Source: Rhizobium favelukesii (GTDB taxonomy: Bacteria; Pseudomonadota; Alphaproteobacteria; Rhizobiales; Rhizobiaceae). From it: 64,000 nt of DNA. This document shows positions 1 to 64,000 of this stretch, piece after piece (position 1 is the first letter of the stretch; each line of letters starts with the position of its first letter). The translations under genes and the position numbers were made by a program. The stretch is from contig NZ_HG916854.1 in NCBI RefSeq assembly GCF_000577275.2, forward strand, positions 310,001-374,000. Reading direction: 5' to 3'. Below the pieces are notes generated by a model that was given only the letters and a program-made list of their open reading frames with translations, did no database searches and was not told where the DNA came from.

Positions 1-357
1 CGCTTTGTCCAGGAGGTGCCTCAACTAAGTAGTATCGATGTTGGAAAGCAGTCTGGATCCAGCGCAAAGAACAGCTACGCAACAGCAGCGCGCTGGAAGA
101 AGAATGGCGAAATCATTTCCGTTCAGCATCGAGGCTCTGAGTTTTTCCCGGCGTTTCAGTTCCAGGACGGCCGACCGCACCCAACCATAAAGCAGGTTCT
201 GGCGGCGCTTCCTCAATCCATGACAGCCTGGCAGAAGGCGTGGTGGTTCGTGTCGTCGAACGGCTGGCTGGAAGATGCCGCACCTATCGATCTCCTCGAC
301 AATGCGGACGCCCTGGTGGCTGCGGCGAAGAAGGAACATGAGGAGGTTATTGGGTGA
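1..357 (+). CDS. Xre/MbcA/ParS-type antitoxin of a RES module (5' partial)
   Basis: The frame is open to the left edge, so the N-terminus is missing; an internal GTG at 16 has an AGGAG just before it but the upstream codons also read as protein. The visible C-terminal part (FQFQDGRPHPTIKQVLAALP, then WQKAWWFVSSNGWL and a final Asp/Ala/Glu-rich helix) has the layout of the toxin-binding domain found at the end of antitoxins that pair with RES-domain toxins. Its stop overlaps the GTG start of the next gene, which encodes a RES protein, so the two are translationally coupled. Expected role: binds and neutralises the toxin and represses the operon. The family call rests mainly on the partner gene. 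Confidence 0.7.
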   Translation, partial: RFVQEVPQLSSIDVGKQSGSSAKNSYATAARWKKNGEIISVQHRGSEFFPAFQFQDGRPHPTIKQVLAALPQSMTAWQKAWWFVSSNGWLEDAAPIDLLDNADALVAAAKKEHEEVIG

Positions 358-995
358 GGGGGAACAGTGTTCCTCCTCCACCGGCTGCATTCGCGACCGT
401 CAATATCGCGACGATCAGCGCTGGATCGGTACTTCATCGGACACATGCATCTGCGTTTCGTCCGGGTCAGTTCAATCCGTGCCTCGGGCAACCGACCAGA
501 TTTGCGCCGTTCGCAGACGCGACTGGCACATGTGTTCCATCGCTTTATGCGGCGACCAGCCGGGAGGCTGCCGCGTTCGAGAGCATATTTCATGATATTG
601 CTCCTACTGCGCGATTTAAAACCATTCGCTTGGGCACGATCCAATCGCGGAGCGTCAGCAGAATCGTTCCAAATAAAGACCTTCCTGTCGTCAATCTTTA
701 TTCCCCCGACCTCAAAGCCTGGGGTATCGCCCGCACGAATTTGATAGAGACACCAAAGTCGGCCTATCTGAAAACGGTCTTGTGGGCGCAGGCTCTTCAC
801 AGAGCGTATCCCGATATCAAAGGCTTGATCTGGACGTCGCGCCAATGCGATCCGGAGAGCTGCCTGATCTTTTTTGGAGACCGTCTCCGAGAGAGCGACT
901 TTGATGTCTTGGATTGTATCGATGTAGCTACAAATCCCAACCTTCTTCTCGAGTTGAGGGGCTGGGGTAAGCGCGCAGGAATTACGATTATCTGA
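354..995 (+). CDS. RES-domain toxin
   Basis: 213 aa. The RES family toxins studied so far degrade or modify NAD+. The stretch around residues 27-75 (SVLHRTHASAFRPGQFNPC, later SLYAATSREAAAFESIFHD) has the conserved Arg, the F/P-x-QFN segment and the Tyr-Ala plus Glu region of RES domains; a second conserved block with WTSRQCDPESCLIFF lies near residue 165. It starts at a GTG overlapping the antitoxin stop (GTGA). This is one of two RES/Xre pairs in the window, and it belongs to a longer, different subtype from the pair at 20.5-21.4 kb. Activity is inferred from the family only. Confidence 0.85.
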   Translation: MRGNSVPPPPAAFATVNIATISAGSVLHRTHASAFRPGQFNPCLGQPTRFAPFADATGTCVPSLYAATSREAAAFESIFHDIAPTARFKTIRLGTIQSRSVSRIVPNKDLPVVNLYSPDLKAWGIARTNLIETPKSAYLKTVLWAQALHRAYPDIKGLIWTSRQCDPESCLIFFGDRLRESDFDVLDCIDVATNPNLLLELRGWGKRAGITII

Positions 996-1106
996 CGGTC
1001 GTCTCCCAGCTGGCGGCTTTCAACCTTTTCCCGAAAGTCTGCGAGTCCCGACAGAAGCGGAACTCTTTTATCTATCGGTCAACGCGACGCATGCGGCAGC
1101 TGGGCG

Positions 1107-2063
1107 TCACGCCTTGCCCTTGCGGACAACGTCGGCAATCGTCACCTTCTTGGGAATGAGCTTGAGTTTGAAAAAGGTGTCGGCGATGTCTTGCTGCTGC
1201 GCGACGACGGCGTCATCCAGGTTCTTGACCCCGTAGGACTGACGCTCGAGCGCCTTGACGAGGACAGGTTCAGGGATGCCGACCGATGGTGATAACTCTG
1301 CAGCCGCAGCCGTCGTGTCGGACTTGGTCCATTCGTCAATCTCGGAAATGGCGTCGATCAAGACATCGATCGCCTGGGCGTGGCCGTCGACCAGCGCCCT
1401 GGTGCCGAGATAGAACTGTTGATTGGGAACGATGCCCACGCCGTTTCTGAGTTCTCGCGCTTCGATCGCCACTTCCGCAGCTGCCTGGAAGGGATCCCAG
1501 ATGACCCATGCATCCACCGCGCCCTTTTCGAAGGCTGCGCGACCGTCGGCCGGGGCGAGGAACGATGGCTCCACGTCCTCATAGGACAAGCCAGCTTCTT
1601 CGAGCGCCCTAACGAGCAGGTAATGCACGTTCGAGCCCTTGTTGAAGGCGACCTTCTTGCCCTTCAGGTCCGCAACAGAGTTTATGGGGCTATCCTTCGG
1701 GACAAGTATGGCTTCGCCGCGCGGGGCGGGCGGCTCGTGTGCGATGTAGACAAGCGGAGCGTTCGCGGCCTGGGCGAAGATCGGCGGCGTTTCGCCGGTC
1801 GATCCGAAATCGACAGCACCAGCGTTCAGGGCCTCGAGGAGCTGGGGACCGCCCGGAAACTCGGTCCATTCAAGCTTGTAGTCGATGGGTTCAAGTTTCT
1901 TCTCCAGCGTCCCTTTGCCCTTGAGAAGCACCAGAGTCCCATATTTCTGGTAGCCGATACGTACGACCTTGTCAGCCGCGCCAGCCAGTCGAACATGCGT
2001 CAAAGGTGTCGCGATGGCACCTGCCACCACCGCAGTGAAAGCTCGTCTCGTGATTTTCATCAT
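1107..2063 (-). CDS. Aliphatic sulfonate-type ABC substrate-binding protein (SsuA family)
   Basis: 318 aa periplasmic binding protein. Residues 1-30 carry TRRAFTAVVAGAIATP, a TAT-like signal peptide. The mature part starts with VVRIGYQKYGTLVLLKGKG, and FPGGPQLLEALNAGAVDFG plus GDTPPIFAQAA-like text (here GETPPIFAQAA) are typical of SsuA proteins that bind alkanesulfonates or taurine. WVIWDPFQAA is also a family landmark. RBS GGAGGG lies directly before the double ATG. No ssuB, ssuC or ssuD lies nearby, so this is an orphan component that must borrow a transporter or is a leftover of an eroded cluster; a LysR remnant lies just upstream. The exact substrate is not determinable. Confidence 0.85.
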   Translation of the reverse strand: MMKITRRAFTAVVAGAIATPLTHVRLAGAADKVVRIGYQKYGTLVLLKGKGTLEKKLEPIDYKLEWTEFPGGPQLLEALNAGAVDFGSTGETPPIFAQAANAPLVYIAHEPPAPRGEAILVPKDSPINSVADLKGKKVAFNKGSNVHYLLVRALEEAGLSYEDVEPSFLAPADGRAAFEKGAVDAWVIWDPFQAAAEVAIEARELRNGVGIVPNQQFYLGTRALVDGHAQAIDVLIDAISEIDEWTKSDTTAAAAELSPSVGIPEPVLVKALERQSYGVKNLDDAVVAQQQDIADTFFKLKLIPKKVTIADVVRKGKA

Positions 2064-2345
2064 ACCCTCCGGAATAAGACGACGCTAAATTAAAGTGTCT
2101 CTACATTTTTACTAGAATATACGTACTCGCGCGTCCGCTTCTCCGGGATTCGCTTTTTGTTCTGTCCCGACAGCGAGCAAAAAGAACTGCGCCTCATGCT
2201 GATCCGGATTTTAACGCGGGGGCCGCTTGACGATGGTCTCAAAGTCCAGGTGACCTTCACCGGCACTGGAAAAGCGCCTTTGATCACAGCATCCAAGAAG
2301 CTTTGCTTCACGGCGGCCATCCGAAATTGGTCCATTGGTTCTCGG

Positions 2346-2600
2346 CTACAGGCGCTGAATGAAGCAAAAGCGCAAATGCTTGCCTCGCCAGGCCGGAAGG
2401 AAATCGATCAGCTCGCGGTTCTCGAGCCGTTCGCTGCCCCACCCGATGATCTGTGCGATACCAGTCCCGGCAATGCATTCCTCCAGCATCTATTTGGGGT
2501 CTGTGAACCTGAGGAGGCCGCTGGCAACCGCGACAATCTACTGATCGCGGACGAAACTCCCAATCGAGGCCTGCCTTTATGAGGATCAAGGAACTGCAGA
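2346..2600 (-). pseudogene. LysR-family regulator, C-terminal fragment with stop codons
   Basis: Reading the minus strand in one frame gives IVAVASGLLRFTDPK, a TAG, then MLEECIAGTGIAQIIGWGSE and ENRELIDFLPAW. This is the end of a LysR substrate-binding domain, where the normal pattern is a short strand, an Asp-Pro, an ALE-AAxAGxGIAQ helix and a basic C-terminal strand. Two in-frame stops (upstream of IVAVAS and before MLEE) and the absence of the helix-turn-helix show it is dead and truncated. It lies upstream of the orphan sulfonate-binding protein gene on the same strand, so it may be what is left of a local regulator. Confidence 0.65.
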
Positions 2601-3112
2601 CAGCGATGCTTAGATTAGGAGTTTTCTTCGGTTGTCGATACTAAGTTTAGGGTGCCGGGTCTTTCAGTGCGTCGAGGGCCCATTCCAGCGCGATGCATGG
2701 TGGCACCAGTTGCTGCTCGATCATCACGATCTGCGGCTTGGCGTTTTCGTCTTCCAGCAGTTGGAAGCCCGGTAAGGCCTATTTTAGGCTATTGACGCTT
2801 CCCCCGCACACCTATTGATACTTTCCCCGCATTTCTATTAACACTTTCCCCACAAGGATTTTTTCCCCCAGGCTGAAGTGAACCATCATGGACGACTCTC
2901 AAAGAGGCAATATCCATGAAGAACCGAGTTCTCATCCAGGGGCAGCACGCCACAGCCGTTGGTCTCTGCTGCATGGGCTTCAACTTTAGCTACCGCCATT
3001 GGTCAGGCAACCGGTCTGCGCAATGTTTTCGAGTGAAACCTTGGAGCGATTGGATAGCGCGTTCGCGCGCTTTGCGGATCAATGCGGCTTTCTCCGAAGC
3101 ATTCGAAGTGAA
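2601..3112. other. Gene-poor stretch with remnants
   Basis: No complete gene was found. A minus-strand reading frame ending at 2647 (ALPGFQLLEDENAKPQIVM near its start, VPPCIALEWALDALKDPAP at its end) looks like the tail of a lost protein that I cannot name. The three 23-bp direct repeats listed separately separate this tail from the response regulator gene. The plus-strand frames in this stretch show no family signal. Confidence 0.4.
2789..2857 (+). repeat. Three tandem 23-bp direct repeats
   Basis: Units start at 2789, 2812 and 2835, exactly 23 bp apart. Their cores are CTATTGACGCTTCCCCCGCA, CTATTGATACTTTCCCCGCA and CTATTAACACTTTCCCCACA. Spaced multiple repeats of this kind are known at the ends of IS21-family elements, where the transposase binds them, and as plasmid iterons. 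No istA/istB or rep gene lies beside them, so a relic IS end is the simplest reading. Confidence 0.7.
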
Positions 3113-4024
3113 TCACATCTCGTGCAGGACATGAGCGGCTTTGACGGCGGCAGAGGCGCGGTTTTCGACACCGAGCTTCACGTAGATCTGTTCGAGATGC
3201 TTGTTTACGGTGCGCGCCGAAAGGCCAAGAATCTCGCCAATGTCGCGATTTGCCTTGCCCTTCGCAATCCATAGCAAAACCTCGGATTCCCTCTGTGTCA
3301 GCGAAAAATGCCGGCGCAGCACCTCGTCGTCGGCGCGCGCATTGTTCGCCGTGAGACGAAACAGATATTCGTCAGCACCGATCGCGCCGAGGAAGGCGAG
3401 CTGAAGCACGTCTTTGCCGGCACGCGAAACGGAGATCGCGCCGTCGCGCGCCGATCCCGAGCGGGTCTTCATCCAATCGGCAATCTTGCCGACCACGGTA
3501 TCCATCGCGTCGTCTCGCTCCATTGCGGCATTGACGAGGCGCGTCGCCTGTGGCGTCGACCAGTGAATATTCCCATTGCCCTTGACCGCAAGGAGATGCC
3601 TGCCGGCAGCATCCAGCGCCACGCGGGCGCTCAGCGCCGAACGCGCGTTGCGTAGATGGACTCCGATGCGGGCGCGCAGCTCATCGATGTTGATCGGCTT
3701 CGTCAGGTAGTCGACGCCTCCGGATTCGAGAGCACGAACGACGTGCTCGGTCTCCGTCAGCCCGGTCATGAAGATGACGGGGATCTGACTGATCGCCGGG
3801 TTTGCCTTCAGTTTCCTGCAGGTTTCAAATCCATCCATGGATGGCATGACCGCATCCAGCAGTATGAGGTCGGGGGTAATGCGCTCCACGATATTTAGCG
3901 CCGCCGATCCCGACGTTGCTATCAATACCGAGAATCCGGATTGTTCCAGAGCGTCGGTCAGGAACCCCAGTGCTTCCGGCGAGTCATCCACCAGCAGAAC
4001 GATGTCGCGCGGAAGCTCAGCCAA
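3113..4024 (-). CDS. Response regulator, REC plus LuxR-type HTH
   Basis: 303 aa. Residues 8-125 form a receiver domain with Asp13/Asp14, the phosphoacceptor Asp57 (LILLDAVMPSMDGF) and Lys109 (YLTKPIN). After a linker, residues about 235-300 form a NarL/LuxR-class helix-turn-helix (LTQRESEVLLWIAKGKANRD, LSARTVNKHLEQIYVKLGV). The start overlaps the last codons of the hybrid kinase gene by 8 bp, so the pair is co-translated. Divergence of the pair from urtA makes this the likely activator of urea uptake. A candidate target palindrome lies at 7512-7527. Confidence 0.9.
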   Translation of the reverse strand: MAELPRDIVLLVDDSPEALGFLTDALEQSGFSVLIATSGSAALNIVERITPDLILLDAVMPSMDGFETCRKLKANPAISQIPVIFMTGLTETEHVVRALESGGVDYLTKPINIDELRARIGVHLRNARSALSARVALDAAGRHLLAVKGNGNIHWSTPQATRLVNAAMERDDAMDTVVGKIADWMKTRSGSARDGAISVSRAGKDVLQLAFLGAIGADEYLFRLTANNARADDEVLRRHFSLTQRESEVLLWIAKGKANRDIGEILGLSARTVNKHLEQIYVKLGVENRASAAVKAAHVLHEM

Positions 4025-7000
4025 GGGTTTCTACCTTCTTATCAAAGCGATGCAGGAAATTCATGAAGCCGTTGAGATCGAAGGCGGCAACATAAGTACG
4101 GAGGTCATCCGTAAATGGCTGATTTGCCTCCACCTTGGCAAGGTCGGCGAGCTTTGCCTCGATGCCCCTGATGTAGCCGATCTCGGCGAGCCGCAACAAT
4201 TCCTGCAGATGCGCGGGTCCCGGGCTCAGCAACGGCCGTTCATGCTTGGTGGGGGTAGGCGGGGTCGCCTCCGCATAGAGCCATTTCAGGCCCAGATGGA
4301 GTGCAAGCTTGTCACGCAGCTGCTTGATGTCGACCGGCTTGCCGATGGCATCATTGTGACTGTCGTCGCTGTCGCGGTGAGCGGCGGCATCGCCGATATT
4401 GGCTGACAGCATGACGATCGGAGCGACCTGGCCATGTGCGCGCAGGCGCGAAACGAGTTGCCATCCATTCATGCCGGGCATCAAGATATCGACGAGAAAA
4501 AGATCGGGCTGGATGCCTTCGATTAAGGTCAGGCAGTCGGCGCCGCTCGCGGCAGTCAGGACGACAAAGTCGAGAGGGACAAGAACCTCGCGCATCATTT
4601 CGCGGTGGTCTTCATTATCGTCCACGACGACAATCGTACGACGCGGCCCGTCGTAACTGATGATCTTCTTCTCCTGTGGTGGGACGCTCATTTCGCGAAG
4701 CACAGCCGAAAGCATAAGCCGAACGCGAAACACCGTTCCACGGTCCCTCTCGCTGCTCACCGAGATTTCGCCGCCGAGCGTGTTGGTCAAAAGCCGCGTG
4801 ATCGTCAGACCAAGACCGAGGCCGGGCATCGGCCGGATGCTGTCGGCCTCGCCACGCTGGAACGGCTCGTAGATGCGGCTCAAGTCCTTCTCGGCGATGC
4901 CGCGGCCAGTGTCGGTGACCGTGAAGGTCGCCACCTGGCTGCGGTATCCGACGTCGAAGGTGACGCTGCCCTCGTCGGTGAACTTGATGGCGTTGGAGAG
5001 CAGGTTGACGAGAATCTGGCGCAGCCGCTTCTCGTCGGTGCGCACAAATTGCGGAAGGGCCGGCGAGCGGTCATGATGGAAGGTCAGTCCCTTGGCATGT
5101 GCCTGCGGGCGGAACATGTCGACGATCTGATCCAGGAAATCCTGGATGTTGATCTCGTTGGAATAGACCTGCAGGCGCCCGGCTTCGATCTTGGAAATAT
5201 CGAGAAGCCCATCGATAAGACCAGACAGGTGCTCGGCGCTGCGGCGGATCACCTTGATCGAGGATTGCCGCGGGGCGGGAATCGTCTCGTCGCGCTCGAG
5301 GATCTGCGCGTAGCCGAGGACGGCATTGAGCGGTGTGCGCAATTCGTGACTGAGGCCGACGACATAGCGGCTCTTGGCGCGGTTGGCGGCCTCTGCCGTT
5401 TCCTTGGCGGTCTGCAGCGCCGCGTCCGTCTTCTTGTGGGCAGCGATTTCCTTCAGCAGCAGCGTGTTCTGGCGCGAAGATTCCTCCTCGGCGACGACCC
5501 GGCTATCATGGGCAAGCACATAGAACCAGCAGACGACCCCGGCGATGACCGCAAAGACGAAGAAGACGACCAGGATGGTGCCGTTGACCACCTCGGCGGT
5601 TTCCGGCGAAGCGGCGGAAACTTGATGGGCGATCATCGCAAGGATGGCGCCGACCGCGGTGAGCGCCAGCACGACGGCAATGCCGTAGCGGCCAAGGCGG
5701 GTGGTCAGCTTCTCGACGACGGTCTCAGGCAGCACTGCCTTGGCGACCGTGCCGATCTGGGCATTCAAGCGCGCCTTCGGTTTGCACATATCGTGGCATC
5801 GGCTGTCGAGCGAACAGCAGAGCGAGCAGATCGGTGCCGCGTAGGCCGGGCACCAGGCCATGTCTTCCGGCTCGAAGGGATGTTCGCAGACCGAGCAGGT
5901 GATGTTGGTCAGGTTCTTCCAGCTGTGGCGCGGCTTGCGCGCGAGGTAGAACTTGCCCTTCGTACCCCAGGCGATCAGCGGCGAGGCAATGAGCGCGACA
6001 ACGAGACTGATGTAGGGAGCCAGCGACGCGGCGATGGAGCCGAAGACCCCGAAATGCGCAATCAACGCGATGCCGGCCGACAGCGTCATGGCGCCAAGGC
6101 CGACCGGGTTGATATCGTAGAGGTGGGCGCGCTTGAATTCGATGCCGGGAGGGGCGAGGCCAAGCGGCTTGTTGATGAAGAGATCGGCGGAGATCGTGCA
6201 AAGCCATGCCATGGCGATAATCGAAAAGATGCCGAGCGTCTCCTCGAGCAGCCTGTAGATGCCAAGCTCCATCAGGAGAAGCGCAATCGCCACGTTGAAA
6301 ATGAGCCAGATGACGCGGCCAGGATGGCTGTGCGTCAGGCGTGAGAAGAAGTTCGACCAGGCGAGCGATCCGGCATAGGCGTTCATCACATTGATCTTCA
6401 GCTGCGAGACCACCACGAAGGCGGCCATCAGCAGCAATGCGGCATTGTGCCAGGGGATCATGTAGCCGAACGCCGTCAGGTACATCTGTGCGGGATCGGC
6501 GGCGCGATCGACCGGTACGCCCGAAGCGAAGGTCAGGACGACCAGAAAGGAGCCCGCAAGCAGCTTTGGCGCCCCGATGATGACCCAGCCTGGACCGGCA
6601 AGGAAGACGGCCAGGCGATGGCGCCAGTTGCGCTGCTTTTCCGGCGGCAGGAAGCGCAGGAAGTCGGCCTGCTCACCGATCTGCGACATCAGCGCCAGGA
6701 TGACGGCGGACGCTGCGCCGAACTCCACGAGATCGAAGGACGCGACAGTGCCCGGAGGGCCGGAGGCGTGGCGGATGCCAGCGAAGGCCCGCCAGAGATC
6801 GAACTTCTCCCAGTCCATCACGGCAATGAAAATGAAGGGAAGAACGTTGAGTACGATCCAGAACGGCTGCGTGAGCAGTTGAAACCGGCTGATAAGGCGG
6901 ACTCCATGCGTTACCAGCGGAATGACCATGACGGCGCTGATGATGTAGCCGATCCAGAGCGGGATGCCGAGCGTCAGCTCCAGCGCACCCGACATGATCG

Positions 7001-7403
7001 AGGCTTCGATCGCAAACAGCATGAAGGTGAAGCTGGCATAGATCAGCGAGGTGACGGTCGAGCCGATGTAGCCGAAGCTCGCACCGCGCGTCAGCAGATC
7101 GATGTCGACGCCATGGCGGATCGCATAGCGGCTGATGGGCAGGCCAATCGCCAGCATGGCGATAGAGGCGACGAGGATCGCGTAGAAGGCGTTGGTCGTG
7201 CCGTAGGACAGCGTAATTGCGCCGCCGATAGCCTCAAGCGCCAGGAAGGAAATCGCGCCGATCGCGGTTTGCGAAATACGCTGGGAGGAGAATTGCCGTG
7301 CGCTCTTCGCAGTAAAGCGCAGCGCGTAGTCTTCGAGTGTCTGGTTCGCGACCCAGCGATTGTATTCGCGCCTGACTGGAATGATGCGTTGCCGCGCTGC
7401 CAT
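4017..7403 (-). CDS. NCS1-type transporter fused to hybrid histidine kinase
   Basis: 1128 aa. Residues about 30-490 form a multi-pass membrane domain resembling purine/cytosine/allantoin permeases (NCS1), starting AIGAISFLALEAIGGAITLS. Residues about 500-540 hold an eight-Cys cluster (CSVCEHPFEPEDMAWCPAYA, then CSLCCSLDSRCHDMC) that looks like a zinc-binding module. Two more membrane helices and a coiled coil follow. The HisKA domain has SHELRTPLNAVLGYAQ (His near 685), HATPase_c has NLLSNAIKF and GLGLGLTITRL, and a C-terminal receiver has LFLVDILMPGMNGW. It belongs to the transporter-coupled sensor kinases (compare CbrA, which carries an SLC5 domain). Its position divergent from urtABCDE suggests it senses urea or a nucleobase-derived compound. 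All kinase residues appear intact. Confidence 0.9.
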   Translation of the reverse strand: MAARQRIIPVRREYNRWVANQTLEDYALRFTAKSARQFSSQRISQTAIGAISFLALEAIGGAITLSYGTTNAFYAILVASIAMLAIGLPISRYAIRHGVDIDLLTRGASFGYIGSTVTSLIYASFTFMLFAIEASIMSGALELTLGIPLWIGYIISAVMVIPLVTHGVRLISRFQLLTQPFWIVLNVLPFIFIAVMDWEKFDLWRAFAGIRHASGPPGTVASFDLVEFGAASAVILALMSQIGEQADFLRFLPPEKQRNWRHRLAVFLAGPGWVIIGAPKLLAGSFLVVLTFASGVPVDRAADPAQMYLTAFGYMIPWHNAALLLMAAFVVVSQLKINVMNAYAGSLAWSNFFSRLTHSHPGRVIWLIFNVAIALLLMELGIYRLLEETLGIFSIIAMAWLCTISADLFINKPLGLAPPGIEFKRAHLYDINPVGLGAMTLSAGIALIAHFGVFGSIAASLAPYISLVVALIASPLIAWGTKGKFYLARKPRHSWKNLTNITCSVCEHPFEPEDMAWCPAYAAPICSLCCSLDSRCHDMCKPKARLNAQIGTVAKAVLPETVVEKLTTRLGRYGIAVVLALTAVGAILAMIAHQVSAASPETAEVVNGTILVVFFVFAVIAGVVCWFYVLAHDSRVVAEEESSRQNTLLLKEIAAHKKTDAALQTAKETAEAANRAKSRYVVGLSHELRTPLNAVLGYAQILERDETIPAPRQSSIKVIRRSAEHLSGLIDGLLDISKIEAGRLQVYSNEINIQDFLDQIVDMFRPQAHAKGLTFHHDRSPALPQFVRTDEKRLRQILVNLLSNAIKFTDEGSVTFDVGYRSQVATFTVTDTGRGIAEKDLSRIYEPFQRGEADSIRPMPGLGLGLTITRLLTNTLGGEISVSSERDRGTVFRVRLMLSAVLREMSVPPQEKKIISYDGPRRTIVVVDDNEDHREMMREVLVPLDFVVLTAASGADCLTLIEGIQPDLFLVDILMPGMNGWQLVSRLRAHGQVAPIVMLSANIGDAAAHRDSDDSHNDAIGKPVDIKQLRDKLALHLGLKWLYAEATPPTPTKHERPLLSPGPAHLQELLRLAEIGYIRGIEAKLADLAKVEANQPFTDDLRTYVAAFDLNGFMNFLHRFDKKVETLG

Positions 7404-7511
7404 GCGTTCGTGCCAGCCCCTTTGTTCCCCTTGTCATGCGTTCGTAACACGGAACGACGCAGGGCTTAAGAGTGTGGTGCAACGCAAAACTGCACATTTC
7501 GCCCCGTCTAC

Positions 7512-7527
7512 TACGTCATATTACGTA
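7512..7527. promoter_or_regulatory. Candidate operator between kinase gene and urtA
   Basis: A perfect inverted repeat TACGT-N6-ACGTA sits in the 217-bp divergent spacer, about 95 bp before urtA. Palindromes of this size are typical targets of NarL/LuxR-class response regulators, and the adjacent regulator is of that class. The link is inferred from position. Confidence 0.45.
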
Positions 7528-7620
7528 TACGGTTTCGCAGTGCAGCACCGGATAGTCCCTTAAGCAACAGTTAACTTCCGTTTTCGGTCTGTTGTCGAAC
7601 AAGAAGAGGGGATCAACCAG

Positions 7621-8913
7621 ATGAATCTCAAGTCCTATATCACGGGCGCCGCACTCGGCGCCGTCATGTCGGCTACGGCCGCATTCCATGGAGCCGTTGC
7701 CGCTGACGACACCATCAAGGTCGGCGTGCTTCATTCGCTGTCCGGCACGATGGCGATTTCCGAAACCACGCTGAAAGACGCCATGCTGATGCTCATCGAC
7801 GAGCAGAACAAGAAGGGCGGCCTTCTCGGCAAGAAGCTCGAAGCCGTCGTCGTCGATCCGGCTTCCGACTGGCCACTGTTTGCCGAAAAGGCACGCGAGC
7901 TGATCGAAAAGGACAAGGTCGCGGCCGTCTTCGGTTGCTGGACCTCGTCTTCGCGCAAGTCGGTTCTGCCGGTTTTCGAAGAACTGAACTCGATTCTCTT
8001 CTACCCGGTACAATACGAGGGTGAAGAGTCCTCGCGCAACATCTTCTACACCGGCGCTGCTCCGAACCAACAGGCTATCCCGGCTGTCGACTATCTGATG
8101 GAAAAGGAAGGCGTTAAGCGCTTCGTTCTCGAAGGCACCGACTACGTCTATCCTCGCACCACCAACAAGATCCTGGAAGCCTACCTGATCGCCAAGGGCA
8201 TTCCGAAGGAAGACATCATCATCAACTACACACCGTTCGGCTTCTCCGATTGGCAGACCGAAGTTTCCAAGATCAAGGAATTCGGCGCTGCCGGCAAGAA
8301 GACCGCCGTCGTCTCTACCATCAACGGTGACGCCAACGTTCCCTTCTACAAGGAACTCGGCAACCAGGGCGTCAAGGCAACCGACATCCCGGTCGTCGCC
8401 TTCTCGGTCGGCGAAGAAGAACTTGCCGGTCTCGACACCAAGCCGCTCGTCGGCCACCTTGCTGCCTGGAACTACTTCGAGTCGGTCGAAAGCCCGGCCA
8501 ACAAGAAGTTCATCAAGGAATGGCACGCGTTCACCAAGAACGACAAGCGCGTGACCAATGACCCGATGGAAGCTGCCTATATCGGCTTCAACGCTTGGGT
8601 TAAGGCTGTCCAGGCTGCCGGCACGACCGACACGGACAAGGTGCTCGACACCATCATCGGCACCACGGTTCCGAATCTGTCGGGCGGCTTTGCAACCGTC
8701 ATGCCGAACCACCACATCACCAAGCCGGTTCTGATCGGCGAAATCCAGGGCAACGGCCAGTTCGAAATCGTTCAGCAGACCCCGGCGGTCGTTGGCGACG
8801 AGTGGTCCGACTACCTGCCGGACTCCAAGGATCTGATCTCCGATTGGCGCAAGCCCATGAACTGCGGCAACTTCAACGTTGCCACGGGCAAGTGCGGCGG
8901 CAAGGGCTCGTGA
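7621..8913 (+). CDS. urtA: Urea ABC transporter, substrate-binding protein
   Basis: 430 aa periplasmic protein that captures urea for the UrtBCDE importer. Residues 1-27 form a Sec signal peptide (GAALGAVMSATAAFHGAVAA). The mature part begins DDTIKVGVLHSLSGTMAISE, which with AAVFGCWTSSSRKSVLPVFE and NSILFYPVQYEGEESSRNI is diagnostic for UrtA within the branched-chain amino-acid binding fold. RBS GAGGGG precedes the ATG. It is the first gene of urtABCDE, and a hairpin after its stop probably raises its expression over the membrane components. Confidence 0.97.
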   Translation: MNLKSYITGAALGAVMSATAAFHGAVAADDTIKVGVLHSLSGTMAISETTLKDAMLMLIDEQNKKGGLLGKKLEAVVVDPASDWPLFAEKARELIEKDKVAAVFGCWTSSSRKSVLPVFEELNSILFYPVQYEGEESSRNIFYTGAAPNQQAIPAVDYLMEKEGVKRFVLEGTDYVYPRTTNKILEAYLIAKGIPKEDIIINYTPFGFSDWQTEVSKIKEFGAAGKKTAVVSTINGDANVPFYKELGNQGVKATDIPVVAFSVGEEELAGLDTKPLVGHLAAWNYFESVESPANKKFIKEWHAFTKNDKRVTNDPMEAAYIGFNAWVKAVQAAGTTDTDKVLDTIIGTTVPNLSGGFATVMPNHHITKPVLIGEIQGNGQFEIVQQTPAVVGDEWSDYLPDSKDLISDWRKPMNCGNFNVATGKCGGKGS

Positions 8914-8951
8914 GTGATGTGTACCACCCCGTCACTCTGATTGCCTGAAGA

Positions 8952-8983
8952 CTTCCGTCCGGTCTCTCCTGTCCGGGCGGAAG
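8952..8983 (+). terminator. Hairpin between urtA and urtB
   Basis: CTTCCGTCCGG and CCGGGCGGAAG form an 11-bp stem with one G-U pair around a 10-nt loop, in the 200-bp urtA-urtB gap. It lacks a T run, so it is better read as an attenuator or mRNA-stabilising hairpin that lets the binding protein be made in excess. Confidence 0.6.
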
Positions 8984-9113
8984 GTCCATCTGCAAAGCGC
9001 TGCGTTGACGCTTCGGACGGCCGAGCGGTCCCTCAATTGCATCGATGACGACTTGAAGACTGATTTCTCCCGATTGCGCCGGAAGGCCAACGATAACCGA
9101 GGCAAGAAAGCCG

Positions 9114-10733
9114 ATGTGTCGCGCCATCAAGATTCTGCTTCTGACGCTCTGCCTGGCAATGCCGGCTTTTGCGACGGTGCTCAAAGCACAGGAAGACATT
9201 CACCCCCTGATCGATGCGCTCGGCGTCGGTGACTTCCCGGAACGCGAAGCGGCCATTAGGGCGCTCGTCGCCTCTGGGGATTCGCACGTCAGCAAGATCT
9301 TGCAGCAGCTCGGCGACGGCCAGCTTTTCGTAAATTCCGAAAGCGGCGGGCCGGTTCTGCTACAGGGCGGTACGGAGGATGAGCCAACCTATTCCGATCC
9401 GATCAGCGGCGAAGCGGTCGCCGACGTCGATCCGGACTACATGTCCAAGGTCAAGATCAACAACTCGCTGCGCGGCGTCATCGGCACGGCGATGAGCCAG
9501 TTGACCCTGCTGAGCCCGGATCGCGGTGAGCGGCTTGCCGCAGCCCAGGGCCTGCTCAGAGACGCCGATCCATCCAATCTCGATCTTTTGAATTCCGCGC
9601 TCGCGGATGAAAAGGACGCCGAGGTCAAGAATACCATGGAAGCGGCTCGCGCCGTGCTGATGTTGAAGAGCGACGTCAGCGCCGAGGACAAGAAGGCCGC
9701 CGTCGATACGATTGCCGACCGCGGAGGGCGCAACGCTCTGACCATCCTGACAACCGCAATTGCAACTGCGCCTGAGGAACTCAAGGTCGAGATTCAAGCC
9801 CACATCAATTCGATCAATCGTAGCCTTGCCCTATGGGACGTCGTTCAAAACATCTGGTATGGCCTGTCGCTCGGCTCGGTGCTCCTGCTTGCTGCGATCG
9901 GTCTTGCCATTACCTTCGGTGTCATGGGCGTGATCAACATGGCGCATGGTGAGATGGTGATGATCGGCGCCTATACGACCTATGTCGTGCAGGAGTACAT
10001 CGCCTCGGCCTTTCCGGGGCTCGCTACGTATTCGCTGGCCTTCGCCGTTCCTGCCGCCTTCGTGTTTACCGGCTTCGTCGGTCTGGTGATCGAGCGCCTC
10101 GTCATCCGCTACCTCTACGGCCGGCCGCTCGAGACGCTCTTGGCGACGTGGGGCGTGTCACTGATCCTGCAGCAGGCCGTTCGTTCGATCTTCGGTCCGA
10201 CGAACCGCGAAGTTCGTAATCCGAGCTGGATGTCCGGCGCATTCGAACTCGCCGGTCTGTCGATCACCTGGAACCGGTTGTGGATCATTGTCTTCTCGAT
10301 GGCCGTCTTCGTGACACTGCTCATGCTGCTGAAGCGTTCCGCCTTCGGTCTTCAGATGCGCGCTGTTACGCAAAACCGTCGCATGGCATCGTCGATGGGC
10401 ATCCGCACCGGCTGGGTCGATGCCTTCACCTTTGCGCTCGGCTCCGGCATTGCCGGCATCGCGGGCGTGGCGCTCTCACAGATCGACAATGTTTCGCCGA
10501 ACCTTGGCCAGAGCTACATCATCGACAGCTTCATGGTCGTGGTCTTCGGCGGTGTCGGCAATCTCTGGGGCACGCTCGTCGGCGCGCTGTCGCTCGGTGT
10601 CGTCAACAAGTTCCTCGAGCCCTTCGCCGGCGCCGTGCTCGGCAAGATCCTGGTGCTGGTCCTCATCATTCTCTTCATCCAGAAGCGTCCGCGTGGGCTC
10701 TTCGCACTCAAAGGAAGGGCGGTGGAAGCATGA
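9114..10733 (+). CDS. urtB: Urea ABC transporter, permease
   Basis: 539 aa. UrtB proteins are longer than LivH because of an N-terminal exported region. Here residues 1-26 look like a signal peptide (IKILLLTLCLAMPAFA), and residues to about 235 form a helical extracytoplasmic domain (REAAIRALVASGDSHVSKIL). The LivH-like membrane part follows, from WYGLSLGSVLLLAAIGLAIT, with GVMGVINMAHGEMVMIGAY and VVFGGVGNLWGTLVGA typical of the family. It overlaps urtC by ATGA (10730-10733). Confidence 0.95.
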   Translation: MCRAIKILLLTLCLAMPAFATVLKAQEDIHPLIDALGVGDFPEREAAIRALVASGDSHVSKILQQLGDGQLFVNSESGGPVLLQGGTEDEPTYSDPISGEAVADVDPDYMSKVKINNSLRGVIGTAMSQLTLLSPDRGERLAAAQGLLRDADPSNLDLLNSALADEKDAEVKNTMEAARAVLMLKSDVSAEDKKAAVDTIADRGGRNALTILTTAIATAPEELKVEIQAHINSINRSLALWDVVQNIWYGLSLGSVLLLAAIGLAITFGVMGVINMAHGEMVMIGAYTTYVVQEYIASAFPGLATYSLAFAVPAAFVFTGFVGLVIERLVIRYLYGRPLETLLATWGVSLILQQAVRSIFGPTNREVRNPSWMSGAFELAGLSITWNRLWIIVFSMAVFVTLLMLLKRSAFGLQMRAVTQNRRMASSMGIRTGWVDAFTFALGSGIAGIAGVALSQIDNVSPNLGQSYIIDSFMVVVFGGVGNLWGTLVGALSLGVVNKFLEPFAGAVLGKILVLVLIILFIQKRPRGLFALKGRAVEA

Positions 10734-11893
10734 TTACGGCCTTCCTTCTCCGGTCTCTCGATCGCAAGATCGTCATCGCACTCGTTCTGCTTCTGGCAGT
10801 CGCCGTCCTGGTGCCCGTGCTGAACCTGATGACGGCGCCGACGAACCCGCTGCACATCCCCACCTACATCATGGCGCTGTTCGGCAAATACCTGACCTAC
10901 GCGCTTTTGGCGCTGGCGCTCGATCTTGTCTGGGGGTTTTGCGGCATCCTTTCGCTCGGCCACGGCGCCTTCTTTGCGCTTGGCGGCTATGCGATGGGCA
11001 TGTACCTGATGCGGCAGATCGGTTCGCGCGGTGTCTATGGCGATCCTGTCCTGCCAGACTTCATGGTGTTCCTGAACTGGAAGGACCTTCCCTGGTTCTG
11101 GTACGGCTTCAACCACTTCTGGTTTGCTGCGATCATGGTGCTCTTGGTCCCCGGGCTGCTTGCCTTCGTTTTCGGCTGGTTCGCCTTCCGCTCGCGTGTT
11201 AACGGCGTCTATCTCTCGATCATCACCCAGGCGATGACCTACGCCCTGCTACTGGCCTTCTTCCGCAACGACATGGGTTTCGGTGGCAACAACGGCATGA
11301 CCGATTTCAAGGAAATCCTCGGCTACAACGTTCAGGCGGACGCAACGCGTGCGGCACTCTTTGCCGCAACGGCAATCTTCCTGTCGCTGTCGCTGATGCT
11401 GGCGTCCGCGATCGTGCGCTCGAAGTTCGGCAAGGTTCTGGTCGGCGTTCGCGATGCGGAAAGCCGCACCCGCTTCCTCGGTTATCGCGTCGAGCATTTC
11501 AAGCTCTTTACTTTTGTCGTCTCGGCGATGATGGCCGGCATTGCAGGTGCCCTTTACGTGCCGCAGGTCGGCATTATCAATCCCGGCGAATTCGCGCCGG
11601 CCAATTCGATCGAAGTCGTCATCTGGACGGCTGTCGGCGGCCGCTCGACGCTGATCGGGCCGATCATCGGCGCCATCCTTGTCAACGGCGGCAAGACGAT
11701 CTTCACGGGTCTCTTCCCAGAGTTCTGGCTGTTTGCGCTTGGTGGCCTGTTTGTCGCAGTGACCGTGTTCCTGCCCAAGGGCATCGTCGGCACGCTGGCG
11801 CAGTATCTGGGCAAGCGCAAACGGCTCCCCGCTGATGCCTCGCCCGCCAAGCAAGAAGACGGCGTTGACGCAAAAATACAAGCCGCGGAGTGA
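10730..11893 (+). CDS. urtC: Urea ABC transporter, second permease
   Basis: 387 aa LivM-type permease. I chose the ATG at 10730, which overlaps the urtB stop (ATGA); the same frame is open far upstream but antisense or shadow to urtB. Membrane helices start with KIVIALVLLLAVAVLVPVLN. SLGHGAFFALGGYAMGMYL and VGVRDAESRTRFLGYRVE are conserved permease blocks, the latter the loop that contacts the ATPases. The C-terminus is charged. The stop overlaps the GTG start of urtD (GTGA). Confidence 0.95.
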   Translation: MITAFLLRSLDRKIVIALVLLLAVAVLVPVLNLMTAPTNPLHIPTYIMALFGKYLTYALLALALDLVWGFCGILSLGHGAFFALGGYAMGMYLMRQIGSRGVYGDPVLPDFMVFLNWKDLPWFWYGFNHFWFAAIMVLLVPGLLAFVFGWFAFRSRVNGVYLSIITQAMTYALLLAFFRNDMGFGGNNGMTDFKEILGYNVQADATRAALFAATAIFLSLSLMLASAIVRSKFGKVLVGVRDAESRTRFLGYRVEHFKLFTFVVSAMMAGIAGALYVPQVGIINPGEFAPANSIEVVIWTAVGGRSTLIGPIIGAILVNGGKTIFTGLFPEFWLFALGGLFVAVTVFLPKGIVGTLAQYLGKRKRLPADASPAKQEDGVDAKIQAAE

Positions 11894-12654
11894 GCGCCAT
11901 GATCCCCGACGTCAAACCCAACAGCGTTCTCTATCTCAACAACGTCTCGGTCTCCTTCGACGGCTTCAAGGCACTGAACGCGCTCTCGATCGTGATCGAA
12001 CCGGGCGAGTTACGCGCGATCATCGGCCCGAACGGTGCCGGCAAGACGACGATGATGGATATTATCACCGGCAAGACGCGCCCCGACGCCGGCGAAGTCT
12101 ATTTCAACGGTCAGACAGACCTCACGAAGCTTGATGAAGCCGACATCGCCCAGCTCGGCATCGGCCGCAAATTCCAGAAGCCGACGGTTTTCGAAAGCCA
12201 CACCGTCTGGGACAATCTCGAGCTGGCGCTGAACCGCAAGCGCGGTGTCTTCCCGACGCTGTTTTATCGGCTGTCTGCCGACGATCGGGCACGCATCGAT
12301 GAAATCTTGGCGACGGTGCGGCTCACACATCGTCGGGACGATCTGGCGGCTAATCTATCGCATGGGCAGAAGCAGTGGCTGGAGATCGGCATGCTGCTGG
12401 CACAGGAGCCGAAGCTACTGCTGGTCGACGAGCCGGTGGCTGGGATGACCGATGCAGAAACATCTGAGACGGCGATCCTTCTCAAGGAAATCGCCAAAAC
12501 CCGCTCCGTGGTTGTCGTCGAGCACGACATGGGCTTCATTCGCGACCTTGGCGTCAAGGTCACGTGTCTTGCGGAAGGCTCGGTGCTGGCCGAGGGATCG
12601 ATCGATTTCGTGAGTTCCGATCCGAAGGTGATCGAAAACTATCTGGGGCGCTGA
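11890..12654 (+). CDS. urtD: Urea ABC transporter, ATP-binding protein (LivG type)
   Basis: 254 aa ABC ATPase. Walker A is GPNGAGKTTMMDIITGKTRP, the signature is LSHGQKQWLEIGMLLAQ, and Walker B is LLLVDEPVAGM. UrtD proteins typically show the LSHGQKQWLEIGML form of the signature seen here. Two starts are possible: GTG 11890, overlapping the urtC stop, and ATG 11899. It is followed 1 bp later by urtE. Confidence 0.95.
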   Translation: MSAMIPDVKPNSVLYLNNVSVSFDGFKALNALSIVIEPGELRAIIGPNGAGKTTMMDIITGKTRPDAGEVYFNGQTDLTKLDEADIAQLGIGRKFQKPTVFESHTVWDNLELALNRKRGVFPTLFYRLSADDRARIDEILATVRLTHRRDDLAANLSHGQKQWLEIGMLLAQEPKLLLVDEPVAGMTDAETSETAILLKEIAKTRSVVVVEHDMGFIRDLGVKVTCLAEGSVLAEGSIDFVSSDPKVIENYLGR

Positions 12655-12655
12655 G

Positions 12656-13351
12656 ATGCTGACAGTCGAGAATGCAAACCTCCATTATGGTGCAGCACAG
12701 GCGCTGCGCGGCATCTCCATCAAGGCGGAGATGGGCAAGATTACGTGTGTGCTGGGGCGGAACGGCGTGGGGAAGAGCTCTCTTCTTCGCGCCGTTGCCG
12801 GCCAGCACCCTCTATCTGCCGGGGCGGTTACCTTCAACGAAGTCAAGCTGAACGGGCTGCCGCCCTACGCCCGTGCCAAACAGGGGATCGGCTACGTGCC
12901 GCAAGGGCGCGAGATATTCCCGCTGCTGACGGTCAAGGAGAACCTGGAGACGGGCTTTGCGCCGCTTTCGCGCCGTGACAAAAATATCCCCGACGACATC
13001 TTCAGCCTGTTTCCGGTGCTGCAATCGATGCTGGGGCGGCGCGGCGGCGACCTGTCGGGCGGGCAGCAGCAGCAACTGGCGATCGGCCGGGCCATGGTGA
13101 CGCGGCCGAAGATCCTGGTTCTCGACGAACCGACGGAAGGTATCCAGCCCTCGATCATCAAGGATATCGGTCGGGCGATCCGCTATCTGCGCGACAGCAC
13201 CGGCATGGCGATCCTGCTGGTCGAGCAGTATCTCGATTTCTGCCGGGAGCTTGCAGACTACGTCTACATCATGGATCGCGGCGAGATCGTTCACCAGGGG
13301 CTGGCCGAAACTCTGGATACGCCCGAGGCGCGTCGCCATCTGACTGTTTGA
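12656..13351 (+). CDS. urtE: Urea ABC transporter, ATP-binding protein (LivF type)
   Basis: 231 aa ABC ATPase. Walker A is GRNGVGKSSLLRAVAGQHPL, the Q-loop region is GYVPQGREIFPLLTVKENLE, the signature is LSGGQQQQLAIGRAMV, and Walker B is ILVLDEPTEGIQPSII. It is the last gene of the operon. No urease or urea-carboxylase genes follow, so the imported urea must be metabolised by enzymes encoded elsewhere. Confidence 0.95.
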   Translation: MLTVENANLHYGAAQALRGISIKAEMGKITCVLGRNGVGKSSLLRAVAGQHPLSAGAVTFNEVKLNGLPPYARAKQGIGYVPQGREIFPLLTVKENLETGFAPLSRRDKNIPDDIFSLFPVLQSMLGRRGGDLSGGQQQQLAIGRAMVTRPKILVLDEPTEGIQPSIIKDIGRAIRYLRDSTGMAILLVEQYLDFCRELADYVYIMDRGEIVHQGLAETLDTPEARRHLTV

Positions 13352-13369
13352 GTTGGTGGCGATCTGAAC

Positions 13370-13609
13370 CTATTTCGGAACCAGGGAAATTCGCTTTCGC
13401 TCGTCAGCGGCGTAGCTTTCTCCCCAACTGGCCATGGCCTGAATGATGGGAGCGAGCGAGCGGCCAAAGGGCGTCAGGGAATATTCAACCTTGGGCAGCA
13501 CTTGCGGATAGACCTTTCTGTACACGACCCCGTCGGCCTCCAATTCGCGCAATTGCGACGTCAGCATTTGCGCCGTCACGTTATAAACGGGCGATGGTAC
13601 AGGCATTTC
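13370..13609 (-). pseudogene. HxlR-type regulator, C-terminal fragment
   Basis: The frame reads VTAQMLTSQLRELEADGVVY, then PKVEYSLTPFGRSLAPIIQA, which is the recognition helix, wing and final helix of HxlR-family winged-helix regulators. The family's N-terminal part (Cys-x-x-Asp, GGKW, first helices) is absent, and upstream codons are Arg-rich shadow sequence. It is therefore a 5'-truncated remnant. It converges on urtE with only a short spacer. Confidence 0.6.
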
Positions 13610-13860
13610 GGCGGTTCGCACGGCGTGTTCCTGATGACGCCGCCGATCGCGCCGCCAGCGACGCATGAAGCAGAACTAGGGCAGGGAGCTGGCGGACGCA
13701 GCCGTTGAAGCAGGCGTTCAACACCTCGTCTTCAGCGGCTTGGAAAACGTTGATGAAATTACAAATGGTCGGAAATTCGCGCCGCACTTCACCGACAAAG
13801 CCAAGATTGAGGACTATAGCCGTTCGGCTTGTGTTGCTGTCCTTGAGCGGTCGCGAAAAG

Positions 13861-13881
13861 GCCCCGCTTGGTTCGCGGGGC
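13861..13881. repeat. GC-rich palindrome, copy 1
   Basis: GCCCCGC-N7-GCGGGGC followed by AAGG. The same palindrome with the same AAGG flank occurs at 14234-14254, on the other side of the small gene at 13942-14187. These look like rhizobial intergenic palindromic elements, or terminator-like hairpins without a T run. Confidence 0.55.
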
Positions 13882-13941
13882 AAGGTGAGGGCTGAGCGTC
13901 ACGTCCCCAAGGCCGTGAACAAAAAACGAAAACGCCGTACG

Positions 13942-14187
13942 CTATGCCATGGTTCCCTTTCGGCTAAGATTGAAACCGCGCGCGGCATCGACAATCTGTT
14001 GCAGCTGCTTCGCGTCGCGCACGCCCTGTTGATAAAGCTCGATGGTGATCGCGGCGATGCGATCCGCCTCCTCGGAGCCAGGCTCTATTCCGAAATCTTC
14101 GCAAGTCGCATCGAAAACTGCGTGACATTTGCGCAGGTCATCAGAATCCAAGGGTTCATCGTGGCGACTGAATTGTTTTCGAGACAT
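13942..14187 (-). CDS. Small conserved-looking protein, 81 aa
   Basis: The product starts MSRKQFSRHDEPLDSDDLRK and continues with a helical segment (EADRIAAITIELYQQGVRDA). I chose the ATG at 14187 because GGAGGA lies 7 nt upstream; the longer open frame upstream is non-coding. The pattern of an acidic start, R-x-A-x-x-I-x-x-LY-x-x-GV and a final AR helix resembles the product at 24930-25145, so they may be paralogues. A GGAAC-N18-TT promoter upstream suggests general-stress control. The function is unknown. Confidence 0.7.
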   Translation of the reverse strand: MSRKQFSRHDEPLDSDDLRKCHAVFDATCEDFGIEPGSEEADRIAAITIELYQQGVRDAKQLQQIVDAARGFNLSRKGTMA

Positions 14188-14233
14188 CACAACATCCTCC
14201 ATGAAGAACATCTCTTTTGCCATCCCTAAAGAG

Positions 14234-14254
14234 GCCCCGCCATGACAGCGGGGC
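14234..14254. repeat. GC-rich palindrome, copy 2
   Basis: GCCCCGC-N7-GCGGGGC then AAGG, the partner of 13861-13881. This copy lies in the leader of the small gene at 13942-14187, between its promoter candidate and its start. Confidence 0.55.
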
Positions 14255-14300
14255 AAGGGTTGGGACATAGGAAAGGTCGAGGCGAAGCCTCTGGTCGCTA

Positions 14301-14325
14301 AATGCGATTGCCGATCTTTGGTTCC
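14301..14325 (-). promoter_or_regulatory. Candidate EcfG/RpoE2-type promoter
   Basis: On the minus strand GGAAC (14325-14321) is followed after 18 bp by TT. This matches the GGAAC-N18/19-TT consensus known for general-stress sigma factors in Ensifer meliloti. It lies 114 bp before the 81-aa small gene. The -10 part (CATTT) is weaker than the usual cGTT. Confidence 0.4.
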
Positions 14326-14372
14326 ACGCAAAGGGCTGCGCGAGGTGCAAGACAAGGCGGCTATTTTAGAGG

Positions 14373-14701
14373 TCAGCTGGCACCTCGGACATTGGCCCGA
14401 TGAAACCGGGTTCCCGACGGGCCGGCGATCTCGTTCTGCCAGGTGACCGGGAGAATGGTTCGAGAGATGACGTTCCAGTCCTCGTTGATCTCGATGGGAA
14501 CCACAGGCTGAATGTTCGGCGTCGCCTTGTCGCCGTCTTCGGGACCGTAGCCGCGGTGGTGGTTGAATTGGAAAGGAACGCTGATTAGCGAGGCGATCGG
14601 ATTTGAGAGCTTCTTGCCAGATCCTCGCTCGACTGGGCATCGGTGCTGGCACCACTGCATCCCAGGGCCAGACTGAGCAAAGCGGAGCGGTATGATGCCA
14701 T
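14373..14701 (-). pseudogene. Outer-membrane transporter-like (neuromedin U/porin family) gene, frameshifted and truncated
   Basis: It starts MASYRSALLSLALGCSGAST, a signal peptide followed by DAQSSEDLARSS. In another frame it continues KKLSNPIASLISVPFQFNHH, then TPNIQPVVPIEINEDWNVIS and RTILPVTWQNE. The second block is the hallmark start of a family of about 270-aa predicted outer-membrane beta-barrel proteins. One missing A in a GGCAAGAAG run (near 14605) breaks the frame, and the text ends after about 95 residues, so most of the barrel is lost. Confidence 0.65.
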
Positions 14702-14814
14702 TGTCAATTTCAGTACCCCTCTCGTCCCAGAGCGAGATCTAGAAGTCAAATGTGACGCCGATGATCGGATGTGGCGAATCAAAGCATACTCGATCGGCAG
14801 CCGAAGCTGGCGGC

Positions 14815-16128
14815 CTAGCGTTTGCAGTTCGGCGTCGGCCTGCCTTCCCCGCAGTTCTTGACCGCCGCTGCGGCCGACTGAGGGCCGCTCGAGCCCGCCG
14901 CGCTGCTGATGTGGCTGGCATAGTTGTCACGCGTGTCCTGATCGACGACTGCTACAGGCGCGGCGAGAACCAGACCGGCGACGTTGCCAGCCGCCGCTGC
15001 GGCGCCCGTAGTTGCTACAAGGATCTGATCGCCAAGTCCGACCCTGCTGTCGGTGAGCGTCTGGCCCTCCGAAATGCGCTGGCCAATGAGCTGGACGATC
15101 TCAGGTGACTCGGCGAACTTGCCGTGGTTCATGCTGTCGCCGGATTTGATCTTGGTGAGGTCGATGACCATGATCTTGTTGTCCTCGAGCTCCTTCTTAT
15201 ACGGGGCCTGCTCCGGATCGATGGCACCCAGCCGGGAGACGTCGCCCCAGACCCGGCGCGAGAAGGCCAGCGCCTTGTCATCACGGGAGACAAACAGCGT
15301 GAACTGCGGATGCTGCTTGCCCATGTCGGCGATCTGCTGGCGGAACACGTCGACGTCGACATCGGGGGCCGCGAGCATGACGTTCTTGAACTTCTCAGGC
15401 AGCCGGCCGTTGCGAATGGCCATCTGGCGCAAGGATTCCAGTGCCAGCCAGTTGCCCATGGAATGCGCAAGGATCGAGACTTCCTTCACCTCGGGGTCTC
15501 TTGCCAGATACTGGAAGAGCGTCTCCAGTGCGTTGCGGGTATAGTTGGTACTTTCCCGATCGTAGCCATAGGCGAGCAGGCTGCCGCGCGAGGGCCAGGT
15601 TACCAGAACGGGTGCGCTATGGACGCCGGAGTCGTGGACGATCTGCGCGAAACGGTAGACGGCATCCTCGAACCGATTGTTGAAACCGTGAATGAACACG
15701 AGCACGCTGCCGTCCGGGGTCTTCCTGACGGTCGCGCTCAGCCATTTTTTTGCCTTGTCGATGTTGAGATCGTCGGCCTTGACGGTGGCGAAGTCGGTGG
15801 CGGGATTGGACGGCAACCTCTTCGGCCAGGCGACCTGTCCTTCCTTGCGAACCTTGCTCGGCGGAATGGATATCGTCATATCGGCAAAGGCAGGAGCCAG
15901 CGCCCGTTCGCCGTTGAACATCTCGCCTGGAACCGTGGACCGGGTGCGGGTCGTCGCGATCAGCATGTCGACCTTCGGCGACTGCGGTGAGGTGTTCGCC
16001 ACGGGGGTCAACACATCCTTCGGATGTCCTCCGCACCCGGGCAATGCTGTAGTCACCGCACATACAAGAAACCAACGAACCCAGCTCGTTCGAGCCGACG
16101 CCCACGCTACGCTACTTCGACTGCCCAC
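14815..16128 (-). CDS. Alpha/beta-hydrolase lipoprotein (DUF900 family)
   Basis: 437 aa. The start has a hydrophobic segment and a lipobox-like VTTALPGCGG, so a lipoprotein is likely. VDMLIATTRTRS and the later FIHGFNNRFEDAVYRFAQI (oxyanion region), then SILAHSMGNWLALESLRQMA with the nucleophile Ser, are diagnostic of DUF900 serine hydrolases. MLAAPDVDVDVF carries the acid region. The C-terminus is Ala-rich (VATTGAAAAAGNVAGLVLAA) and may contact the membrane. The natural substrate of this family is unknown. Confidence 0.85.
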   Translation of the reverse strand: MGSRSSVAWASARTSWVRWFLVCAVTTALPGCGGHPKDVLTPVANTSPQSPKVDMLIATTRTRSTVPGEMFNGERALAPAFADMTISIPPSKVRKEGQVAWPKRLPSNPATDFATVKADDLNIDKAKKWLSATVRKTPDGSVLVFIHGFNNRFEDAVYRFAQIVHDSGVHSAPVLVTWPSRGSLLAYGYDRESTNYTRNALETLFQYLARDPEVKEVSILAHSMGNWLALESLRQMAIRNGRLPEKFKNVMLAAPDVDVDVFRQQIADMGKQHPQFTLFVSRDDKALAFSRRVWGDVSRLGAIDPEQAPYKKELEDNKIMVIDLTKIKSGDSMNHGKFAESPEIVQLIGQRISEGQTLTDSRVGLGDQILVATTGAAAAAGNVAGLVLAAPVAVVDQDTRDNYASHISSAAGSSGPQSAAAAVKNCGEGRPTPNCKR

Positions 16129-16179
16129 AGATCGCCCCCATCAAAAATATCTCGCCGACCGTCCCTCGACTGTCTCCTC

Positions 16180-16392
16180 CTAACAATAATAGACGCCGAC
16201 CGCGCAACGCCGGACCGTTCGGCGCGCCACTCCGGCAACGCTGTACGGCGTCAGCGGTCTGCCGACCCTGGCTTCTGCCGGGGTCACGATACCGTCTGGC
16301 AAGGGGATCGAAAGCTGCTCAGCAACCTCAAGCCCGGAAAATCCGACGGCCGCGGCAATTACAAGAACTCTCACCCGTTGAAACAGGGTCAT
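16180..16392 (-). CDS. Small exported protein, 70 aa, coupled to DUF2092 gene
   Basis: The start codon at 16392 overlaps the stop of the DUF2092 gene (ATGA), indicating co-translation. The product has a signal-like helix (VRVLVIAAAVGFSGLEVAEQ) and ends PYSVAGVARRTVRRCAVGVY. It is not assigned to a named family. The coupling suggests it works with the DUF2092 protein in the periplasm or at the membrane. Confidence 0.7.
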   Translation of the reverse strand: MTLFQRVRVLVIAAAVGFSGLEVAEQLSIPLPDGIVTPAEARVGRPLTPYSVAGVARRTVRRCAVGVYYC

Positions 16393-17195
16393 TGCTTCGC
16401 TCCCTTTGCGAGGTGATCGGGAAGCTCGTCGGTGTCCTTGAGCTTCGACAGATCGACCTTCTGCGCGTTCGAGGTGTTTTTGAACGTGTAGTCTGCCGCC
16501 ATGACATCGGTGCCGGTCTTCCAGTCGCTGATCTGGATGCTGTATTGCGGCCCCTGATCGACCTGTGTCGCGGTGATCACGTAGCGGCACGGGTAGGGGC
16601 GGTCGCCTTGAGCGATCCAGATCTGCCAGTCGACCTCCTTGGCGCGGAAGGCGAGATGATCGCACTCGGCCCCCCCGATCACGCCACTCCCAAGGTCTTT
16701 CACGTTTGTGACGCCGTCCATCAAGGTGCCGTAGACGTCCGGCAGCAGCAGGTCTGCTCCGGGAACCGGCCGGTGCAGCTTCTCCCGCATTGCGTTGATG
16801 AGATCATCGATAGTGCCGGGCACCTCGGCCTGCGCATAGAGGTTGGCGTCTTTGCCAAAAAGGGTCGCCGTCTTGCCGTCAAATGTCATTTCGACATTCG
16901 CAAAGCCGCCGTGGCGGGTGACCCGGAGCTTGTCGGGCCGGCCCATTTCCATCTTGCCGGAACTTGCCAGCAGGATCTTCTGATGCTCGGGGGTAACGAC
17001 CTCGAGATTGGTGTCGTAGGCGAAAGAGATGGCCTTCTGGGAGGCTAGATAGTCGGACATCGCCTTCACCAGCTTCTTGGCGGCGCCTTCGTCGGCATGT
17101 GCCACCGACAAGAATCCGGAAACAATCATGGCGACCAACCCGGCCACGAATGCGGCCGTGAAACTATGCCTGGATCTTGATGATGGTCTGGTCAT
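16389..17195 (-). CDS. DUF2092-family periplasmic protein
   Basis: 268 aa with a signal peptide (SFTAAFVAGLVAMIVSGFLS then VAHADE). ISFAYDTNLEVVTPEHQKIL and RVTRHGGFANVEMTFDGKTA fit the outer-membrane-lipoprotein-carrier-like (LolA-fold) DUF2092 family. Two Cys (GGAECDHLAF and YPCRYVI) could form a disulfide. It is the first gene of a two-gene operon, and 69 bp upstream lies site A of the tandem 10-bp motif (17264-17283). This ties it to the genes at 36-48 kb. Confidence 0.85.
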   Translation of the reverse strand: MTRPSSRSRHSFTAAFVAGLVAMIVSGFLSVAHADEGAAKKLVKAMSDYLASQKAISFAYDTNLEVVTPEHQKILLASSGKMEMGRPDKLRVTRHGGFANVEMTFDGKTATLFGKDANLYAQAEVPGTIDDLINAMREKLHRPVPGADLLLPDVYGTLMDGVTNVKDLGSGVIGGAECDHLAFRAKEVDWQIWIAQGDRPYPCRYVITATQVDQGPQYSIQISDWKTGTDVMAADYTFKNTSNAQKVDLSKLKDTDELPDHLAKGAKQ

Positions 17196-17263
17196 CGACG
17201 GAGGCCCTCCGAGCTGATCGTTGCAATCCGTCGAACTCTACAGTCGGACGGCGGGAAAGGCCC

Positions 17264-17283
17264 GTAACATCTGGTAGCATCTG
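17264..17283 (+). promoter_or_regulatory. Tandem 10-bp motif, site A
   Basis: GTAACATCTG and GTAGCATCTG are in direct tandem, with a single mismatch between units. The site points away from the DUF2092 gene it precedes, as do sites B and C for their genes. Orientation and spacing are the same type as at sites B, D and E. Confidence 0.65.
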
Positions 17284-17309
17284 TTCCGTTACGCTTGGCC
17301 GGGCGCAGG

Positions 17310-17645
17310 TCAACGCGGCACAAGCTCGGTCGGTCCGTGAAGCGGAAGCAGCATTGATGCTCGCACTTCGTCCGACGCCGGCAGGCCCGCCTTTCGGAGG
17401 TCGGCGATCAGTCTAGCTTGATCGGCTGGCTGGAAGTTTCTAGCCGTCAGTTCGGTGACGACATTGGGTACGAAATCCGGCCTCATCGCGTTGAAGAGAG
17501 TAGCCTCTCGGCGCGCTTCCTGCCCCCGTCCGATGGTCGCCAGATTACCCTCGGTATCGCGACAGAGCCAAGGCGTGATGGTCAGCCAGCTCCACGAGCG
17601 CTGTGGCGACTCCTCTTTGCTCCAAGTTGCATGGGAAAAGGCCAC
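17310..17645 (-). pseudogene. Unidentified gene remnant with frameshift
   Basis: One frame reads GVATALVELADHHALALSRY and the next frame carries on as NLATIGRGQEARREATLFNA, FVPNVVTELTARNFQPADQA. The join near 17555 looks like a one-base frameshift in one original protein. Residue composition is coding-like, with regular helices. I do not recognise the family. Confidence 0.35.
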
Positions 17646-17733
17646 CAGCTTCGATCCTAAGGAGTGGCTGCGGATGGTTCTTGTTGCGGCCTCGAGCGCC
17701 GGCTTCGTGCCGGGGCCCGTATTTCATGCAGTT

Positions 17734-17850
17734 TTTATGCATGAAAATTTTCTGCGTTGAAAAACCACTGATATCAATGCCTTACCGAATCGATTTTTGC
17801 AATCAAGAGCCTGTCGTGAGACATGGCTTTTTTATGCGCGTTTTATGCAT
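17734..17850 (+). promoter_or_regulatory. TTTATGCAT boxes upstream of the fic gene
   Basis: TTTATGCAT occurs at 17734-17742 and 17842-17850, and TTTATGCGC at 17831-17839. The last two form an 11-bp-spaced tandem directly before the RBS. The same word in reverse occurs just after the gene. They look like operator sites, possibly for the winged-helix N-terminus of the Fic protein itself (inference). Confidence 0.5.
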
Positions 17851-17882
17851 ATATTGGATGACGTTTAGTGAGAGGTAGTCCT

Positions 17883-19226
17883 ATGCATCCCGTCCTTCTT
17901 GTCCCCGAATTACAAGGTCTGGAGAAGAACGTTTATGACACGCTTGCACGGCGCGGCGGAAGCGGGCTTTCTCAGGCGAAGATCATCCAGTTGCTAGAGC
18001 TTCGGCCTTCCAGTCAGTCTTCGGTTTCCCGAGCCCTGGCTAAGCTTGGCGCATCGGGACTCGTTGAAAAGTCCGGAACCACTAGAGACGCGTCTTTCAA
18101 CTTAACTTCGGAAGCGAGATGGTTTTCAGTTCCCAGCCATCTACGTCCGCATGTGAACTATGATCCAATGCGGTTTCGATCCTATGACACTGACGCTGGA
18201 CCCTGGCTTGATCCCGCTGCGCGCGCTCTCATGGCCGATTCCGTTGGGCAGGGCGGACTTGATCTCGACCCTTCGACGTACACGCGCGAAATTGCCGAAA
18301 GGTTTTTGATCGAGATGTCGTGGGCTTCCTCGGCGCTTGAGGGAAACACGTATTCTCTGCCCGAGACCGAGGCTCTGATCAAATACGCGGAAGTCGCGGG
18401 TGGCAAGTCCGAAGTCGAAGTGCAAATGATCTTGAATCACAAGCAGGCTATTGGCTGGGTTATCGACAATATCGCAACGGCGCAGATCACGTCGGAAACG
18501 GTGATGAGACTGCACGCTATGCTCATGCGGACACTGGTCAGGCAGAACAATCTGGGAGCGGTTCGGCGCGACCCGGTTTCAATCACGACCAGTTCATACT
18601 CTCCGTCGTCCGATCACGCGGAGCTATCAATGGGTCTTTCGGAGCTCTGCTGGAAAGCATCGATGACGAGAGACCCTTTCGAGGCCTCCTTCGCGCTGCT
18701 TGCAGGCATCGCGTATCTGCAGCCTTTTATCGATGGCAACAAGCGGACTGGGCGGCTGCTCAGCAATATCCCCCTCCTCAAGGCAGGCCTGCCTCCTATT
18801 TCCTTCGTCGGAGTGGGTAGAGCCGCTTACGGCATCGGCATGACGACATGGTACGAACTGGCGGATACAAAATACCTCAGCAAAGCCATCTCCGAAGGCT
18901 ATGCGATCACAGCGCCGTCCTATCTTGTGGCAGCGACCACCAAGAGAGTGCCACGCTCTATCGAAATCAGGATGCGACGACGCCTTGATGACGCGGTCGC
19001 GGAATATCTCAATCGAGCGGTCGATGACCCGGCAATGACACCGGATGATTTCGCAACGGAGGCGTTCGCGGATATCGAGGGCGAAGACTTCGATGTCATT
19101 GTTCAATCGTTCTCGGACATCATCGAGTCGATCAGCGAAGTGAACTGTGTCGCATATGGCGTGGAGCCCGACCTTGTCGAACGCTACCACGAGGCAAAGG
19201 CTGGCGGCGGCCCCGCACATCGCTGA
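17883..19226 (+). CDS. Winged-helix/Fic-domain protein with Gln in place of the catalytic His
   Basis: 447 aa. The ATG at 17883 has AGAGG 6 nt upstream. Residues about 15-75 look like a winged helix (GLSQAKIIQLLELRPSSQSS, VSRALAKLGASGLVEKSG). MSWASSALEGNTYSLPETEA carries the SxxxEG/N motif that auto-inhibits Fic enzymes in cis. The Fic core reads LQPFIDGNKRTGRLL. Canonical Fic has HPFxxGNxRxxR, so the His that activates the acceptor hydroxyl is Gln here while the phosphate-binding GNKRTGR part is kept. AMPylation is therefore doubtful; regulation or another nucleotide reaction is possible. The low-GC promoter with repeated boxes fits a mobile or self-regulated unit. Confidence 0.85.
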   Translation: MHPVLLVPELQGLEKNVYDTLARRGGSGLSQAKIIQLLELRPSSQSSVSRALAKLGASGLVEKSGTTRDASFNLTSEARWFSVPSHLRPHVNYDPMRFRSYDTDAGPWLDPAARALMADSVGQGGLDLDPSTYTREIAERFLIEMSWASSALEGNTYSLPETEALIKYAEVAGGKSEVEVQMILNHKQAIGWVIDNIATAQITSETVMRLHAMLMRTLVRQNNLGAVRRDPVSITTSSYSPSSDHAELSMGLSELCWKASMTRDPFEASFALLAGIAYLQPFIDGNKRTGRLLSNIPLLKAGLPPISFVGVGRAAYGIGMTTWYELADTKYLSKAISEGYAITAPSYLVAATTKRVPRSIEIRMRRRLDDAVAEYLNRAVDDPAMTPDDFATEAFADIEGEDFDVIVQSFSDIIESISEVNCVAYGVEPDLVERYHEAKAGGGPAHR

Positions 19227-19237
19227 TCGCGGTATTT

Positions 19238-19317
19238 TGCATAAATAGAAGGCGTACGTTGCTGATCTGAAAGATGTTTTTGTGAATCCAGACATTTGTG
19301 CATAAAAGATGCATAAA
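19238..19317 (+). promoter_or_regulatory. Inverted TGCATAAA boxes downstream of the fic gene
   Basis: TGCATAAA is found at 19238-19245, 19299-19306 and 19310-19317. These are the reverse complement of the TTTATGCA boxes before the gene, so the fic gene is bracketed by the same operator-like word in opposite orientation. The last two are 11 bp apart, as in the promoter. Confidence 0.45.
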
Positions 19318-19469
19318 TGTTGGCGCTATCGGCACCGGATATTCACGCGCATGGGATTCGTCGGTTAGGCAAGGCTTCTGAGTAGAGAGACGTTGGAAGT
19401 TGGTAATCTAATATCTGTCGAAAGTCGGAGTTTGGCGACGGACATTGGCCATGGAGAGTATTCCACCCG

Positions 19470-19682
19470 TTAGGGACTGGGCCAACTAACCTGATGTTCA
19501 TTCCGGCATCCTGCCATTTCTAATGGCCATAAAATCTGCTTCGGAACGATCTCTAACCGAGGGTGGGCCATAATCCAATTTGAGGTGAGCTGAGAGACTG
19601 AGGCGGCGGTATCGATTCCGAAGAACCGATCATGCAAGTTCACCAAAGTGGGCTGCTTGGCGTATTCGAAAGTGTTCAACAT
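19470..19682 (-). CDS. Hypothetical protein, possibly a remnant
   Basis: 70 aa from ATG (MLNTFEYAKQPTLVNLHDRF, then FGIDTAASVSQLTSNWIMAH). The frame is open further upstream (NNNRAVTVEE), so the true start may be lost. It lies 28 bp after the frameshifted gene at 19711-20015 on the same strand and was probably in an operon with it. No family is recognised. Confidence 0.4.
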   Translation of the reverse strand: MLNTFEYAKQPTLVNLHDRFFGIDTAASVSQLTSNWIMAHPRLEIVPKQILWPLEMAGCRNEHQVSWPSP

Positions 19683-19710
19683 CTCTTCAACCGTAACCGC
19701 CCGATTGTTG

Positions 19711-20015
19711 TTACCGCGGAGATTTCGCTTTGATGTGGGCGATGAGCTCTATCGTCGTCGACAAAGACTTTGAGGAAGTCGTTCCATTGTTCCATTCGTC
19801 GGTCGAGCGGCGAGCGTGAGCAAGCATCTGGCGCAGCTCGTCAATGCCATCGTCAGTGAGAGCAGTAATTGCCTCGTCTGATCCGGCACAGACGCTGATG
19901 ATACTTCCATAGGTCAGATTATCGGAATTTCTGACGATCGCCCAAGGAGCTCAGGGTCCTCGTCGAGTATTTTCGCGACATAGTCGATGGTTAGGACGTG
20001 GGTGATCGTCGCCAT
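19711..20015 (-). pseudogene. Small rhizobial-type gene broken by three frameshifts
   Basis: The product can be pieced together as MATITHVLTIDYVAKILDED, PELL, then AIVRNSDNLTYGSIISVCAG, SDEAITALTDDGIDELRQML, AHARRSTDEW, NDFLKVFVDDD and ELIAHIKAKSPR. Three frame breaks are needed. They are one G near 19935, an 8-bp tandem duplication (ATGGAACA/ATGGAACG) near 19790, and one extra base near 19750. The recovered protein of about 95 aa reads as a conserved small soluble protein. It lies directly downstream of the decaying soxR copy. Confidence 0.6.
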
Positions 20016-20055
20016 CAGGCGGGCTAGGCACAGATTGCAGTAACCGGCACCCAAT

Positions 20056-20375
20056 TCACCCCAGCCAATACCTCGGCCCCGGCCCATTGCGTCCTGCCAC
20101 ATCAGCAGGGTTCGCCAGGCTACTCCGGTCGATGGTCGATCGACAGCCAGCCGCAGCCGATGCACTCGGTAAGCCCCGACCGCAGGCGCTGCAACTCGGT
20201 TATGCTGATCGATGCGCAATGCCCACTCGCTAGACAGCCGTGACCAATCCCGACGCGACGGCACGCGGTTTGCCGGCAACTTGGCGAGCTCGGCGCCGAT
20301 CTCCTCAAGCGTCAACCCAATGCGCTGTGCAAAGGCGATGAAGGCGATCCCGGCGCAGTACGGACCGGTGATAAC
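20056..20375 (-). pseudogene. Decayed direct copy of the 3' two-thirds of soxR
   Basis: This segment is a near copy of 21834-22147, with conserved stretches such as AQRIGLTLEEIGAELAKLPA. It lacks the DNA-binding helix-turn-helix, and its cluster reads CIGCGWLSIDH instead of CIGCGCLSIDRC, so the 2Fe-2S ligands are lost. Both copies face the same way, 1.78 kb apart, and enclose the RES/Xre pair and an ISL3 remnant. Confidence 0.85.
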
Positions 20376-20440
20376 CGACAAGTCGCTTGAGCGAGGCACC
20401 TTGCAACGGAGCGGGTCATGCCATATCCTATGCACGTAAA

Positions 20441-20456
20441 ATATGTTTCTACATAT
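20441..20456. promoter_or_regulatory. Palindrome at the antitoxin promoter
   Basis: ATATGT-TTCT-ACATAT overlaps the two earliest possible ATGs (20443, 20455). An operator here would fit autorepression by the antitoxin. It also argues for translation from the third ATG at 20470. Confidence 0.5.
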
Positions 20457-20469
20457 GGCAGGCAGAGAG

Positions 20470-20859
20470 ATGGCTCAAGCGCACAAACACCCTGGAGAGA
20501 TCGGTCCGTTGATACTGTCTTACATGGATCGAGGTGGAAAAATCGCGATCGGGCAAGTGGCAGACGGTTTTGGCATGTCTAAAGGCCAGCTTGCGGAAAC
20601 TGCGGGACTTGCGCGCGAAAGCCTCTACCGGAGCGAGCGCAGCGGTGCAGCGAAAACGCAGAGCCGTCTTCGCGAGATGCTTGAAATCATCAGCCGGATC
20701 ACAGAGTGGGCCGGCGGCAAGGAACAGGCAATGGCCTGGTACCGGGCACAACCGCTGCCGGCTTTCGGTGACCGAACTGCCGAGGCACTTGTAAAGGATG
20801 GCAAGGCTGCAGCCGTTCGCGATTATCTCGACCACATGGCCTTGGGCGGCTTTGCTTGA
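20470..20859 (+). CDS. Xre/MbcA/ParS-type antitoxin
   Basis: 129 aa from the ATG at 20470; earlier ATGs at 20443 and 20455 are in frame but lie in the palindrome. An N-terminal helix-turn-helix region (QVADGFGMSKGQLAETAGLA, RESLYRSER) is followed by the toxin-binding domain (EIISRITEWAGGKEQAMAWY, PLPAFGDRTAEALVKDGKAA). The stop overlaps the TTG start of the RES gene (TTGA). It should neutralise the RES toxin and repress the promoter. Confidence 0.9.
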   Translation: MAQAHKHPGEIGPLILSYMDRGGKIAIGQVADGFGMSKGQLAETAGLARESLYRSERSGAAKTQSRLREMLEIISRITEWAGGKEQAMAWYRAQPLPAFGDRTAEALVKDGKAAAVRDYLDHMALGGFA

Positions 20860-21374
20860 GGTTTAAGGGAACCTGCTATCGCGCGCATGATCCACGCTGG
20901 TCCTTTAAACCAACATCCGGCGATGGTGCTGCAATCAGGGGCGCCCGCTTCAATCCGAAGGGAGTGCCGGCGCTTTACGTTGCGCGCAGCATCATGACGG
21001 CTGTAAAGGAAGCCAATCAAGGCTTCGCCCACCGCATCGATCCCTGCGTCCTGTGTTCTTACGACATTGACTGCGAGGACGTCGCTGATCTGACCACCGA
21101 GCAAGGCAGGCGCGAATATTCTGTTTCATTCGATGAAATGACTTGCGCCTGGGCAACCGCACTTGCAGATGCACGACGCCCCGCCTCCTGGGCGATCTAC
21201 GATCGCCTCCACGGGCACGGCGCGGCCGGCATCCTCGTGCCGAGTTTCGCGCCTGGCGCCGAGTCGGATGACCAGAACCTCGTTTTGTGGAAATGGGGGC
21301 CAGATCTCCCTCGCCAGGTAAAGGTGGATGACCCGAGCGGTCGGCTCCCCAAAGATCAGCTATCGTGGCGTTGA
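20856..21374 (+). CDS. RES-domain toxin (second module)
   Basis: 172 aa, TTG start overlapping the antitoxin stop. The opening FKGTCYRAHDPRWSFKPTSG, then GAAIRGARFNPKGVPALYVA, is the canonical RES signature with the Arg, Tyr and later Glu (VKEANQGF) implicated in NAD+ binding. WAIYDRLHGHGAAGILVPSF is the third conserved block. This is the short, classical RES type, unlike the longer one at 354-995. Confidence 0.93.
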   Translation: MRFKGTCYRAHDPRWSFKPTSGDGAAIRGARFNPKGVPALYVARSIMTAVKEANQGFAHRIDPCVLCSYDIDCEDVADLTTEQGRREYSVSFDEMTCAWATALADARRPASWAIYDRLHGHGAAGILVPSFAPGAESDDQNLVLWKWGPDLPRQVKVDDPSGRLPKDQLSWR

Positions 21375-21396
21375 AGCGTTTGCTTCACGCGCCGCT

Positions 21397-21483
21397 ACTC
21401 AGCGCTTCGCGCGAACCATCCCACGCGACATCGATGCCGCCACGCACGCAATCGAACTCCCCTGGAGCAACGGCCAGACCGAG
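21397..21483 (+). mobile_element. ISL3-family transposase fragment
   Basis: The frame reads ARTIPRDIDAATHAIELPWS then NGQTEG. The PWSNGQTEG motif follows the last catalytic region of ISL3-family transposases. Only about 30 residues remain, directly after the RES gene. It is a trace of a past insertion next to the toxin-antitoxin pair. The rest of 21375-21833 shows no other recognisable content. Confidence 0.55.
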
Positions 21484-21833
21484 GGTGTGGCCGGTCGCGA
21501 AGTGTTGCATTTTGTCATTGGGTTTTGCAGTCGAATTGACCTTTGGCCGGCCGAATTTGTAAGAGGTCTGCAACTCCTACCGGAAGCTGGGCTTGGGATG
21601 ATGCGCGCATTCCGGCCAACCGGAAATCACCGGCCGCCAGCAGGTCTTTTGCCCTTGAGGCTCAGGTGACCAGTATCACGAAGACCCAGCGCGAACCTGG
21701 CCCATTTTTAGGTCGCGCCTGGATGCAGACATCGACCGAGGAGAACCGAAACAATGCCTGTTGCCGCTATGCAGGGCAGGCAGGGCGATGTGAGTATGAA
21801 CAGGTCGAAGACCCCGAGATCGCGGCCCTACGA

Positions 21834-22147
21834 TCACCCCAGCCAATACCTCGGCCCCGGCCCCTTGCGTCCTGCCACATCAGCAGGATTCGCCAGGCTA
21901 CACCGGTCGATCGACAGGCAGCCGCAGCCGATGCATTCGGTAAGCCCGGACCGCAGGCGCTGCAACTCGGCTATGCGCTGGTCGATGCGCATTGCCCACT
22001 CGCCCGACAGCCGTGACCAATCCCGACGCGACGGCACGCGGTCGACCGGCAACTTGGCGAGCTCGGCGCCGATCTCCTCAAGCCTCAACCCAATGCGTTG
22101 CGCAAAGACGATGAAGGCGATCCGGCGCAGTACGGATCGGTGATAAC
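21834..22147. repeat. Direct repeat, intact partner of 20056-20375
   Basis: The repeat begins at or within a few bases of the soxR stop and ends inside the coding region after GATAAC. The older copy has scattered substitutions and small indels. The pair brackets about 1.46 kb containing the RES/Xre module. Confidence 0.85.
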
Positions 22148-22268
22148 GCCTGTGCCCCGAGCCGGCCCGCTCGGACGGGATCAACCCGCGCTCCTCGTAG
22201 AAACGCAGTGCCGACGAGGCTACGCCGCTGCGCCGCGACACGTCGGTGATGGTTAGCATCGGATCCAT
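21834..22268 (-). CDS. soxR: Redox-sensitive transcriptional activator SoxR
   Basis: 144 aa MerR-family regulator. The helix-turn-helix is LTITDVSRRSGVASSALRFY then EERGLIPSER, followed by a dimerisation helix (LRLEEIGAELAKLP). The C-terminal cluster CIGCGCLSIDRC supplies the four 2Fe-2S ligands of SoxR. It is divergent from an SDR/QueA-like operon, and the spacer holds a perfect SoxR-type palindrome. In non-enteric bacteria SoxR responds to redox-cycling compounds and activates oxidoreductases or efflux. A partial second copy lies 1.8 kb away. Confidence 0.95.
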   Translation of the reverse strand: MDPMLTITDVSRRSGVASSALRFYEERGLIPSERAGSGHRRYHRSVLRRIAFIVFAQRIGLRLEEIGAELAKLPVDRVPSRRDWSRLSGEWAMRIDQRIAELQRLRSGLTECIGCGCLSIDRCSLANPADVAGRKGPGPRYWLG

Positions 22269-22293
22269 GCATGAATAAGAGCACGAATCCCAC

Positions 22294-22324
22294 TTGACTT
22301 CAAGTTAACTTGAACTTGTAGCAA
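22294..22324 (+). promoter_or_regulatory. SoxR box and promoter of the SDR/queA-like operon
   Basis: TTCAAGTTAACTTGAA (22299-22314) is a perfect palindrome almost identical to known SoxR boxes (CCTCAAGTTAACTTGAGG). It lies between a TTGACT -35 (22294-22299) and a possible -10 TAGCAA (22319-22324), a 19-bp spacer. Overlong spacers with a central palindrome are the hallmark of MerR-family activation. The operon start at 22355 has RBS AAGGAG. Confidence 0.85.
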
Positions 22325-22354
22325 CTGTTCTCACGGACTAAAGGAGCACCGCCA

Positions 22355-23077
22355 ATGCAGATGAAAATCGATCTTCAGGGACTTCGCGTGATCGTGACAG
22401 GCGGTACGTCCGGCCTCGGACTGTCGCTTGTGCGGCAGCTTACGGCGAAGGGCGCGCGCGTCGCCTTCGTCGCTCGCACGGCAGCCAATGTCGAGCGCGT
22501 TGCAGCCGAGACAGGCGCGCACGGCATTGTCGCGGACATCGGCAAGAAGGACGACATCTACCCGATCGCAATGCAGGTCACGGCCAGCTTTGGCGGGATC
22601 GACGTCCTGATCAACAATGCTTCAAGCCTCGGTCCTGTCACTCTGGCCCTTCTTGCCGATACCGATTGCGAGGAGCTGGAAGCGGCGCTTGCGGTCAACG
22701 TCCTCGGCGTCTTCCGGCTGACGAAAGCCCTGTTTGGTGCGCTTGCCGCGTCAGCACGCGAGGGCCGCGGTGCGCTGGTGATCAACATCTCCAGCGACGC
22801 GGCGGTCAACGCGTATCCCGGCTGGGGCGCCTATGGCGCGAGCAAGGCCGCTCTTGTCCATCTGACCGCGATCTGGGACGAGGAGGCGAAACCCGATGGT
22901 ATCAAGCTCCTTTCGCTCGACCCTGGCGATATGGACACCCCACTTCACGCGCTGGCGCTTCCGGACGCCGATCCGTCGACCTTGAAGGCCCCCGAGCTTG
23001 CTGCTGGCGAGATCATCGAAACGATGCTCGACGCATTGTCGGTCCGGGCCCAGCTTTTCCCCGGGGAACAAGCATGA
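22355..23077 (+). CDS. SDR-family oxidoreductase
   Basis: 240 aa short-chain dehydrogenase. The NAD(P)-binding motif is TGGTSGLGLS (residues about 14-23), then INNAS, the catalytic Ser in INISSDAA and YGASK (Tyr and Lys). LSLDPGDMDTPLHALALPDA is the C-terminal substrate region. It is the first gene of the SoxR-controlled operon and overlaps the next start by ATGA. The substrate is unknown; SoxR control suggests reduction of a redox-cycling or carbonyl compound. Confidence 0.9.
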   Translation: MQMKIDLQGLRVIVTGGTSGLGLSLVRQLTAKGARVAFVARTAANVERVAAETGAHGIVADIGKKDDIYPIAMQVTASFGGIDVLINNASSLGPVTLALLADTDCEELEAALAVNVLGVFRLTKALFGALAASAREGRGALVINISSDAAVNAYPGWGAYGASKAALVHLTAIWDEEAKPDGIKLLSLDPGDMDTPLHALALPDADPSTLKAPELAAGEIIETMLDALSVRAQLFPGEQA

Positions 23078-24198
23078 TTGCCGACCTTTCCGATCGGCGT
23101 TCCGCCAGACTGTTCGTCGTCGAGACGGGCGGCACGATGCGTGACCTGCCGCGCACGAGGCTCGCGACGCTGTTTAATCCGAGCGATCTGGTCGTCGCCA
23201 ATGACGCCGCGACCTTGCCTGCCAGCTTACACGGCACGCATATCCCAAGCGGTGAGGCGATCGAGATTCGCCTGGCCGGCTGGCTAACACTTTCCGATCC
23301 TACCCGCTTCGTGGCGATTGCCTTCGGCTTTGGTGATCACCGCACGCCAACGGAGGACCGGCTGCCTCCGCCTGCGCTGTCAACAGGCGACCGCCTGCGG
23401 CTCGGCCCGCTTGACGCCGTCGTCGAGCGTCTTCTCGACCATCCACGACTTCTCGAGCTCCGCTTCCCAGGAAACCCCGCAGCGGTACTTGCAGGAATGG
23501 CGCAGCACGGTCGGCCGATCCAATACGCGCATGTTCCCGAGCCATTGGCGCTGTGGGATGTTTGGACGAAGATTGCCGCCCGGCCGTTGGCGTTCGAGGC
23601 GCCGTCAGCGTCTTTCGCGCTCGACTGGCGCACGCTTCAAACCTGGCGTCGGCGCGACGTCGGATTCGCAGCACTCACGCATGCCGCGGGCGTTTCTTCC
23701 ACTGGCGATCCCGCGCTCGACCTGCGCCTTCCCTTCGACGAGCCGTACCACATCCCCGAGCGCACCGCGGAGCGCGTCGCGCGGGCGAAGCTTTGCGGCA
23801 GCCGCATCATCGCGATCGGCACGAGCGTCGTGCGCGCGCTCGAGGCCGCTGCCAATCCCGATGGCAGCGTGCGCGCCGGAAATGGCATTGCGACAGGGCG
23901 CATCGCGCAGGGCACGTCGCTTCGCGTGGCCGATGCGGTTCTTACGGGCGTCCACCAACCCGGCGAAAGCCATTTCGAGCTCCTGCGCGCCTTCGCTGAC
24001 GATGCCCTGCTCGCCGAGACATTCGCAGCGCTCACCGCGTCCGGCTACCGCGCGCATGAATTCGGCGATTCCGTGCTGTATAACTGCCAGCCGCTGCAGC
24101 TATCGGCGGGAACGGAAGGCGAACCTCTCATCACGCGGCTTGGCTATGATGTCGGCAAGATTGATGGCGTTCCCGGCGTGCTGGACGTGAAAATCTAG
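23074..24198 (+). CDS. QueA-like S-adenosylmethionine:tRNA ribosyltransferase-isomerase paralogue
   Basis: 374 aa from the ATG at 23074, which overlaps the SDR stop. Blocks such as LPRTRLATLFNPSDLVVAND, HGRPIQYAHVPEPLALWDVW and GTSVVRALEAAANPDGSVRA correspond to conserved QueA regions, the last with the SAM/PP-loop like GT-S/T-VVRALE. QueA builds epoxyqueuosine in tRNA. This copy is N-terminally divergent from housekeeping QueA and sits in a SoxR operon with an SDR rather than with tgt. It may therefore be a paralogue with another acceptor. Function beyond the family is uncertain. Confidence 0.85.
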   Translation: MIADLSDRRSARLFVVETGGTMRDLPRTRLATLFNPSDLVVANDAATLPASLHGTHIPSGEAIEIRLAGWLTLSDPTRFVAIAFGFGDHRTPTEDRLPPPALSTGDRLRLGPLDAVVERLLDHPRLLELRFPGNPAAVLAGMAQHGRPIQYAHVPEPLALWDVWTKIAARPLAFEAPSASFALDWRTLQTWRRRDVGFAALTHAAGVSSTGDPALDLRLPFDEPYHIPERTAERVARAKLCGSRIIAIGTSVVRALEAAANPDGSVRAGNGIATGRIAQGTSLRVADAVLTGVHQPGESHFELLRAFADDALLAETFAALTASGYRAHEFGDSVLYNCQPLQLSAGTEGEPLITRLGYDVGKIDGVPGVLDVKI

Positions 24199-24476
24199 CC
24201 GATGGCCTCGCCACTTCAACTCCGCTCAAGGCGGCGCTTTCCAGTCGTGGTCGAAAACCATCAGCCGCGGCAGCTTTCTCTTGGCTTTTGAGAGATCACG
24301 ATGATCGTCAGAGTATGTTCGAGCCGCAGAGGCGTTCCGCCTCCTTTGCGATAATGTTCAACGCGAGGCGCGGCCGCAGCCGTCCGAAACCGGCGTTCTC
24401 CTACCGTCAAACGGCGCACCAAGGTGGTCCCTGGCGCTCACTCTTCTCAGATCGGAACTCGTGCAAGGGGACTTCC

Positions 24477-24501
24477 GGAACATCTCTGAGTGTGTTCTGT
24501 T
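24477..24501 (+). promoter_or_regulatory. Candidate EcfG/RpoE2-type promoter
   Basis: GGAAC (24477-24481), 17 bp, GTT (24499-24501) match the general-stress promoter consensus. The start codon of the receiver-like gene is 27 bp downstream. The rest of 24199-24476 shows no gene that I can support. Confidence 0.5.
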
Positions 24502-24527
24502 CGGATATCGCAACTCAGGGGGCAACC

Positions 24528-24863
24528 ATGCTTCGATATCTTGTGATTTCCAAACGTACGCTCCCGTCGAGTGTCTCAAATGCTTGGAAAGCAATGGATA
24601 TCGTTCTGGCGGGTCCGATTGCTGCGGCAGCCCTTGAGGCGTCTGACCTTGGTGGCCACGATGGCGCGATCGTCGATCTCGATTACGAGGGTCACGAGAT
24701 GATCGCGTGCGTGGAAATGCTTGACGTTGGCCAGATCCCTTTCGTGTTCGCGGCCTTCGTTTCGAGTTCATTGAAGCCCCCCGGATGCTTTGTTCTGAGC
24801 GAGGCGAAAGGAGAAATCTGTGCGATCTACCATCGTCTCCGGCAAACCTTTCGAACACATTAG
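24528..24863 (+). CDS. Degenerate receiver-domain protein, 111 aa
   Basis: The ATG at 24528 has a GGGG element upstream. The text AWKAMDIVLAGPIAAAALEA, then GAIVDLDYEGHEMIACVEML and GQIPFVFAAF follows the single-domain receiver pattern of rhizobial response regulators (…AxLDVxLxGE…, …GIPFVFxxGY). The normal acidic pair at the N-terminus is missing, while Asp in IVDLD may be the phospho-site position. The small stand-alone protein may act as a phosphate sink or have lost signalling. It is followed by another small gene. Confidence 0.6.
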   Translation: MLRYLVISKRTLPSSVSNAWKAMDIVLAGPIAAAALEASDLGGHDGAIVDLDYEGHEMIACVEMLDVGQIPFVFAAFVSSSLKPPGCFVLSEAKGEICAIYHRLRQTFRTH

Positions 24864-24929
24864 GATTCGCTTGAACTCTTCGATCAGAAGCGTAGGGTTT
24901 TGCTAGGGCGTGAGTTCGCGGAGGGTGCC

Positions 24930-25145
24930 GTGCATCAGATGAGATACTTCCCGGACATCCTGACGTCCACCGACTTTGAGATTCTCACACCGGTTTTCGA
25001 ACGTCTGCGGGCAGACAACATCTGCACCGATCCCGACCGGCTGGCGCGAACAATTATTGCCTTGTACCGCGTCGGTCTTGTCTGCCCCCGACGCCTAAGT
25101 GCGATGGCCCGTTATCTGGAAGCCAGGCAGACGGCGTTCCACTAG
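24930..25145 (+). CDS. Small protein, 71 aa, possible paralogue of the 13942 gene
   Basis: The GTG at 24930 follows GAGGG; the ATG at 24939 is a possible alternative. After the start come MRYFPDILTSTDFEILTPVF, ERLRADNICTDPDRLARTII and ALYRVGLVCPRRLSAMARYL. The core, R-x-A-x-x-II-x-LY-x-x-G and a closing AR helix, parallels the 81-aa product at 13942-14187. It lies 66 bp after the receiver-like gene, probably in the same stress-promoter transcript. The function is unknown. Confidence 0.6.
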   Translation: MHQMRYFPDILTSTDFEILTPVFERLRADNICTDPDRLARTIIALYRVGLVCPRRLSAMARYLEARQTAFH

Positions 25146-25246
25146 CTGCTCTTAGTGACCTCAGGGATTCCTGATACGGGTTGCCTCAGCCAGACGCGAG
25201 CCACGAGGCGGTCAACCTGAAGCGAACTTCTGATCGCCCGCCTTTC

Positions 25247-25759
25247 CTACCTGGTTGCAGCTTCGCTGAAGGAGACCTCGTCCAAAGCCAGCATCAAAGC
25301 CATCCGTGCACGCGCGACGCGGCTTTTTATGGTGCCGATTTCGCACCCGCACTCCTTTGCAGCATCCATGTACGAGCGCCCGGCCACGACCAGCATTAGC
25401 GGTTGTCTCAACTGTTGGGGCAGGCGATCAATCGCGTCTGAAACATCTTTCAGCCGCAATGGCCAATCCTGATCCGATGGCACGGGGATCTCGAAGGAGC
25501 CGTCGGAGAGATCGGAGGCCGGACGACAACGCTTCGAGCGCTTGTACTGGCTGCAGTAGTGGTTTCGCAGGATGGTGAACATCCAGCTCTTGAGGTTGGT
25601 TCCGGGCGTGAAATGATCCAGATGACTGAGGGCCTTCATGATCGTTTCCTGAGCAAGATCCTCGGCGTCGGCATCTGATTTGGTAAAGCGCCGCGCGAAG
25701 GCCTGCATGACAGGACGCAGGGCAACGATGTCATCCTGAATGGAAGGGTACTGCGGCAT
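25247..25759 (-). CDS. ECF sigma factor (EcfG-like)
   Basis: 170 aa from the ATG at 25759, chosen because GGAGGA lies 6 nt upstream. Sigma region 2 is LRPVMQAFARRFTKSDADAE then DLAQETIMKALSH, with LKSWMFTILRNHYCSQYKR. Region 4 is IDRLPQQLRQPLMLVVAGRS then EIGTIKSRVARARMAL. It resembles the EcfG/RpoE2 general-stress group of alphaproteobacteria. No nepR or phyR gene is adjacent, so it would be a secondary EcfG copy. A GGAAC-N18-TT sequence before its start may allow self-activation. Confidence 0.88.
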   Translation of the reverse strand: MPQYPSIQDDIVALRPVMQAFARRFTKSDADAEDLAQETIMKALSHLDHFTPGTNLKSWMFTILRNHYCSQYKRSKRCRPASDLSDGSFEIPVPSDQDWPLRLKDVSDAIDRLPQQLRQPLMLVVAGRSYMDAAKECGCEIGTIKSRVARARMALMLALDEVSFSEAATR

Positions 25760-25948
25760 TGCGGTTCCTCCGAACATCAACCGCAATGGATACGAGCACT
25801 AATGGTTCCGGCATTTCGCCCACCGTCCGATATCGAACCAAAAGGTTTGGGTTTGACGACACAGCAGTGAACGAATCTTGGCGTTTCGGTCAGTGATCTC
25901 GAAGCGCAATTTGATATCCTTCAGCAGGCTCGTGGTGACACCGCGCCC

Positions 25949-26560
25949 TTACAATTTCGGTGTCAGCATCTGAAAGCGATCTCGGATCGTGGAGCAGGTG
26001 TCGCCACCCAGGCGCGCAATGGCATCGACTTCGGCGGGATCGACGCGCAGCCGTTCCGGATCGACGACGCCATCGCGATAGTGCGCGTAGATGATTTCGC
26101 CCAGGATGATCTGCCGGGATTTCCCGAGCTCCAGCGTGACGTGACGCCGGCACTCAAAGGCTGCCGGCGCCTCCGCAATCCATGGCGAGGCGACCTTCTG
26201 GCCAGGCATCGCCGTCAGCCCGGCTTCCTTCAATTCGTCGACGCCGCGCGGATATTTCGAACCGCAGATATGCATCGCATCCGCGATGGCAAACGACACG
26301 ATGTTGACCGTGAAGACCTCGGTCATGCGGATGTTATGGCCCGTGTCCTTGAAGGACATGTCCGGATTGTTCTCGACGCCGAGCGCCAGGATCGGCGGAT
26401 CGGCCGACAGGCAGTTGAAGAAGCTGAAGGGTGCGGCATTGATGCGGCCATGCTCGTCGATGGTCGTCACGAGCGCAATCGGCCGCGGAATGATGGTCCC
26501 GATCATCAGCTTGTAGCGTTCGCGCTCGGAGAGCGTTTCGAAGTCGAAGGAAATGGTCAT
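25949..26560 (-). CDS. Flavin reductase family protein
   Basis: 203 aa. PRPIALVTTIDEHGRINAAP, SFFNCLSADPPILALG and VNIVSFAIADAMHICGSKYP fit the FMN-binding split-barrel flavin reductases. EIIYAHYRDGVVDPERLRVD is the C-terminal conserved part. It is the last gene of the six-gene operon, 3 bp after the racemase gene. It might supply reduced flavin to a monooxygenase or act on the imported compound itself; no monooxygenase is present in the operon. Confidence 0.85.
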   Translation of the reverse strand: MTISFDFETLSERERYKLMIGTIIPRPIALVTTIDEHGRINAAPFSFFNCLSADPPILALGVENNPDMSFKDTGHNIRMTEVFTVNIVSFAIADAMHICGSKYPRGVDELKEAGLTAMPGQKVASPWIAEAPAAFECRRHVTLELGKSRQIILGEIIYAHYRDGVVDPERLRVDPAEVDAIARLGGDTCSTIRDRFQMLTPKL

Positions 26561-26563
26561 GGA

Positions 26564-27307
26564 TCAGCTTGCTGCCCGCATCGGCGCAAAGGCGCTCATC
26601 GCGCCCGTGAAGGGCTTGGCCAGCGGCGATGCATAGGAGCCGCGCTTGCTGGTCGAGAGCCCAAGCGACACCAGCGCCTCCGCCTGCTTGACCGCAGCAG
26701 CGACACCGTCGACGACCGGGACGCCGTAGATATCCTGCAGCTCGCGCGCCAGATCGGTCATGCCGGCGCAACCGAGCACGATCGCCTCCGCCCCATCTTC
26801 CAAGAGTGCCCGTTCGATCTCGGTTCGCAGCTTGTCGATGGCACCCGACGCGGGGTCTTCGAGCTGAAGAACCGGTATATCCGATGCGCGCACCTTTGCA
26901 CGTCCGCCCATGCCATAGCGCCGCACGAGATTGTCGATCAGAACGCGCGAGCGCTCCAGCGTCGTCACGACGGTAAAGCGTTGCGCCAGGAACCCGGCCG
27001 TCGCGACAGCGGACTCGCAGAGCCCGAGCACCGGCACGTCGGCAAAGCTGCGCGCGGCATCAAGCCCGGTATCGTCGAAGCAGGCGATGATGGCCGCGTC
27101 ATAACCACCGGCCTTCTGTTCCTTCAGTTCGTTGAGAAGCCCCGGGATGGCCAAGGCGCCGTCGTAATGCCCCTCGATCGAGACCGGCCCCATACGGGAG
27201 GTCGCAGCAATAATATCGGTGCCGGAGGCCGCGACCGCGCGGGCAGCGACAGCCGCCTTCTCGGTCATGGAGGCCGTCGTATTGGGATTGACGAGAAGAA
27301 TGCGCAT
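26564..27307 (-). CDS. Asp/Glu/hydantoin racemase family protein
   Basis: 247 aa. The opening ILLVNPNTTASMTEKAA, then ACFDDTGLDAARSFADVPVL with a catalytic-type Cys and GAEAIVLGCAGMTDLARELQ with the second Cys, are the paired thiols of the racemase superfamily (HyuE-like). It follows the permease by 4 bp. Together with the PotABCD-type importer it suggests uptake and isomerisation of an amino-acid-derived or hydantoin compound. Confidence 0.88.
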   Translation of the reverse strand: MRILLVNPNTTASMTEKAAVAARAVAASGTDIIAATSRMGPVSIEGHYDGALAIPGLLNELKEQKAGGYDAAIIACFDDTGLDAARSFADVPVLGLCESAVATAGFLAQRFTVVTTLERSRVLIDNLVRRYGMGGRAKVRASDIPVLQLEDPASGAIDKLRTEIERALLEDGAEAIVLGCAGMTDLARELQDIYGVPVVDGVAAAVKQAEALVSLGLSTSKRGSYASPLAKPFTGAMSAFAPMRAAS

Positions 27308-27311
27308 CAGA

Positions 27312-28133
27312 TCAACTTGTTTTTGCTTGGCGCCGGCGCAGCATGAGCATGATACCGAGCGCGACGAGAATGATGGTGAAGGAAAACAGCGTCGTCACCG
27401 TTCCGAGCGCGTAGAGCACCGGCGTCGTGACGTTGGTGGTCATGCCGTAAATCTCGAGCGGCAGCGTGTTGTAGCTGCCCGATGTCATCAGCGTCCGAGC
27501 GAATTCGTCATAGGAAAGTGTGAAGCCGAAAAGGCCAACGCCGATCAGGCTTGGCGCAATCATCGGCAGCACGACATGCCTGAACGTCTGCCAGGAGGTC
27601 GCGCCGAGATCGCGCGCCGCCTCTTCATAGGCGGGCGAGAAGCGGTTGAAGACGGCAAACATGATCAGCACGCCGAACGGCAGCGTCCATGTCAGATGCG
27701 CGCCGAAAGCGGATGAATACCAGGCTGGCTTCAGGCCGCTTTGCTGGAACACCACGCCGATCCCGAGCGAAATGATGATCGATGGAACGACGAGGCTTGC
27801 GACCGTCGCATAAAAAAGCACGGTCGAACCGCGGAAGCGGCGCCGGAACGCCAGGCCCGCCAGCAGCGAAACGACAACGGTTACCACCATCACCATCAGC
27901 CCGAGCGTGAAGGAGCGACGGAAAGAGGCGCCGAAGTCGCCGACCGCCTGCTTCTCGAACAGATTGAAAAACCAATGAACGGATACACCATTCAGCGGGA
28001 ACGTCAGGCCGCCATCCGGCCCCTGGAAGGACAGGATCAGGATCGCCGACAGCGGTCCGTACAGGAACAGCACGAAGACGAGAAAGAACGCCGCAAGCAC
28101 ATAGAATTCGAAGGTGCGCTTCTCGTGGTTCAT
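27312..28133 (-). CDS. ABC permease, PotC type
   Basis: 273 aa from the ATG at 28133, chosen because it follows AAGGAG and sits 1 bp after the previous stop; the 15 upstream codons overlap the neighbour. Six helices are expected (EFYVLAAFFLVFVLFLYGPL first), and the EAA loop is YEEAARDLGATSWQTFRHVV. It forms the channel with the next permease for a spermidine/putrescine-type importer. Confidence 0.9.
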   Translation of the reverse strand: MNHEKRTFEFYVLAAFFLVFVLFLYGPLSAILILSFQGPDGGLTFPLNGVSVHWFFNLFEKQAVGDFGASFRRSFTLGLMVMVVTVVVSLLAGLAFRRRFRGSTVLFYATVASLVVPSIIISLGIGVVFQQSGLKPAWYSSAFGAHLTWTLPFGVLIMFAVFNRFSPAYEEAARDLGATSWQTFRHVVLPMIAPSLIGVGLFGFTLSYDEFARTLMTSGSYNTLPLEIYGMTTNVTTPVLYALGTVTTLFSFTIILVALGIMLMLRRRQAKTS

Positions 28134-28134
28134 C

Positions 28135-29049
28135 TCACAGCTCCTTGCGGATATCGACGACGCGAAGGATCGCGGCAACCATCAGGAGGACGACCACCAG
28201 CAGCACCACCGCGTTGGCGGCAGCGGCCGGATATTGCAGCAGCGACATCTGGTTCTTCATCATCAGTGCCACGGAGGCGCTCTGGCCGCCGGACATGACC
28301 TGGACGGTCGAGAAATCGGCCATGACGAGGGTGACGACGAAAATCGTCCCGATCGCCATGCCGGGCTTTGCAAGTGGCAGAACGACGTTCCAGAGGATCT
28401 GCCAGCCGCTGGCGCCGGCATCGCGCGCCGCCTCGAAGAGTGAGCGATCGATGCGCATCAGCGTATTGAAGATCGGCGTTACCATGAACAGCGTGTAGAG
28501 GTGCACCATGGCAAGAACGACGGCGAAATCGGAATAGAGCAGCCATTCGATCGGCTGCGGCACGATGCCCATCTGAACCAGCGCCGAGTTGACGAGCCCA
28601 TTACGGCCAAGCACCGGGATCCAGGAGATCATCCGGATGATGTTCGACGTCATGAACGGCACGGTGCAGACCAGGAAGAGGATCATCTGTGTCGTCGTGC
28701 GGCGGATGTGGAAGGCCAGGAAGTAGGCGACCCAGAAGCCGATGAAGAGCGTCAAGCCCCAGACGATGACCGTGAATTTCAGGGTGTTGAGATAGGTCTT
28801 CCAAGTAACCCATGAACCGAGCGTGTCGGTGTAGTTCATCGTCAAGAAAGCGGGGTAAAGGCCGGCGAAATCATAATCCCAGAAACTGACAACAGCGATC
28901 ATGGCGATCGGCAGGATGAAGAAGAAACCGAGAATGAGAACCAGCGGCGTCGCCTGCAGATAAGAGGCTGCCCATGCCGGCCATCCGATCCTTCGACGGC
29001 TTATCTGTTGCGATTGTTGCTCGGCCTGCGAAGACGCGATCGTGGCCAT
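28135..29049 (-). CDS. ABC permease, PotB type
   Basis: 304 aa from the ATG at 29049 with GGAGAG upstream. Helices include LVLILGFFFILPIAMIAVVS, and the EAA loop is LFEAARDAGASGWQILWNVV. AWAASYLQATP and MTSNIIRMISWIPVLGRNGL are typical of PotB-like proteins. It lies between the binding protein gene and the second permease, with a strong hairpin upstream. Confidence 0.9.
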   Translation of the reverse strand: MATIASSQAEQQSQQISRRRIGWPAWAASYLQATPLVLILGFFFILPIAMIAVVSFWDYDFAGLYPAFLTMNYTDTLGSWVTWKTYLNTLKFTVIVWGLTLFIGFWVAYFLAFHIRRTTTQMILFLVCTVPFMTSNIIRMISWIPVLGRNGLVNSALVQMGIVPQPIEWLLYSDFAVVLAMVHLYTLFMVTPIFNTLMRIDRSLFEAARDAGASGWQILWNVVLPLAKPGMAIGTIFVVTLVMADFSTVQVMSGGQSASVALMMKNQMSLLQYPAAAANAVVLLVVVLLMVAAILRVVDIRKEL

Positions 29050-29073
29050 CTTCCGGTCTCTCCGTTGTGGATA

Positions 29074-29102
29074 CCCTCTCCCCAAAGGAACTGGGGAGAG
29101 GG
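29074..29102. terminator. Perfect intercistronic hairpin
   Basis: CCCTCTCCCC-N9-GGGGAGAGGG gives a 10-bp perfect stem between the binding-protein gene and the first permease gene. Similar CCCTCTCCCC palindromes are common between rhizobial genes. Placed here it would protect the upstream binding-protein mRNA or attenuate the permeases. Confidence 0.6.
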
Positions 29103-29121
29103 CCTGGCAGAAGGGGGCGCC

Positions 29122-30420
29122 TTAAGCGGCGATGAACTCGTTCCAGCGCCGAACCATGTAGCGGTCCTCATCCATGACGGAGTTCCAGCACGCGACATGA
29201 CCAATGCGCTCTTCGAACGAACCACCGTCGCGAACAGCACCGGCCTTCTCCATGACTTTGCCTTCCGGTGAAAGGACATCGCTCTGCGCCGCCTTGCCCT
29301 CGATCCAGTAACCCCATTCATCGGCGGTCATGAACTTCTTGGCAGTCTCCATGCAGGCCGAGTAATAGCCTTGGCGGTTGAGGTAGCCGCCGACCCAGCC
29401 AGACGTGTACCAGTTGATGTATTCGTATGCCGCGTCGAGCTGAGCGCCCTTGAGGTGCGAGGCAAGGCCGAGACCGCCGCCCCACGAACGATAGCCTTCC
29501 TTGAGCGGCTGATACTTGCAGGCGATGCCCTTCGAACGGACGGCGGCAACGGCCGGCGACCACATGGACTGGATAACGACTTCGCCGGAGGCCATCAGGT
29601 TGACGGACTCGTCGAAGCTCTTCCAGAAGGCACGGAACTGGCCATCCTGCTTTGCCTTGATCAGGAACTCGATCGTCTTGTCGATCTCTTCCTTGGTCAT
29701 ATTGCCCTTGTCGGCATATTTGATGTTGCCCAAGGCTTCCATGATCATCGCGGCGTCCATGATGCCGATCGACGGGATGTTGAGGATCGAGGTCTTGCCC
29801 TTGAACTTCGGATCCATGATATCGGCCCAGGTGGAGATCTCGCGGCCGACGAGGTCAGGGCGAATACCTAGCGTATCGGCATTGTAGATCGTCGGCATCA
29901 TGGTGAAGAATTCAGTCTCGCCCTTGGCGAAGGTCTTGGCATCCTTGCTTTCGACATAGCCGACCGTGTGCGGCGCCGTGCCCTGAGCGATAACGCTGTC
30001 TGGCTTCAGCTTGCCTGTCTTGAAAAGCGGCACGACCTGATCGTAATACTTCAGCTTCTTCGTTTCCATCGGCTGGATGACACCGGTTGGATAGACCTTC
30101 TTCAGGATCCAGTATTCGATATCGGCGATGTCGTAGCTGTCGGGCTGCGTCACGGCGCGCTGGGCGGCAGCGTCGGAATCGGTTGCCGTCATCTCGAGCG
30201 TGATGCCGAGGTCCTTTTTGCACTGCTCGGCGATGGCGTTGATGTTCGAAACGCCGGTGCCGAACTGACGAAGCGTGATGTTCGACTGTGCCCAGATGGT
30301 CGGGAAGCCAGTGATCAGGCCGGAGCCCGCGGCTGCACCGATGGCGGCAGCGCCCGTCTTTAGGAGGCTACGGCGGGAAATCCCCGGTTCCGTCTTGGTC
30401 GTCTTCTTTTCAGTTGTCAT
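29122..30420 (-). CDS. ABC substrate-binding protein, PotD type, TAT-exported
   Basis: 432 aa from the ATG at 30420 with GGGGAA upstream. Residues about 15-45 hold a twin-arginine signal, ISRRSLLKTGAAAIGAAAGS. The mature part starts NITLRQFGTGVSNINAIAEQ. STWADIMDPKFKGKTSILNI and VVIQSMWSPAVAAV are typical of spermidine/putrescine-type (family 1) binding proteins. The likely cargo is a small cationic or amino-acid-like compound, perhaps the racemase substrate. Confidence 0.9.
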   Translation of the reverse strand: MTTEKKTTKTEPGISRRSLLKTGAAAIGAAAGSGLITGFPTIWAQSNITLRQFGTGVSNINAIAEQCKKDLGITLEMTATDSDAAAQRAVTQPDSYDIADIEYWILKKVYPTGVIQPMETKKLKYYDQVVPLFKTGKLKPDSVIAQGTAPHTVGYVESKDAKTFAKGETEFFTMMPTIYNADTLGIRPDLVGREISTWADIMDPKFKGKTSILNIPSIGIMDAAMIMEALGNIKYADKGNMTKEEIDKTIEFLIKAKQDGQFRAFWKSFDESVNLMASGEVVIQSMWSPAVAAVRSKGIACKYQPLKEGYRSWGGGLGLASHLKGAQLDAAYEYINWYTSGWVGGYLNRQGYYSACMETAKKFMTADEWGYWIEGKAAQSDVLSPEGKVMEKAGAVRDGGSFEERIGHVACWNSVMDEDRYMVRRWNEFIAA

Positions 30421-30449
30421 GTCAGTTCCCCTTTTTTTGGTGGTGAGGT

Positions 30450-31532
30450 TCATGCATGGCCAAGGAGGATCGCATCCTCCAGAGCCCAACTCAGAGACAC
30501 CGCATCGCCGACCGATACGGGTTTGGCGAAGTAGTCGCCGTCATTCGCGATGACCGTGAAGTCGTCACTACCCGCGCCGACGACGGTGATCTTCACCGAC
30601 GCGCCGCGATATTCAATGTTGGAGACGATGCCGTTGAGACCGAGCGTGTTGTCGGCGGACGCGTCGAGGCGGACGCGATCAGTGCGGACGCCGATATCGA
30701 CGCTCTCGCCGACCTGTTTGCCATTGCCGCGCACGGAAAAGGCTTGCCCCTCCGGCGCCTCCAGCGTCGTGACCCCGTTTTGCGAGGAGACGACACGGCC
30801 AGACAGCACGTTGTGATCGCCCATGAAACGTGCGACGAACGCGGTGGCGGGCTCTTCGAACACCTTGCGCGGGGTTGCCGCCTGCTCGATCTTGCCGTCG
30901 TTCATGATGACGATCAGATCGGCCAGCGCCATCGCCTCTTCCTGGCTGTGCGTCACATGAACGAAGGTGATGCCGAGGCTCTTCTGGAGCTTCTTGAGCT
31001 CGGCGCGCATGCGGATCTTGAGAAACGGATCGAGTGCCGAAAGCGGCTCGTCGAGCAGCAGTGCCTCCGGATCGGTGATGAGAGCGCGCGCCAGCGCCAC
31101 ACGCTGTTGCTGGCCGCCCGAAAGCTGTGCCGGGCGCCGCGTCGCATAGGCGTCCATCTGCATCAGTGTCAGCATCTGCAGCGCCCTGGTGCGACGCTCC
31201 TCCTTGTCAACGCCTTTCATCTTCAGGCTGAAGGCGACATTGTCGATGAGGTCTAGATGCGGAAACAGCGCGTAGGACTGGAACATCATCGCAGTGCCGC
31301 GCTTGGCGGGTGGAAAATCGGTGACGACGGCATTTCCAAGCCTGATGTCGCCGGACGAAATGCTCTCGTGGCCGGCGATCATGCGCAGCGTCGAAGTCTT
31401 GCCGCAGCCCGAAGGCCCAAGGAAGCAGCAGTAGGAGCCGGCCGGAATCTTCAAGCTGATGGAATGGACAGCCGTGGTGGCGCCATACACCTTGGAAACG
31501 GATACTATATCGATCTCTGCGGCTTTCGACAT
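30450..31532 (-). CDS. ABC ATP-binding protein, PotA type
   Basis: 360 aa from the ATG at 31532 with GAGGAAG upstream. Walker A is LGPSGCGKTSTLRMIAGHES, the signature is LSGGQQQRVALARALI, Walker B is ALLLDEPLSALDPF, and a C-terminal TOBE domain follows (GVRTDRVRLDASADN). It is the promoter-proximal gene of the operon and faces the divergent gntR-type gene. Confidence 0.93.
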   Translation of the reverse strand: MSKAAEIDIVSVSKVYGATTAVHSISLKIPAGSYCCFLGPSGCGKTSTLRMIAGHESISSGDIRLGNAVVTDFPPAKRGTAMMFQSYALFPHLDLIDNVAFSLKMKGVDKEERRTRALQMLTLMQMDAYATRRPAQLSGGQQQRVALARALITDPEALLLDEPLSALDPFLKIRMRAELKKLQKSLGITFVHVTHSQEEAMALADLIVIMNDGKIEQAATPRKVFEEPATAFVARFMGDHNVLSGRVVSSQNGVTTLEAPEGQAFSVRGNGKQVGESVDIGVRTDRVRLDASADNTLGLNGIVSNIEYRGASVKITVVGAGSDDFTVIANDGDYFAKPVSVGDAVSLSWALEDAILLGHA

Positions 31533-31798
31533 CGGTCTTCCTCTATTCGAGAAAGCCAATGCATCTGCCGTGCCAGTTCCTGTTGCGTCGCATCAGCCAT
31601 CGGCAAATCAGAGAGTTGTCCTGAAATTCCCGTTGTCTTAAAATTCAGGCGCTGGGCCAATCTGCACATAAAATAGGCTATCGTCTGCAATTCGTGCAGA
31701 GTATCGTATACAATTTAGACGTCACTTTGAGAGCAAATTCCATTTAACTTTTGCGGGAAACGCAGATATCATTTCCCGGTCAAAAGGTATCCGATTTC

Positions 31799-32512
31799 AT
31801 GAAATCCTCCGCAACCGCCCTCCAAACCGCCGACGATTCAGCCGATACCGGCACGCAAAAAATCCGCGACGCGATCCGCGATGCAATCGTGGAACGGCGC
31901 CTGTCGCCAGGAACGAAGCTGTCGGAAACCGACGTTGGCAACCTGTTCAATGTCAGCCGAACGCTCGCTCGGGCAGCCTTGCAATCCCTTTCCTATGAGG
32001 GCCTCGTCAGTGTCGAGAAAAACCGAGGCGCGTTCGTAGCCTACCCTTCACCCGAAGAGGCACGGCAGATTTTCGCCGCCCGTCGTCTGATCGAGCCCGG
32101 AATTCTGCGGGAGGCGGCAGCCAGAATTACGCCTTCGCAGATCCAGCACCTGAAGCAATTGCTGCTGGAGGAAGGCCGACTAATGGGCGAACGCGGTCAG
32201 ACGGCGCGCCGCGCCGAGATCAAGGCTTCCGGCGATTTTCACCTGACGCTTGCTGCGATATCGGGCAATGCCATCATGCAACGTTTCATGGATGAACTCG
32301 TTGCGCGCTCCTCGCTCGTGATCGCCCTTTACGGCCAATCGACCATCTCGAGCTGTGGCCATTCCGAGCATGGCGACATCGCCGCCGCAATCGAGCGAAG
32401 CGATCTGGAAGAGGCTTGCCGGTTGATGCTTCACCATATCGCGCATATCGAGGCCGACCTCGATCTACGCGAACGTAAGAGCGTCGGACTCAAGGAAGCT
32501 TTCGATCTGTAG
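31799..32512 (+). CDS. GntR-family regulator (FCD domain)
   Basis: 237 aa. I chose the ATG at 31799; an in-frame TTG at 31751 is less likely. The winged helix is DAIRDAIVERRLSPGTKLSE, TDVGNLFNVSRTLARAALQS. The FCD ligand-binding part has FAARRLIEPGILREAAARIT, FHLTLAAISGNAIMQRFMDE and the His-rich metal-site segment LMLHHIAHIEADL. It probably represses the divergent ABC/racemase operon. A TTGTATACGATAC-like half-palindrome near 31700 in the spacer is a possible operator. Confidence 0.9.
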   Translation: MKSSATALQTADDSADTGTQKIRDAIRDAIVERRLSPGTKLSETDVGNLFNVSRTLARAALQSLSYEGLVSVEKNRGAFVAYPSPEEARQIFAARRLIEPGILREAAARITPSQIQHLKQLLLEEGRLMGERGQTARRAEIKASGDFHLTLAAISGNAIMQRFMDELVARSSLVIALYGQSTISSCGHSEHGDIAAAIERSDLEEACRLMLHHIAHIEADLDLRERKSVGLKEAFDL

Positions 32513-32670
32513 CAAGTTCTAGCGTGGGATCCCGCCGCAGCGTAACCGGGGTGATGCGACCATCGGGAGGGAAGTCCATGGGCCGTGCCCATCGAGCGAG
32601 CGCTGGCCCAGTTCGGCAAGCATCGTCTGGTACATGTCTATCGGCTTCATTTCCATGGCGACGCTCTGCC

Positions 32671-32699
32671 GTTATACCTTTTCACCAAAACGGTATAAC
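32671..32699. repeat. 29-bp inverted repeat
   Basis: GTTATACC at 32671-32678 and GGTATAAC at 32692-32699 are perfect inverted arms, and the T4/A4 inside extends the stem. It lies 160 bp after the GntR gene, next to the IS630 remnant. It could be a terminator, an operator of a lost toxin-antitoxin pair or an IS-end relic. Confidence 0.5.
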
Positions 32700-32718
32700 T
32701 GGCAAATTGCACGACAAC

Positions 32719-33003
32719 CCCAAGGAATGTCCAGCCGCGCCTGCATAGCCAAGCTGACCAACGCACTGCGACCGATGGAGACGGACTTCTCCTTTCGCAG
32801 GCGTAACACCATCTCGTTGAGCGTGATGCCCTTCGCGACCTCACGCCAACCTCCGCGTCAGCCTTGTTTGGCTGGCGTCAACTGGCCATGTCGTGCGCTC
32901 GCGATCCAGGCGATCGCCGTCGAAACGCCAATCCCGCCTGCGGACCTGGCCGACACCCCATCTGCAGAGCCGTCAGGACGCGGCTGCGAAGATCGTTACT
33001 CAT
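32719..33003 (-). mobile_element. IS630-family transposase remnant
   Basis: Across shifting frames the minus strand reads MSNDLRSRVLTAL, GVSTAIAWIASARHGQLTPA, EVAKGITLNEMVLRLRKEKS, VSIGRSAL and CRRGWTFLG. These are the N-terminal helix-turn-helix and linker of IS630-type transposases. At least three frameshifts are needed and the DDE catalytic domain is gone, so it is inert. Confidence 0.65.
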
Positions 33004-33195
33004 GCGGCTGCCGTGCTCCCTCCCGGCAAATCATCTTAGCAACGAAGGAATCATGAAATTCTCAGAGAGCGAACCCCAAACCCGAATTCGATTTCAATGG
33101 ATGCGCTCTAGCTGTGAGCTTTCAGGAGGTTGTCCATTCGGAGCGGATCTAGGAGACTGGAGTTACCACGCCTCAGTTTTCCAGGATCGCGCCGA

Positions 33196-34124
33196 ATGAA
33201 CATTCATAAGAATGCACGTCTGACACCATTGCGTCGAGAAGAAATGGCCGTCTCCGTTCTCGGCGGTACGCTATCGAAAGCGCAGGCTGCCCGCCTCTAT
33301 GGTGTCTCGCCAAAGATCGTGTCTCGCTGGGCCGAACGGTTTAGGATGTCGGGACGCGCGGGGATGATGGATCATTCGTCCCGCCCAAAACCAGTCCTCG
33401 GCAGGCGGATCAGGCTTTGTGCGAGCGCATTGTCCGTCTTCGAAGGCAGCGTCTGACGGGCAAGCATATCGCCATGGAAACAGGCGTCTCGCCCGCCACC
33501 GTCAGCCGTGTTCTCAGGCGAACGGGCTTGTCGCGGATGAAAGACATTGAGCCGGCGGAACCGATCGTACGCTACGAGTATGCACAGCCTGGTGGCCTGA
33601 TCCGTCTGGACATCAAGCGCCTTGGCCGCTTTGACCGCGTTGGTCACCGGATCACCGGCGACAGGACCGGCCAGAGCAATTCGCGAGGTGTCGGCTGGGA
33701 ATATGTTCATGTCTGCATCGACGATGCCTCCCGCATCGCCTTCACCAATATCTTCCCGGACGAAAAGGCCGTCAGCGCCATTGCCTTCCTCAAGGCGGCA
33801 GTCGCTTATTACGACAGCCTCGCCATCACGGTCACGCGGGTGATGACCGACAACGGCTCCTGCTACAAGGCCAAGGACTTCGCCAAAGCCTGCAAGGCGC
33901 TCGGCCTTAAGCACATCCTCACCAAACCCTACACCCTCATTCAGACCGCCTTGCGCGAATGGGCCTATGCACGTGCCTATCCTTCTTCAGAGCATCGAAA
34001 GGCGCATCTGCCCAACTGGACCCACATGTACAATTGGCATCGCCCTCACGGCAGTCTGAAATCAAAAACGCCAATCAGTCGCCTCGCCCTTAACCGAGAC
34101 AACCTGTTGAGGCTCCACATCTAG
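33196..34124 (+). mobile_element. IS481-family transposase, inactivated
   Basis: The first frame gives an N-terminal helix-turn-helix (RREEMAVSVLGGTLSKAQAA, RLYGVSPKIVSRWAERFR). A one-base loss in the CCCAAAACC run (33385-33391) shifts to the second frame, with ALCERIVRLRRQRLTGKHIA, a first Asp in VCIDDASR and a second in VMTDNGSCYKAK. The text then jumps from LTKPYT to LIQTALREWAYA. About 10 residues are missing that normally read PRTNGKAERF and hold the catalytic Glu. So both the frame and the DDE triad are broken. Its 3' end overlaps the SulP stop. Confidence 0.9.
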
Positions 34125-35899
34125 CGCGCGATGTCGGCCGAGTGACCGGCCGCGTCATCGCCATCCCTTGGCTCCACAGCCGGTTGGTGTTCCACAAGGT
34201 CCACCGCCTCCTCCAACTCATCAAAAATCATGGTCGAGCCGACTCGGGCAAGGACACCGGATCGTTCCAGTATTTCCAGCGGCTCGCTGTGCAGTTCCAC
34301 TATCGCGAACTTTATGCCGCGCTCCTCTGCCATTGTGCGTATCTCGTCAAGCATCACCGCTGCGGTGCTGTCAATCTGAGCGGCTGCTCCTGCGTCGAAT
34401 ATGAACCACTTGGTATCCGGTGCCAGCGTCGCAAAGATCTCTTCCATCCTGCTCTTTATGTGTTCCGCGTTGTAAAATAGCAGGCTCCCCTGAACGAGGT
34501 AGATCACCACGCCGGGAACTGGCTCTGCTTGGGGATAGCGATGAAGCTTGTAGAAGCCGTCGCGCCCTGGAATGCGTCCAAGCAATGCATCGCGCGGGGT
34601 CATTCCTTCCATGACAAGATATAGCAGTGTCGCGACCACGGCTATGATCACTCCCTGCAAGACGCCGAGGCTGAGCGCACCCGCAATGCTGATAACCGCA
34701 AAGAGAAACTCGATCCGACTGATTCGCCACAGTTGGCCCAGCGTTCTAAGATCGATGAGGCTAATGGCGGCCGACGCCAGCACGGCCCCAAGCGCGGGAG
34801 TGGGCAGGATCGCCAGCGCGTCGGTCAGAAACAGGACCGTAAGCGTGAGGGCGGCAGCCGAGATGACAGCCGCTACTTGAGTCTTTCCGCCCATGAGGTC
34901 GTTGATCGCGGTGCGGGAATCGGAGGCGGTGACTGCGAAGCCGCCGAACACTCCCGAGGCAAGGTTCGCCGCTCCAAAGCCAAGGAGCTCACGGTTGGCA
35001 TCGACCGGATATCGGTTCTTCGCGCCGAAACTACGCGCGGTTACGATACCCGCGCCAAAGCTGACGATCAAAACGGCTGCCGCCCCGAGGATCAGGTCAC
35101 CGATGGCGACATCCGGGATTGGGATCGACGGCGACGGTAGCTGGGAAGGGACAGCGCCAACAACACGAATACCCAAAGCCTGGAAATCAAAAGCGTAGGA
35201 CAGGGCGGTTGCGAGTGCCATGACGACAAGCGGTCCTGGGACAGATGGTAGCCATTTGCCGAGAAGCCGGAGCACCACGAACAGTCCTGCCCCCAACCAG
35301 AGCGAAGGCCAGTGGATCAGGTCCGACTTTTTTGCGATTTCGACGAGTGGCCCGAACAGCCCGTCGCTTTCGATCTTCACCCCGGTAAAGCGGCCGATCT
35401 GTCCAATCAGGATCGATAGCGAGATGCCGGTCATAAATCCGGTCAGGATCGGACGTGAGAGGAGGTTGGCGATAAACCCCAGCCGAAGGAAGCTTGCCAG
35501 AAAGCAAAGGAGGCCGACCATTGCGGCGATCGCCGCGGAAGCCACGACGTTTTCGGCCGTCGACGACAGCCCGAAAGAAACAAGAACCGCTGCCAGCACC
35601 GTCACCGTGCCGGCGTCGGGGCCCACAATGAGCTGCCGCGACGAGCCGAGCAGGGCATAGCCAAGCACCGACAGGATGCTCGCGTAGATTCCGACTTCGG
35701 GTGGCAAGCCCGCCAGAGCGGGGTAGGCGATGGCGCTTGGCAAGCCAACCGCGGCAATGGCCAGCCCGGATGTCAGATCGTACCGGAGCCACTCCACCCG
35801 ATATTCTCTCAGACTTGATATGAGGGGAAGGGTCGGCATGGCGGCGAAGATCTCCAACGGAAAATTCGGACGCTCGCGTTTGGGGGATGGCCGCCGCAT
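34121..35899 (-). CDS. SulP-family anion transporter with STAS domain
   Basis: 592 aa. About ten membrane helices begin with YDLTSGLAIAAVGLPSAIAY, the SulP signature region. NRELLGFGAANLASGVFGGF and IEFLFAVISIAGALSLGVLQ are conserved. A STAS domain follows from about residue 460 (GSLLFYNAEHIKSRMEEIFA, AQIDSTAAVMLDEIRTMAEE). Substrates of the family are sulfate, bicarbonate and related anions. It lies 47 bp after the PPK2 gene on the same strand, so the two are likely co-transcribed from site B. The IS481 relic abuts its last codon and may have altered the C-terminus. Confidence 0.9.
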   Translation of the reverse strand: MRRPSPKRERPNFPLEIFAAMPTLPLISSLREYRVEWLRYDLTSGLAIAAVGLPSAIAYPALAGLPPEVGIYASILSVLGYALLGSSRQLIVGPDAGTVTVLAAVLVSFGLSSTAENVVASAAIAAMVGLLCFLASFLRLGFIANLLSRPILTGFMTGISLSILIGQIGRFTGVKIESDGLFGPLVEIAKKSDLIHWPSLWLGAGLFVVLRLLGKWLPSVPGPLVVMALATALSYAFDFQALGIRVVGAVPSQLPSPSIPIPDVAIGDLILGAAAVLIVSFGAGIVTARSFGAKNRYPVDANRELLGFGAANLASGVFGGFAVTASDSRTAINDLMGGKTQVAAVISAAALTLTVLFLTDALAILPTPALGAVLASAAISLIDLRTLGQLWRISRIEFLFAVISIAGALSLGVLQGVIIAVVATLLYLVMEGMTPRDALLGRIPGRDGFYKLHRYPQAEPVPGVVIYLVQGSLLFYNAEHIKSRMEEIFATLAPDTKWFIFDAGAAAQIDSTAAVMLDEIRTMAEERGIKFAIVELHSEPLEILERSGVLARVGSTMIFDELEEAVDLVEHQPAVEPRDGDDAAGHSADIAR

Positions 35900-35946
35900 C
35901 TGGCCGCACGCCGGTCACTCCGTCCTCGATAGGGCTGACCCGACGT

Positions 35947-36777
35947 CTAGTGTGTCAGATCGGGCACAACGTTCCTGTGGCTTTGATCTTCGACATAGTC
36001 GTCCGGCCGCTTCTGGCGCTTGCCGAGATCGGGTTCGCGAAATTTAACTCGCTCGTAGGGGATCGATTTGAGTATGTGCGAAATGCAGTTGATACGGGCG
36101 CGCTCTTTGTCGTCCGACGGAACGAGCCACCAAGGCGCCTGCTGATGGTTGGTCTTGCGCAGCATCTCGTCATAGGCACGGGTGTAGTCCCACCATTTGC
36201 GGTAGGATTCGACATCCATCGGGCTCAATTTCCACTGCCGCAGCGGGTCTTCGATCCGCCGCTTGAAGCGACGCTCCTGTTCTTCCTCGCTGACAGTGAG
36301 AAAATACTTCAATAGGACAATACCGCTTTCAACGATTGCCGCCTCAAATCGAGGAGCAAGTTCGAGAAACCTCTGGGCTTTCTTTTCGCTGCAGAACCCC
36401 ATGACACGGTCGACGCCTGGACGATTGTACCAACTGCGATCGAAGATGACGATTTCCCCGGCCGCTGGCATGTGGGCAAGGTAGCGCTGCATGTACATCT
36501 GCGACTTTTCACGGTCGGTCGGCGCGGGCAGAGCAATCACACGAAACACACGCGGGCTCACTTTCTCGGTAATTCGTTTGATCATCCCGCCTTTGCCGGC
36601 GGCGTCGCGCCCCTCGAAGACGATCACGATCCTTGCCCCCGATTTCTTCACCCAGGCCTGCAGGTGCGCCAACTCCACCTGAAGCTTCTTTATCTCCTTG
36701 TCGTAGTTCCACGACTTGTCTTTCTTCGTTTTCTCTTCCGCGGGGGCTTCAAGGTCTAGGGCGTGCATTTTGGTCAT
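35947..36777 (-). CDS. ppk2: Polyphosphate kinase 2
   Basis: 276 aa from the ATG at 36777 with GGAGGG upstream. Walker A is FEGRDAAGKGGMIKRITEKV and the lid/Walker B region is EIVIFDRSWYNRPGVDRVMG. VESYRKWWDYTRAYDEMLRK and the PWWLVPSDDKERARIN segment are also class features. PPK2 enzymes use polyphosphate to phosphorylate GDP/ADP (or the reverse). It is first in an operon with SulP. The tandem motif, site B, lies 81 bp upstream, and the winged-helix/TPR regulator gene precedes it on the same strand. Confidence 0.95.
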   Translation of the reverse strand: MTKMHALDLEAPAEEKTKKDKSWNYDKEIKKLQVELAHLQAWVKKSGARIVIVFEGRDAAGKGGMIKRITEKVSPRVFRVIALPAPTDREKSQMYMQRYLAHMPAAGEIVIFDRSWYNRPGVDRVMGFCSEKKAQRFLELAPRFEAAIVESGIVLLKYFLTVSEEEQERRFKRRIEDPLRQWKLSPMDVESYRKWWDYTRAYDEMLRKTNHQQAPWWLVPSDDKERARINCISHILKSIPYERVKFREPDLGKRQKRPDDYVEDQSHRNVVPDLTH

Positions 36778-36857
36778 GGCTCCCTCCAAGTTGATCGGCT
36801 TCCGGGCAGGCACTCTCCAACGGAGAGGATGGTAGCGCTTTTGGAGACGATATGCCT

Positions 36858-36877
36858 GTAGCATCGCGTAGCATCTA
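36858..36877 (+). promoter_or_regulatory. Tandem 10-bp motif, site B
   Basis: GTAGCATCGC and GTAGCATCTA in direct tandem; the first eight bases are identical in the two units. The site is 80 bp before the ppk2 start codon and reads away from the gene, as at site A. Confidence 0.7.
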
Positions 36878-36925
36878 TGGCGGCAGCATGTGACGGACCG
36901 GCAGCGGCGCTGCAGGCCCAATCCC

Positions 36926-38734
36926 TCAGTGCGGCGGGACAGGGATCCCGGCTGCGCGAACCCCATCCAGAAAATGTTCGCGATCTTCAGCGCGTTGGAA
37001 ACGGGTCGATACCTCTTCGCGCACATTCAGGAGTATGCCCGGTGCATTTTGCTCGAACCATTCCCGTTCCATGCGAGCAGCCGCAATCTTGCCCTGCGCA
37101 CCGAGCGCGCTAAGGAGAACGAGATGATGGATTGGATTGTAACGGAGGTCCGCCATTCGTGCCCAAACTTCCGCGGCTTCATAGTCACCACGCATATAGG
37201 CGCAGGTGGCGAGCCCTACCTCGTAATATCCTATCGGGCCGTTGATGCGGGATATCGCGCTCGACAGCAGTTCGCACCCGCTCTCCCATTTGCCGGACAA
37301 TGCGAGTCTGAGGCCATACTCACCGGCCAGCTCGGTATCATTGGAATTGAGCGCGAGCGCCTCGGTACCTGTTCTGAGGGCCGCCTCGATGTCCCCCTTG
37401 AAAAAATACACCAGCATTTGCGCCTCCAACGCTCTCACGTTCTGGGGGTCCAGTGCGACGGCTTTTTCTGCGGCAATTTCCGCTCGTTCGAGCGACGGGC
37501 CTGGCGCCGTCTGTAACCTATATTGGAAGCGGACTTCGTCCACGTACGCCATGGAAAGAAGCGCCCAGAATGTCGAATATTGCGGGAACCGTTCCGTCGC
37601 GTGCTTCAGGCAGTCTCTTGCCAAAGCGTGCTTTTGGGGCTCAAGCGTCCCCCTGTAGGCGTAGTAGGCGAGCGTGCAGGCGTAGGAATCCCGGTCTTCC
37701 GGGAGCTGTTTGTCGATGCGGGCCGCATCGGTTTGAAAGACAATGCCAGACGGTTGCGCGATGGCCACGGCTACGCTTCTTGCCACATCTGTCTGGACTT
37801 CGAGCATTTCTCTGACACTGAATTGCTTGTCGTAGTTATTGGCCCAGATGACCGATCCGTCGGCTTTGTTCAGGAACCGAGTCGTCAAACGGAGCGTGTC
37901 GTCGTCCAGACGGACGCGGCCTTGAAGGATGTATCTTGCAGGCGATTGCCCGACCAACGAAGGTTCGGTTTCTCCTCGCGATCCGCCCGCTATGACAACG
38001 ATCTCCTTGAATTTCGACAACTGTCCGATGACCTCATCGGTAAGACCGCGGGCGATGGCGGCTGCCTGCGGGGAGCCAGAGAGGTCTTCGAAGGGTTCAA
38101 CGACGATCCGGGGCATGTCGACGCTGCTCAAATCGCTTCCAGGAGCGAGACGGACCAAACGCTCGATGTCCTTGACGGAAGACCCCACGAGGACGGTCCA
38201 CAGTAATAGTGCCAGAAGTAGAACGGCCGCCCCGAGTGCCGCCGCGATCCAGATCCAATTCCCACCCCGCCTAGGTACATTTTCGTCGTGGATTGACAGA
38301 TCCGGCTTGGTCGCGCGAGCAGGTTCAATCTCCTGACCGGGCGACACGTTCGGACGTGTATATCGGAACGCCGGTACGTAGCCGCCTTTCGGGATCGAGA
38401 TGAAAACGGGATCGTCCTGTCCAGCCACGAGATAGTAGCGCTCGAGCGCACGGCGCATCCGACCAGCCTCTATGCGGACCACAGGGTCGTTCTGTGCATC
38501 GAAGGAACTTTCGCGTCCAAACACTTCGAGGGCGATCGAGTAGGCTTTCAGCCGATCGGATCGTCCTGCAAGCGCTTCATTGAGAATGTAGGATACGAAG
38601 GCCCGAGCTCGGTTGGGCGCATGAAACTCCGGGCTCGACAGGATGCGGTCATACTGTGCGCGCACTTCCGCTTCCGTAGGAACGGAGACGTCTTCCGTGC
38701 CGTCTCGTGAGGCGCCCAGCATTGCCTTCCCCAA
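36926..38734 (-). CDS. Winged-helix/transmembrane/TPR regulator (CadC/adenylate-cyclase-like architecture without cyclase)
   Basis: 602 aa. Residues about 20-125 form an OmpR/CadC-like winged helix: FVSYILNEALAGRSDRLKAY, DPVVRIEAGRMRRALERYY as recognition helix, then VFISIPKGGYVPAFRY as wing. A single membrane helix follows near 165-190 (WIAAALGAAVLLLALLLWTV). The periplasmic part starts with a TolB-like segment (RIVVEPFEDLSGSPQAAAIA, YILQGRVRLDDDTLRLTTRF) and ends in TPR repeats (AEKAVALDPQNVRALEAQML). No cyclase or kinase domain is present. Direct-repeat sites with a 10-bp step suit this class of DNA-binding domain, and one such site lies in its own promoter. Confidence 0.85.
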   Translation of the reverse strand: MGKAMLGASRDGTEDVSVPTEAEVRAQYDRILSSPEFHAPNRARAFVSYILNEALAGRSDRLKAYSIALEVFGRESSFDAQNDPVVRIEAGRMRRALERYYLVAGQDDPVFISIPKGGYVPAFRYTRPNVSPGQEIEPARATKPDLSIHDENVPRRGGNWIWIAAALGAAVLLLALLLWTVLVGSSVKDIERLVRLAPGSDLSSVDMPRIVVEPFEDLSGSPQAAAIARGLTDEVIGQLSKFKEIVVIAGGSRGETEPSLVGQSPARYILQGRVRLDDDTLRLTTRFLNKADGSVIWANNYDKQFSVREMLEVQTDVARSVAVAIAQPSGIVFQTDAARIDKQLPEDRDSYACTLAYYAYRGTLEPQKHALARDCLKHATERFPQYSTFWALLSMAYVDEVRFQYRLQTAPGPSLERAEIAAEKAVALDPQNVRALEAQMLVYFFKGDIEAALRTGTEALALNSNDTELAGEYGLRLALSGKWESGCELLSSAISRINGPIGYYEVGLATCAYMRGDYEAAEVWARMADLRYNPIHHLVLLSALGAQGKIAAARMEREWFEQNAPGILLNVREEVSTRFQRAEDREHFLDGVRAAGIPVPPH

Positions 38735-38759
38735 GGCTTATTAAACCGCAAATGCACGT

Positions 38760-38779
38760 GTATCCTCGTGTATCATACA
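38760..38779 (+). promoter_or_regulatory. Tandem 10-bp motif, site C (regulator promoter)
   Basis: GTATCCTCGT and GTATCATACA lie 25 bp before the regulator start and also upstream of the divergent small gene at 38852. The close spacing, unlike the 62-81 bp at sites A, B, D and E, would fit self-repression. Confidence 0.55.
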
Positions 38780-38851
38780 TCTCTAAATAAACCACATGCA
38801 ATATGATGAGTTCGATAAGTCGATCGAGTTCGGCGTTGTCGAGGAGATGTG

Positions 38852-39157
38852 ATGGGATCGAGTTCAAACTATCCCGGTGCTATGTCAGGCCTTGCCATTG
38901 CATGCGCGCTTTTTCCTGCACGCGCACGAGAGATTGAAGTCTTGTTCGAGCGCAACGACAGCTTCAGAGGGCTCTGCGAGGACCTCGCCGCGGCGAACGA
39001 GGTACTCATGACAATCGATGGACTCCCGGTCGGCGTCCGTGATGCGAGGCGGCTTGAATACAAGGAGCTGATTTCGGGTCTTTCTACTGAAATCGAAGAG
39101 ATGTTGTCCCTTGCCAAGGTCATCCGAATACCGCGAAAGGATCGGCGCCCGACGTAG
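38852..39157 (+). CDS. Hypothetical protein, 101 aa
   Basis: Starts at ATG 38852 (GTG 38849 also in frame) after GAGGAGAT. The product is soluble and helical (ARAREIEVLFERNDSFRGLC, EDLAAANEVLMTIDG, YKELISGLSTEIEEMLSLAK) with a basic tail. It is divergent from the regulator gene and shares site C. The family was not recognised, though the helical layout suggests a small binding protein. Confidence 0.65.
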   Translation: MGSSSNYPGAMSGLAIACALFPARAREIEVLFERNDSFRGLCEDLAAANEVLMTIDGLPVGVRDARRLEYKELISGLSTEIEEMLSLAKVIRIPRKDRRPT

Positions 39158-39234
39158 TCCCGGTTGCTAACAGGCGTCGCGCTTGCGGAGTGAGCCTTTT
39201 GATCCACCACCAAACATAGAGGAATACTCGGCCA

Positions 39235-39600
39235 ATGTTTCGTATATCGATCTGGAAAATCCTCGGCTTAAGCCCCACTCCAACGAGGATCGCAATGTTA
39301 TTTGCTGCCTGCGCCTCGGTCCCGTTCTATCCCGTCGGCTATTCACAAGCCGCGGGCAATCAGTTCAAAGACTTTCCGTTCGTGATCGGTTGTGAATACA
39401 AGGGTATGTTCCACGCTTTTTTCCTCTCGAGAATAACGCCTGACGGACTGGCGACCTATGTCGCATCGGAACGGATTGCGGGTACGATTTCTCTGGATGG
39501 GCACGCAAAGGCGGTCGGCGAGCAGAAGGGTGGGACATGCGTGGGCAAGACACTCGAGGAACTGCGCAATTCGGGCCAAGCTCACTATCTACAGCCCTAG
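39235..39600 (+). CDS. Exported hypothetical protein, 121 aa
   Basis: A hydrophobic N-terminal part (TPTRIAMLFAACASVPFYPV) ending near YSQAAG looks like a signal peptide. The mature part (NQFKDFPFVIGCEYKGMFHA, FFLSRITPDGLATYVASERI) has two Cys. It lies between the regulator cluster and the DUF3300 operon. The function is unknown. Confidence 0.65.
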   Translation: MFRISIWKILGLSPTPTRIAMLFAACASVPFYPVGYSQAAGNQFKDFPFVIGCEYKGMFHAFFLSRITPDGLATYVASERIAGTISLDGHAKAVGEQKGGTCVGKTLEELRNSGQAHYLQP

Positions 39601-39780
39601 GGCTTACGTTTCGTCCAACGCAGGAGGGGGGCGGGGCGGCGACGGGCGTGCCATGCGTTTGTCGAAGGCGCGACCGAAGGGCTGGCGACAGGCAGTTGAA
39701 AGCTGTCCGCACCACCGGCGAGTGAGCGTCTATACCAATTTCGCCAGACGCAAGCGAGGCTGCCATCCCTACGGCCTGAT

Positions 39781-39800
39781 GTATGTTCCCGTATGTTACG
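39781..39800 (-). promoter_or_regulatory. Tandem 10-bp motif, site D
   Basis: On the plus strand GTATGTTCCC and GTATGTTACG; read on the minus strand it is CGTAACATAC then GGGAACATAC. It ends 62 bp before the DUF3300 start. A possible -10, TATAGT (39823-39828), lies 22 bp downstream, so a bound regulator would sit next to the -35 region. Confidence 0.65.
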
Positions 39801-39862
39801 CCGTCAATCCAAGTGCCTCTTGTATAGTTTCAAGCCGTGCCAATCGAAGGAGGCCGATACCG

Positions 39863-41308
39863 ATGCGAAGATCATTCAGGCTTTTGGTCGGATTGTCGGC
39901 CCTGGCGATCATATCGATACGACCGGATATGCCCGTGCACGCACAGGTGCCCACGCCGACGGCAAAACCGTCGGCCGAAGAGCCAGCCGAAACGGAAGGC
40001 GACCTCCTTGACGAGGAGGAACTTGAAGTCCTCGTGGCCCGCATTGCGCTTTACCCGGATGACCTGGTGGCGGCGATTTCCGCGGCGTCGCTTTTCCCGT
40101 TGCCGATAGTCGAGGCGGCACGGTTCCTCGAGGCGAAGAAGAAGGACGCCGATCTCAAGCCCAAGGACGACTGGGATGGGAGCGTCATCTCGCTCCTGAA
40201 CTATCCCGATATTGTCAAGATGATGAGTGAGGACCTCGATTGGACCCAATCGCTGGCCGATGCACTCACGAACCAGCAGAAGGATGTGCTGATCGCCATT
40301 CAGCAGCTTCGCGACGAGGCAGTGGCAAAGAACATCATCAAGACCGACGACAAGGTCACGGTTGTCATGGAGAACGAGAACGTCGTCATTCGACCGACTG
40401 ATCCGGAGAAGGTTTATATCCCGCAGTACCCGCCGGAGATGCTCTATGAACCGGGTTACGCGGTCGAGCCGATCTCCTATTACCCCGACCCTTACGACAA
40501 CTACTATTATCCAGGGGCCGGTTTCTTTGCAGCGGCGGTAACCGGCGTTGCATGGGCGGCCGTCGTCAACTGGGACGATTGGGGCGTATGGGGTGGCGAC
40601 TGGCGTGGTGACGTCGATATCGACTGCAACAACTGCTTCAACGACCGGAACTTCAACGGCAAGGTCAACTGGAACGACGTCGACTGGACCAAGGTGGACC
40701 GGAGCAAGTTGAGTATCGGAAAGGATCAACTCGCTAACATCGATCGGTCGGCGATCAAGTCCAGTCTGCAGTCCGACAACCGCAATCAGCTCAAGAACAA
40801 GGTCAGCGACCGGCAAGCAAATCGAGGGCCAGGAGCCAGGGACGTCGGCGCCCGTGCTAACGACATCCGCAAGGGCACGGTCGAAGGCCTGAAGGCAAAT
40901 CCGAGAGCGGGGAACGCTGCGGCGAACCGGCCCGGGACACCGCGCCTTGATGCCCGCCCAGGCAATGTGGCCAACCGCCCGGATGCCCGGCCGGGGAATG
41001 CGGCCAATCGCCCAGGTAATGTGGCAAACCGTTCGTCAAGGCCGGCCGGCAAGGTCAACAGGCCAAGCGCACCGAAGATGGCGGCACGACCCGACAATCG
41101 CTCGCGTCAGCCAAGCGCCCTTGGCAACGTGCAGTCCGGTCGGCGTGAAGCGGTTGCTTCCAAGCGGGGAGGGCAGAGCATGGGAGGCGGACAACGCGGC
41201 GCGCCGCGCGCGGCGGCACAGCGCTCACGCCCAATGCCACATGGCGGTGGCGGGGGGCGCGGCGGTGGTCGAGGTGGCGGCGGTCGCGGGGGTGGCGGTC
41301 GTCGGTAA
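39863..41308 (+). CDS. DUF3300 secreted protein with repetitive C-terminus
   Basis: 481 aa from the ATG at 39863 with AAGGAGG upstream. A signal peptide (RLLVGLSALAIISIRPDMPV) is followed by the DUF3300 core: ARIALYPDDLVAAISAASLF, SLADALTNQQKDVLIAIQQL and VYIPQYPPEMLYEP. The C-terminal third is basic, low-complexity and repetitive (RPGNVANRPDARPGNAANRP) and ends in a Gly/Arg-rich tail. Such tails often bind polyanions or the envelope. It forms an operon with DUF2950, a pairing seen in other bacteria. Confidence 0.92.
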   Translation: MRRSFRLLVGLSALAIISIRPDMPVHAQVPTPTAKPSAEEPAETEGDLLDEEELEVLVARIALYPDDLVAAISAASLFPLPIVEAARFLEAKKKDADLKPKDDWDGSVISLLNYPDIVKMMSEDLDWTQSLADALTNQQKDVLIAIQQLRDEAVAKNIIKTDDKVTVVMENENVVIRPTDPEKVYIPQYPPEMLYEPGYAVEPISYYPDPYDNYYYPGAGFFAAAVTGVAWAAVVNWDDWGVWGGDWRGDVDIDCNNCFNDRNFNGKVNWNDVDWTKVDRSKLSIGKDQLANIDRSAIKSSLQSDNRNQLKNKVSDRQANRGPGARDVGARANDIRKGTVEGLKANPRAGNAAANRPGTPRLDARPGNVANRPDARPGNAANRPGNVANRSSRPAGKVNRPSAPKMAARPDNRSRQPSALGNVQSGRREAVASKRGGQSMGGGQRGAPRAAAQRSRPMPHGGGGGRGGGRGGGGRGGGGRR

Positions 41309-41343
41309 TGTTTTCCAGCCTCTCGGATTTCCGGAGATAAACC

Positions 41344-42279
41344 ATGAGACTACAGTTGAGATTGATCGCGCTGCTGCTCGGAACGGCACTATCCGTAGCC
41401 ATTGCAGCCCCATCCGTGGCCCAGATGCAGACGGATCTTTCGGAGTTCGAGGCGGGGACGCCGCCATCGTTCGACGATCCCTCGGCGCTGCTTGACCGGC
41501 TCAAGGCCGTGCTGAGTGCCAACGATATCGACGGTTTGGCAACTCTCCTTGGCCTGGACGCGGCCAAGCTGCGCTCCAGCAAGGAGGCCATGGTAAGCTA
41601 CGGACTGATCCGCGAGGGTGCTGCGCGGCAATTGCGACTTCAGGATCTCGGAGATCGCAAGATCGTTGCCGTGGGGGACGTGTTGTGGCCTTTGCCGTTC
41701 CCCTTGTCGAAGGACAAGGACGGCAAGTGGGCTTTCGACACGGAGGTTGGTCTGCAGGAGATCATCAATCGCCGGGTGGGCCAGAACGAGCTTACGACAA
41801 TTCAAACGATGCATGACTACGTGCTCGCTCAGGACCAGTATGCTCAAATCGACGAGGACGAGGATGGCGTCTACGAGTTCGCTCAGCGGCTGATCAGCAG
41901 CCTCGGCAAGCGGGACGGCTTATATTGGGAGCCCGGTCTGTTCGATGAGGAGAGCCCGGCCGGACATCTGATAGAGACGGCGGCTTTCGGCAAGGCTAAG
42001 CGTGGCGAAGGGTACTATGGATATCGCTATCGTATCTTGACCGCCCAGGGTTCCAACGTGATTGGCGGCAAGCAGAATTACATCGTCAATGGCAACATGA
42101 CAGCCGGATTTGCCTTGATCGCGTGGCCGGTGACGTATCGCGTGACCGGGGTGCAGACGTTCATCGTCAACGGCGCGAACATCGTCTATGAGCGGGATCT
42201 GGGGCCGCAGACGGAGCAGCGGGTCTCAACGATCAAGGAATTCAATCCGGATGATAGCTGGACGATCGTGCGCGACTAG
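41344..42279 (+). CDS. DUF2950 secreted protein
   Basis: 311 aa with a signal peptide (LIALLLGTALSVAIAAPSVA then Q). The family core includes GLQEIINRRVGQNELTTIQT, YVLAQDQYA, SLGKRDGLYWEP and GYYGYRYRILTAQGSNVIGG. It lies 35 bp after the DUF3300 gene and the two are almost certainly co-expressed from site D. The biochemical role of either protein is not established. Confidence 0.93.
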   Translation: MRLQLRLIALLLGTALSVAIAAPSVAQMQTDLSEFEAGTPPSFDDPSALLDRLKAVLSANDIDGLATLLGLDAAKLRSSKEAMVSYGLIREGAARQLRLQDLGDRKIVAVGDVLWPLPFPLSKDKDGKWAFDTEVGLQEIINRRVGQNELTTIQTMHDYVLAQDQYAQIDEDEDGVYEFAQRLISSLGKRDGLYWEPGLFDEESPAGHLIETAAFGKAKRGEGYYGYRYRILTAQGSNVIGGKQNYIVNGNMTAGFALIAWPVTYRVTGVQTFIVNGANIVYERDLGPQTEQRVSTIKEFNPDDSWTIVRD

Positions 42280-42301
42280 CCATAGAGGCAGGCTCCTGAG
42301 G

Positions 42302-42321
42302 CGTATGCTACCGTATGATAC
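42302..42321 (-). promoter_or_regulatory. Tandem 10-bp motif, site E
   Basis: Plus strand CGTATGCTAC then CGTATGATAC; minus strand GTATCATACG then GTAGCATACG. It ends 69 bp before the ATG at 42391. A possible -10, TATCCT, lies at 42334-42339. Confidence 0.7.
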
Positions 42322-42390
42322 CGTCCGCGACCTGTATCCTACTGCCCACTGCAGGTTATCGGGCCTATCATCCGGCGGTTTCTTGGAGGT

Positions 42391-42867
42391 ATGGCGATGG
42401 CAAAGGGTGAAGCAACTGGCACCAATCCTGCCGCAATGAGTGCGGAAGAACTGAGAAAGAAAGCCTTGGAACTGAAGCTCGCGGAGATGGAGCGCGAAGA
42501 CAAGATAAAATCACGGGAGGCGAAGAAGCATTCCGAGTTTGTCGAAGACTTCTTCCGCAAGCATATAGGCGACGACGAACGTGCCGTTATCAGGCGCGTA
42601 GTGACAAAGGCGGCCGCGGACGGAAAGTTCGAGGCCATGGTCTACAGCTTTCCATCCAGCTTCTGCACCGACAGCGGCCGGGCCATCAACAATAATCTCC
42701 AAGGGTGGCAGAACACGCTGCAGGGCAAGGCCAAGGAGGTTTACGAGCTGTTCGAAACCGTAGGAAGACCACAAGGCTACACGCTAAAAGCAGTGGTCAT
42801 CAATTATCCGGGAGGCATGCCGGGCGACATCGGTTTCTTTTTAGGCTGGGAGCCGCCGCTGGAGTGA
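42391..42867 (+). CDS. Hypothetical protein, 158 aa
   Basis: A charged coiled-coil N-terminus (AEELRKKALELKLAEMERED, KIKSREAKKHSEFVEDFFRK) is followed by a compact domain (DGKFEAMVYSFPSSFCTDSG, INNNLQGWQNTLQGKAKEVY, LKAVVINYPGGMPGDIGFFL). No transmembrane segment. The stop overlaps a GTG (42864) in frame with the CYTH gene, indicating coupling. I do not recognise the family. Its promoter carries site E. Confidence 0.8.
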   Translation: MAMAKGEATGTNPAAMSAEELRKKALELKLAEMEREDKIKSREAKKHSEFVEDFFRKHIGDDERAVIRRVVTKAAADGKFEAMVYSFPSSFCTDSGRAINNNLQGWQNTLQGKAKEVYELFETVGRPQGYTLKAVVINYPGGMPGDIGFFLGWEPPLE

Positions 42868-42917
42868 CCACAGACGAGGCAACGCCACAAGCTGCGAAAC
42901 CATTCGGAACGGGCGCA

Positions 42918-43451
42918 ATGAAGACGATCGAGATCGAACGGAAGTTCCTGGTGCGCAACGATGACTGGCGCGCGAGCGTGACTTCGTCCCACGAAATTCG
43001 CCAGGGTTACCTGACCCGCGGGCGCGAGAATTCTGTAAGGGTTCGTACAGTCGACGGTCTGTCGGCACGGCTGACCGTGAAGTTCGGAAAACGGGGCCTC
43101 AGCCGTGAAGAATACGAATACGACATACCCTACGCAGAAGCGGTCGAGCTCCTCTCCCACGCAATTGGCGGCATCGTCGAAAAGACGCGCTACACCGTGC
43201 CACATCGTGGGGTCGTATGGGAGGTCGACGTTTTCGGTGGCAGGCATGACGGTCTGACGATTGGCGAAATCGAACTGAACAGCGAGGAGAGCAACCCTTC
43301 AATTCCAAAATGGCTTAGCAGAGAAGTCACCGGTGACAAACGATACTCCAATCGATCATTGGCGACGAGCACACTTGCGATCGCCCTGAACGCTGGTTCG
43401 CCTGCCACAACGACCGCTCGGCAGAAACCGTCCGGTTCCTATCAGGACTGA
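42918..43451 (+). CDS. CYTH-domain protein (inorganic triphosphatase-like)
   Basis: 177 aa from the ATG at 42918; a coupled GTG at 42864 would add 18 residues. The N-terminal EIERKFL motif (ExExK) and later RVRTVDGLSARLTVKFG, REEYEYDIPYAEAVEL and WEVDVFGG, GLTIGEIELNSE form the acidic and basic tunnel of CYTH enzymes, which hydrolyse inorganic triphosphate or related compounds. It sits 6 kb from ppk2 in the same regulated cluster, so a link to polyphosphate metabolism is plausible. Confidence 0.9.
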   Translation: MKTIEIERKFLVRNDDWRASVTSSHEIRQGYLTRGRENSVRVRTVDGLSARLTVKFGKRGLSREEYEYDIPYAEAVELLSHAIGGIVEKTRYTVPHRGVVWEVDVFGGRHDGLTIGEIELNSEESNPSIPKWLSREVTGDKRYSNRSLATSTLAIALNAGSPATTTARQKPSGSYQD

Positions 43452-43523
43452 ACTCGCTGATCGCTACGGCGTGCGCCGACGATAGCGCCCGCACCAGCCC
43501 TTTTATGTAGAGGAAGGCAAAAT

Positions 43524-45209
43524 ATGGCTCCGTCGCAGGGTGCTGACCAATCTCTGTCGCTGCACACAGACCCCCGGCTGGATCTTGTTGCCGGCCTCAC
43601 GGCGGCCGCGGTCGTTCTGCCGAAGGCCATGGCCTACGCAACCGTCGCCGGCCTGCCGGTGAGCGTCGGTCTCTACACCGCCTTCGTACCGATGATCGTC
43701 TACGCATTCCTTGGTACTTCGCGGGTCCTGAGCGTCAGTTCAACGACCACGCTCGCCATCCTCACGGCCACCGAACTCGGACTGGTTGTGCCGGACGGCG
43801 ACGCAGGCCGGTTGATCACCGCGACAGCCACGCTCACTGCCCTCACAGGCCTGCTCCTGATGGCGGCCTCGGTCCTGCGGTTTGGATTCGTCGCGAACTT
43901 CATTTCCTCGCCGGTGCTGACCGGCTTTAAGGCGGGCATCGGGCTGGTGATCGTCCTGGATCAGGTGCCGAAGCTTTTTGGCCTCCACATCGCGAAGGAA
44001 GGGTTCTTCCGGGATGTTCTAAGCCTCGTCCATCATCTCCCCGAGGCGTCTGTTCTCACGGCTGTGATCGGAGCATCCGCACTTGTCCTGTTGCTGGTCA
44101 TGGAGCAGATCTGGCCGCATTCGCCAGCCCCGCTCGCGATCGTCGGCGGCGGTATCGCTATATCATGGCTGGCGGGGCTCGGCGCGGCTGGCGTCTCGAC
44201 AGTGGGCTTTATTCCGCAGGCGCTGCCGTCGTTGACGTTTCCTGACGTGGACATGGTCGTCCAATTGCTGCCGGGGGCGATTGGTATCGCACTGATGAGC
44301 TTTACCGAGACGATTGCCGCCGGCCGCGCCTTCGCGGCGCCGGCCGAGCCTCCGATCAGAGCAAACCGGGAGCTTCTGGCCGATGGCGCTGCAAACCTTG
44401 CCGGGGCATTTTTCGGCGCGATGCCTGCGGGAGGCGGCACGTCGCAGACGGCCGTTGTTCGTGCCGTGGGAGGACGGACACAGAAGGCCTCGCTCGTCAC
44501 GGCAGCGGTCTCCGCCGCCACGATGCTGATCCTGGCCCCACTGCTTGGGCTCCTGCCGCAAGCAGTGCTAGCGGCCATCGTGATCGTTTATTCCATCGGT
44601 CTGATCCAGCCCGGCGAGTTCAGGTCGATCCTCAAGGTTCGACGGATGGAGTTTCTATGGGCGCTCGCCGCCTTCTTCGGCGTGCTGTTGTTCGGCACCC
44701 TTCAGGGCATCGTCGTCGCCATCGCCCTTTCTCTTGTCGCTCTGTCCAGGCAGGCGGCCAATCCACGGATCCATGTCATAGGCCGCAAACCAGGCGGGGA
44801 TGTCCTGCGTCCGGTTTCATCGGAGCATCCCGATGACGAGACCTTCGACGGATTGCTGATCGTGCGGCCGGAGGGCAGGCTGTTCTTTGCCAACGCCCAG
44901 CAGATCGCGGACCGGATCGGCGGATTTGTCGCTGAGGCGAAACCCAGTATTCTCCTGCTCGATCTCAGCGGCGTCTTTGATATCGAATATTCGGCGCTTC
45001 AGATGATGATGGAGAGCGACCAACGTCTCGCAAAGCAGGGGGTCGGTCTTTGGCTCGCGGGCCTCAATCCGGATGTCCTTGCCTACGTTCGGGCGTCGGG
45101 ATTCGCCGACCGGCTCGGCCGGGACCGCATGTTTGCGACGGCGGGCGCCGGCATCCGCCATTACCAGGACAACGCCCAGCCCCTAACAGAACGCACCGCA
45201 AAAACGTGA
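43524..45209 (+). CDS. SulP-family anion transporter with STAS domain (second copy)
   Basis: 561 aa. DPRLDLVAGLTAAAVVLPKA is the SulP entry signature, followed by about ten helices. NRELLADGAANLAGAFFGAM and FGTLQGIVVAIALSLVALSR are conserved. The STAS domain starts near 450 (EGRLFFANAQQIADRIGGFV, FDIEYSALQMMMESDQRL). It differs clearly from the copy at 34-36 kb, so it is not a recent duplicate. It may follow on the CYTH transcript (72-bp gap). Confidence 0.9.
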   Translation: MAPSQGADQSLSLHTDPRLDLVAGLTAAAVVLPKAMAYATVAGLPVSVGLYTAFVPMIVYAFLGTSRVLSVSSTTTLAILTATELGLVVPDGDAGRLITATATLTALTGLLLMAASVLRFGFVANFISSPVLTGFKAGIGLVIVLDQVPKLFGLHIAKEGFFRDVLSLVHHLPEASVLTAVIGASALVLLLVMEQIWPHSPAPLAIVGGGIAISWLAGLGAAGVSTVGFIPQALPSLTFPDVDMVVQLLPGAIGIALMSFTETIAAGRAFAAPAEPPIRANRELLADGAANLAGAFFGAMPAGGGTSQTAVVRAVGGRTQKASLVTAAVSAATMLILAPLLGLLPQAVLAAIVIVYSIGLIQPGEFRSILKVRRMEFLWALAAFFGVLLFGTLQGIVVAIALSLVALSRQAANPRIHVIGRKPGGDVLRPVSSEHPDDETFDGLLIVRPEGRLFFANAQQIADRIGGFVAEAKPSILLLDLSGVFDIEYSALQMMMESDQRLAKQGVGLWLAGLNPDVLAYVRASGFADRLGRDRMFATAGAGIRHYQDNAQPLTERTAKT

Positions 45210-45233
45210 TTTAGGTGCCGCACGGAGGAGCCT

Positions 45234-45485
45234 TTGTCAGCCGGAAACGTGCGTGATTGGCCTTTGATGGGCGAGCGCCTCTATGCCGCATGGAGCCTTG
45301 CATCCAGCAATTTTACCGAATTGCTCAAACGGGTTCGAGCCCGCCCTGTTGGAAACGTGCGGCTTTGTTTGGGCAAGGTCGCCAGCGTCGGTCTGGGGTT
45401 GGTGAGCTTCGTCGCGTCAGTGATCATCGCCGGCCGCAGGCACCAACTGCTGGTATCACGTGAGGCATTGGCGACAAACGGCTAA
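45234..45485 (+). CDS. Possible small protein, 83 aa
   Basis: A TTG start follows GGAGGAG by 5 nt, 24 bp after the SulP gene. The product has one hydrophobic stretch (VASVGLGLVSFVASVIIAGR). The coding nature is supported mainly by the good RBS. The family is unknown. Confidence 0.35.
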   Translation: MSAGNVRDWPLMGERLYAAWSLASSNFTELLKRVRARPVGNVRLCLGKVASVGLGLVSFVASVIIAGRRHQLLVSREALATNG

Positions 45486-45543
45486 ACCGCAACGGCGGCC
45501 AGCGCGATGCCAGATCACCAAGAGAAGTCCGGCAACCGACCAT

Positions 45544-47700
45544 TCACGTGGATCCCGCAGCGATCGCTGCGTTGTGCGTTGCGAGCGTCTGCTGGGCCGC
45601 GGCGGCGACGCTGTCGTCCTTTCCGCCTGAGACCTGCACCGTGGGCACCGCGATCTTGATGCCGTTCTCGTTGAATGCCTGATGGATCATCCGCAGAGCG
45701 CGCCGCTTCAGCGTGAACTGCTGGCCGGGCTGCGTCATGACCTTCATTCGCAGCAGAAGTCCAGAGTCGCCCAGACTGTCGATGCCCTGCATCTTCAGCG
45801 GTTCAATGGTGGTCGGCTTGAATTCCGGATCCTCGAACAGCTCCAGACCGATCTTCTTGATGATCTTGCGCGCCTTGTCGATATCGGCATCGTAGGTCAC
45901 AGTAATCGTCATCTTCTCGATTACCCAGTCGCGGCTCAGGTTCTGAACCGCGCCGAGTTCGCTGAAGGGGACGATATAGACTGCACCGCGATGATGTCTA
46001 AGCTTGATGGACCGCAGGCTGAATGACTCGACGTTACCCTTGTAACTGCCGCTCTGGATGTATTCTCCAACCCGGAACGCATCGTCTAGCAGGTAGAACA
46101 TTCCGCTGATGACGTCCTTCACGACCGTCTGCGCCCCGAAGCCGATGGCGACGCCAACGACGCCGGCACCTGCGATCAACGGTCCGATTTCAACGCCGAG
46201 CGACGACAACGCCATCATGATCGCGATGGCGGCGAACAGGATCATCAGGACATTGCGCAGGATGGGCAGCAATGTCCTAAGGCGCGTCCGACGCCGTTCC
46301 TGCTCGCTACCAATCGCGAGGACCGCTTCCGTGTCGCCGAGTCTGCGATCGATCAGGACCTTCACGACGCTCCAGGCAAGATCCACGACCATGAGAATAA
46401 TCCCGGCGCTCAACACACCACGGATCAGCCGCAGGGCGGGGGAGTCCTGCATCGTCATTCGTGTTAGCTCGACGTTGAGCATATCCGCGAGAAAGACGAT
46501 CGCGCCGATGATCAGGACGGCGCGTATGCCGCGCTCCACGATCACCGATGCGACGGTGCTTTTTCTGCTTTCCTCTTCCATATCCGCGCTATGCAGAATG
46601 TTGTTTACCGCGGCCCTGGTGAGGGCGATCGCTCCCGGCAGCGCGGCGCACACGACGATGATCCAGAACAGCTTCGTAGCGCCGACCACCCATAGCAGCC
46701 AGACTGCGGCAAAATAGGCGGTCCAGAGGCAGTTCCGGGCACGAATGCCAATTCGACCCGACCGTGGAGTTTGAGAGAACACAGAAGGACGTCGCCAAAC
46801 GGCTTCGATGCCGATGATGAGGAGGACAACGCCAAGCGAGTAGGCCACGAGCTGGCGCGCGTGAACGGAAAAGCCAAGACTGCCGAGCAGATGGATGGTC
46901 ACCCAGCCGAAGGCATACCAACCCACAGCATATCCGAGCCGCCTTGCCCAATGAGCGGCGACCTCGTCCGAGACGGGTATAAGGCGAAATTGATTTTGTG
47001 CCAGCCGATGGGGGGCGAGGATCACGTCGAAGACGGCACTCGCAAGGCGGAAGACGACGACGGCAAACAGGTAGCCGACGACGATCTCGCGGACGAGCGG
47101 CGGCCACTCGAACACAAGGAAAAATCCGATGCTGCCCAGCCCGAAGGCCAGAACGTAGCAGACGGCCCAAAGCAGTCTTGCCCCCACGGCTACCAGTCTC
47201 TCTCTCACGGTGAAGATGGGCGCGCGCGACATCCACAGGCGCCATCCGGCGCTCGAACGCCAGAACACCCATTGTGCGGCGAGCCCTGCGACGACAAAGG
47301 CGGCGATGAGGAAGATTGGTCGCGTACCGCCGTTCGCTTCGACGTCGCGCTCGAGGACGGCCGCCCCACGCATCGTCTCTGTGGGAAATGACCGTGCCGC
47401 TAAAAGCATCGCGCTGGTATGGGTGCGAAGGCGTGTTGTGACCTCGCTGAAGGAAACGTGCGTGTCCCTGGCCTGCGTGGCTGGTTCGGGCGTCGCCCGC
47501 GCCGCGGCAGCCTGCTGCTGGAGAAAAGTCTGGACGGCGGGATCGGCGAACATCGCTAAGAACCGTTGAACGCTTTCCGGCTGCGAGATGGGAGCTGGCT
47601 GGCTCTGCGCGGCCGTCGAAACAGCCATGAGGGCAACCAGCATGAAAGCCGCTGTACGGACCATGCTTCGAACCCAGGCAAAATTCGGGATTGCTGCCAT
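45544..47700 (-). CDS. MscS-family mechanosensitive channel (large type)
   Basis: 718 aa. A signal peptide (AAFMLVALMAVSTAAQSQPA) and a periplasmic region to about 130 precede multiple helices. The MscS core near 500-650 reads LIAGAGVVGVAIGFGAQTVV, KDVISGMFYLLDDAFRVGEY then the beta domain with SLRSIKLRHHRGAVYIVPFS and NLSRDWVIEKMTITVTYDAD. The Gly/Ala-rich pore helix is intact. Large MscS proteins release solutes on hypo-osmotic shock. Site F lies 303 bp upstream on the same regulatory pattern. Confidence 0.93.
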   Translation of the reverse strand: MAAIPNFAWVRSMVRTAAFMLVALMAVSTAAQSQPAPISQPESVQRFLAMFADPAVQTFLQQQAAAARATPEPATQARDTHVSFSEVTTRLRTHTSAMLLAARSFPTETMRGAAVLERDVEANGGTRPIFLIAAFVVAGLAAQWVFWRSSAGWRLWMSRAPIFTVRERLVAVGARLLWAVCYVLAFGLGSIGFFLVFEWPPLVREIVVGYLFAVVVFRLASAVFDVILAPHRLAQNQFRLIPVSDEVAAHWARRLGYAVGWYAFGWVTIHLLGSLGFSVHARQLVAYSLGVVLLIIGIEAVWRRPSVFSQTPRSGRIGIRARNCLWTAYFAAVWLLWVVGATKLFWIIVVCAALPGAIALTRAAVNNILHSADMEEESRKSTVASVIVERGIRAVLIIGAIVFLADMLNVELTRMTMQDSPALRLIRGVLSAGIILMVVDLAWSVVKVLIDRRLGDTEAVLAIGSEQERRRTRLRTLLPILRNVLMILFAAIAIMMALSSLGVEIGPLIAGAGVVGVAIGFGAQTVVKDVISGMFYLLDDAFRVGEYIQSGSYKGNVESFSLRSIKLRHHRGAVYIVPFSELGAVQNLSRDWVIEKMTITVTYDADIDKARKIIKKIGLELFEDPEFKPTTIEPLKMQGIDSLGDSGLLLRMKVMTQPGQQFTLKRRALRMIHQAFNENGIKIAVPTVQVSGGKDDSVAAAAQQTLATHNAAIAAGST

Positions 47701-48003
47701 GTTTCTATCCTGTCCTGACTGCTAGCGCGCCTCCTGCGAACGAATGCCGGCAGTCATTTGCCTCCCGTTCCCAATCTGCTCACCTGGATCGCAAAATTGT
47801 CTCTGGTGTCGGCATCGATGACTGCGAGTTCAGCTATTCATTGGCGTCGTCGCGCGTGATCTCCTCGGCCTTCAACGTGGCCAAGTCAGTGCTCACTTTG
47901 TTCCTCGCGTGGTCAATCCGACATAACCCGCTTCGTTTCCGCCCACCGCGGGTGTCAACTCGAGCCCTGAGGATAAACTATGCGAAAACGTGAAATCTTA
48001 CCC

Positions 48004-48023
48004 GTAGCATCACGTATCTTACA
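48004..48023 (+). promoter_or_regulatory. Tandem 10-bp motif, site F
   Basis: GTAGCATCAC and GTATCTTACA, oriented as sites A-C, i.e. for a gene on the minus strand. The MscS gene starts 303 bp away. A 20-codon minus-strand reading frame from GTG 47896 with GAGGA upstream lies between and may be a leader peptide (uncertain). Otherwise 47701-48003 shows no gene. Confidence 0.5.
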
Positions 48024-48277
48024 GCCTTTGGCCGGTCCTATCGAGGCTGCTGGCCCGAAGGCGCTCGCCGTTATGCCTCGCTGGATCAAGGTTGCATCCT
48101 GACGATATTCCGGCCCTCGCGATGTGCGTCGTCTGGCGGCCGTGATCTCGACGTCTCCGGCCAATCCGTGGTCTCTGTGAAGGCCGAACCAGGATGGACA
48201 CCGCCGCTTCCAAATGTCGGCGTCAATCGCGTGCATAGCCTGCTTCCGTTCCTCCGCCCACGCATGGTTCGCGGGCC

Positions 48278-48297
48278 AGTATGATACCGTAACATAC
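48278..48297 (-). promoter_or_regulatory. Tandem/palindromic motif, site G
   Basis: AGTATGATAC and CGTAACATAC; the whole also forms an inverted repeat (AGTATG…CATACT). It ends 74 bp before an ATG at 48372, the same spacing as sites B, D and E. That reading frame (MDEGVALATRR) appears degraded, with a coding-like tail in another frame (PALVAALSREIEEALDVGAA). The intact gene at 48532 follows. 48024-48277 shows nothing recognisable. Confidence 0.5.
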
Positions 48298-48531
48298 TGC
48301 ACATTTTGGATTCTTTCTCGTACACCAGTAGGTGGCGATCTGCCGTGTCTGTGTCGTGATTGGAGTGAAAGATGGACGAAGGCGTGGCTTTAGCTACGCG
48401 GCGGTTTCCAGCCCGCGCTGGTCGCGGCTCTATCAAGAGAAATCGAAGAGGCGCTCGATGTCGGTGCCGCCTGACGTGGGGAAACGGGCGGCATTCCGCA
48501 GAACAGTTTGATATTCTTCTAGGTGGTGGGA

Positions 48532-48978
48532 ATGGCAGAAGAAATTCACCCAGCGGCAATCGAGCATTTGCCGATTTTCATCACTCCGCCCGGCCAGACG
48601 GACTACCTTTTCGTTGCCATCGCCATCTTCCTTTTGCTGGCGGTGCTTGCCGTTGGCAATTTATACTTTCAATTGCACGCCCTTCCTGAACGCAGGGCCC
48701 ACCGCACGAACAAAGTACAAATGGAGATCGTGGCCGTCCTGGCGCTCATCTCGCTGTTCACCCATAACCATATCTTCTGGATTGCCGGTCTGCTCCTGGC
48801 CTTCGTTCAGTTTCCCGACTTCTCGACCCCGCTTTACTCCATCGCCCAATCCCTCGGCAAACTCTCCGGCCGCACGGCTGAAATGACAGGTGATGATGCT
48901 CTGATTCCCGAGGATCCGGGGGACGCCGTGGCGACGCAGCCGCCGACCAAGACCAGCGCGCATGGAGAGGACATCTGA
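48532..48978 (+). CDS. Small inner-membrane protein paired with HlyD-type protein
   Basis: 148 aa from the ATG at 48532. Two to three helices: YLFVAIAIFLLLAVLAVGNL, MEIVAVLALISLFTHNHIFW, IAGLLLAFVQFPDF. The C-terminus is polar. The layout and the partner resemble the YiaW/YibI-type small proteins that accompany HlyD-like proteins in enterobacteria. The stop abuts the ATG of the HlyD gene, so the two proteins are made together. Confidence 0.8.
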   Translation: MAEEIHPAAIEHLPIFITPPGQTDYLFVAIAIFLLLAVLAVGNLYFQLHALPERRAHRTNKVQMEIVAVLALISLFTHNHIFWIAGLLLAFVQFPDFSTPLYSIAQSLGKLSGRTAEMTGDDALIPEDPGDAVATQPPTKTSAHGEDI

Positions 48979-50205
48979 ATGTTTGAGTTGATGCTCTGCT
49001 CCATGTTGACGATTTTGCCCGATTATCTTTTCCGACGGTACGGTCAGGGAAAGCGGATCGGCCGCGAGATCACGCTTTATACGGTGTGGTACGAGCTCCG
49101 GTGGGGGATCACCGCCTGCTTGCTTCTGACCGTATCGCTGATCACGATGATCTTTTACTTTCACCCTTCGACCAAGAGCGTCACGGCGATATTCCGGACG
49201 GTCACGATCCTGCCGGAGGCAACCGGACGTGTAGAAGAGGTTTTCGTTGGACTGAATCAGAAGGTCGTGGCAGGTGCGCCACTCTTCCGGCTTGATGCGT
49301 CCGAACAGGAGGCGGCGCTGGAGACCGCCCGTCGGCGCATTGCCGAAGTCGAGGCCGAGATGAAGGTGACCCAGACCGAGCTCGCAGGCGTGGACGGCCA
49401 GATCAAAGAGGCGCAGGGCGCCTATCAGACGGCCGTCGACGAATACGAGATGAAGGCCGAGCTCCTGACGAGCAACGCCGTCGCCAGGCGCGAGGTCGAA
49501 CGCCTAGCGACGCAGATCGACAGCCGTAAGGGAGCGCTCGAGGCAACGATTGCGAAAAAGCAGACCATGGAGACACAGATCTCCTTGCTGTTGCCCGCGC
49601 AAAAAGCAAGCGCCGAAGCAGCCTTGGCACAGGCGCAGGTCGAATTCGACAAGACCATCGTTAGGGCAGGCGTCACGGGGACCGTCCAACAGTTTACGCT
49701 CCGTCGCGGCGACGTCGTCAGTGCAATGTTGCGTCCTGCCGGTATCCTTGTGCCAGAGGGTGCTGGACAAGGCACGCTGATTGCCGGCTTCGGGCAGATC
49801 GAAGCGCAAGTTATGAAAAAGGGGATGATCGCCGAAGCAACCTGCGTTGGGAAGCCATTTACAATCATTCCAATGGTCGTGACCGAAGTGCAGCAGGTTA
49901 TCGCCGCCGGACAACTGCGCGCCACGGAGCAACTGATCGATGTTCAGCAGATGGCGCAGCCGGGAACCCTGACCGTCTTTCTACAGCCCCTCTTTGCCGG
50001 AGGGCTAGATGGCGTCCCGCCGGGAAGCAGTTGCATCGCCAACGCCTATACCAACAATCACGATGCACTCGCTGATCCGAATATCGGCACGCTTAGGGGG
50101 TTTTCCCTGCATATGATCGACGCCGTCGGACTTGTGCATGCGATGATCCTGCGAATGCAGGCTGTGCTGCTTCCTGTCCAGACACTCGTTCTGTCGGGGC
50201 ATTAA
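48979..50205 (+). CDS. HlyD-family membrane fusion protein
   Basis: 408 aa. A cytoplasmic start and one inner-membrane helix (GITACLLLTVSLITMIFYFH) are followed by a biotinyl-lipoyl half (VTILPEATGRVEEVFVGLNQ, KVVAGAPLFRLDASEQEAAL), a long coiled coil to about 210, and the second lipoyl half (VRAGVTGTVQQFTLRRGDVV). No inner-membrane pump or outer-membrane channel gene is adjacent. It could serve a pump elsewhere or act with the small membrane protein alone, as proposed for YiaV/YibH. Confidence 0.9.
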   Translation: MFELMLCSMLTILPDYLFRRYGQGKRIGREITLYTVWYELRWGITACLLLTVSLITMIFYFHPSTKSVTAIFRTVTILPEATGRVEEVFVGLNQKVVAGAPLFRLDASEQEAALETARRRIAEVEAEMKVTQTELAGVDGQIKEAQGAYQTAVDEYEMKAELLTSNAVARREVERLATQIDSRKGALEATIAKKQTMETQISLLLPAQKASAEAALAQAQVEFDKTIVRAGVTGTVQQFTLRRGDVVSAMLRPAGILVPEGAGQGTLIAGFGQIEAQVMKKGMIAEATCVGKPFTIIPMVVTEVQQVIAAGQLRATEQLIDVQQMAQPGTLTVFLQPLFAGGLDGVPPGSSCIANAYTNNHDALADPNIGTLRGFSLHMIDAVGLVHAMILRMQAVLLPVQTLVLSGH

Positions 50206-50398
50206 AACCACTCGCCGCGAACCCTATCGTGGCATCGGTGACGTCGTGCTGGATATCGGGTGAATGACGTGGCCATTCGGACGCGGCCGGCTTCGATCTT
50301 GCGCGGGTACTCGCTGCCAACCTGCGGCGCTGGTCCAAAGGCAGAAAGAGATGTCCGCATGGCTCGCGTTTTCGGATGAACTTGATTGGTCAAGGCGC

Positions 50399-50626
50399 AT
50401 GATGTTCGTGGCTGCTGCGACCGCCGCCGTGTCCGTCAATGCCGCGGAGAAGAGCGATGACTTCGTCGACGTTCGGAAACACTGCGACCTTACATACCTT
50501 TGGAGAGACCCGCCCGATCTCAAGGCCTTCAACGAATGCATGAAGCAGGCGCACTATCGGCTCCATTTCTCACCGACATGCCAAATCGGGAGCCGAAGGG
50601 CGCAATGCTACGATCTGCGGCCCTAG
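50399..50626 (+). CDS. Small exported hypothetical protein
   Basis: 75 aa from the ATG at 50399, chosen because MMFVAAATAAVSVNAAEKSD forms a plausible signal peptide; the frame is open upstream. The mature part (VRKHCDLTYLWRDPPDLKAF, NECMKQAHYRLHFSP) has four Cys. It is not assigned to a family. Confidence 0.5.
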   Translation: MMFVAAATAAVSVNAAEKSDDFVDVRKHCDLTYLWRDPPDLKAFNECMKQAHYRLHFSPTCQIGSRRAQCYDLRP

Positions 50627-50705
50627 CCAGTGGCTTAACCGGCCTGAAAGCCGAAGGACAGAAGTGGTCGAAAAATAGACTTTCCTATCATCAAGGGGGC
50701 GTGCG

Positions 50706-51032
50706 ATGGGACATAGCCAGACCGGACGCGCATTTTTCAGGTCGACGTTTCGTTTGTTGCTTGTGTTGTGGCCGATCCTGTCAGGGATCTTCATGGTTAT
50801 GGTCGCATGCGAGCTTCCCGCCGGACGAACAGAAGGCTGGTCGTTGACCGACGCCCTCTATTTCACCCTCGTGACTGGCCTTACGATTGGCTACGGGGAT
50901 ATGACGCCGCACCTCTTTTCATCGCCCGTTCTGGCAGTCGTCATCGGCTTTTCCGGCATCGTCATTACCGGGCTTGTCGCGGCAGTCAGCGTGCAGGCAC
51001 TGCGCGGGGCGGGGATCGATCCCAACTCGTGA
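50706..51032 (+). CDS. Two-TM potassium channel
   Basis: 108 aa. Helix 1 is LLLVLWPILSGIFMVMVACE, then a pore loop with the K+ filter TIGYGD (LYFTLVTGLTIGYGDMTPHL) and helix 2 LAVVIGFSGIVITGLVAAVS. There is no RCK or other regulatory domain, so it is a minimal KcsA-like channel subunit that would assemble as a tetramer. The Ca2+/H+ antiporter gene follows after 38 bp. Confidence 0.9.
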   Translation: MGHSQTGRAFFRSTFRLLLVLWPILSGIFMVMVACELPAGRTEGWSLTDALYFTLVTGLTIGYGDMTPHLFSSPVLAVVIGFSGIVITGLVAAVSVQALRGAGIDPNS

Positions 51033-51070
51033 ACGCGACGTCGGTGCGTCCTTTCATCAAGGAGGCTTCT

Positions 51071-52165
51071 ATGAGCTATGTATGGAATGAAATCCGACAG
51101 AACCGGCTCCTATGGCTACTCGTCATGGTGCCTGTCGTGATTGCAGCGCAGAAAATCAGCCCGAGTGCGCACACACCTCTTTTCCTGCTGTCGCTTTTGG
51201 CGGTGATCCCTTTGGCTACCTTGCTCAGCAACGCCACGGAATCCGTGGCGGCCAAAACCGGGGATGCCGTTGGCGGGCTTCTCAATGCAACGCTTGGTAA
51301 CCTCACCGAACTTATCATTGCACTTACCGCGCTACGCCTTGGCCAGTTCACCTTGGTGAAGGCCTCGGTGGCCGGAGCTATCGTCGCCAACACGCTATTC
51401 CTCTTGGGGGCGTCGTTCTTGCTTGGCGGATTGAAACACCATGTCCAGGACTACAACCGCGGGAACGCCCGTCTGCAAACCAGCCTGCTGTTTCTGGCGA
51501 CGGTTGCCTTGATCATCCCTTCGGCCGTCGGCTCGGCCGGTTCTGAGGCCGCGCCGGAATTCCTGCAGCAACTGAGTGTCGGCTTGTCGGTGCTCCTCAT
51601 CGTAGCCTATGGGCTGGGCCTCCTCTTTTCGCTGAGAACCCACCGCGAACTGTTCGGTGCCACGGAGGAAGTCGCGGAGGAGCACGCCCCTTGGCCCCTA
51701 AAGGTGGCCCTCGCCACGCTTGCCGGAGTGACGGTGATGGTGGGGCTCGTCAGTGAAATATTCGTCGAATCCGTTCAGGTGGCTGCCGAGACGTTCGGGA
51801 TGACCCCGGCATTCGTCGGCTTTATCGTCGTTGCGCTGGTCGGCGGAGCGGCGGAGATGGCCTCCGCCTTTTCGGCGGCCCGCAAAAACAGGCTGGACTT
51901 GAGTGTCGGAATAGCTCTCGGCAGCGCCGCGCAGATCGCCCTCTTCGTCGCTCCGGCCCTCGTGCTTCTCAGCTATGTGATCGGCCCCACTCCGATGGAT
52001 CTGCAATTCTGGCCAGGGGTGGTCGTCATGATAATAATTGCCATGATGACTGCGATCATCGTTACAAATAGCGGCCGATCGACGTGGTTTGTCGGCGTGC
52101 TGATGCTGATGGTTTACCTCATCCTCGCCATGACGCTGTATTTGTTGCCTCCACATAGCCAGTAG
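51071..52165 (+). CDS. Calcium/proton antiporter (CaCA/ChaA family)
   Basis: 364 aa from the ATG at 51071 with AAGGAGG; the longer open frame upstream overlaps the channel gene. Two inverted halves each carry the alpha motif: GNLTELIIALTALRLGQFTL, VKASVAGAIVANTLFLLGAS and VGGAAEMASAFSAARKNRLD, LSVGIALGSAAQIALF. The acidic residues in GNLTE and GAAEM are the ion-binding Glu. It exports Ca2+ (and perhaps Na+/K+) for protons. Confidence 0.93.
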   Translation: MSYVWNEIRQNRLLWLLVMVPVVIAAQKISPSAHTPLFLLSLLAVIPLATLLSNATESVAAKTGDAVGGLLNATLGNLTELIIALTALRLGQFTLVKASVAGAIVANTLFLLGASFLLGGLKHHVQDYNRGNARLQTSLLFLATVALIIPSAVGSAGSEAAPEFLQQLSVGLSVLLIVAYGLGLLFSLRTHRELFGATEEVAEEHAPWPLKVALATLAGVTVMVGLVSEIFVESVQVAAETFGMTPAFVGFIVVALVGGAAEMASAFSAARKNRLDLSVGIALGSAAQIALFVAPALVLLSYVIGPTPMDLQFWPGVVVMIIIAMMTAIIVTNSGRSTWFVGVLMLMVYLILAMTLYLLPPHSQ

Positions 52166-52230
52166 GCCGGAGTTGCCCCTCGCGCCTGCGTGATACTGCG
52201 CGCCGTTGCCGCCAGGCTCCCGGCGTTTGA

Positions 52231-53214
52231 TCAGTTGGGGCGAAATACTCCCGTCAAAAACCTCTTCACCGTGGCTTGTGCCGCCTCGGTCGCAGCTTTG
52301 TCGTAACCCACGGTCGAACCGAGTTCCACACAAGCATCATTGAAGGTGAAGGGCTTGCCAGTCTCGACATTGAGTACCTTGCCGTCTTCCTCGCGGCGCT
52401 GACAATTGCGAGACGATTGTGCGCTTTGAATAACGGAAACGAACCGCGCATCCGGGTTATCGAATCCGTGGTGCGCGCCGGGATACTCGGTCATGACAGC
52501 GTCCTTTCCGGCGGCGTTGAGGCGCGTGATGTAATCAAGGCACGTCGCAGCCAGGGTCGTGTCGTCCGCCGCGCCGTGGAATTCGCGGACTGGTGCGTCG
52601 GCAATGTCGAGTTCATCGACGAAGTGAATGTTGCACGCAGGATAGAACGAAAGATGTGCGGCAATGCGCGCCTTTGTCGGCCCATGGAGAGCTTGGAAAC
52701 GCCGCATGCTGGTATAGAGCGCTGCGGAGCCACCGCGCGAGAAGCCTATCACGGCGATGCGTGATGGATCGATCCGCGGGTGGGCCGCGAGCACGTCGAC
52801 GGCGCGATAGGTGTCGTAGAATTGTGCGAAAGGGCTCAGCCGCGACTGATCTGTCTCGACCTGGTCTATGCCTCGACCGCCGAAGCTATCAAGGCGGAAC
52901 GTGGCGATGCCCATTCTGTTGAGAAATTCGGCCCATCGGGATGCCGACCCACTCTTCACGCCGTTGGAGCCGTGGAGCAGAATGACGGCTGGAAGATGTT
53001 CATCCCAACTGGGAAATCGAAGCTCGCCCGTCAACGTCACAGCAACCCCGTTCGCCGTGTCTCCCTCCAGGAACTGCTCGTCCGTCAGGGTGAGCGACGG
53101 AACGTTCAACCTCTCGTCTGGCGGAAATTTCGGCCGGACTTCCCCGGCGTGTCCTTGCGATGCGAACAGTGTCAGGATGAACAGAGTGAGGGCGGCTCCG
53201 ATAAAACGTGCCAT
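52231..53214 (-). CDS. Exported dienelactone-hydrolase family protein
   Basis: 327 aa from the ATG at 53214 with GGAGG upstream. The signal peptide is FIGAALTLFILTLFASQGHA. The fold begins with PAVILLHGSNGVKSGSASRW (oxyanion), the nucleophile Ser is in IAVIGFSRGGSAALYTSMRR, and the acid and His are in GAADDTTLAATCLDYI and YPGAHHGFDNPDARF. Two extra Cys lie near the C-terminus (NCQRREEDG, NDACVEL). The periplasmic substrate is unknown. It is convergent with the antiporter gene. Confidence 0.88.
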   Translation of the reverse strand: MARFIGAALTLFILTLFASQGHAGEVRPKFPPDERLNVPSLTLTDEQFLEGDTANGVAVTLTGELRFPSWDEHLPAVILLHGSNGVKSGSASRWAEFLNRMGIATFRLDSFGGRGIDQVETDQSRLSPFAQFYDTYRAVDVLAAHPRIDPSRIAVIGFSRGGSAALYTSMRRFQALHGPTKARIAAHLSFYPACNIHFVDELDIADAPVREFHGAADDTTLAATCLDYITRLNAAGKDAVMTEYPGAHHGFDNPDARFVSVIQSAQSSRNCQRREEDGKVLNVETGKPFTFNDACVELGSTVGYDKAATEAAQATVKRFLTGVFRPN

Positions 53215-53548
53215 GTCAAGCACCTCCGACTTGGCGCTCAACTTAGCACGTTAAGCCGCCAAACCACATGACTCCATCAACTTGAGTCGGACTGATGATA
53301 CCAGCCAACCAGCAAGCCCTTCTTGTGGCGCAAGAGTCATTCATCCGATGTCTGGTGGCATTTGCTGCCGAACTCCGTTGAATTAATGGTTGGGAAGCCG
53401 AATTTGAACAATTCGGAAGAAGCCGAAGGCCCAAAGCAGAGAACACAATGCGTTGAAGGGCCCGTGTGCGTAAATGAGTGACGAGCCCTTCTTCGTTGAC
53501 CGACGGCACCTGCAGGGTTGGGCGGCAAGCCGCCCGCCCCGGCATTGT
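53215..53548. other. Intergenic stretch without a supported gene
   Basis: Reading frames of up to 100 codons exist on the minus strand, but composition and lack of an RBS do not support them. No tandem motif of the site A-G type was found here. It separates the hydrolase gene from the 3' end of the sugar ABC operon. Confidence 0.5.
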
Positions 53549-54517
53549 TTAAAGCCCGTTGTCCTTCATGATCTGTGCGGCGTTGTCCTTGGTGATTTTC
53601 ATTGTGTCGAGCGTCACCGTCTTCTCGACCTTCTCACCGTTCAGGAACTTTATCGCCTGACGTAGACCTTCGGCACCCGGCGTCGCATAGAGAAAAGTCG
53701 CGCTGAGTTCGCCGTTGTTCACCCAGGTCACGCCTTCGCCAGGCAGGCCGTCAATGCCTATGAATTTGATTTCCTTTTCCCGGCCTGCATCCTTAGCGGC
53801 AAGATAGGCGCCGTAAGCCATGGGATCGTTGTGCCCATATACCAGATCGATCTTTTCATTATTGCGCAGCGCCGTCGCCATTATATTATAGGCTTGGTCC
53901 TGTTTCCAATCGCCCGACTGTTGATCCAACAGGTTCTTGATGCCAGGCTCCTTGTCCGTGAACTCATGGAAACCGTCATGGCGGTCATGCGCCGGCTGTG
54001 TTCCCATCCCTCCCCAGATTTCCACGACGTTGCCCTGCGCTTTGCCTTTCCCACCCAGCAACTCGACGGCGTATTCCCCCGCCGCGCGGCCGATCAGTTT
54101 GTTATCCCCGCCGACGAACTGATTGTATTTGTCCGTGTCGACATTGCGGTCGAGGACGAACACGGGAATTTTTGCATCGATCGCCTGCTGGACGACGCCC
54201 GTCAGTCCCGCAGATTCCTTTGGCGAGACGAGCAACGCGTCCACTTCCTGACGGATCAGGTTTTCGACATCGGCCACTTGCTTCTCGGTCTTGTCTTCGC
54301 CATCGGTGATAATCAGCTCGACTTCAGGGTGTTTGGCAGCTTCGGCGACGATGTCCTTGTTGAACTGCGCACGCCAGGGCTCGATCGTGGTCGCTTGAGA
54401 GAAGCCGATGCGCCACTTCTTGTCTTGGGCAAGGGCATCTCGCGAGGGAAGCATGGCAGTCGTTGCGGCAAGCGCTGCGGCAAGGACGGCCAGTCTCATG
54501 ATGTCGCGACGTTTCAT
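53549..54517 (-). CDS. Sugar ABC transporter substrate-binding protein (RbsB-like)
   Basis: 322 aa from the ATG at 54517, which overlaps the permease stop (ATGA); the longer open frame upstream is antiphase to the permease. The signal peptide is MRLAVLAAALAATTAMLPSR. The mature part starts WRIGFSQATTIEPWRAQFNK, with IIPLVSPKES-like text here VDALLVSPKESAGLTGVVQQ and VYGHNDPMAYGAYLAAKDAG typical of ribose/galactose-type binding proteins. It is the last gene of the operon, an unusual position for a highly expressed component. Confidence 0.92.
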   Translation of the reverse strand: MKRRDIMRLAVLAAALAATTAMLPSRDALAQDKKWRIGFSQATTIEPWRAQFNKDIVAEAAKHPEVELIITDGEDKTEKQVADVENLIRQEVDALLVSPKESAGLTGVVQQAIDAKIPVFVLDRNVDTDKYNQFVGGDNKLIGRAAGEYAVELLGGKGKAQGNVVEIWGGMGTQPAHDRHDGFHEFTDKEPGIKNLLDQQSGDWKQDQAYNIMATALRNNEKIDLVYGHNDPMAYGAYLAAKDAGREKEIKFIGIDGLPGEGVTWVNNGELSATFLYATPGAEGLRQAIKFLNGEKVEKTVTLDTMKITKDNAAQIMKDNGL

Positions 54518-55830
54518 TTTTCGTTTCCTCCCAATGTTAGAGACACAGTGTCTCTCGACGCCCGCTCCTCTGCGGACGCGTCCCTTTGCGCCGGACGGCG
54601 GCCCGAAAGCCGCAGACGGGCGAGAATATCGCCGACATTCCGCTCCTGGACGAGCACAGTGCCGATAATGATGACGCCCTTCAGCACCAGCTGAAGATTG
54701 GAATTGATGTTGTGGAGTTGCAGGATGTTCGACAGAAGTCCGAAGATCAGCACACCGCAAAAAGTGCCCGCGAGGCTGCCCCTGCCGCCCATGAGGCTGG
54801 TGCCGCCGATGACGACGGCGGCGATTGCATCTAGCTCGAGCCCCGCACCGGCATCCGGCTTTCCCTGCCGATATTGTGCCACGTAGAGCACTGCTGCGAC
54901 GCCGGCGAGCAGGCCCGAAATTGCATAGGCGACGATCTTCACTCGACCCGCATTGATGCCGGAAAGTCTTGCCGCTTCTTCGTTGCCGCCGATTGCATAG
55001 ACGTAGCGGCCAAAGGGGGTCAGCCGCAGAACGGCGCCGTAAACGATGATCGCGACAATGAAAAGTATGCCGGGCATCGGCACAATGCCGAACACAAGCT
55101 GCCTCAGCATATCGAATTCCCCAGCCGCATTCGATCCAGTGTAAACCGGGAGCACGGCGTTGTTCTGTCCGGCGGTCAGCCGCGCGACGCCGAGCGCCGA
55201 TACCATCATTGCCAGCGTAACGATAAAGGGCTGGAGGCGGCCCGCGACGATAACGACACCGTTGATCGCGCCGAAGAGAAGGCCGACGGCGGGTGCGACC
55301 AGCAAAACGCCGAGAACACCAAATTTCGTCTGTATCTGCGGCAAGAGGAATGTGAGTAGCAGCCCACAAAGAAGGAGGCCGGCAGCGGCAGGCAGGACCG
55401 TGCCGCGCATGCGATCCAGCCGGATCTCTCGATTGCTGATGCCTTCTTTCCGCAACTTTGCCAGGTTTACGAAGATGAACCGAACGACGACTGCGCCGAC
55501 CAGCAATGCCGCAAGCCCGACGGCAGGCAAGCCTAGGAACACGGCAGGCGTCACGCCGGACACGGTCAGCAGCATAGCGCAGACCACGCTGCAGATGGCC
55601 ATCAGCGATCCGACCGAAAGGTCGATGCCGCCGGTGATGATGACTGCAGTCATGCCGGTCGCAATCAGCCCGGTCGTCGATACCTGCCGCAAAACGTCGA
55701 GAAGATTGCCCGAAGACAGGAAAATGTTCTTTCCCGAAGAGGTCACCGGCGACCAGAGGACTCCGATCAGAAAGATGGCAATTAGGCCCCAATAGAGTTT
55801 GGTTCGGGAGATCAGCTTCAGGACGGTCAT
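54514..55830 (-). CDS. Sugar ABC transporter permease (RbsC/XylH-like, extended)
   Basis: 438 aa, longer than RbsC (about 320) and closer to XylH-type permeases. Conserved blocks are GMTAVIITGGIDLSVGSLMA, GAINGVVIVAGRLQPFIVTL, YAIGGNEEAARLSGINAGRV and DAIAAVVIGGTSLMGGRGSL. An extra segment near 120-185 (LRKEGISNREIRLDRMRGTV then LPAAAGLLLCGLLLTFLLPQ) adds a cytoplasmic loop and one or two helices. The C-terminus is charged and Arg/Glu-rich. Overlaps both neighbours by 4 bp. Confidence 0.92.
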   Translation of the reverse strand: MTVLKLISRTKLYWGLIAIFLIGVLWSPVTSSGKNIFLSSGNLLDVLRQVSTTGLIATGMTAVIITGGIDLSVGSLMAICSVVCAMLLTVSGVTPAVFLGLPAVGLAALLVGAVVVRFIFVNLAKLRKEGISNREIRLDRMRGTVLPAAAGLLLCGLLLTFLLPQIQTKFGVLGVLLVAPAVGLLFGAINGVVIVAGRLQPFIVTLAMMVSALGVARLTAGQNNAVLPVYTGSNAAGEFDMLRQLVFGIVPMPGILFIVAIIVYGAVLRLTPFGRYVYAIGGNEEAARLSGINAGRVKIVAYAISGLLAGVAAVLYVAQYRQGKPDAGAGLELDAIAAVVIGGTSLMGGRGSLAGTFCGVLIFGLLSNILQLHNINSNLQLVLKGVIIIGTVLVQERNVGDILARLRLSGRRPAQRDASAEERASRDTVSLTLGGNEK

Positions 55831-57419
55831 GCCGCTGGCCTTCCGTGTCTTGCGCTGCGCGGCGCGGCAAGCTGCATTATCCGCTCCTCGCTTGCGTCCG
55901 CACGTGTGAGGAGGCCTGTCCGACGGCCCTCGGCCATCACCAGGATACGGTCAGCAAGATGCAAAAGCTCCGGCATTTCCGAACTGACGACGACGATGGC
56001 AAGGCCCTCTGCTGCGAGCTTGAAGATGAGATCGTAGATTTCGCGTTTCGCCCCGACGTCAATCCCGCGCGTCGGCTCGTCGAGAAGCAGGATACGGGGC
56101 CTGGTGGCCAGCCACTTTGCGATTACCACCTTCTGCTGGTTTCCGCCGGACAGCGTAGCGGCCAGCTGTTTGATCCCACCGCAACGCACGCCGAGCGTTT
56201 CGACAGCTCTGCGAGCCAGCGCAGCTTCCGCGTTGAACGCGCGAATGCCGAAGCGTGCGATCCGGCCCACCAGAGGCAGCGCGACATTGTCTGCTATCGA
56301 ATCGCGAAGATGCAGCCCTTGGGTCTTGCGGTCCTCGGTCACGAGCGCCATACCGAGCCGGCGCGCATCAAGCGGGGAACGAATGTCGACGAGCCTTCCG
56401 TCTATCCGGATTTCACCGCCGCGACGCCCGTCGCTGGACCCGAAGATCGTCTCAAGGATTTCGGTTCGGCCGGCACCGAGCAGCCCACCGATGCCGAGAA
56501 TCTCTCCCGGGCTTACCTCGAAGCTCACGCCCTTCAGTACGTTGCGCCACCCGTGTCGCTCAGCGACGGAAAGAGACAGTCCATCAACGGAAAGAACGGG
56601 GAACTCGCCGGGGCGGTGATCACCACGCGTCGCTTCCAGCAGATTGCGGCCGACCATGGCAGCGATGACGGTGTCTTCGTCCAGCTCGCCGATCGATTTG
56701 GTCCAGACATGGCGGCCGTCGCGAAATACCGTGACGCGGTCGCTAAGATGCATGACTTCGTCGATCCGATGAGAAATATATACGATTCCAACGCCGCCGG
56801 CGGCAAGCTTCCGCATGATCTTAAATAGCCGCTCGCATTCGCCAGGCGAAAGCGCCGATGTTGGCTCATCCATGATAAGGATGCGAGCTTCGATCGAAAG
56901 CGCCTTGGCGATCTCGACCAGTTGCTGTTCGCCCACCCGCAAAGACGAGACCCGCCGTTCCGGGTCGAGCTCTATGCCGAGGCGCCGCAGCAGAAGCCGT
57001 GCTGCCTCCAGGCTTGCCTTGCGGTCCACGAACAGGCCGGCGATCAGCCGCTCCCTACCGAGAAAGATATTGTCAGCGACGCTAAGGTCGGGAACGAGAT
57101 TCAGTTCCTGATGGATGATCGCGATGCCGGCGGCTTCCGCGTCCCTAACACTTGTGAACCGGACAGGGGCATCGTTGATACAAACAATACCGTCGTAGTC
57201 TTGATAGACGCCCGAAAGGATCTTCATCAGCGTCGACTTGCCGGCGCCATTTTCGCCCATCAGCGCGTGAATCTCGCCGAGTCTGAGTTCGAAACGGACG
57301 TCCTTGAGGGCGCTGATGGCACCGAAGGTCTTGGAAATGGATTCCGCCGTCAGCACCGCGGGTTGGGCTGCGGCGCTGACATCATCCGAAAACAATGGCT
57401 TCGAACTATCATCGCGCAT
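55827..57419 (-). CDS. Sugar ABC transporter ATP-binding protein (RbsA-like, duplicated)
   Basis: 530 aa with two ABC domains. The first has Walker A GENGAGKSTLMKILSGVYQD, signature SLRVGEQQLVEIAKALSI and Walker B ILIMDEPTSALSP. The second has a degenerate Walker A GIGGLLGAGRTEILETIFGS, signature LSGGNQQKVVIAKWLA and Walker B ILLLDEPTRGIDVGAKREIY. This is the normal RbsA/XylG/MglA layout. It is the first gene of the operon and faces the LacI-type regulator. The sugar is not deducible. Confidence 0.95.
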   Translation of the reverse strand: MRDDSSKPLFSDDVSAAAQPAVLTAESISKTFGAISALKDVRFELRLGEIHALMGENGAGKSTLMKILSGVYQDYDGIVCINDAPVRFTSVRDAEAAGIAIIHQELNLVPDLSVADNIFLGRERLIAGLFVDRKASLEAARLLLRRLGIELDPERRVSSLRVGEQQLVEIAKALSIEARILIMDEPTSALSPGECERLFKIMRKLAAGGVGIVYISHRIDEVMHLSDRVTVFRDGRHVWTKSIGELDEDTVIAAMVGRNLLEATRGDHRPGEFPVLSVDGLSLSVAERHGWRNVLKGVSFEVSPGEILGIGGLLGAGRTEILETIFGSSDGRRGGEIRIDGRLVDIRSPLDARRLGMALVTEDRKTQGLHLRDSIADNVALPLVGRIARFGIRAFNAEAALARRAVETLGVRCGGIKQLAATLSGGNQQKVVIAKWLATRPRILLLDEPTRGIDVGAKREIYDLIFKLAAEGLAIVVVSSEMPELLHLADRILVMAEGRRTGLLTRADASEERIMQLAAPRSARHGRPAA

Positions 57420-57462
57420 GACGTTGGCAGCCTCCCTGCGCCTACATCCGACGATTTATTCT

Positions 57463-57590
57463 GATCGAAACCGATCTTATTCGAAACGTTTAGATTATGT
57501 CAATAAGCCGAAAATGCTGTCTTCCGTGCCAATATTGCGCAATTTTGCTTCGTGAAATACACTCCATCGAGCCACATCTTGAAACGTTTC
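57463..57590. promoter_or_regulatory. LacI-type operators in the divergent spacer
   Basis: GAAACGTTTC, a perfect palindrome typical of LacI/GalR operators, lies at 57581-57590 immediately before the regulator start. GAAACGTTTA lies at 57483-57492 and GATCGAAACCGATC at 57463-57476, near the ABC operon start. The pair at the two ends, about 98 bp apart, could support looping and coordinate control of both directions. Confidence 0.65.
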
Positions 57591-57599
57591 GGTGAAGAA

Positions 57600-58658
57600 A
57601 TGCAGCAGCGGCGCAACAGCACCAGAAAATCGCCGACCATGTTGGATGTTGCGCAGTCGGCTAAAGTTTCGGTCGCGACGGTCTCGGCTGTCGTCAACGG
57701 GTCGACGCCCGTAAGCCCTGAGCTTCGCAGCCGCATCGAGACGGCAATCCAGGAGATCGGTTACAAGCGCAACACCATCGCCCGCAGCCTCAAGATTGGA
57801 ACGACACGGACCATCGGACTGATGGTCGCCGATATCACCAACCCCTTCTTCACCGATGTCGTCGCTGTCATCCAGGATGTCCTGCACCGCGCCGGATACG
57901 CGGTAATGCTTTGTTGCAACGACGAGGATATCAACCTTCAGGACGAGCAGATCGAGCTGCTTCTCGACCGTATGGTCGATGGACTGATCATCGCGCCGGC
58001 GGGCGAGGATGCTCATCTGAAGCGGATCCTTGCCGCCGCCAGCGTGCCAACCGTTCTGATCGATCGGCTCTGCGACGGGATCGAGACCGATGCGGTCATT
58101 CTCGACAACTGGCGCGCCGTTCTGGACGCCACTTCCTACATGCTGAAACTTGGGCATCGCCGTATCGGTTATATCTCGGGATCTCTGGAGACATCCACTG
58201 GGCGCGAACGCCTTGCTGGTTACCGCGCCGCGCTCGACGCAGCGGCTCTGCCCTTCGATGAGAAACTTGTGCAAATAGGCAATTTTCGAGAGAAGGATGC
58301 CTATAAGGCGGCGATGCAACTTCTCACCAGTGCCGATCGTCCGAGCGCTATCTTTTCGGCAAACAACTTGATGGTCATCGGTGTGATGAAAGCCATTCGC
58401 GACATTGGGCTCAAGTGCCCGGACGACATCTCCGTCGTCAGTTTCGACGACTTTCCTTGGGCCGACGTTTTCCAGCCTCATCTGACAACGATCGCTCAAC
58501 CGGTGCAGACCATCGGTGAACAGGCGGCACAACTGATCATCGACCGGCTCTCGGGAAAAGGAACGGAACCGCCACGTCGCCTCATGCTTCAGGGGCGGTT
58601 GATAATCCGCGATTCCTGCCGGCCGTTTCCGCTGATTGCGCCTCACGCCACGACCTGA
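57600..58658 (+). CDS. LacI-family transcriptional regulator
   Basis: 352 aa from the ATG at 57600; an in-frame GTG at 57552 is less likely because it would translate the operator. The helix-turn-helix is TMLDVAQSAKVSVATVSAVV then NGSTPVSPELRSRIETAI, with hinge KRNTIARSLK. The ligand domain is TIGLMVADITNPFFTDVVAV, LDRMVDGLIIAPAGEDAHLK, HRRIGYISGSLETSTGRERL. It probably represses the divergent sugar operon until the sugar binds. Confidence 0.93.
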   Translation: MQQRRNSTRKSPTMLDVAQSAKVSVATVSAVVNGSTPVSPELRSRIETAIQEIGYKRNTIARSLKIGTTRTIGLMVADITNPFFTDVVAVIQDVLHRAGYAVMLCCNDEDINLQDEQIELLLDRMVDGLIIAPAGEDAHLKRILAAASVPTVLIDRLCDGIETDAVILDNWRAVLDATSYMLKLGHRRIGYISGSLETSTGRERLAGYRAALDAAALPFDEKLVQIGNFREKDAYKAAMQLLTSADRPSAIFSANNLMVIGVMKAIRDIGLKCPDDISVVSFDDFPWADVFQPHLTTIAQPVQTIGEQAAQLIIDRLSGKGTEPPRRLMLQGRLIIRDSCRPFPLIAPHATT

Positions 58659-58756
58659 TCCTCGGATCGAGATTGCTTACTGAACAGAGCGCGTGCGATA
58701 AGAAGGGCGAAATCGAGCACCAACAGCAATACGATGGCAGCCGAAGCACTGGTCAT
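58643..58756 (-). CDS. Possible 37-aa single-helix membrane protein
   Basis: A short minus-strand frame, MTSASAAIVLLLVLDFALLI then ARALFSKQSRSEDQVVA, with GGAG 4 nt before the ATG at 58756. One membrane helix and a polar tail. It overlaps the last 16 bp of the lacI-type gene. Translation is unproven. Confidence 0.35.
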   Translation of the reverse strand: MTSASAAIVLLLVLDFALLIARALFSKQSRSEDQVVA

Positions 58757-58901
58757 TCAACTCCAAAGATGATGGACCTCAGCGACCCATGAGAGAGTGG
58801 ACAGCGATCATCGCTGTCGCAGATGTCGCCAGCGACAGCTTCTGGACCGAGCGGTCAAATGATAACTTCGCAGTCAGGAGTTGGCTCTGTTCAGCAGACC
58901 A

Positions 58902-59336
58902 TCAGACGACCGGCTTCGGAATTGAATGTAAGCCCGAGCGTTCGGCAACTTTGTCACAAAGCGCAATCGCTGCTGCGTTGTCCTCTTGCGTTTGCCAGTA
59001 AACACGCGACGATCCAGCAACCGCCGCCTCTGCACACACATGAGAGATCAGCGCTCGACCAATGCCCCCGCGCATCGTCGGTGCGACAAAAAGGTCCTGT
59101 AGATAACAGGCGTCGTTGAGGCTCCAGGTCGAAGGGTGGAAGACGTAGTGCACAGAGCCCACCGCCTCAGCGTCCACAACCGGCAGTGCACCGTGCACCC
59201 GTTCGCCTTCGTCTAATAGGCGGGACTACGTTCCATCATGGATAGCGATATCAAGAACGCTGTCGTCGAACCCAAGATATTGCGTCCATAGCGCACGCCA
59301 TTGTGCTTCGTCGTCGCTTCGTAACTGGTGGATCAT
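58902..59336 (-). pseudogene. GNAT acetyltransferase gene with internal amber codon
   Basis: From the ATG at 59336, with GAGGAG upstream, the frame reads MIHQLRSDDEAQWRALWTQY, LGFDDSVLDIAIHDGT, TAG (59228-59226), then SRLLDEGERVHGALPVVDAE, GSVHYVFHPSTWSLNDACYL, RGGIGRALISHVCAEAA and SRVYWQTQEDNAAAIALCDK. The acetyl-CoA loop (RGGIGRA) is intact. The stop replaces what is usually Trp (TGG to TAG), with no frame change. The gene is thus one point mutation from function. Confidence 0.75.
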
Positions 59337-59504
59337 TGTGCTCCTCACTCCCGCAACACAGCAGATACCTTGCGAGGAACCTTGCAAGCTGTGCGCATTT
59401 CAAATCGCCAAGTCCGCAGATCGCGCATTTTGGGTGCTGTCGACCTTCGCAGACTTGAACGATATCGTTGCGACCAGTAGAGCCCCGCCGCAACGTTTGA
59501 AGCC

Positions 59505-61442
59505 TCATCGCGTCCTCTGTAGGTAGTCAGCCCGATCAAACGGGTCGGCACCCGAACGTGGCCGCGAAGCCGTTGAGCCAGATTTTCGAGCATAGTGATC
59601 AAAGGAACTCTCCAGCACGCCCGCGCCGCTCGACAGTCCCGCCAACTGTCGTTGAACGGTCTGAACCATCGCGGATGTTATCGTTCCCTCCAACCGGGCT
59701 ATGCCGCCGCTGATCAGCTGTCCTTTGGGGGACGCGCCACATTGTGCAAGCAGCGTGAGAGTGGCAGTTAATGCTGCCGCCGGTACCTCGAGAAGGAAAC
59801 GATCAACCGGCTCGCACACGACTGTATGCGCAGATGATAGAGCGGTCGCCAGTACCAATGGCGTCAGCTTTCGAAAGTCGGCGGCGGTGCTGGAAGGGGA
59901 AGAATGCCGCGCGGCTGTCATGGCCACATGGCAATCGATTACCTGCCAACCGTAGATGCCCGCTTTGAGCGTCTCGAAAACGGTTTCTTCGACCGCTCGG
60001 TAGAAACTCACCGGCATTTGCCCGACATCCACTTCCAGCGCGAAACTATTGCCCGCATCTTCCGGCCGCGGATCGACACGCAACCCAATCGTCGCAAGAA
60101 ATGGGTTTGGCTCCTTAAATATAATCTCAAGCCCGCTCCCGGTGCCGACAAGCCTTTCGGCGCAGATAGTCATGCTTTCCTCAAACGCGACGTCGAGGGC
60201 GAAGTCGTTTTGCAATGTGGCCTGGATAATCTCCTTTTGCACCTCGCCGTAGAGCGAGACGAACATCTCGCTGGTGTCGCCATTTATGCGCAGATTGATA
60301 AGCGGGTCTTGCTCTGAGAGTTGCTGAAGCGCCAACCAAAGTGCTGAAATGTCAGATGGCCGCCGCGGACGAACGCGGGTCTCAAGAGTAGGTGGCGCGA
60401 AATGAAAGCCGACGGTTGTGTTCCTACCGGCTCCCACCTCATTGCCAATGCGGGCATTGGCAAGCCCGCCGATCTTGGCGATCTGTCCAGCACTGACCTG
60501 ATTGACCTTCTCCAGCCGACCCTCGCTGAAGACTTGCATGGTTGCCACCTTGGCCGCGCCGGCCGGCAGTTCGAGATAGTCGCGCATCGCGACCCTACCA
60601 GAGGTCAGGTTGAGATATGCGAGTTTTTCTCCGCCCCATCCGCGTTCGATCTTGAAGATTTTTCCTTCGACCGGTCCTAGAGGGTCAGGATTTCGGCCTG
60701 GCAGCAGGGTTTCGATCGCTGCAATCAGGTCCGTAATACCGATGCCGGTCATCGCGGTTCCGCAAAATGCCGGATGCAAAAGACACTTCGCAACCTGGTC
60801 CGCAAGAGCTGCTCTGAGCCTCTCGATAGTCAGACTTTCGGGGGCCAAAATGAAATCACTGAGAAGAGTTTCGTCCTCGACAGCAAGGGCATCGCAGAAA
60901 GCAGAGAAATGAGGCTCCTGCATCATATCGACACCCTCCACCTTCGCGTGTCGGCCACCGGCATTCGTGACGGCTGACATTGCGACGGGTCGAACCGACA
61001 ATTGGCTGGCGATATCCCCTACGATTTCTGAATAACGCGCCCCGAGGCGGTCGATCTTATTGATGAAGAAAACGAACGGAACACCGAGACGCCGCAACGC
61101 CCGAACCAGGACTCTCGTCTGGGCCTGAACGCCCTCCACTGCCGAGACAACAACCACGGCAGCATCGAGTAATTGAAGTATCCGCTCGACCTCGGCGATG
61201 AAATCCGGATGTCCGGGCGTGTCGATGAGATTTACAACGAGGTCGCCGAGCGTGAAGGAAACCACAGCGGCCGCAATCGTGATGCCACGCTGTCGCTCGA
61301 GTTCAAGGCTGTCTGTCTGCGTGCTACCGGTATCGACGCTGCCGAGCTTGTCGATTGTGCCGGTGTCAAAAAGGAGTCGTTCCGTAAGGCTCGTTTTGCC
61401 TGCATCCACATGGGCGAGGATGCCCAGATTTAATGTGCGCAT
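59505..61442 (-). CDS. Ribosomal protection-type GTPase, Tet(M)/Otr(A) class
   Basis: 645 aa, near the 639-660 aa of Tet(M)-class proteins. GTPase motifs: AHVDAGKTSLTERLLFDTG (P-loop), QRGITIAAAVVSFTLGDLVV, LIDTPGHPDFIAEVERILQL (G3) and FINKIDRLGARY (G4). Domain II has GKIFKIERGWGGEKLAYLNL. Domains III-V follow (LNPFLATIGL-like NPFLATIGLRVDPRPEDAGN, SFYRAVEETVFETLKAGIYG). It is an EF-G paralogue of the kind that removes tetracycline from the ribosome. Whether this copy confers resistance or another translation role is unknown. No tet leader peptide or transposon genes are adjacent. Confidence 0.9.
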   Translation of the reverse strand: MRTLNLGILAHVDAGKTSLTERLLFDTGTIDKLGSVDTGSTQTDSLELERQRGITIAAAVVSFTLGDLVVNLIDTPGHPDFIAEVERILQLLDAAVVVVSAVEGVQAQTRVLVRALRRLGVPFVFFINKIDRLGARYSEIVGDIASQLSVRPVAMSAVTNAGGRHAKVEGVDMMQEPHFSAFCDALAVEDETLLSDFILAPESLTIERLRAALADQVAKCLLHPAFCGTAMTGIGITDLIAAIETLLPGRNPDPLGPVEGKIFKIERGWGGEKLAYLNLTSGRVAMRDYLELPAGAAKVATMQVFSEGRLEKVNQVSAGQIAKIGGLANARIGNEVGAGRNTTVGFHFAPPTLETRVRPRRPSDISALWLALQQLSEQDPLINLRINGDTSEMFVSLYGEVQKEIIQATLQNDFALDVAFEESMTICAERLVGTGSGLEIIFKEPNPFLATIGLRVDPRPEDAGNSFALEVDVGQMPVSFYRAVEETVFETLKAGIYGWQVIDCHVAMTAARHSSPSSTAADFRKLTPLVLATALSSAHTVVCEPVDRFLLEVPAAALTATLTLLAQCGASPKGQLISGGIARLEGTITSAMVQTVQRQLAGLSSGAGVLESSFDHYARKSGSTASRPRSGADPFDRADYLQRTR

Positions 61443-61644
61443 GTCTCATCAGCTTCTCAAAATTTCGGACTTGAGTTTTTTGAGAAGTGACTCGGCGCAT
61501 TGGGACCTCCAGGTCGGCTACTGTCGGATACCGCGAACCTCGCCTTCCAAGGAGCGCTCGTCAGTTGTAAACATGGAGCACCGGAACCGTCAAGCGCCAC
61601 CAGCAGTACCGAATTAATGATCACGCTCACGTGTTTTCCCGACC

Positions 61645-61818
61645 GAGCTCGAAGCACTGAGGGCTGTCACAACCCATCTCCTCGTATATTGCAACGGGCA
61701 TCTCGTTCGCGACGGTGAGACGGTCCACGCGGAGTCCAACGCAGACGCACTATTTCCGTCCCGGCGACCGATCGTTCGAAAGGGCAAAGTCATTCAGATA
61801 GAAAGGGTTGGAGCATGA
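61645..61818 (+). pseudogene. Coding-like fragment coupled to the phosphatase gene
   Basis: The frame ELEALRAVTTHLLVYCNGHL, VRDGETVHAESNADALFPSR then RPIVRKGKVIQIERVGA ends in a stop that overlaps the next ATG (ATGA). An in-frame stop lies at 61618-61620 and there is no usual start codon between. The ATG at 61619 lies one base out of frame. A frameshift near 61640 would restore a small protein. The family was not recognised. The remainder of 61443-61644 shows no gene. Confidence 0.4.
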
Positions 61819-62456
61819 GATTCACGTTTGCTATCGGCGACATACACGGATGCCTCACGCAACTGGAGGCGATGCTTCGCTGGATCGAACCCTATGGGCG
61901 CGGGACTGTCATTTTCCTCGGGGATTATGTCGACCGGGGACCTAATAGCCGGGGCGTTGTCGAGAGACTGATTGCCGGCCCTAAGTCGCCGGAGTGGAAA
62001 TGGATTGCACTTAAGGGCAACCACGAAGACATGATGGTGGGTGCGACGGAGGGCCGCTACGAAGAGTCCTGGTGGCTTGCAAGCGGTGGCATCGAGACGA
62101 TCCAGTCCTACGGCGGGCTCATTCCTCAGGCTCATTTAGATTGGGCCGATAGGCTGCCGCTCATCCACTCGGATCAGTACCGCATGTTCGTACATGCCGG
62201 GGTTAAAGACGGTGTCTATCTGGAGGATCAGACACCCCACGATCTGATGTGGACACGGTTCACTCCCTCCGACTCCAACGAATTCTGGGGCAAGCACCTC
62301 GTTCATGGCCATACCCCCTCAGCCCACAATCCCCGAACGATCGGCAATAGAACCAACGTCGACAGCGCATGTGTCTTCGATGGAAGGCTCTCATGTGCAG
62401 TCTTCGACGATGATGTCCCGGGAGCTCCGATTGAGTTCATTGAGGTGAAGACTTGA
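61815..62456 (+). CDS. PPP-family metallophosphoesterase
   Basis: 213 aa. The metal motifs are all present: AIGDIHGCLTQLEAMLRWIE, FLGDYVDRGPNSRGVVERLI, ALKGNHEDMMVGATEGRYEE, and the downstream His in FVHAGV and VHGHTPSAHNPRTIGN. This is the bacterial serine/threonine-phosphatase (or diadenosine-tetraphosphatase-like) form. Substrate could be a phosphoprotein or a nucleotide. Confidence 0.92.
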   Translation: MRFTFAIGDIHGCLTQLEAMLRWIEPYGRGTVIFLGDYVDRGPNSRGVVERLIAGPKSPEWKWIALKGNHEDMMVGATEGRYEESWWLASGGIETIQSYGGLIPQAHLDWADRLPLIHSDQYRMFVHAGVKDGVYLEDQTPHDLMWTRFTPSDSNEFWGKHLVHGHTPSAHNPRTIGNRTNVDSACVFDGRLSCAVFDDDVPGAPIEFIEVKT

Positions 62457-62613
62457 ACTAATCTCGGCCGTTCCTTGCGCCATCTACAAGACTGCCCGTC
62501 AGTGCGGCGTGCGCCGCGGAACTGTATAGCTGCTGCGGGGCCGTTCACATTGGCGTGACCCATGGTTGACTGTGGCACAAAAAACCGTTTCGGCCGTTTT
62601 CTTGTCAACGCAG

Positions 62614-63117
62614 ATGGTGAATACAATGAGGAAGCTCGCAGTCCTAAGCCTGTCTCTGTTGGCTGCATTTTCGACCGTGATGCCAGCGCAGGCTTTCCCA
62701 TCCCTCAACGGGCCGACGTTTCAAGCTTCGGACCCACAGTTTATTCAATATCGCAGGCACTTCCCCCGCGCATACGGCCGACATTACGGTGGCTCATGGG
62801 GCGGTTATGGAAACTACGGCCGCAGCTACCACGGCGGCTATCGGCCCTATGGTGGCTACCGGTATGGACGCTATGGCGGCTATGGCCGCGGCAACTACTA
62901 TGGTGGTTACAACGATTTCGGCCTGCTGTTCGGCGGACTGGCGACAGGCGCGATTATTGGCGGCATGCTGGCTCAGCCGAGGTATTATGCTTCGCCCAGT
63001 TATTCTGGCTACTCGCATGTTGACTGGTGTTATTCTCGATATCGATCCTATCGGGCATATGACAACACGTTTCAGCCTTACTACGGCCCCCGGCGCCAGT
63101 GCATCGGTCCTTACTAG
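62614..63117 (+). CDS. BA14K-family exported protein
   Basis: 167 aa from the ATG at 62614 (62626 is an alternative). The signal peptide is [20 protein letters not shown] then AQA. A Gly/Tyr-rich low-complexity region follows ([20 protein letters not shown]). The C-terminal BA14K signature is [20 protein letters not shown] then YYGPRRQC. The Brucella homologue is an immunoreactive lectin-like membrane protein, and the family is common in Rhizobiales. Confidence 0.92.
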
Positions 63118-63219
63118 AATCCGTTCCCTGACGCCCACCGCGCCGAGGACAGCGGTCACCTGGAAGGGCAGCCCGGCACCAACGAATGATGGGCGAGTGA
63201 CGCCTATCCTTCAAACCGT

Positions 63220-63244
63220 GGAACCTTGGCAGAGAACCGCTGTT
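63220..63244 (+). promoter_or_regulatory. Candidate EcfG/RpoE2-type promoter
   Basis: GGAAC (63220-63224), 17 bp, GTT (63242-63244): the same spacing as at 24477-24501. The small lipoprotein gene starts 24 bp downstream (ATG 63269). Confidence 0.5.
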
Positions 63245-63268
63245 TGATGTCCTCGCATGGAGCATCGA

Positions 63269-63535
63269 ATGCGAATTATCCCAATGATTGAAAGCGCAAC
63301 GGTCGCAATTGCTTTGGCAGCTTGTACCACCTCAACGGCGCAGATCCAGCCGCTTCCAGGAAGCCTGACATACGGCGGCAGGGTAGTTCATTCTCCCTAT
63401 AGGCCAGGAACTGTCATCAAAAACACATTCCTCGGGAAGTTCGGCTACCGCATTAACGAGCGCTATGTCGTCCAGCCAGACGGGACGCTAAAACTCACAT
63501 ATCAAAACTGGGGGCAAGACTATTGGATCGAATGA
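63269..63535 (+). CDS. Small lipoprotein
   Basis: 88 aa from the ATG at 63269. MIESATVAIALAACTTSTAQ carries a lipobox (ALAAC), so Cys is lipidated. The mature part has TYGGRVVHSPYRPGTVIKNT and RINERYVVQPDGTLKLTYQN, beta-rich. The family is unknown. Its promoter is of the general-stress type. Confidence 0.75.
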   Translation: MRIIPMIESATVAIALAACTTSTAQIQPLPGSLTYGGRVVHSPYRPGTVIKNTFLGKFGYRINERYVVQPDGTLKLTYQNWGQDYWIE

Positions 63536-63885
63536 AGGTCCTCGGTCAGCCCGTCGCCGGTTTGTCACCCAGTCGGCAGGCTTCTCATTTTCAACCGGCC
63601 GGAAGCAGGCGGTTAAGGTCCCAAATACGATAAAAACGAGAGTGGCCTTTGTCGGCGTGCGATAGAAACCTGTTGCGCGCCGGCGGGGGCGCACAGAGCG
63701 TGCTTTTCGAGGACATCAGGCCCCGTCGCAAGGTCGTTGAGTGCGCACCAGACGATCTGGAAGATCCGTCATGGCGGCGATGAGCTTCTTGTGCCCCCCG
63801 GGGCCAGGTTCGGCGCGTGAGAAAAGGGCAGCGCTTTCACGACCGCAAAACGGCGGTGCGGAGGCAAGTTGAATGGCTTCTTCTG

Positions 63886-64000
63886 TCAGGTGCGATGGGC
63901 ATGCGGCCGGGCATGGCCGTGAACGCGCAGATAGCGTTCGTCAAGTTCGGCAACAATTTCAGCCCCTCTCTCACCGGCGTTTATTTTGAGCAACTCGTCG
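63886..64000 (-). CDS. 3' end of a gene running off the window
   Basis: The minus-strand frame entering from the right edge reads DELLKINAGERGAEIVAELD then ERYLRVHGHARPHAHRT and stops at 63886. Its regular helical content looks coding. The family cannot be named from this piece. The gap 63536-63885 shows no gene that I can support. Confidence 0.4.
   Translation of the reverse strand, partial: DELLKINAGERGAEIVAELDERYLRVHGHARPHAHRT

Follow-up and report, generated by a model that had tools for sequence, protein, structure and literature searches.

A helically phased promoter box associated with a CadC-like membrane regulator family in Rhizobium favelukesii and related rhizobia

The question raised by this locus is whether a short tandem repeat, standing ahead of several genes for envelope and ion handling, is a working promoter element and, if so, which protein reads it. 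The window, i.e., the whole 64,000-nucleotide stretch of Rhizobium favelukesii DNA analyzed here, was described in an earlier note as holding seven sites (A to G) with two GTAnCAT units each. The note took them to mark a putative regulon and suggested an OmpR/CadC-like winged helix, the protein at 36926-38734, as the reader. The analysis shows that the box is a real promoter element and that it accompanies a family of membrane-spanning proteins so far not recognized as regulators; very probably it marks a rhizobial gene-control system of which the literature searches found no description. With good confidence, these sites serve as operators in a regulon controlled by CadC-like one-component regulators anchored in the membrane, a family with one member encoded in the window.

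Sites in the window

All seven positions were recovered at the coordinates given earlier, and both GTAnCAT units are exact in A, B, and E; in each of C, D, F, and G, a single base departs from the pattern. With up to two mismatches, the pattern matches eight times in the window (the seven sites, with G on both strands) against an expected mean of 1.52 from 100 dinucleotide shuffles, none of which reached eight. Across the whole genome (7.57 Mb), a limit of one mismatch gave 11 matches compared with six for a reversed-pattern control, and seven of the 11 lie in the window; three of the four perfect matches are also found there, the control giving none. A weight matrix trained without the window sites scored B at 44.9 (the best in the window), A at 36.1, F at 23.4, and D at 16.3, the best reversed control reaching 9.5. 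This training left out the seven window sites and all sites of loci L024, L034, L092, L094, L096, and L111, in total 16 of 71, including the real-looking sites of L024 and L034. A chance repeat as the origin of the box was rejected on the basis of the window shuffles, the genome counts, and the 46-bp promoter pattern (Table 1).

Gene annotation was taken from plasmid pT136c of Rhizobium sp. T136, a very close strain; wherever pieces of the plasmid were compared with the window, the two agreed fully except for a 3-bp shift near DUF2092. By this annotation the stretch is 77% coding, and all seven sites are wholly intergenic. As reported, A, B, D, and E share one orientation toward the gene that they precede, and so do C and F; G is indeed near-palindromic. 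A distance of 62-81 bp to the start codon is a fair description of A (69 bp), B (81 bp), D (63 bp), and E (76 bp). For A, the value is counted from the ORF start at 17195, preceded by GGAGG, the pT136c start being about 135 bp away; for E, it refers to the pT136c start, the ORF start at 42391 being 70 bp away. The other sites fall outside this range (by the pT136c annotation, C 38, F about 360, and G about 235 bp).

Table 1. Coordinates of the boxes, -10 hexamers, and neighboring genes in the window.
Feature	Position	Strand	Remarks
DUF900 alpha/beta hydrolase, 3' of DUF2092	14815..16128	-	ORF; PF05990
DUF2092 gene, site A target	16389..17195	-	ORF; Pfam PF09865
-10 TAGAGT of site A	17235..17240	-	N23 after box
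Site A, class 1 box	17264..17280	-	0 mismatches; 46-bp promoter pattern 0 mismatches; precedes DUF2092 operon
SulP anion transporter, 3' of ppk2	34121..35839	-	PF00916, STAS; pT136c
ppk2 (polyphosphate kinase 2), site B target	35947..36777	-	PF03976; start from pT136c
-10 TACCAT of site B	36829..36834	-
Site B, class 1 box	36858..36874	-	0 mismatches; between regulator stop and ppk2
CadC-like membrane regulator, proposed box reader	36926..38722	-	pT136c label "membrane protein"
Site C, degenerate box, weakest site	38760..38778	-	1 mismatch; 38 bp ahead of regulator start
Site D, before DUF3300	39783..39799	+	1 mismatch; 46-bp pattern 1 mismatch
-10 TATAGT of site D	39823..39828	+	N23
DUF3300 gene	39863..41308	+	PF11737; pT136c
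DUF2950 gene	41344..42279	+	PF11453
Site E, class 2 box	42303..42321	+	GTAnnnTAC-n-GTAnnnTAC
Third GTAnnnTAC unit at site E	42334..42342	+	overlaps -10 TATCCT (42335-42340), N13 after box
o42391, conserved gene, site E target	42397..42867	+	no Pfam match; kept in module
CYTH-domain gene	42918..43451	+	PF01928; pT136c
Second SulP transporter	43524..45209	+	PF00916
MscS-family mechanosensitive channel	45544..47643	-	PF00924 and others; pT136c
-10 TAGTTT of site F	47975..47980	-	N23
Site F, before MscS	48004..48020	-	1 mismatch; 46-bp pattern 1 mismatch
Site G, near-palindromic class 2 box	48279..48297	+
Small gene o48523, ahead of HlyD	48532..48978	+	pT136c
HlyD-like membrane fusion protein	48979..50205	+	NCBIfam EmrA/MdtN-type matches, below cut-offs

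Several of these neighborhoods recur elsewhere. In other loci, 12 boxes are followed by DUF900-like genes, and the HlyD operon takes the form DUF3302-HlyD in relatives. Site E matches the 42-bp class-2 promoter pattern without mismatch and is the sole match of that pattern in the genome. At site C, TAnnnT was sought at N13 and N23 in the sequence and is absent from both; autoregulation of the regulator gene through this site is possible.

Two box forms and their promoter geometry

The motif described earlier is a real box, and it occurs in two forms whose -10 spacings lie one helical turn apart. Read in the gene direction, the class 1 box is ATGnTAC-N3-ATGnTAC. Among 71 non-redundant sites, chosen without reference to the -10 hexamer, TAnnnT begins exactly 23 nt 3' of the box in 47, while at every other offset from 5 to 79 it is found in no more than two. 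This fixed -10 and the intergenic placement of all seven window sites speak against the motif being as common in genes as in promoters, a possibility that the earlier note had raised. The class 2 box consists of two GTAnnnTAC units (sites E and G). In 20 of 42 class-2 cores, the -10 is one helical turn nearer (N13), and a third GTAnnnTAC unit lies over the -10 in 20 of the 42 (this unit is also built into the 42-bp pattern). TTGACA is matched at two or fewer of its six bases in 38 of the 47 N23 sites, taking the best of three spacings. The box abuts a non-consensus -35, the arrangement expected of an activator.

More widely, the DNA surrounding 80 regulator homologues (1.6 Mb) gave 72 boxes with at most one mismatch, compared with six reversed controls. 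A weight matrix gave 104 sites and no controls in 1.72 Mb, part of these loci having served in its training, and the class-2 core gave 42 matches and no controls in 1.75 Mb. The idea that the box is part of one spreading operon was rejected, as the genes that follow matrix sites belong to at least nine unrelated families.

Association of the box with the regulator

Across 148 genomes of the genus, a regulator homologue (E<=1e-60) is present in 104. It occurs in 81 of the 83 genomes with a strict box, defined here as class 1 or class 2, compared with 23 of the 65 box-free genomes; retention of the sites in regulator-free genomes, proposed earlier as a check, is thus confined to two of 83. The class-2 promoter pattern gave 86 matches in 72 of the 148 genomes (two control matches), and the regulator was found in 71 of these 72. 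At least 70 of the 86 class-2 sites lie within 30 kb of a listed regulator copy and at least 45 within 300 bp, both being lower bounds because the list of copies is partial (it omits the group at about 430-447 bits, except G144). Of the 45, 37 stand ahead of the regulator's start.

The box also follows the regulator gene. Behind its stop codon, a box is present in 20 of 75 loci and in none of 75 controls, five partial-match loci (L086-L088, L090, and L091) having been omitted from the original 80. In Bosea and Microvirga this box is weak (12.9-14.3 of 53); it is clearer in Kaistia and Bauldia. The R. favelukesii genome encodes three paralogues of the family, and all three have a box within about 110 bp of the gene's 3' end. 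In the same genome, five of six class-2 sites and all four of the best class-1 sites have a paralogue no more than 20 kb away. Boxes adjoin the regulator even at loci with different target genes, although one group of paralogues (about 44%) has no box.

The regulator protein

The protein encoded at 36926-38722 is, by its predicted structure, CadC-like, with a probable PhoB-like winged helix, a putative membrane helix, and a CadC-like periplasmic domain of TolB-N-like/TPR type. In structure comparison, the N-terminal domain (residues about 16-128) resembles the DNA-binding domains of PhoB and CadC with moderate scores, and the top Foldseek match of the winged helix is PhoB (1gxp, E 0.13). One long helix with a hydrophobic stretch (residues 160-194) is evident in both the sequence and the model. 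Among PDB matches to the full model, the first four places all go to the periplasmic domain of CadC (E from 6e-7 to 2e-6), with low TM-scores (about 0.4 of the target) and TPR proteins close behind. Profile searches were less telling: Pfam Trans_reg_C (PF00486) has no match in the window protein and matches only three of 33 homologue N-terminal domains, weakly (best E 0.099), and a sequence search of the PDB with the winged-helix profile returned nothing credible (best E 0.21). No Response_reg match, and hence no receiver domain, was detected in the protein. Family members are labeled hypothetical, TolB-like, or adenylate cyclase in databases, and 188 member sequences fall into one cluster named from Sinorhizobium meliloti. 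The earlier proposal of an OmpR/CadC-like winged-helix reader is supported by this predicted fold, together with the link between box and regulator.

Comparison with known systems and alternative readings

PhoB and OmpR boxes are tandem repeats about one helical turn apart. Response regulators of this type have a winged-helix fold similar to that predicted for the window regulator. The latter differs from them in that no receiver domain was detected, its C-terminal domain is CadC-like, and it contains a hydrophobic helix. Escherichia coli CadC is described as binding AT-rich DNA at two head-to-head sites, with few bases specific (PMC5430869). In contrast to CadC and ToxR-like regulators, the present system has two sequence-specific tandem units abutting the -35, and most of the 33 N-terminal domains compared have no Trans_reg_C match. 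The regulon also resembles that of ExoS/ChvI in its rhizobial, envelope-linked targets, but the box consensus differs, the ChvI boxes being given as N-GCC-N8-GCC in S. meliloti and TTGC-N3-GCAA in Caulobacter (PMC9731502). The closest known box found is the FxkR K-box, GTTACA-N4-GTTACA, a rhizobial direct repeat with a 10-bp step; FxkR is a response regulator, and its K-box is placed at -62 before fixK genes (PMC4999443; PMC7888657). The two boxes are nevertheless distinct. As the earlier note had supposed, no known regulon with this motif was encountered: searches of open-access papers yielded no rhizobial ATGTTAC direct-repeat element, no account of a rhizobial protein combining winged-helix, TPR, adenylate-cyclase, CadC, and TolB features, no mention of rhizobia or TolB among the listed papers on CadC and ToxR, and nothing related on DUF2092 with DUF900 or rhizobia.

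Another reader of the box, such as FxkR, ChvI, or the FixJ-like response regulator/PAS kinase pair encoded next to the regulator in some rhizobia, is distinctly unlikely. The K-box half-site, GTTAC, does resemble GnTAC, the half-site of the present box in gene orientation, and both repeats step by 10 bp. At some loci the box lies ahead of a gene for a FixJ-like response regulator (by Pfam) or for a PAS kinase (identified by eye), itself followed by the CadC-like gene. However, in a pRL9 stretch with real K-boxes the box matrix scores at most 0, and the K-box pattern with up to one mismatch is absent from the window (four matches in the genome vs. 17 for the control); identity with the K-box was rejected on these grounds. 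Furthermore, the best FxkR homologue (63%) is encoded on another contig, C5, with one K-box-like site. The conserved columns of the 71 sites do not contain the published ChvI consensus when compared by eye, and ChvI box identity was rejected on this comparison alone. The CadC-like gene is common to the loci compared, but these were chosen by that gene; the genome-wide tests are independent of this choice.

The fixed spacing to the -10 and a sigma-70-family factor annotated nearby on pT136c would also fit a box that is no operator but a promoter element for a sigma factor, e.g., the one encoded at 25247-25759. This is highly improbable: the box stops where a -35 would start, its two helically phased repeats also occur with N13 while a sigma factor needs one -35/-10 spacing, and its presence follows the CadC-like regulator across genomes. 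Another reading keeps the CadC-like protein on the box but makes it a signal-released repressor, or an activator of some promoters and a repressor of others. The third unit over the -10 in class-2 cores and the position of most nearby class-2 sites ahead of the regulator's own start are in its favor. It is still unlikely, as class 1 boxes lie 5' of the -35 region of promoters without a consensus -35, a typical activator layout.

Proposed mechanism

For the preferred reading, activation by the CadC-like regulator, we infer that the periplasmic domain would sense a condition of the envelope. The cytoplasmic winged helix, probably dimeric, may then bind both units from the same side of the DNA, as these are set 10 bp apart. 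The class 1 box would lie at about -52 to -36, given the -10 at N23, and the class 2 box with N13 would lie one turn nearer. Bound there, the regulator could touch RNA polymerase and activate promoters that have no consensus -35. The target module would comprise envelope, ion, and polyphosphate genes, with DUF3300-DUF2950, ppk2-SulP, DUF2092-DUF900, o42391-CYTH-SulP, MscS, and the HlyD operon as proposed members.

Significance

These findings probably provide a candidate function and a DNA target for a common but unrecognized rhizobial protein family. The box connects several genes without an assigned function and makes the role and stimulus of the envelope DUF genes directly testable. Two of them, DUF2950 and DUF3300, are reported as significantly induced in both symbiotic nitrogen fixation RNA-seq studies used in one account, in which their neighborhood gave no functional hint (PMC4653623). 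A broader view, which we regard as evenly balanced between right and wrong, is that these proteins form an entire family of transcription factors with a transmembrane helix, spread through the Rhizobiaceae and neighboring families. With a DNA-binding domain unknown to Pfam, they would act on a modular GTAnnnTAC/ATGnTAC operator, spaced from the -10 by whole helical turns, and would switch a mobile envelope/ion/polyphosphate module. If true, envelope sensing would be linked to symbiotic nitrogen fixation via DUF3300 and DUF2950, the symbiosis-induced members of the module.

Two-unit boxes in the window and its genome

All seven two-unit boxes claimed by the earlier note, sites A to G, were present at the coordinates assigned to them and, as it had held, lie wholly between genes (7 of 7) by the annotation of plasmid pT136c, in a stretch that is 77% coding. 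This plasmid (758 kb; Rhizobium sp. T136, Melilotus nodule) corresponds to the window's contig (760 kb), and the compared pieces were identical. With two mismatches allowed, the pattern of two units had eight matches in the window (the seven sites, G being counted once per strand), where 1.5 were expected; none of 100 shuffles of the window sequence reached eight. In the whole genome (7.57 Mb), 11 matches with at most one mismatch were found, compared with 6 for the reversed pattern used as control; 7 of the 11 fall inside the 64 kb window, as do three of the four perfect matches. Five sites (A, B, D, E and F) are strong, one (G) is good and one (C) is doubtful.

A Fic-domain gene adjoins site A. 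In relatives (L101, L107 and L109), a CadC-like paralogue stands beside the same box and DUF2092, and the local paralogue seems to be missing from this place in the window. A toxin-antitoxin pair, by annotation, and a sigma factor gene are also encoded nearby (see table).

Coordinates of boxes and neighbouring features (C59 and C61, contigs of the same genome)
Feature	Position	Remark
Site B		51 bp behind the window regulator
Class 2 site	C59:3713556	36 bp past the last matched base of paralogue C59:3711760
Site with matrix score 34.3, 3 mismatches to the 46-bp pattern	C59:3132588	106 bp past the last matched base of paralogue C59:3130785
Third GTAnnnTAC unit of site E	window 42334-42342	overlaps the -10
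Class 2 box	C61:201047-201065	before a sulfatase gene; 146 kb from the window regulator
Fic-domain gene	window 18231-19226 (+)	
Xre/MbcA/ParS antitoxin-like gene, then RES-domain NAD+ phosphorylase	window 20470-21374	
Sigma-70-family RNA polymerase sigma factor gene	window 25247-25759 (-)	between the DUF2092 operon and the ppk2 cluster
Second small cluster	C59:3123873-3134614	43% paralogue, another MscS, DUF1254/DUF1214 gene, Cys-rich-repeat protein, several boxes

Two promoter classes

In gene direction, the class 1 box reads ATGnTAC-N3-ATGnTAC. Its promoter geometry was taken from 71 non-redundant sites picked by the box alone, in which a T, an A and a T at a distance from the box are conserved (58, 58 and 52 sites). 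TAnnnT begins exactly 23 nt past the box (N23) in 47 of the 71, and every other offset from 5 to 79 has at most two. With this -10 placed at -12 to -7, the box spans about -52 to -36; no TTGACA lies behind it, 38 of the 47 agreeing at no more than 2 of 6 bases. Sites A, B, D and F have the N23 arrangement and are the only matches to the 46-bp promoter pattern in their genome at zero or one mismatch; at up to three mismatches, there was no excess over control (28 vs. 41).

The class 2 form, GTAnnnTAC-n-GTAnnnTAC, in which the ends of each unit are self-complementary, fits sites E and G and their relatives. Its core occurred 42 times in 1.75 Mb of nearly all regulator-flanking DNA and at six places across the whole own genome, with no control in either. 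A third GTAnnnTAC unit follows 12 nt after the core in 20 of the 42, its inner TAnnnT providing a -10 whose spacing, N13, is one helical turn shorter than in class 1; TAnnnT stands at N23 in seven. This third unit may merely extend the -10 or may serve repression. In 17 of the 42 cores, TAnnnT is found again, at offset 44. The full 42-bp form, to which site E is a perfect match, gave 86 matches (at most two mismatches), spread over 72 of the 148 genomes examined from the genus, compared with two control matches. The sole class 2 site of the own genome far from a regulator paralogue is C61:201047, with an FMN-dependent monooxygenase-like gene, by eye, as a neighbour.

Association with the CadC-like regulator

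The comparison set comprised 80 loci from rhizobia and their neighbours that encode relatives of the window regulator, a CadC-like membrane protein. Many of them carry, in varied arrangement, parts of one gene module: DUF3300-DUF2950, ppk2, SulP, DUF900 and DUF2092, as well as the small conserved gene o42391 (the target of site E), CYTH, HlyD-like, MscS and a Ca exchanger. In 1.6 Mb of regulator-locus DNA, the two-unit pattern at up to one mismatch had 72 matches vs. 6 reversed controls. A weight matrix (51 columns, 55 training sites, window left out) returned 104 sites and no controls in 1.72 Mb, with at least one site in 63 of the 80 loci, training having included part of those loci. When the held-out window was scanned, sites B (44.9), A (36.1), F (23.4) and D (16.3) scored above the best reversed control (9.5), and C, E and G scored below 8.

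Within 0.5 kb around the regulator end, the best matrix match lay 1-132 bp behind the stop codon, with a score above 12, in 20 of 75 loci (reversed controls, 0 of 75), including Kaistia (28.8), Bauldia (22.2), Bosea (14.3) and Microvirga (12.9). The gene after the box varies (ppk2, DUF3302-HlyD-SulP-ppk2, DUF2092, DUF900 or sulfatase, the last in Kaistia as at C61:201047); the box goes with the regulator, not with the target gene. The own genome has three regulator paralogues, in the window, at C59:3711760 (54%) and at C59:3130785 (43%), and each of these genes is closely followed by a box. On pSymA of S. meliloti 1021 (1.35 Mb), one perfect 46-bp match precedes an AI-2E-type transporter gene, 1.4 kb from the regulator homologue; at three mismatches, the pattern showed no excess there (five in all vs. 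seven controls). In many Rhizobium loci (L037-L080 and relatives), a box stands 0.9-2.1 kb upstream of the CadC-like gene, and between the two is a gene for a FixJ-like response regulator or a PAS histidine kinase; often the locus has a further CadC-like paralogue, which is divergent and about 40% identical.

Regulator homologues (E≤1e-60) were found in 104 of the 148 genomes of the genus, including 71 of the 72 with the 42-bp class 2 promoter. They occur in 81 of 83 genomes with either strict box form vs. 23 of 65 without either. P values for these counts and for the perfect class 1 sites below are indicative only, related genomes not being independent. Sites kept without the regulator, which would have spoken against the regulon proposed earlier, were thus limited to two box-bearing genomes, G018, with the variant site GTACCATACGGTACCAT, and G092. 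For at least 70 of the 86 class 2 sites, a listed regulator gene is no more than 30 kb away, and for at least 45 no more than 300 bp (37 sites before its start, 8 behind its stop); the 30 kb limit also takes in at least 43 of 63 perfect class 1 sites. Sites in two genomes (G031 and G065) adjoin 38-39% paralogues (L101 and L107) beyond the regulators listed. The 17-mer GTATCATTGAGTAACAT, present once each in G021, G023, G040, G051 and G101 and not near any listed regulator, seems to be a conserved but unrelated element.

Across 297 genomes drawn evenly from the family, the 46-bp class 1 promoter (at most one mismatch) had 16 matches vs. 13 controls and is therefore not enriched overall. Of these matches, 12 come from the 36 genomes in which the regulator homologue is strong (E≤1e-100), where three controls occurred, and all 12 lie within 20 kb of the regulator; the remaining 261 genomes had 4 matches vs. 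10 controls.

Known look-alikes

The FxkR K-box, published as GTTACA-N4-GTTACA (PMC4999443, PMC7888657), repeats at the same step as the present box and resembles it in the core. A pRL9 stretch with real K-boxes scores at or below zero on the box matrix. The window contains no K-box, and the best FxkR homologue of the genome lies on another contig, along with one K-box-like site. The FxkR regulon is a neighbour in type, perhaps because FxkR and the CadC-like regulator have a similar fold, and not the same regulon. The published ChvI boxes differ from the present box (PMC9731502), and CadC itself favours AT-rich DNA, to which it binds head-to-head (PMC5430869).

Proposed mechanism and meaning

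The box is real, conserved, promoter-bound and linked to a recognisable regulator family, which supports the regulon under a winged-helix regulator suggested by the earlier note. Most likely, a membrane-anchored regulator dimer would read the two units on one DNA face, adjoining the -35, and would bring RNA polymerase to intrinsically weak promoters. In some species, a box and then a FixJ-like or PAS-kinase gene come before the regulator, which makes feedback plausible. Induction of DUF3300/DUF2950 is reported from two RNA-seq studies on symbiotic nitrogen fixation (PMC4653623), and yacH, which is the DUF3300 gene of E. coli, is among the entries of a table in a study of CpxR targets (PMC9600279). 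With a channel, transporters for anions and for cations, polyphosphate kinase and uncharacterised periplasmic proteins, the set of targets points to envelope or ion state.
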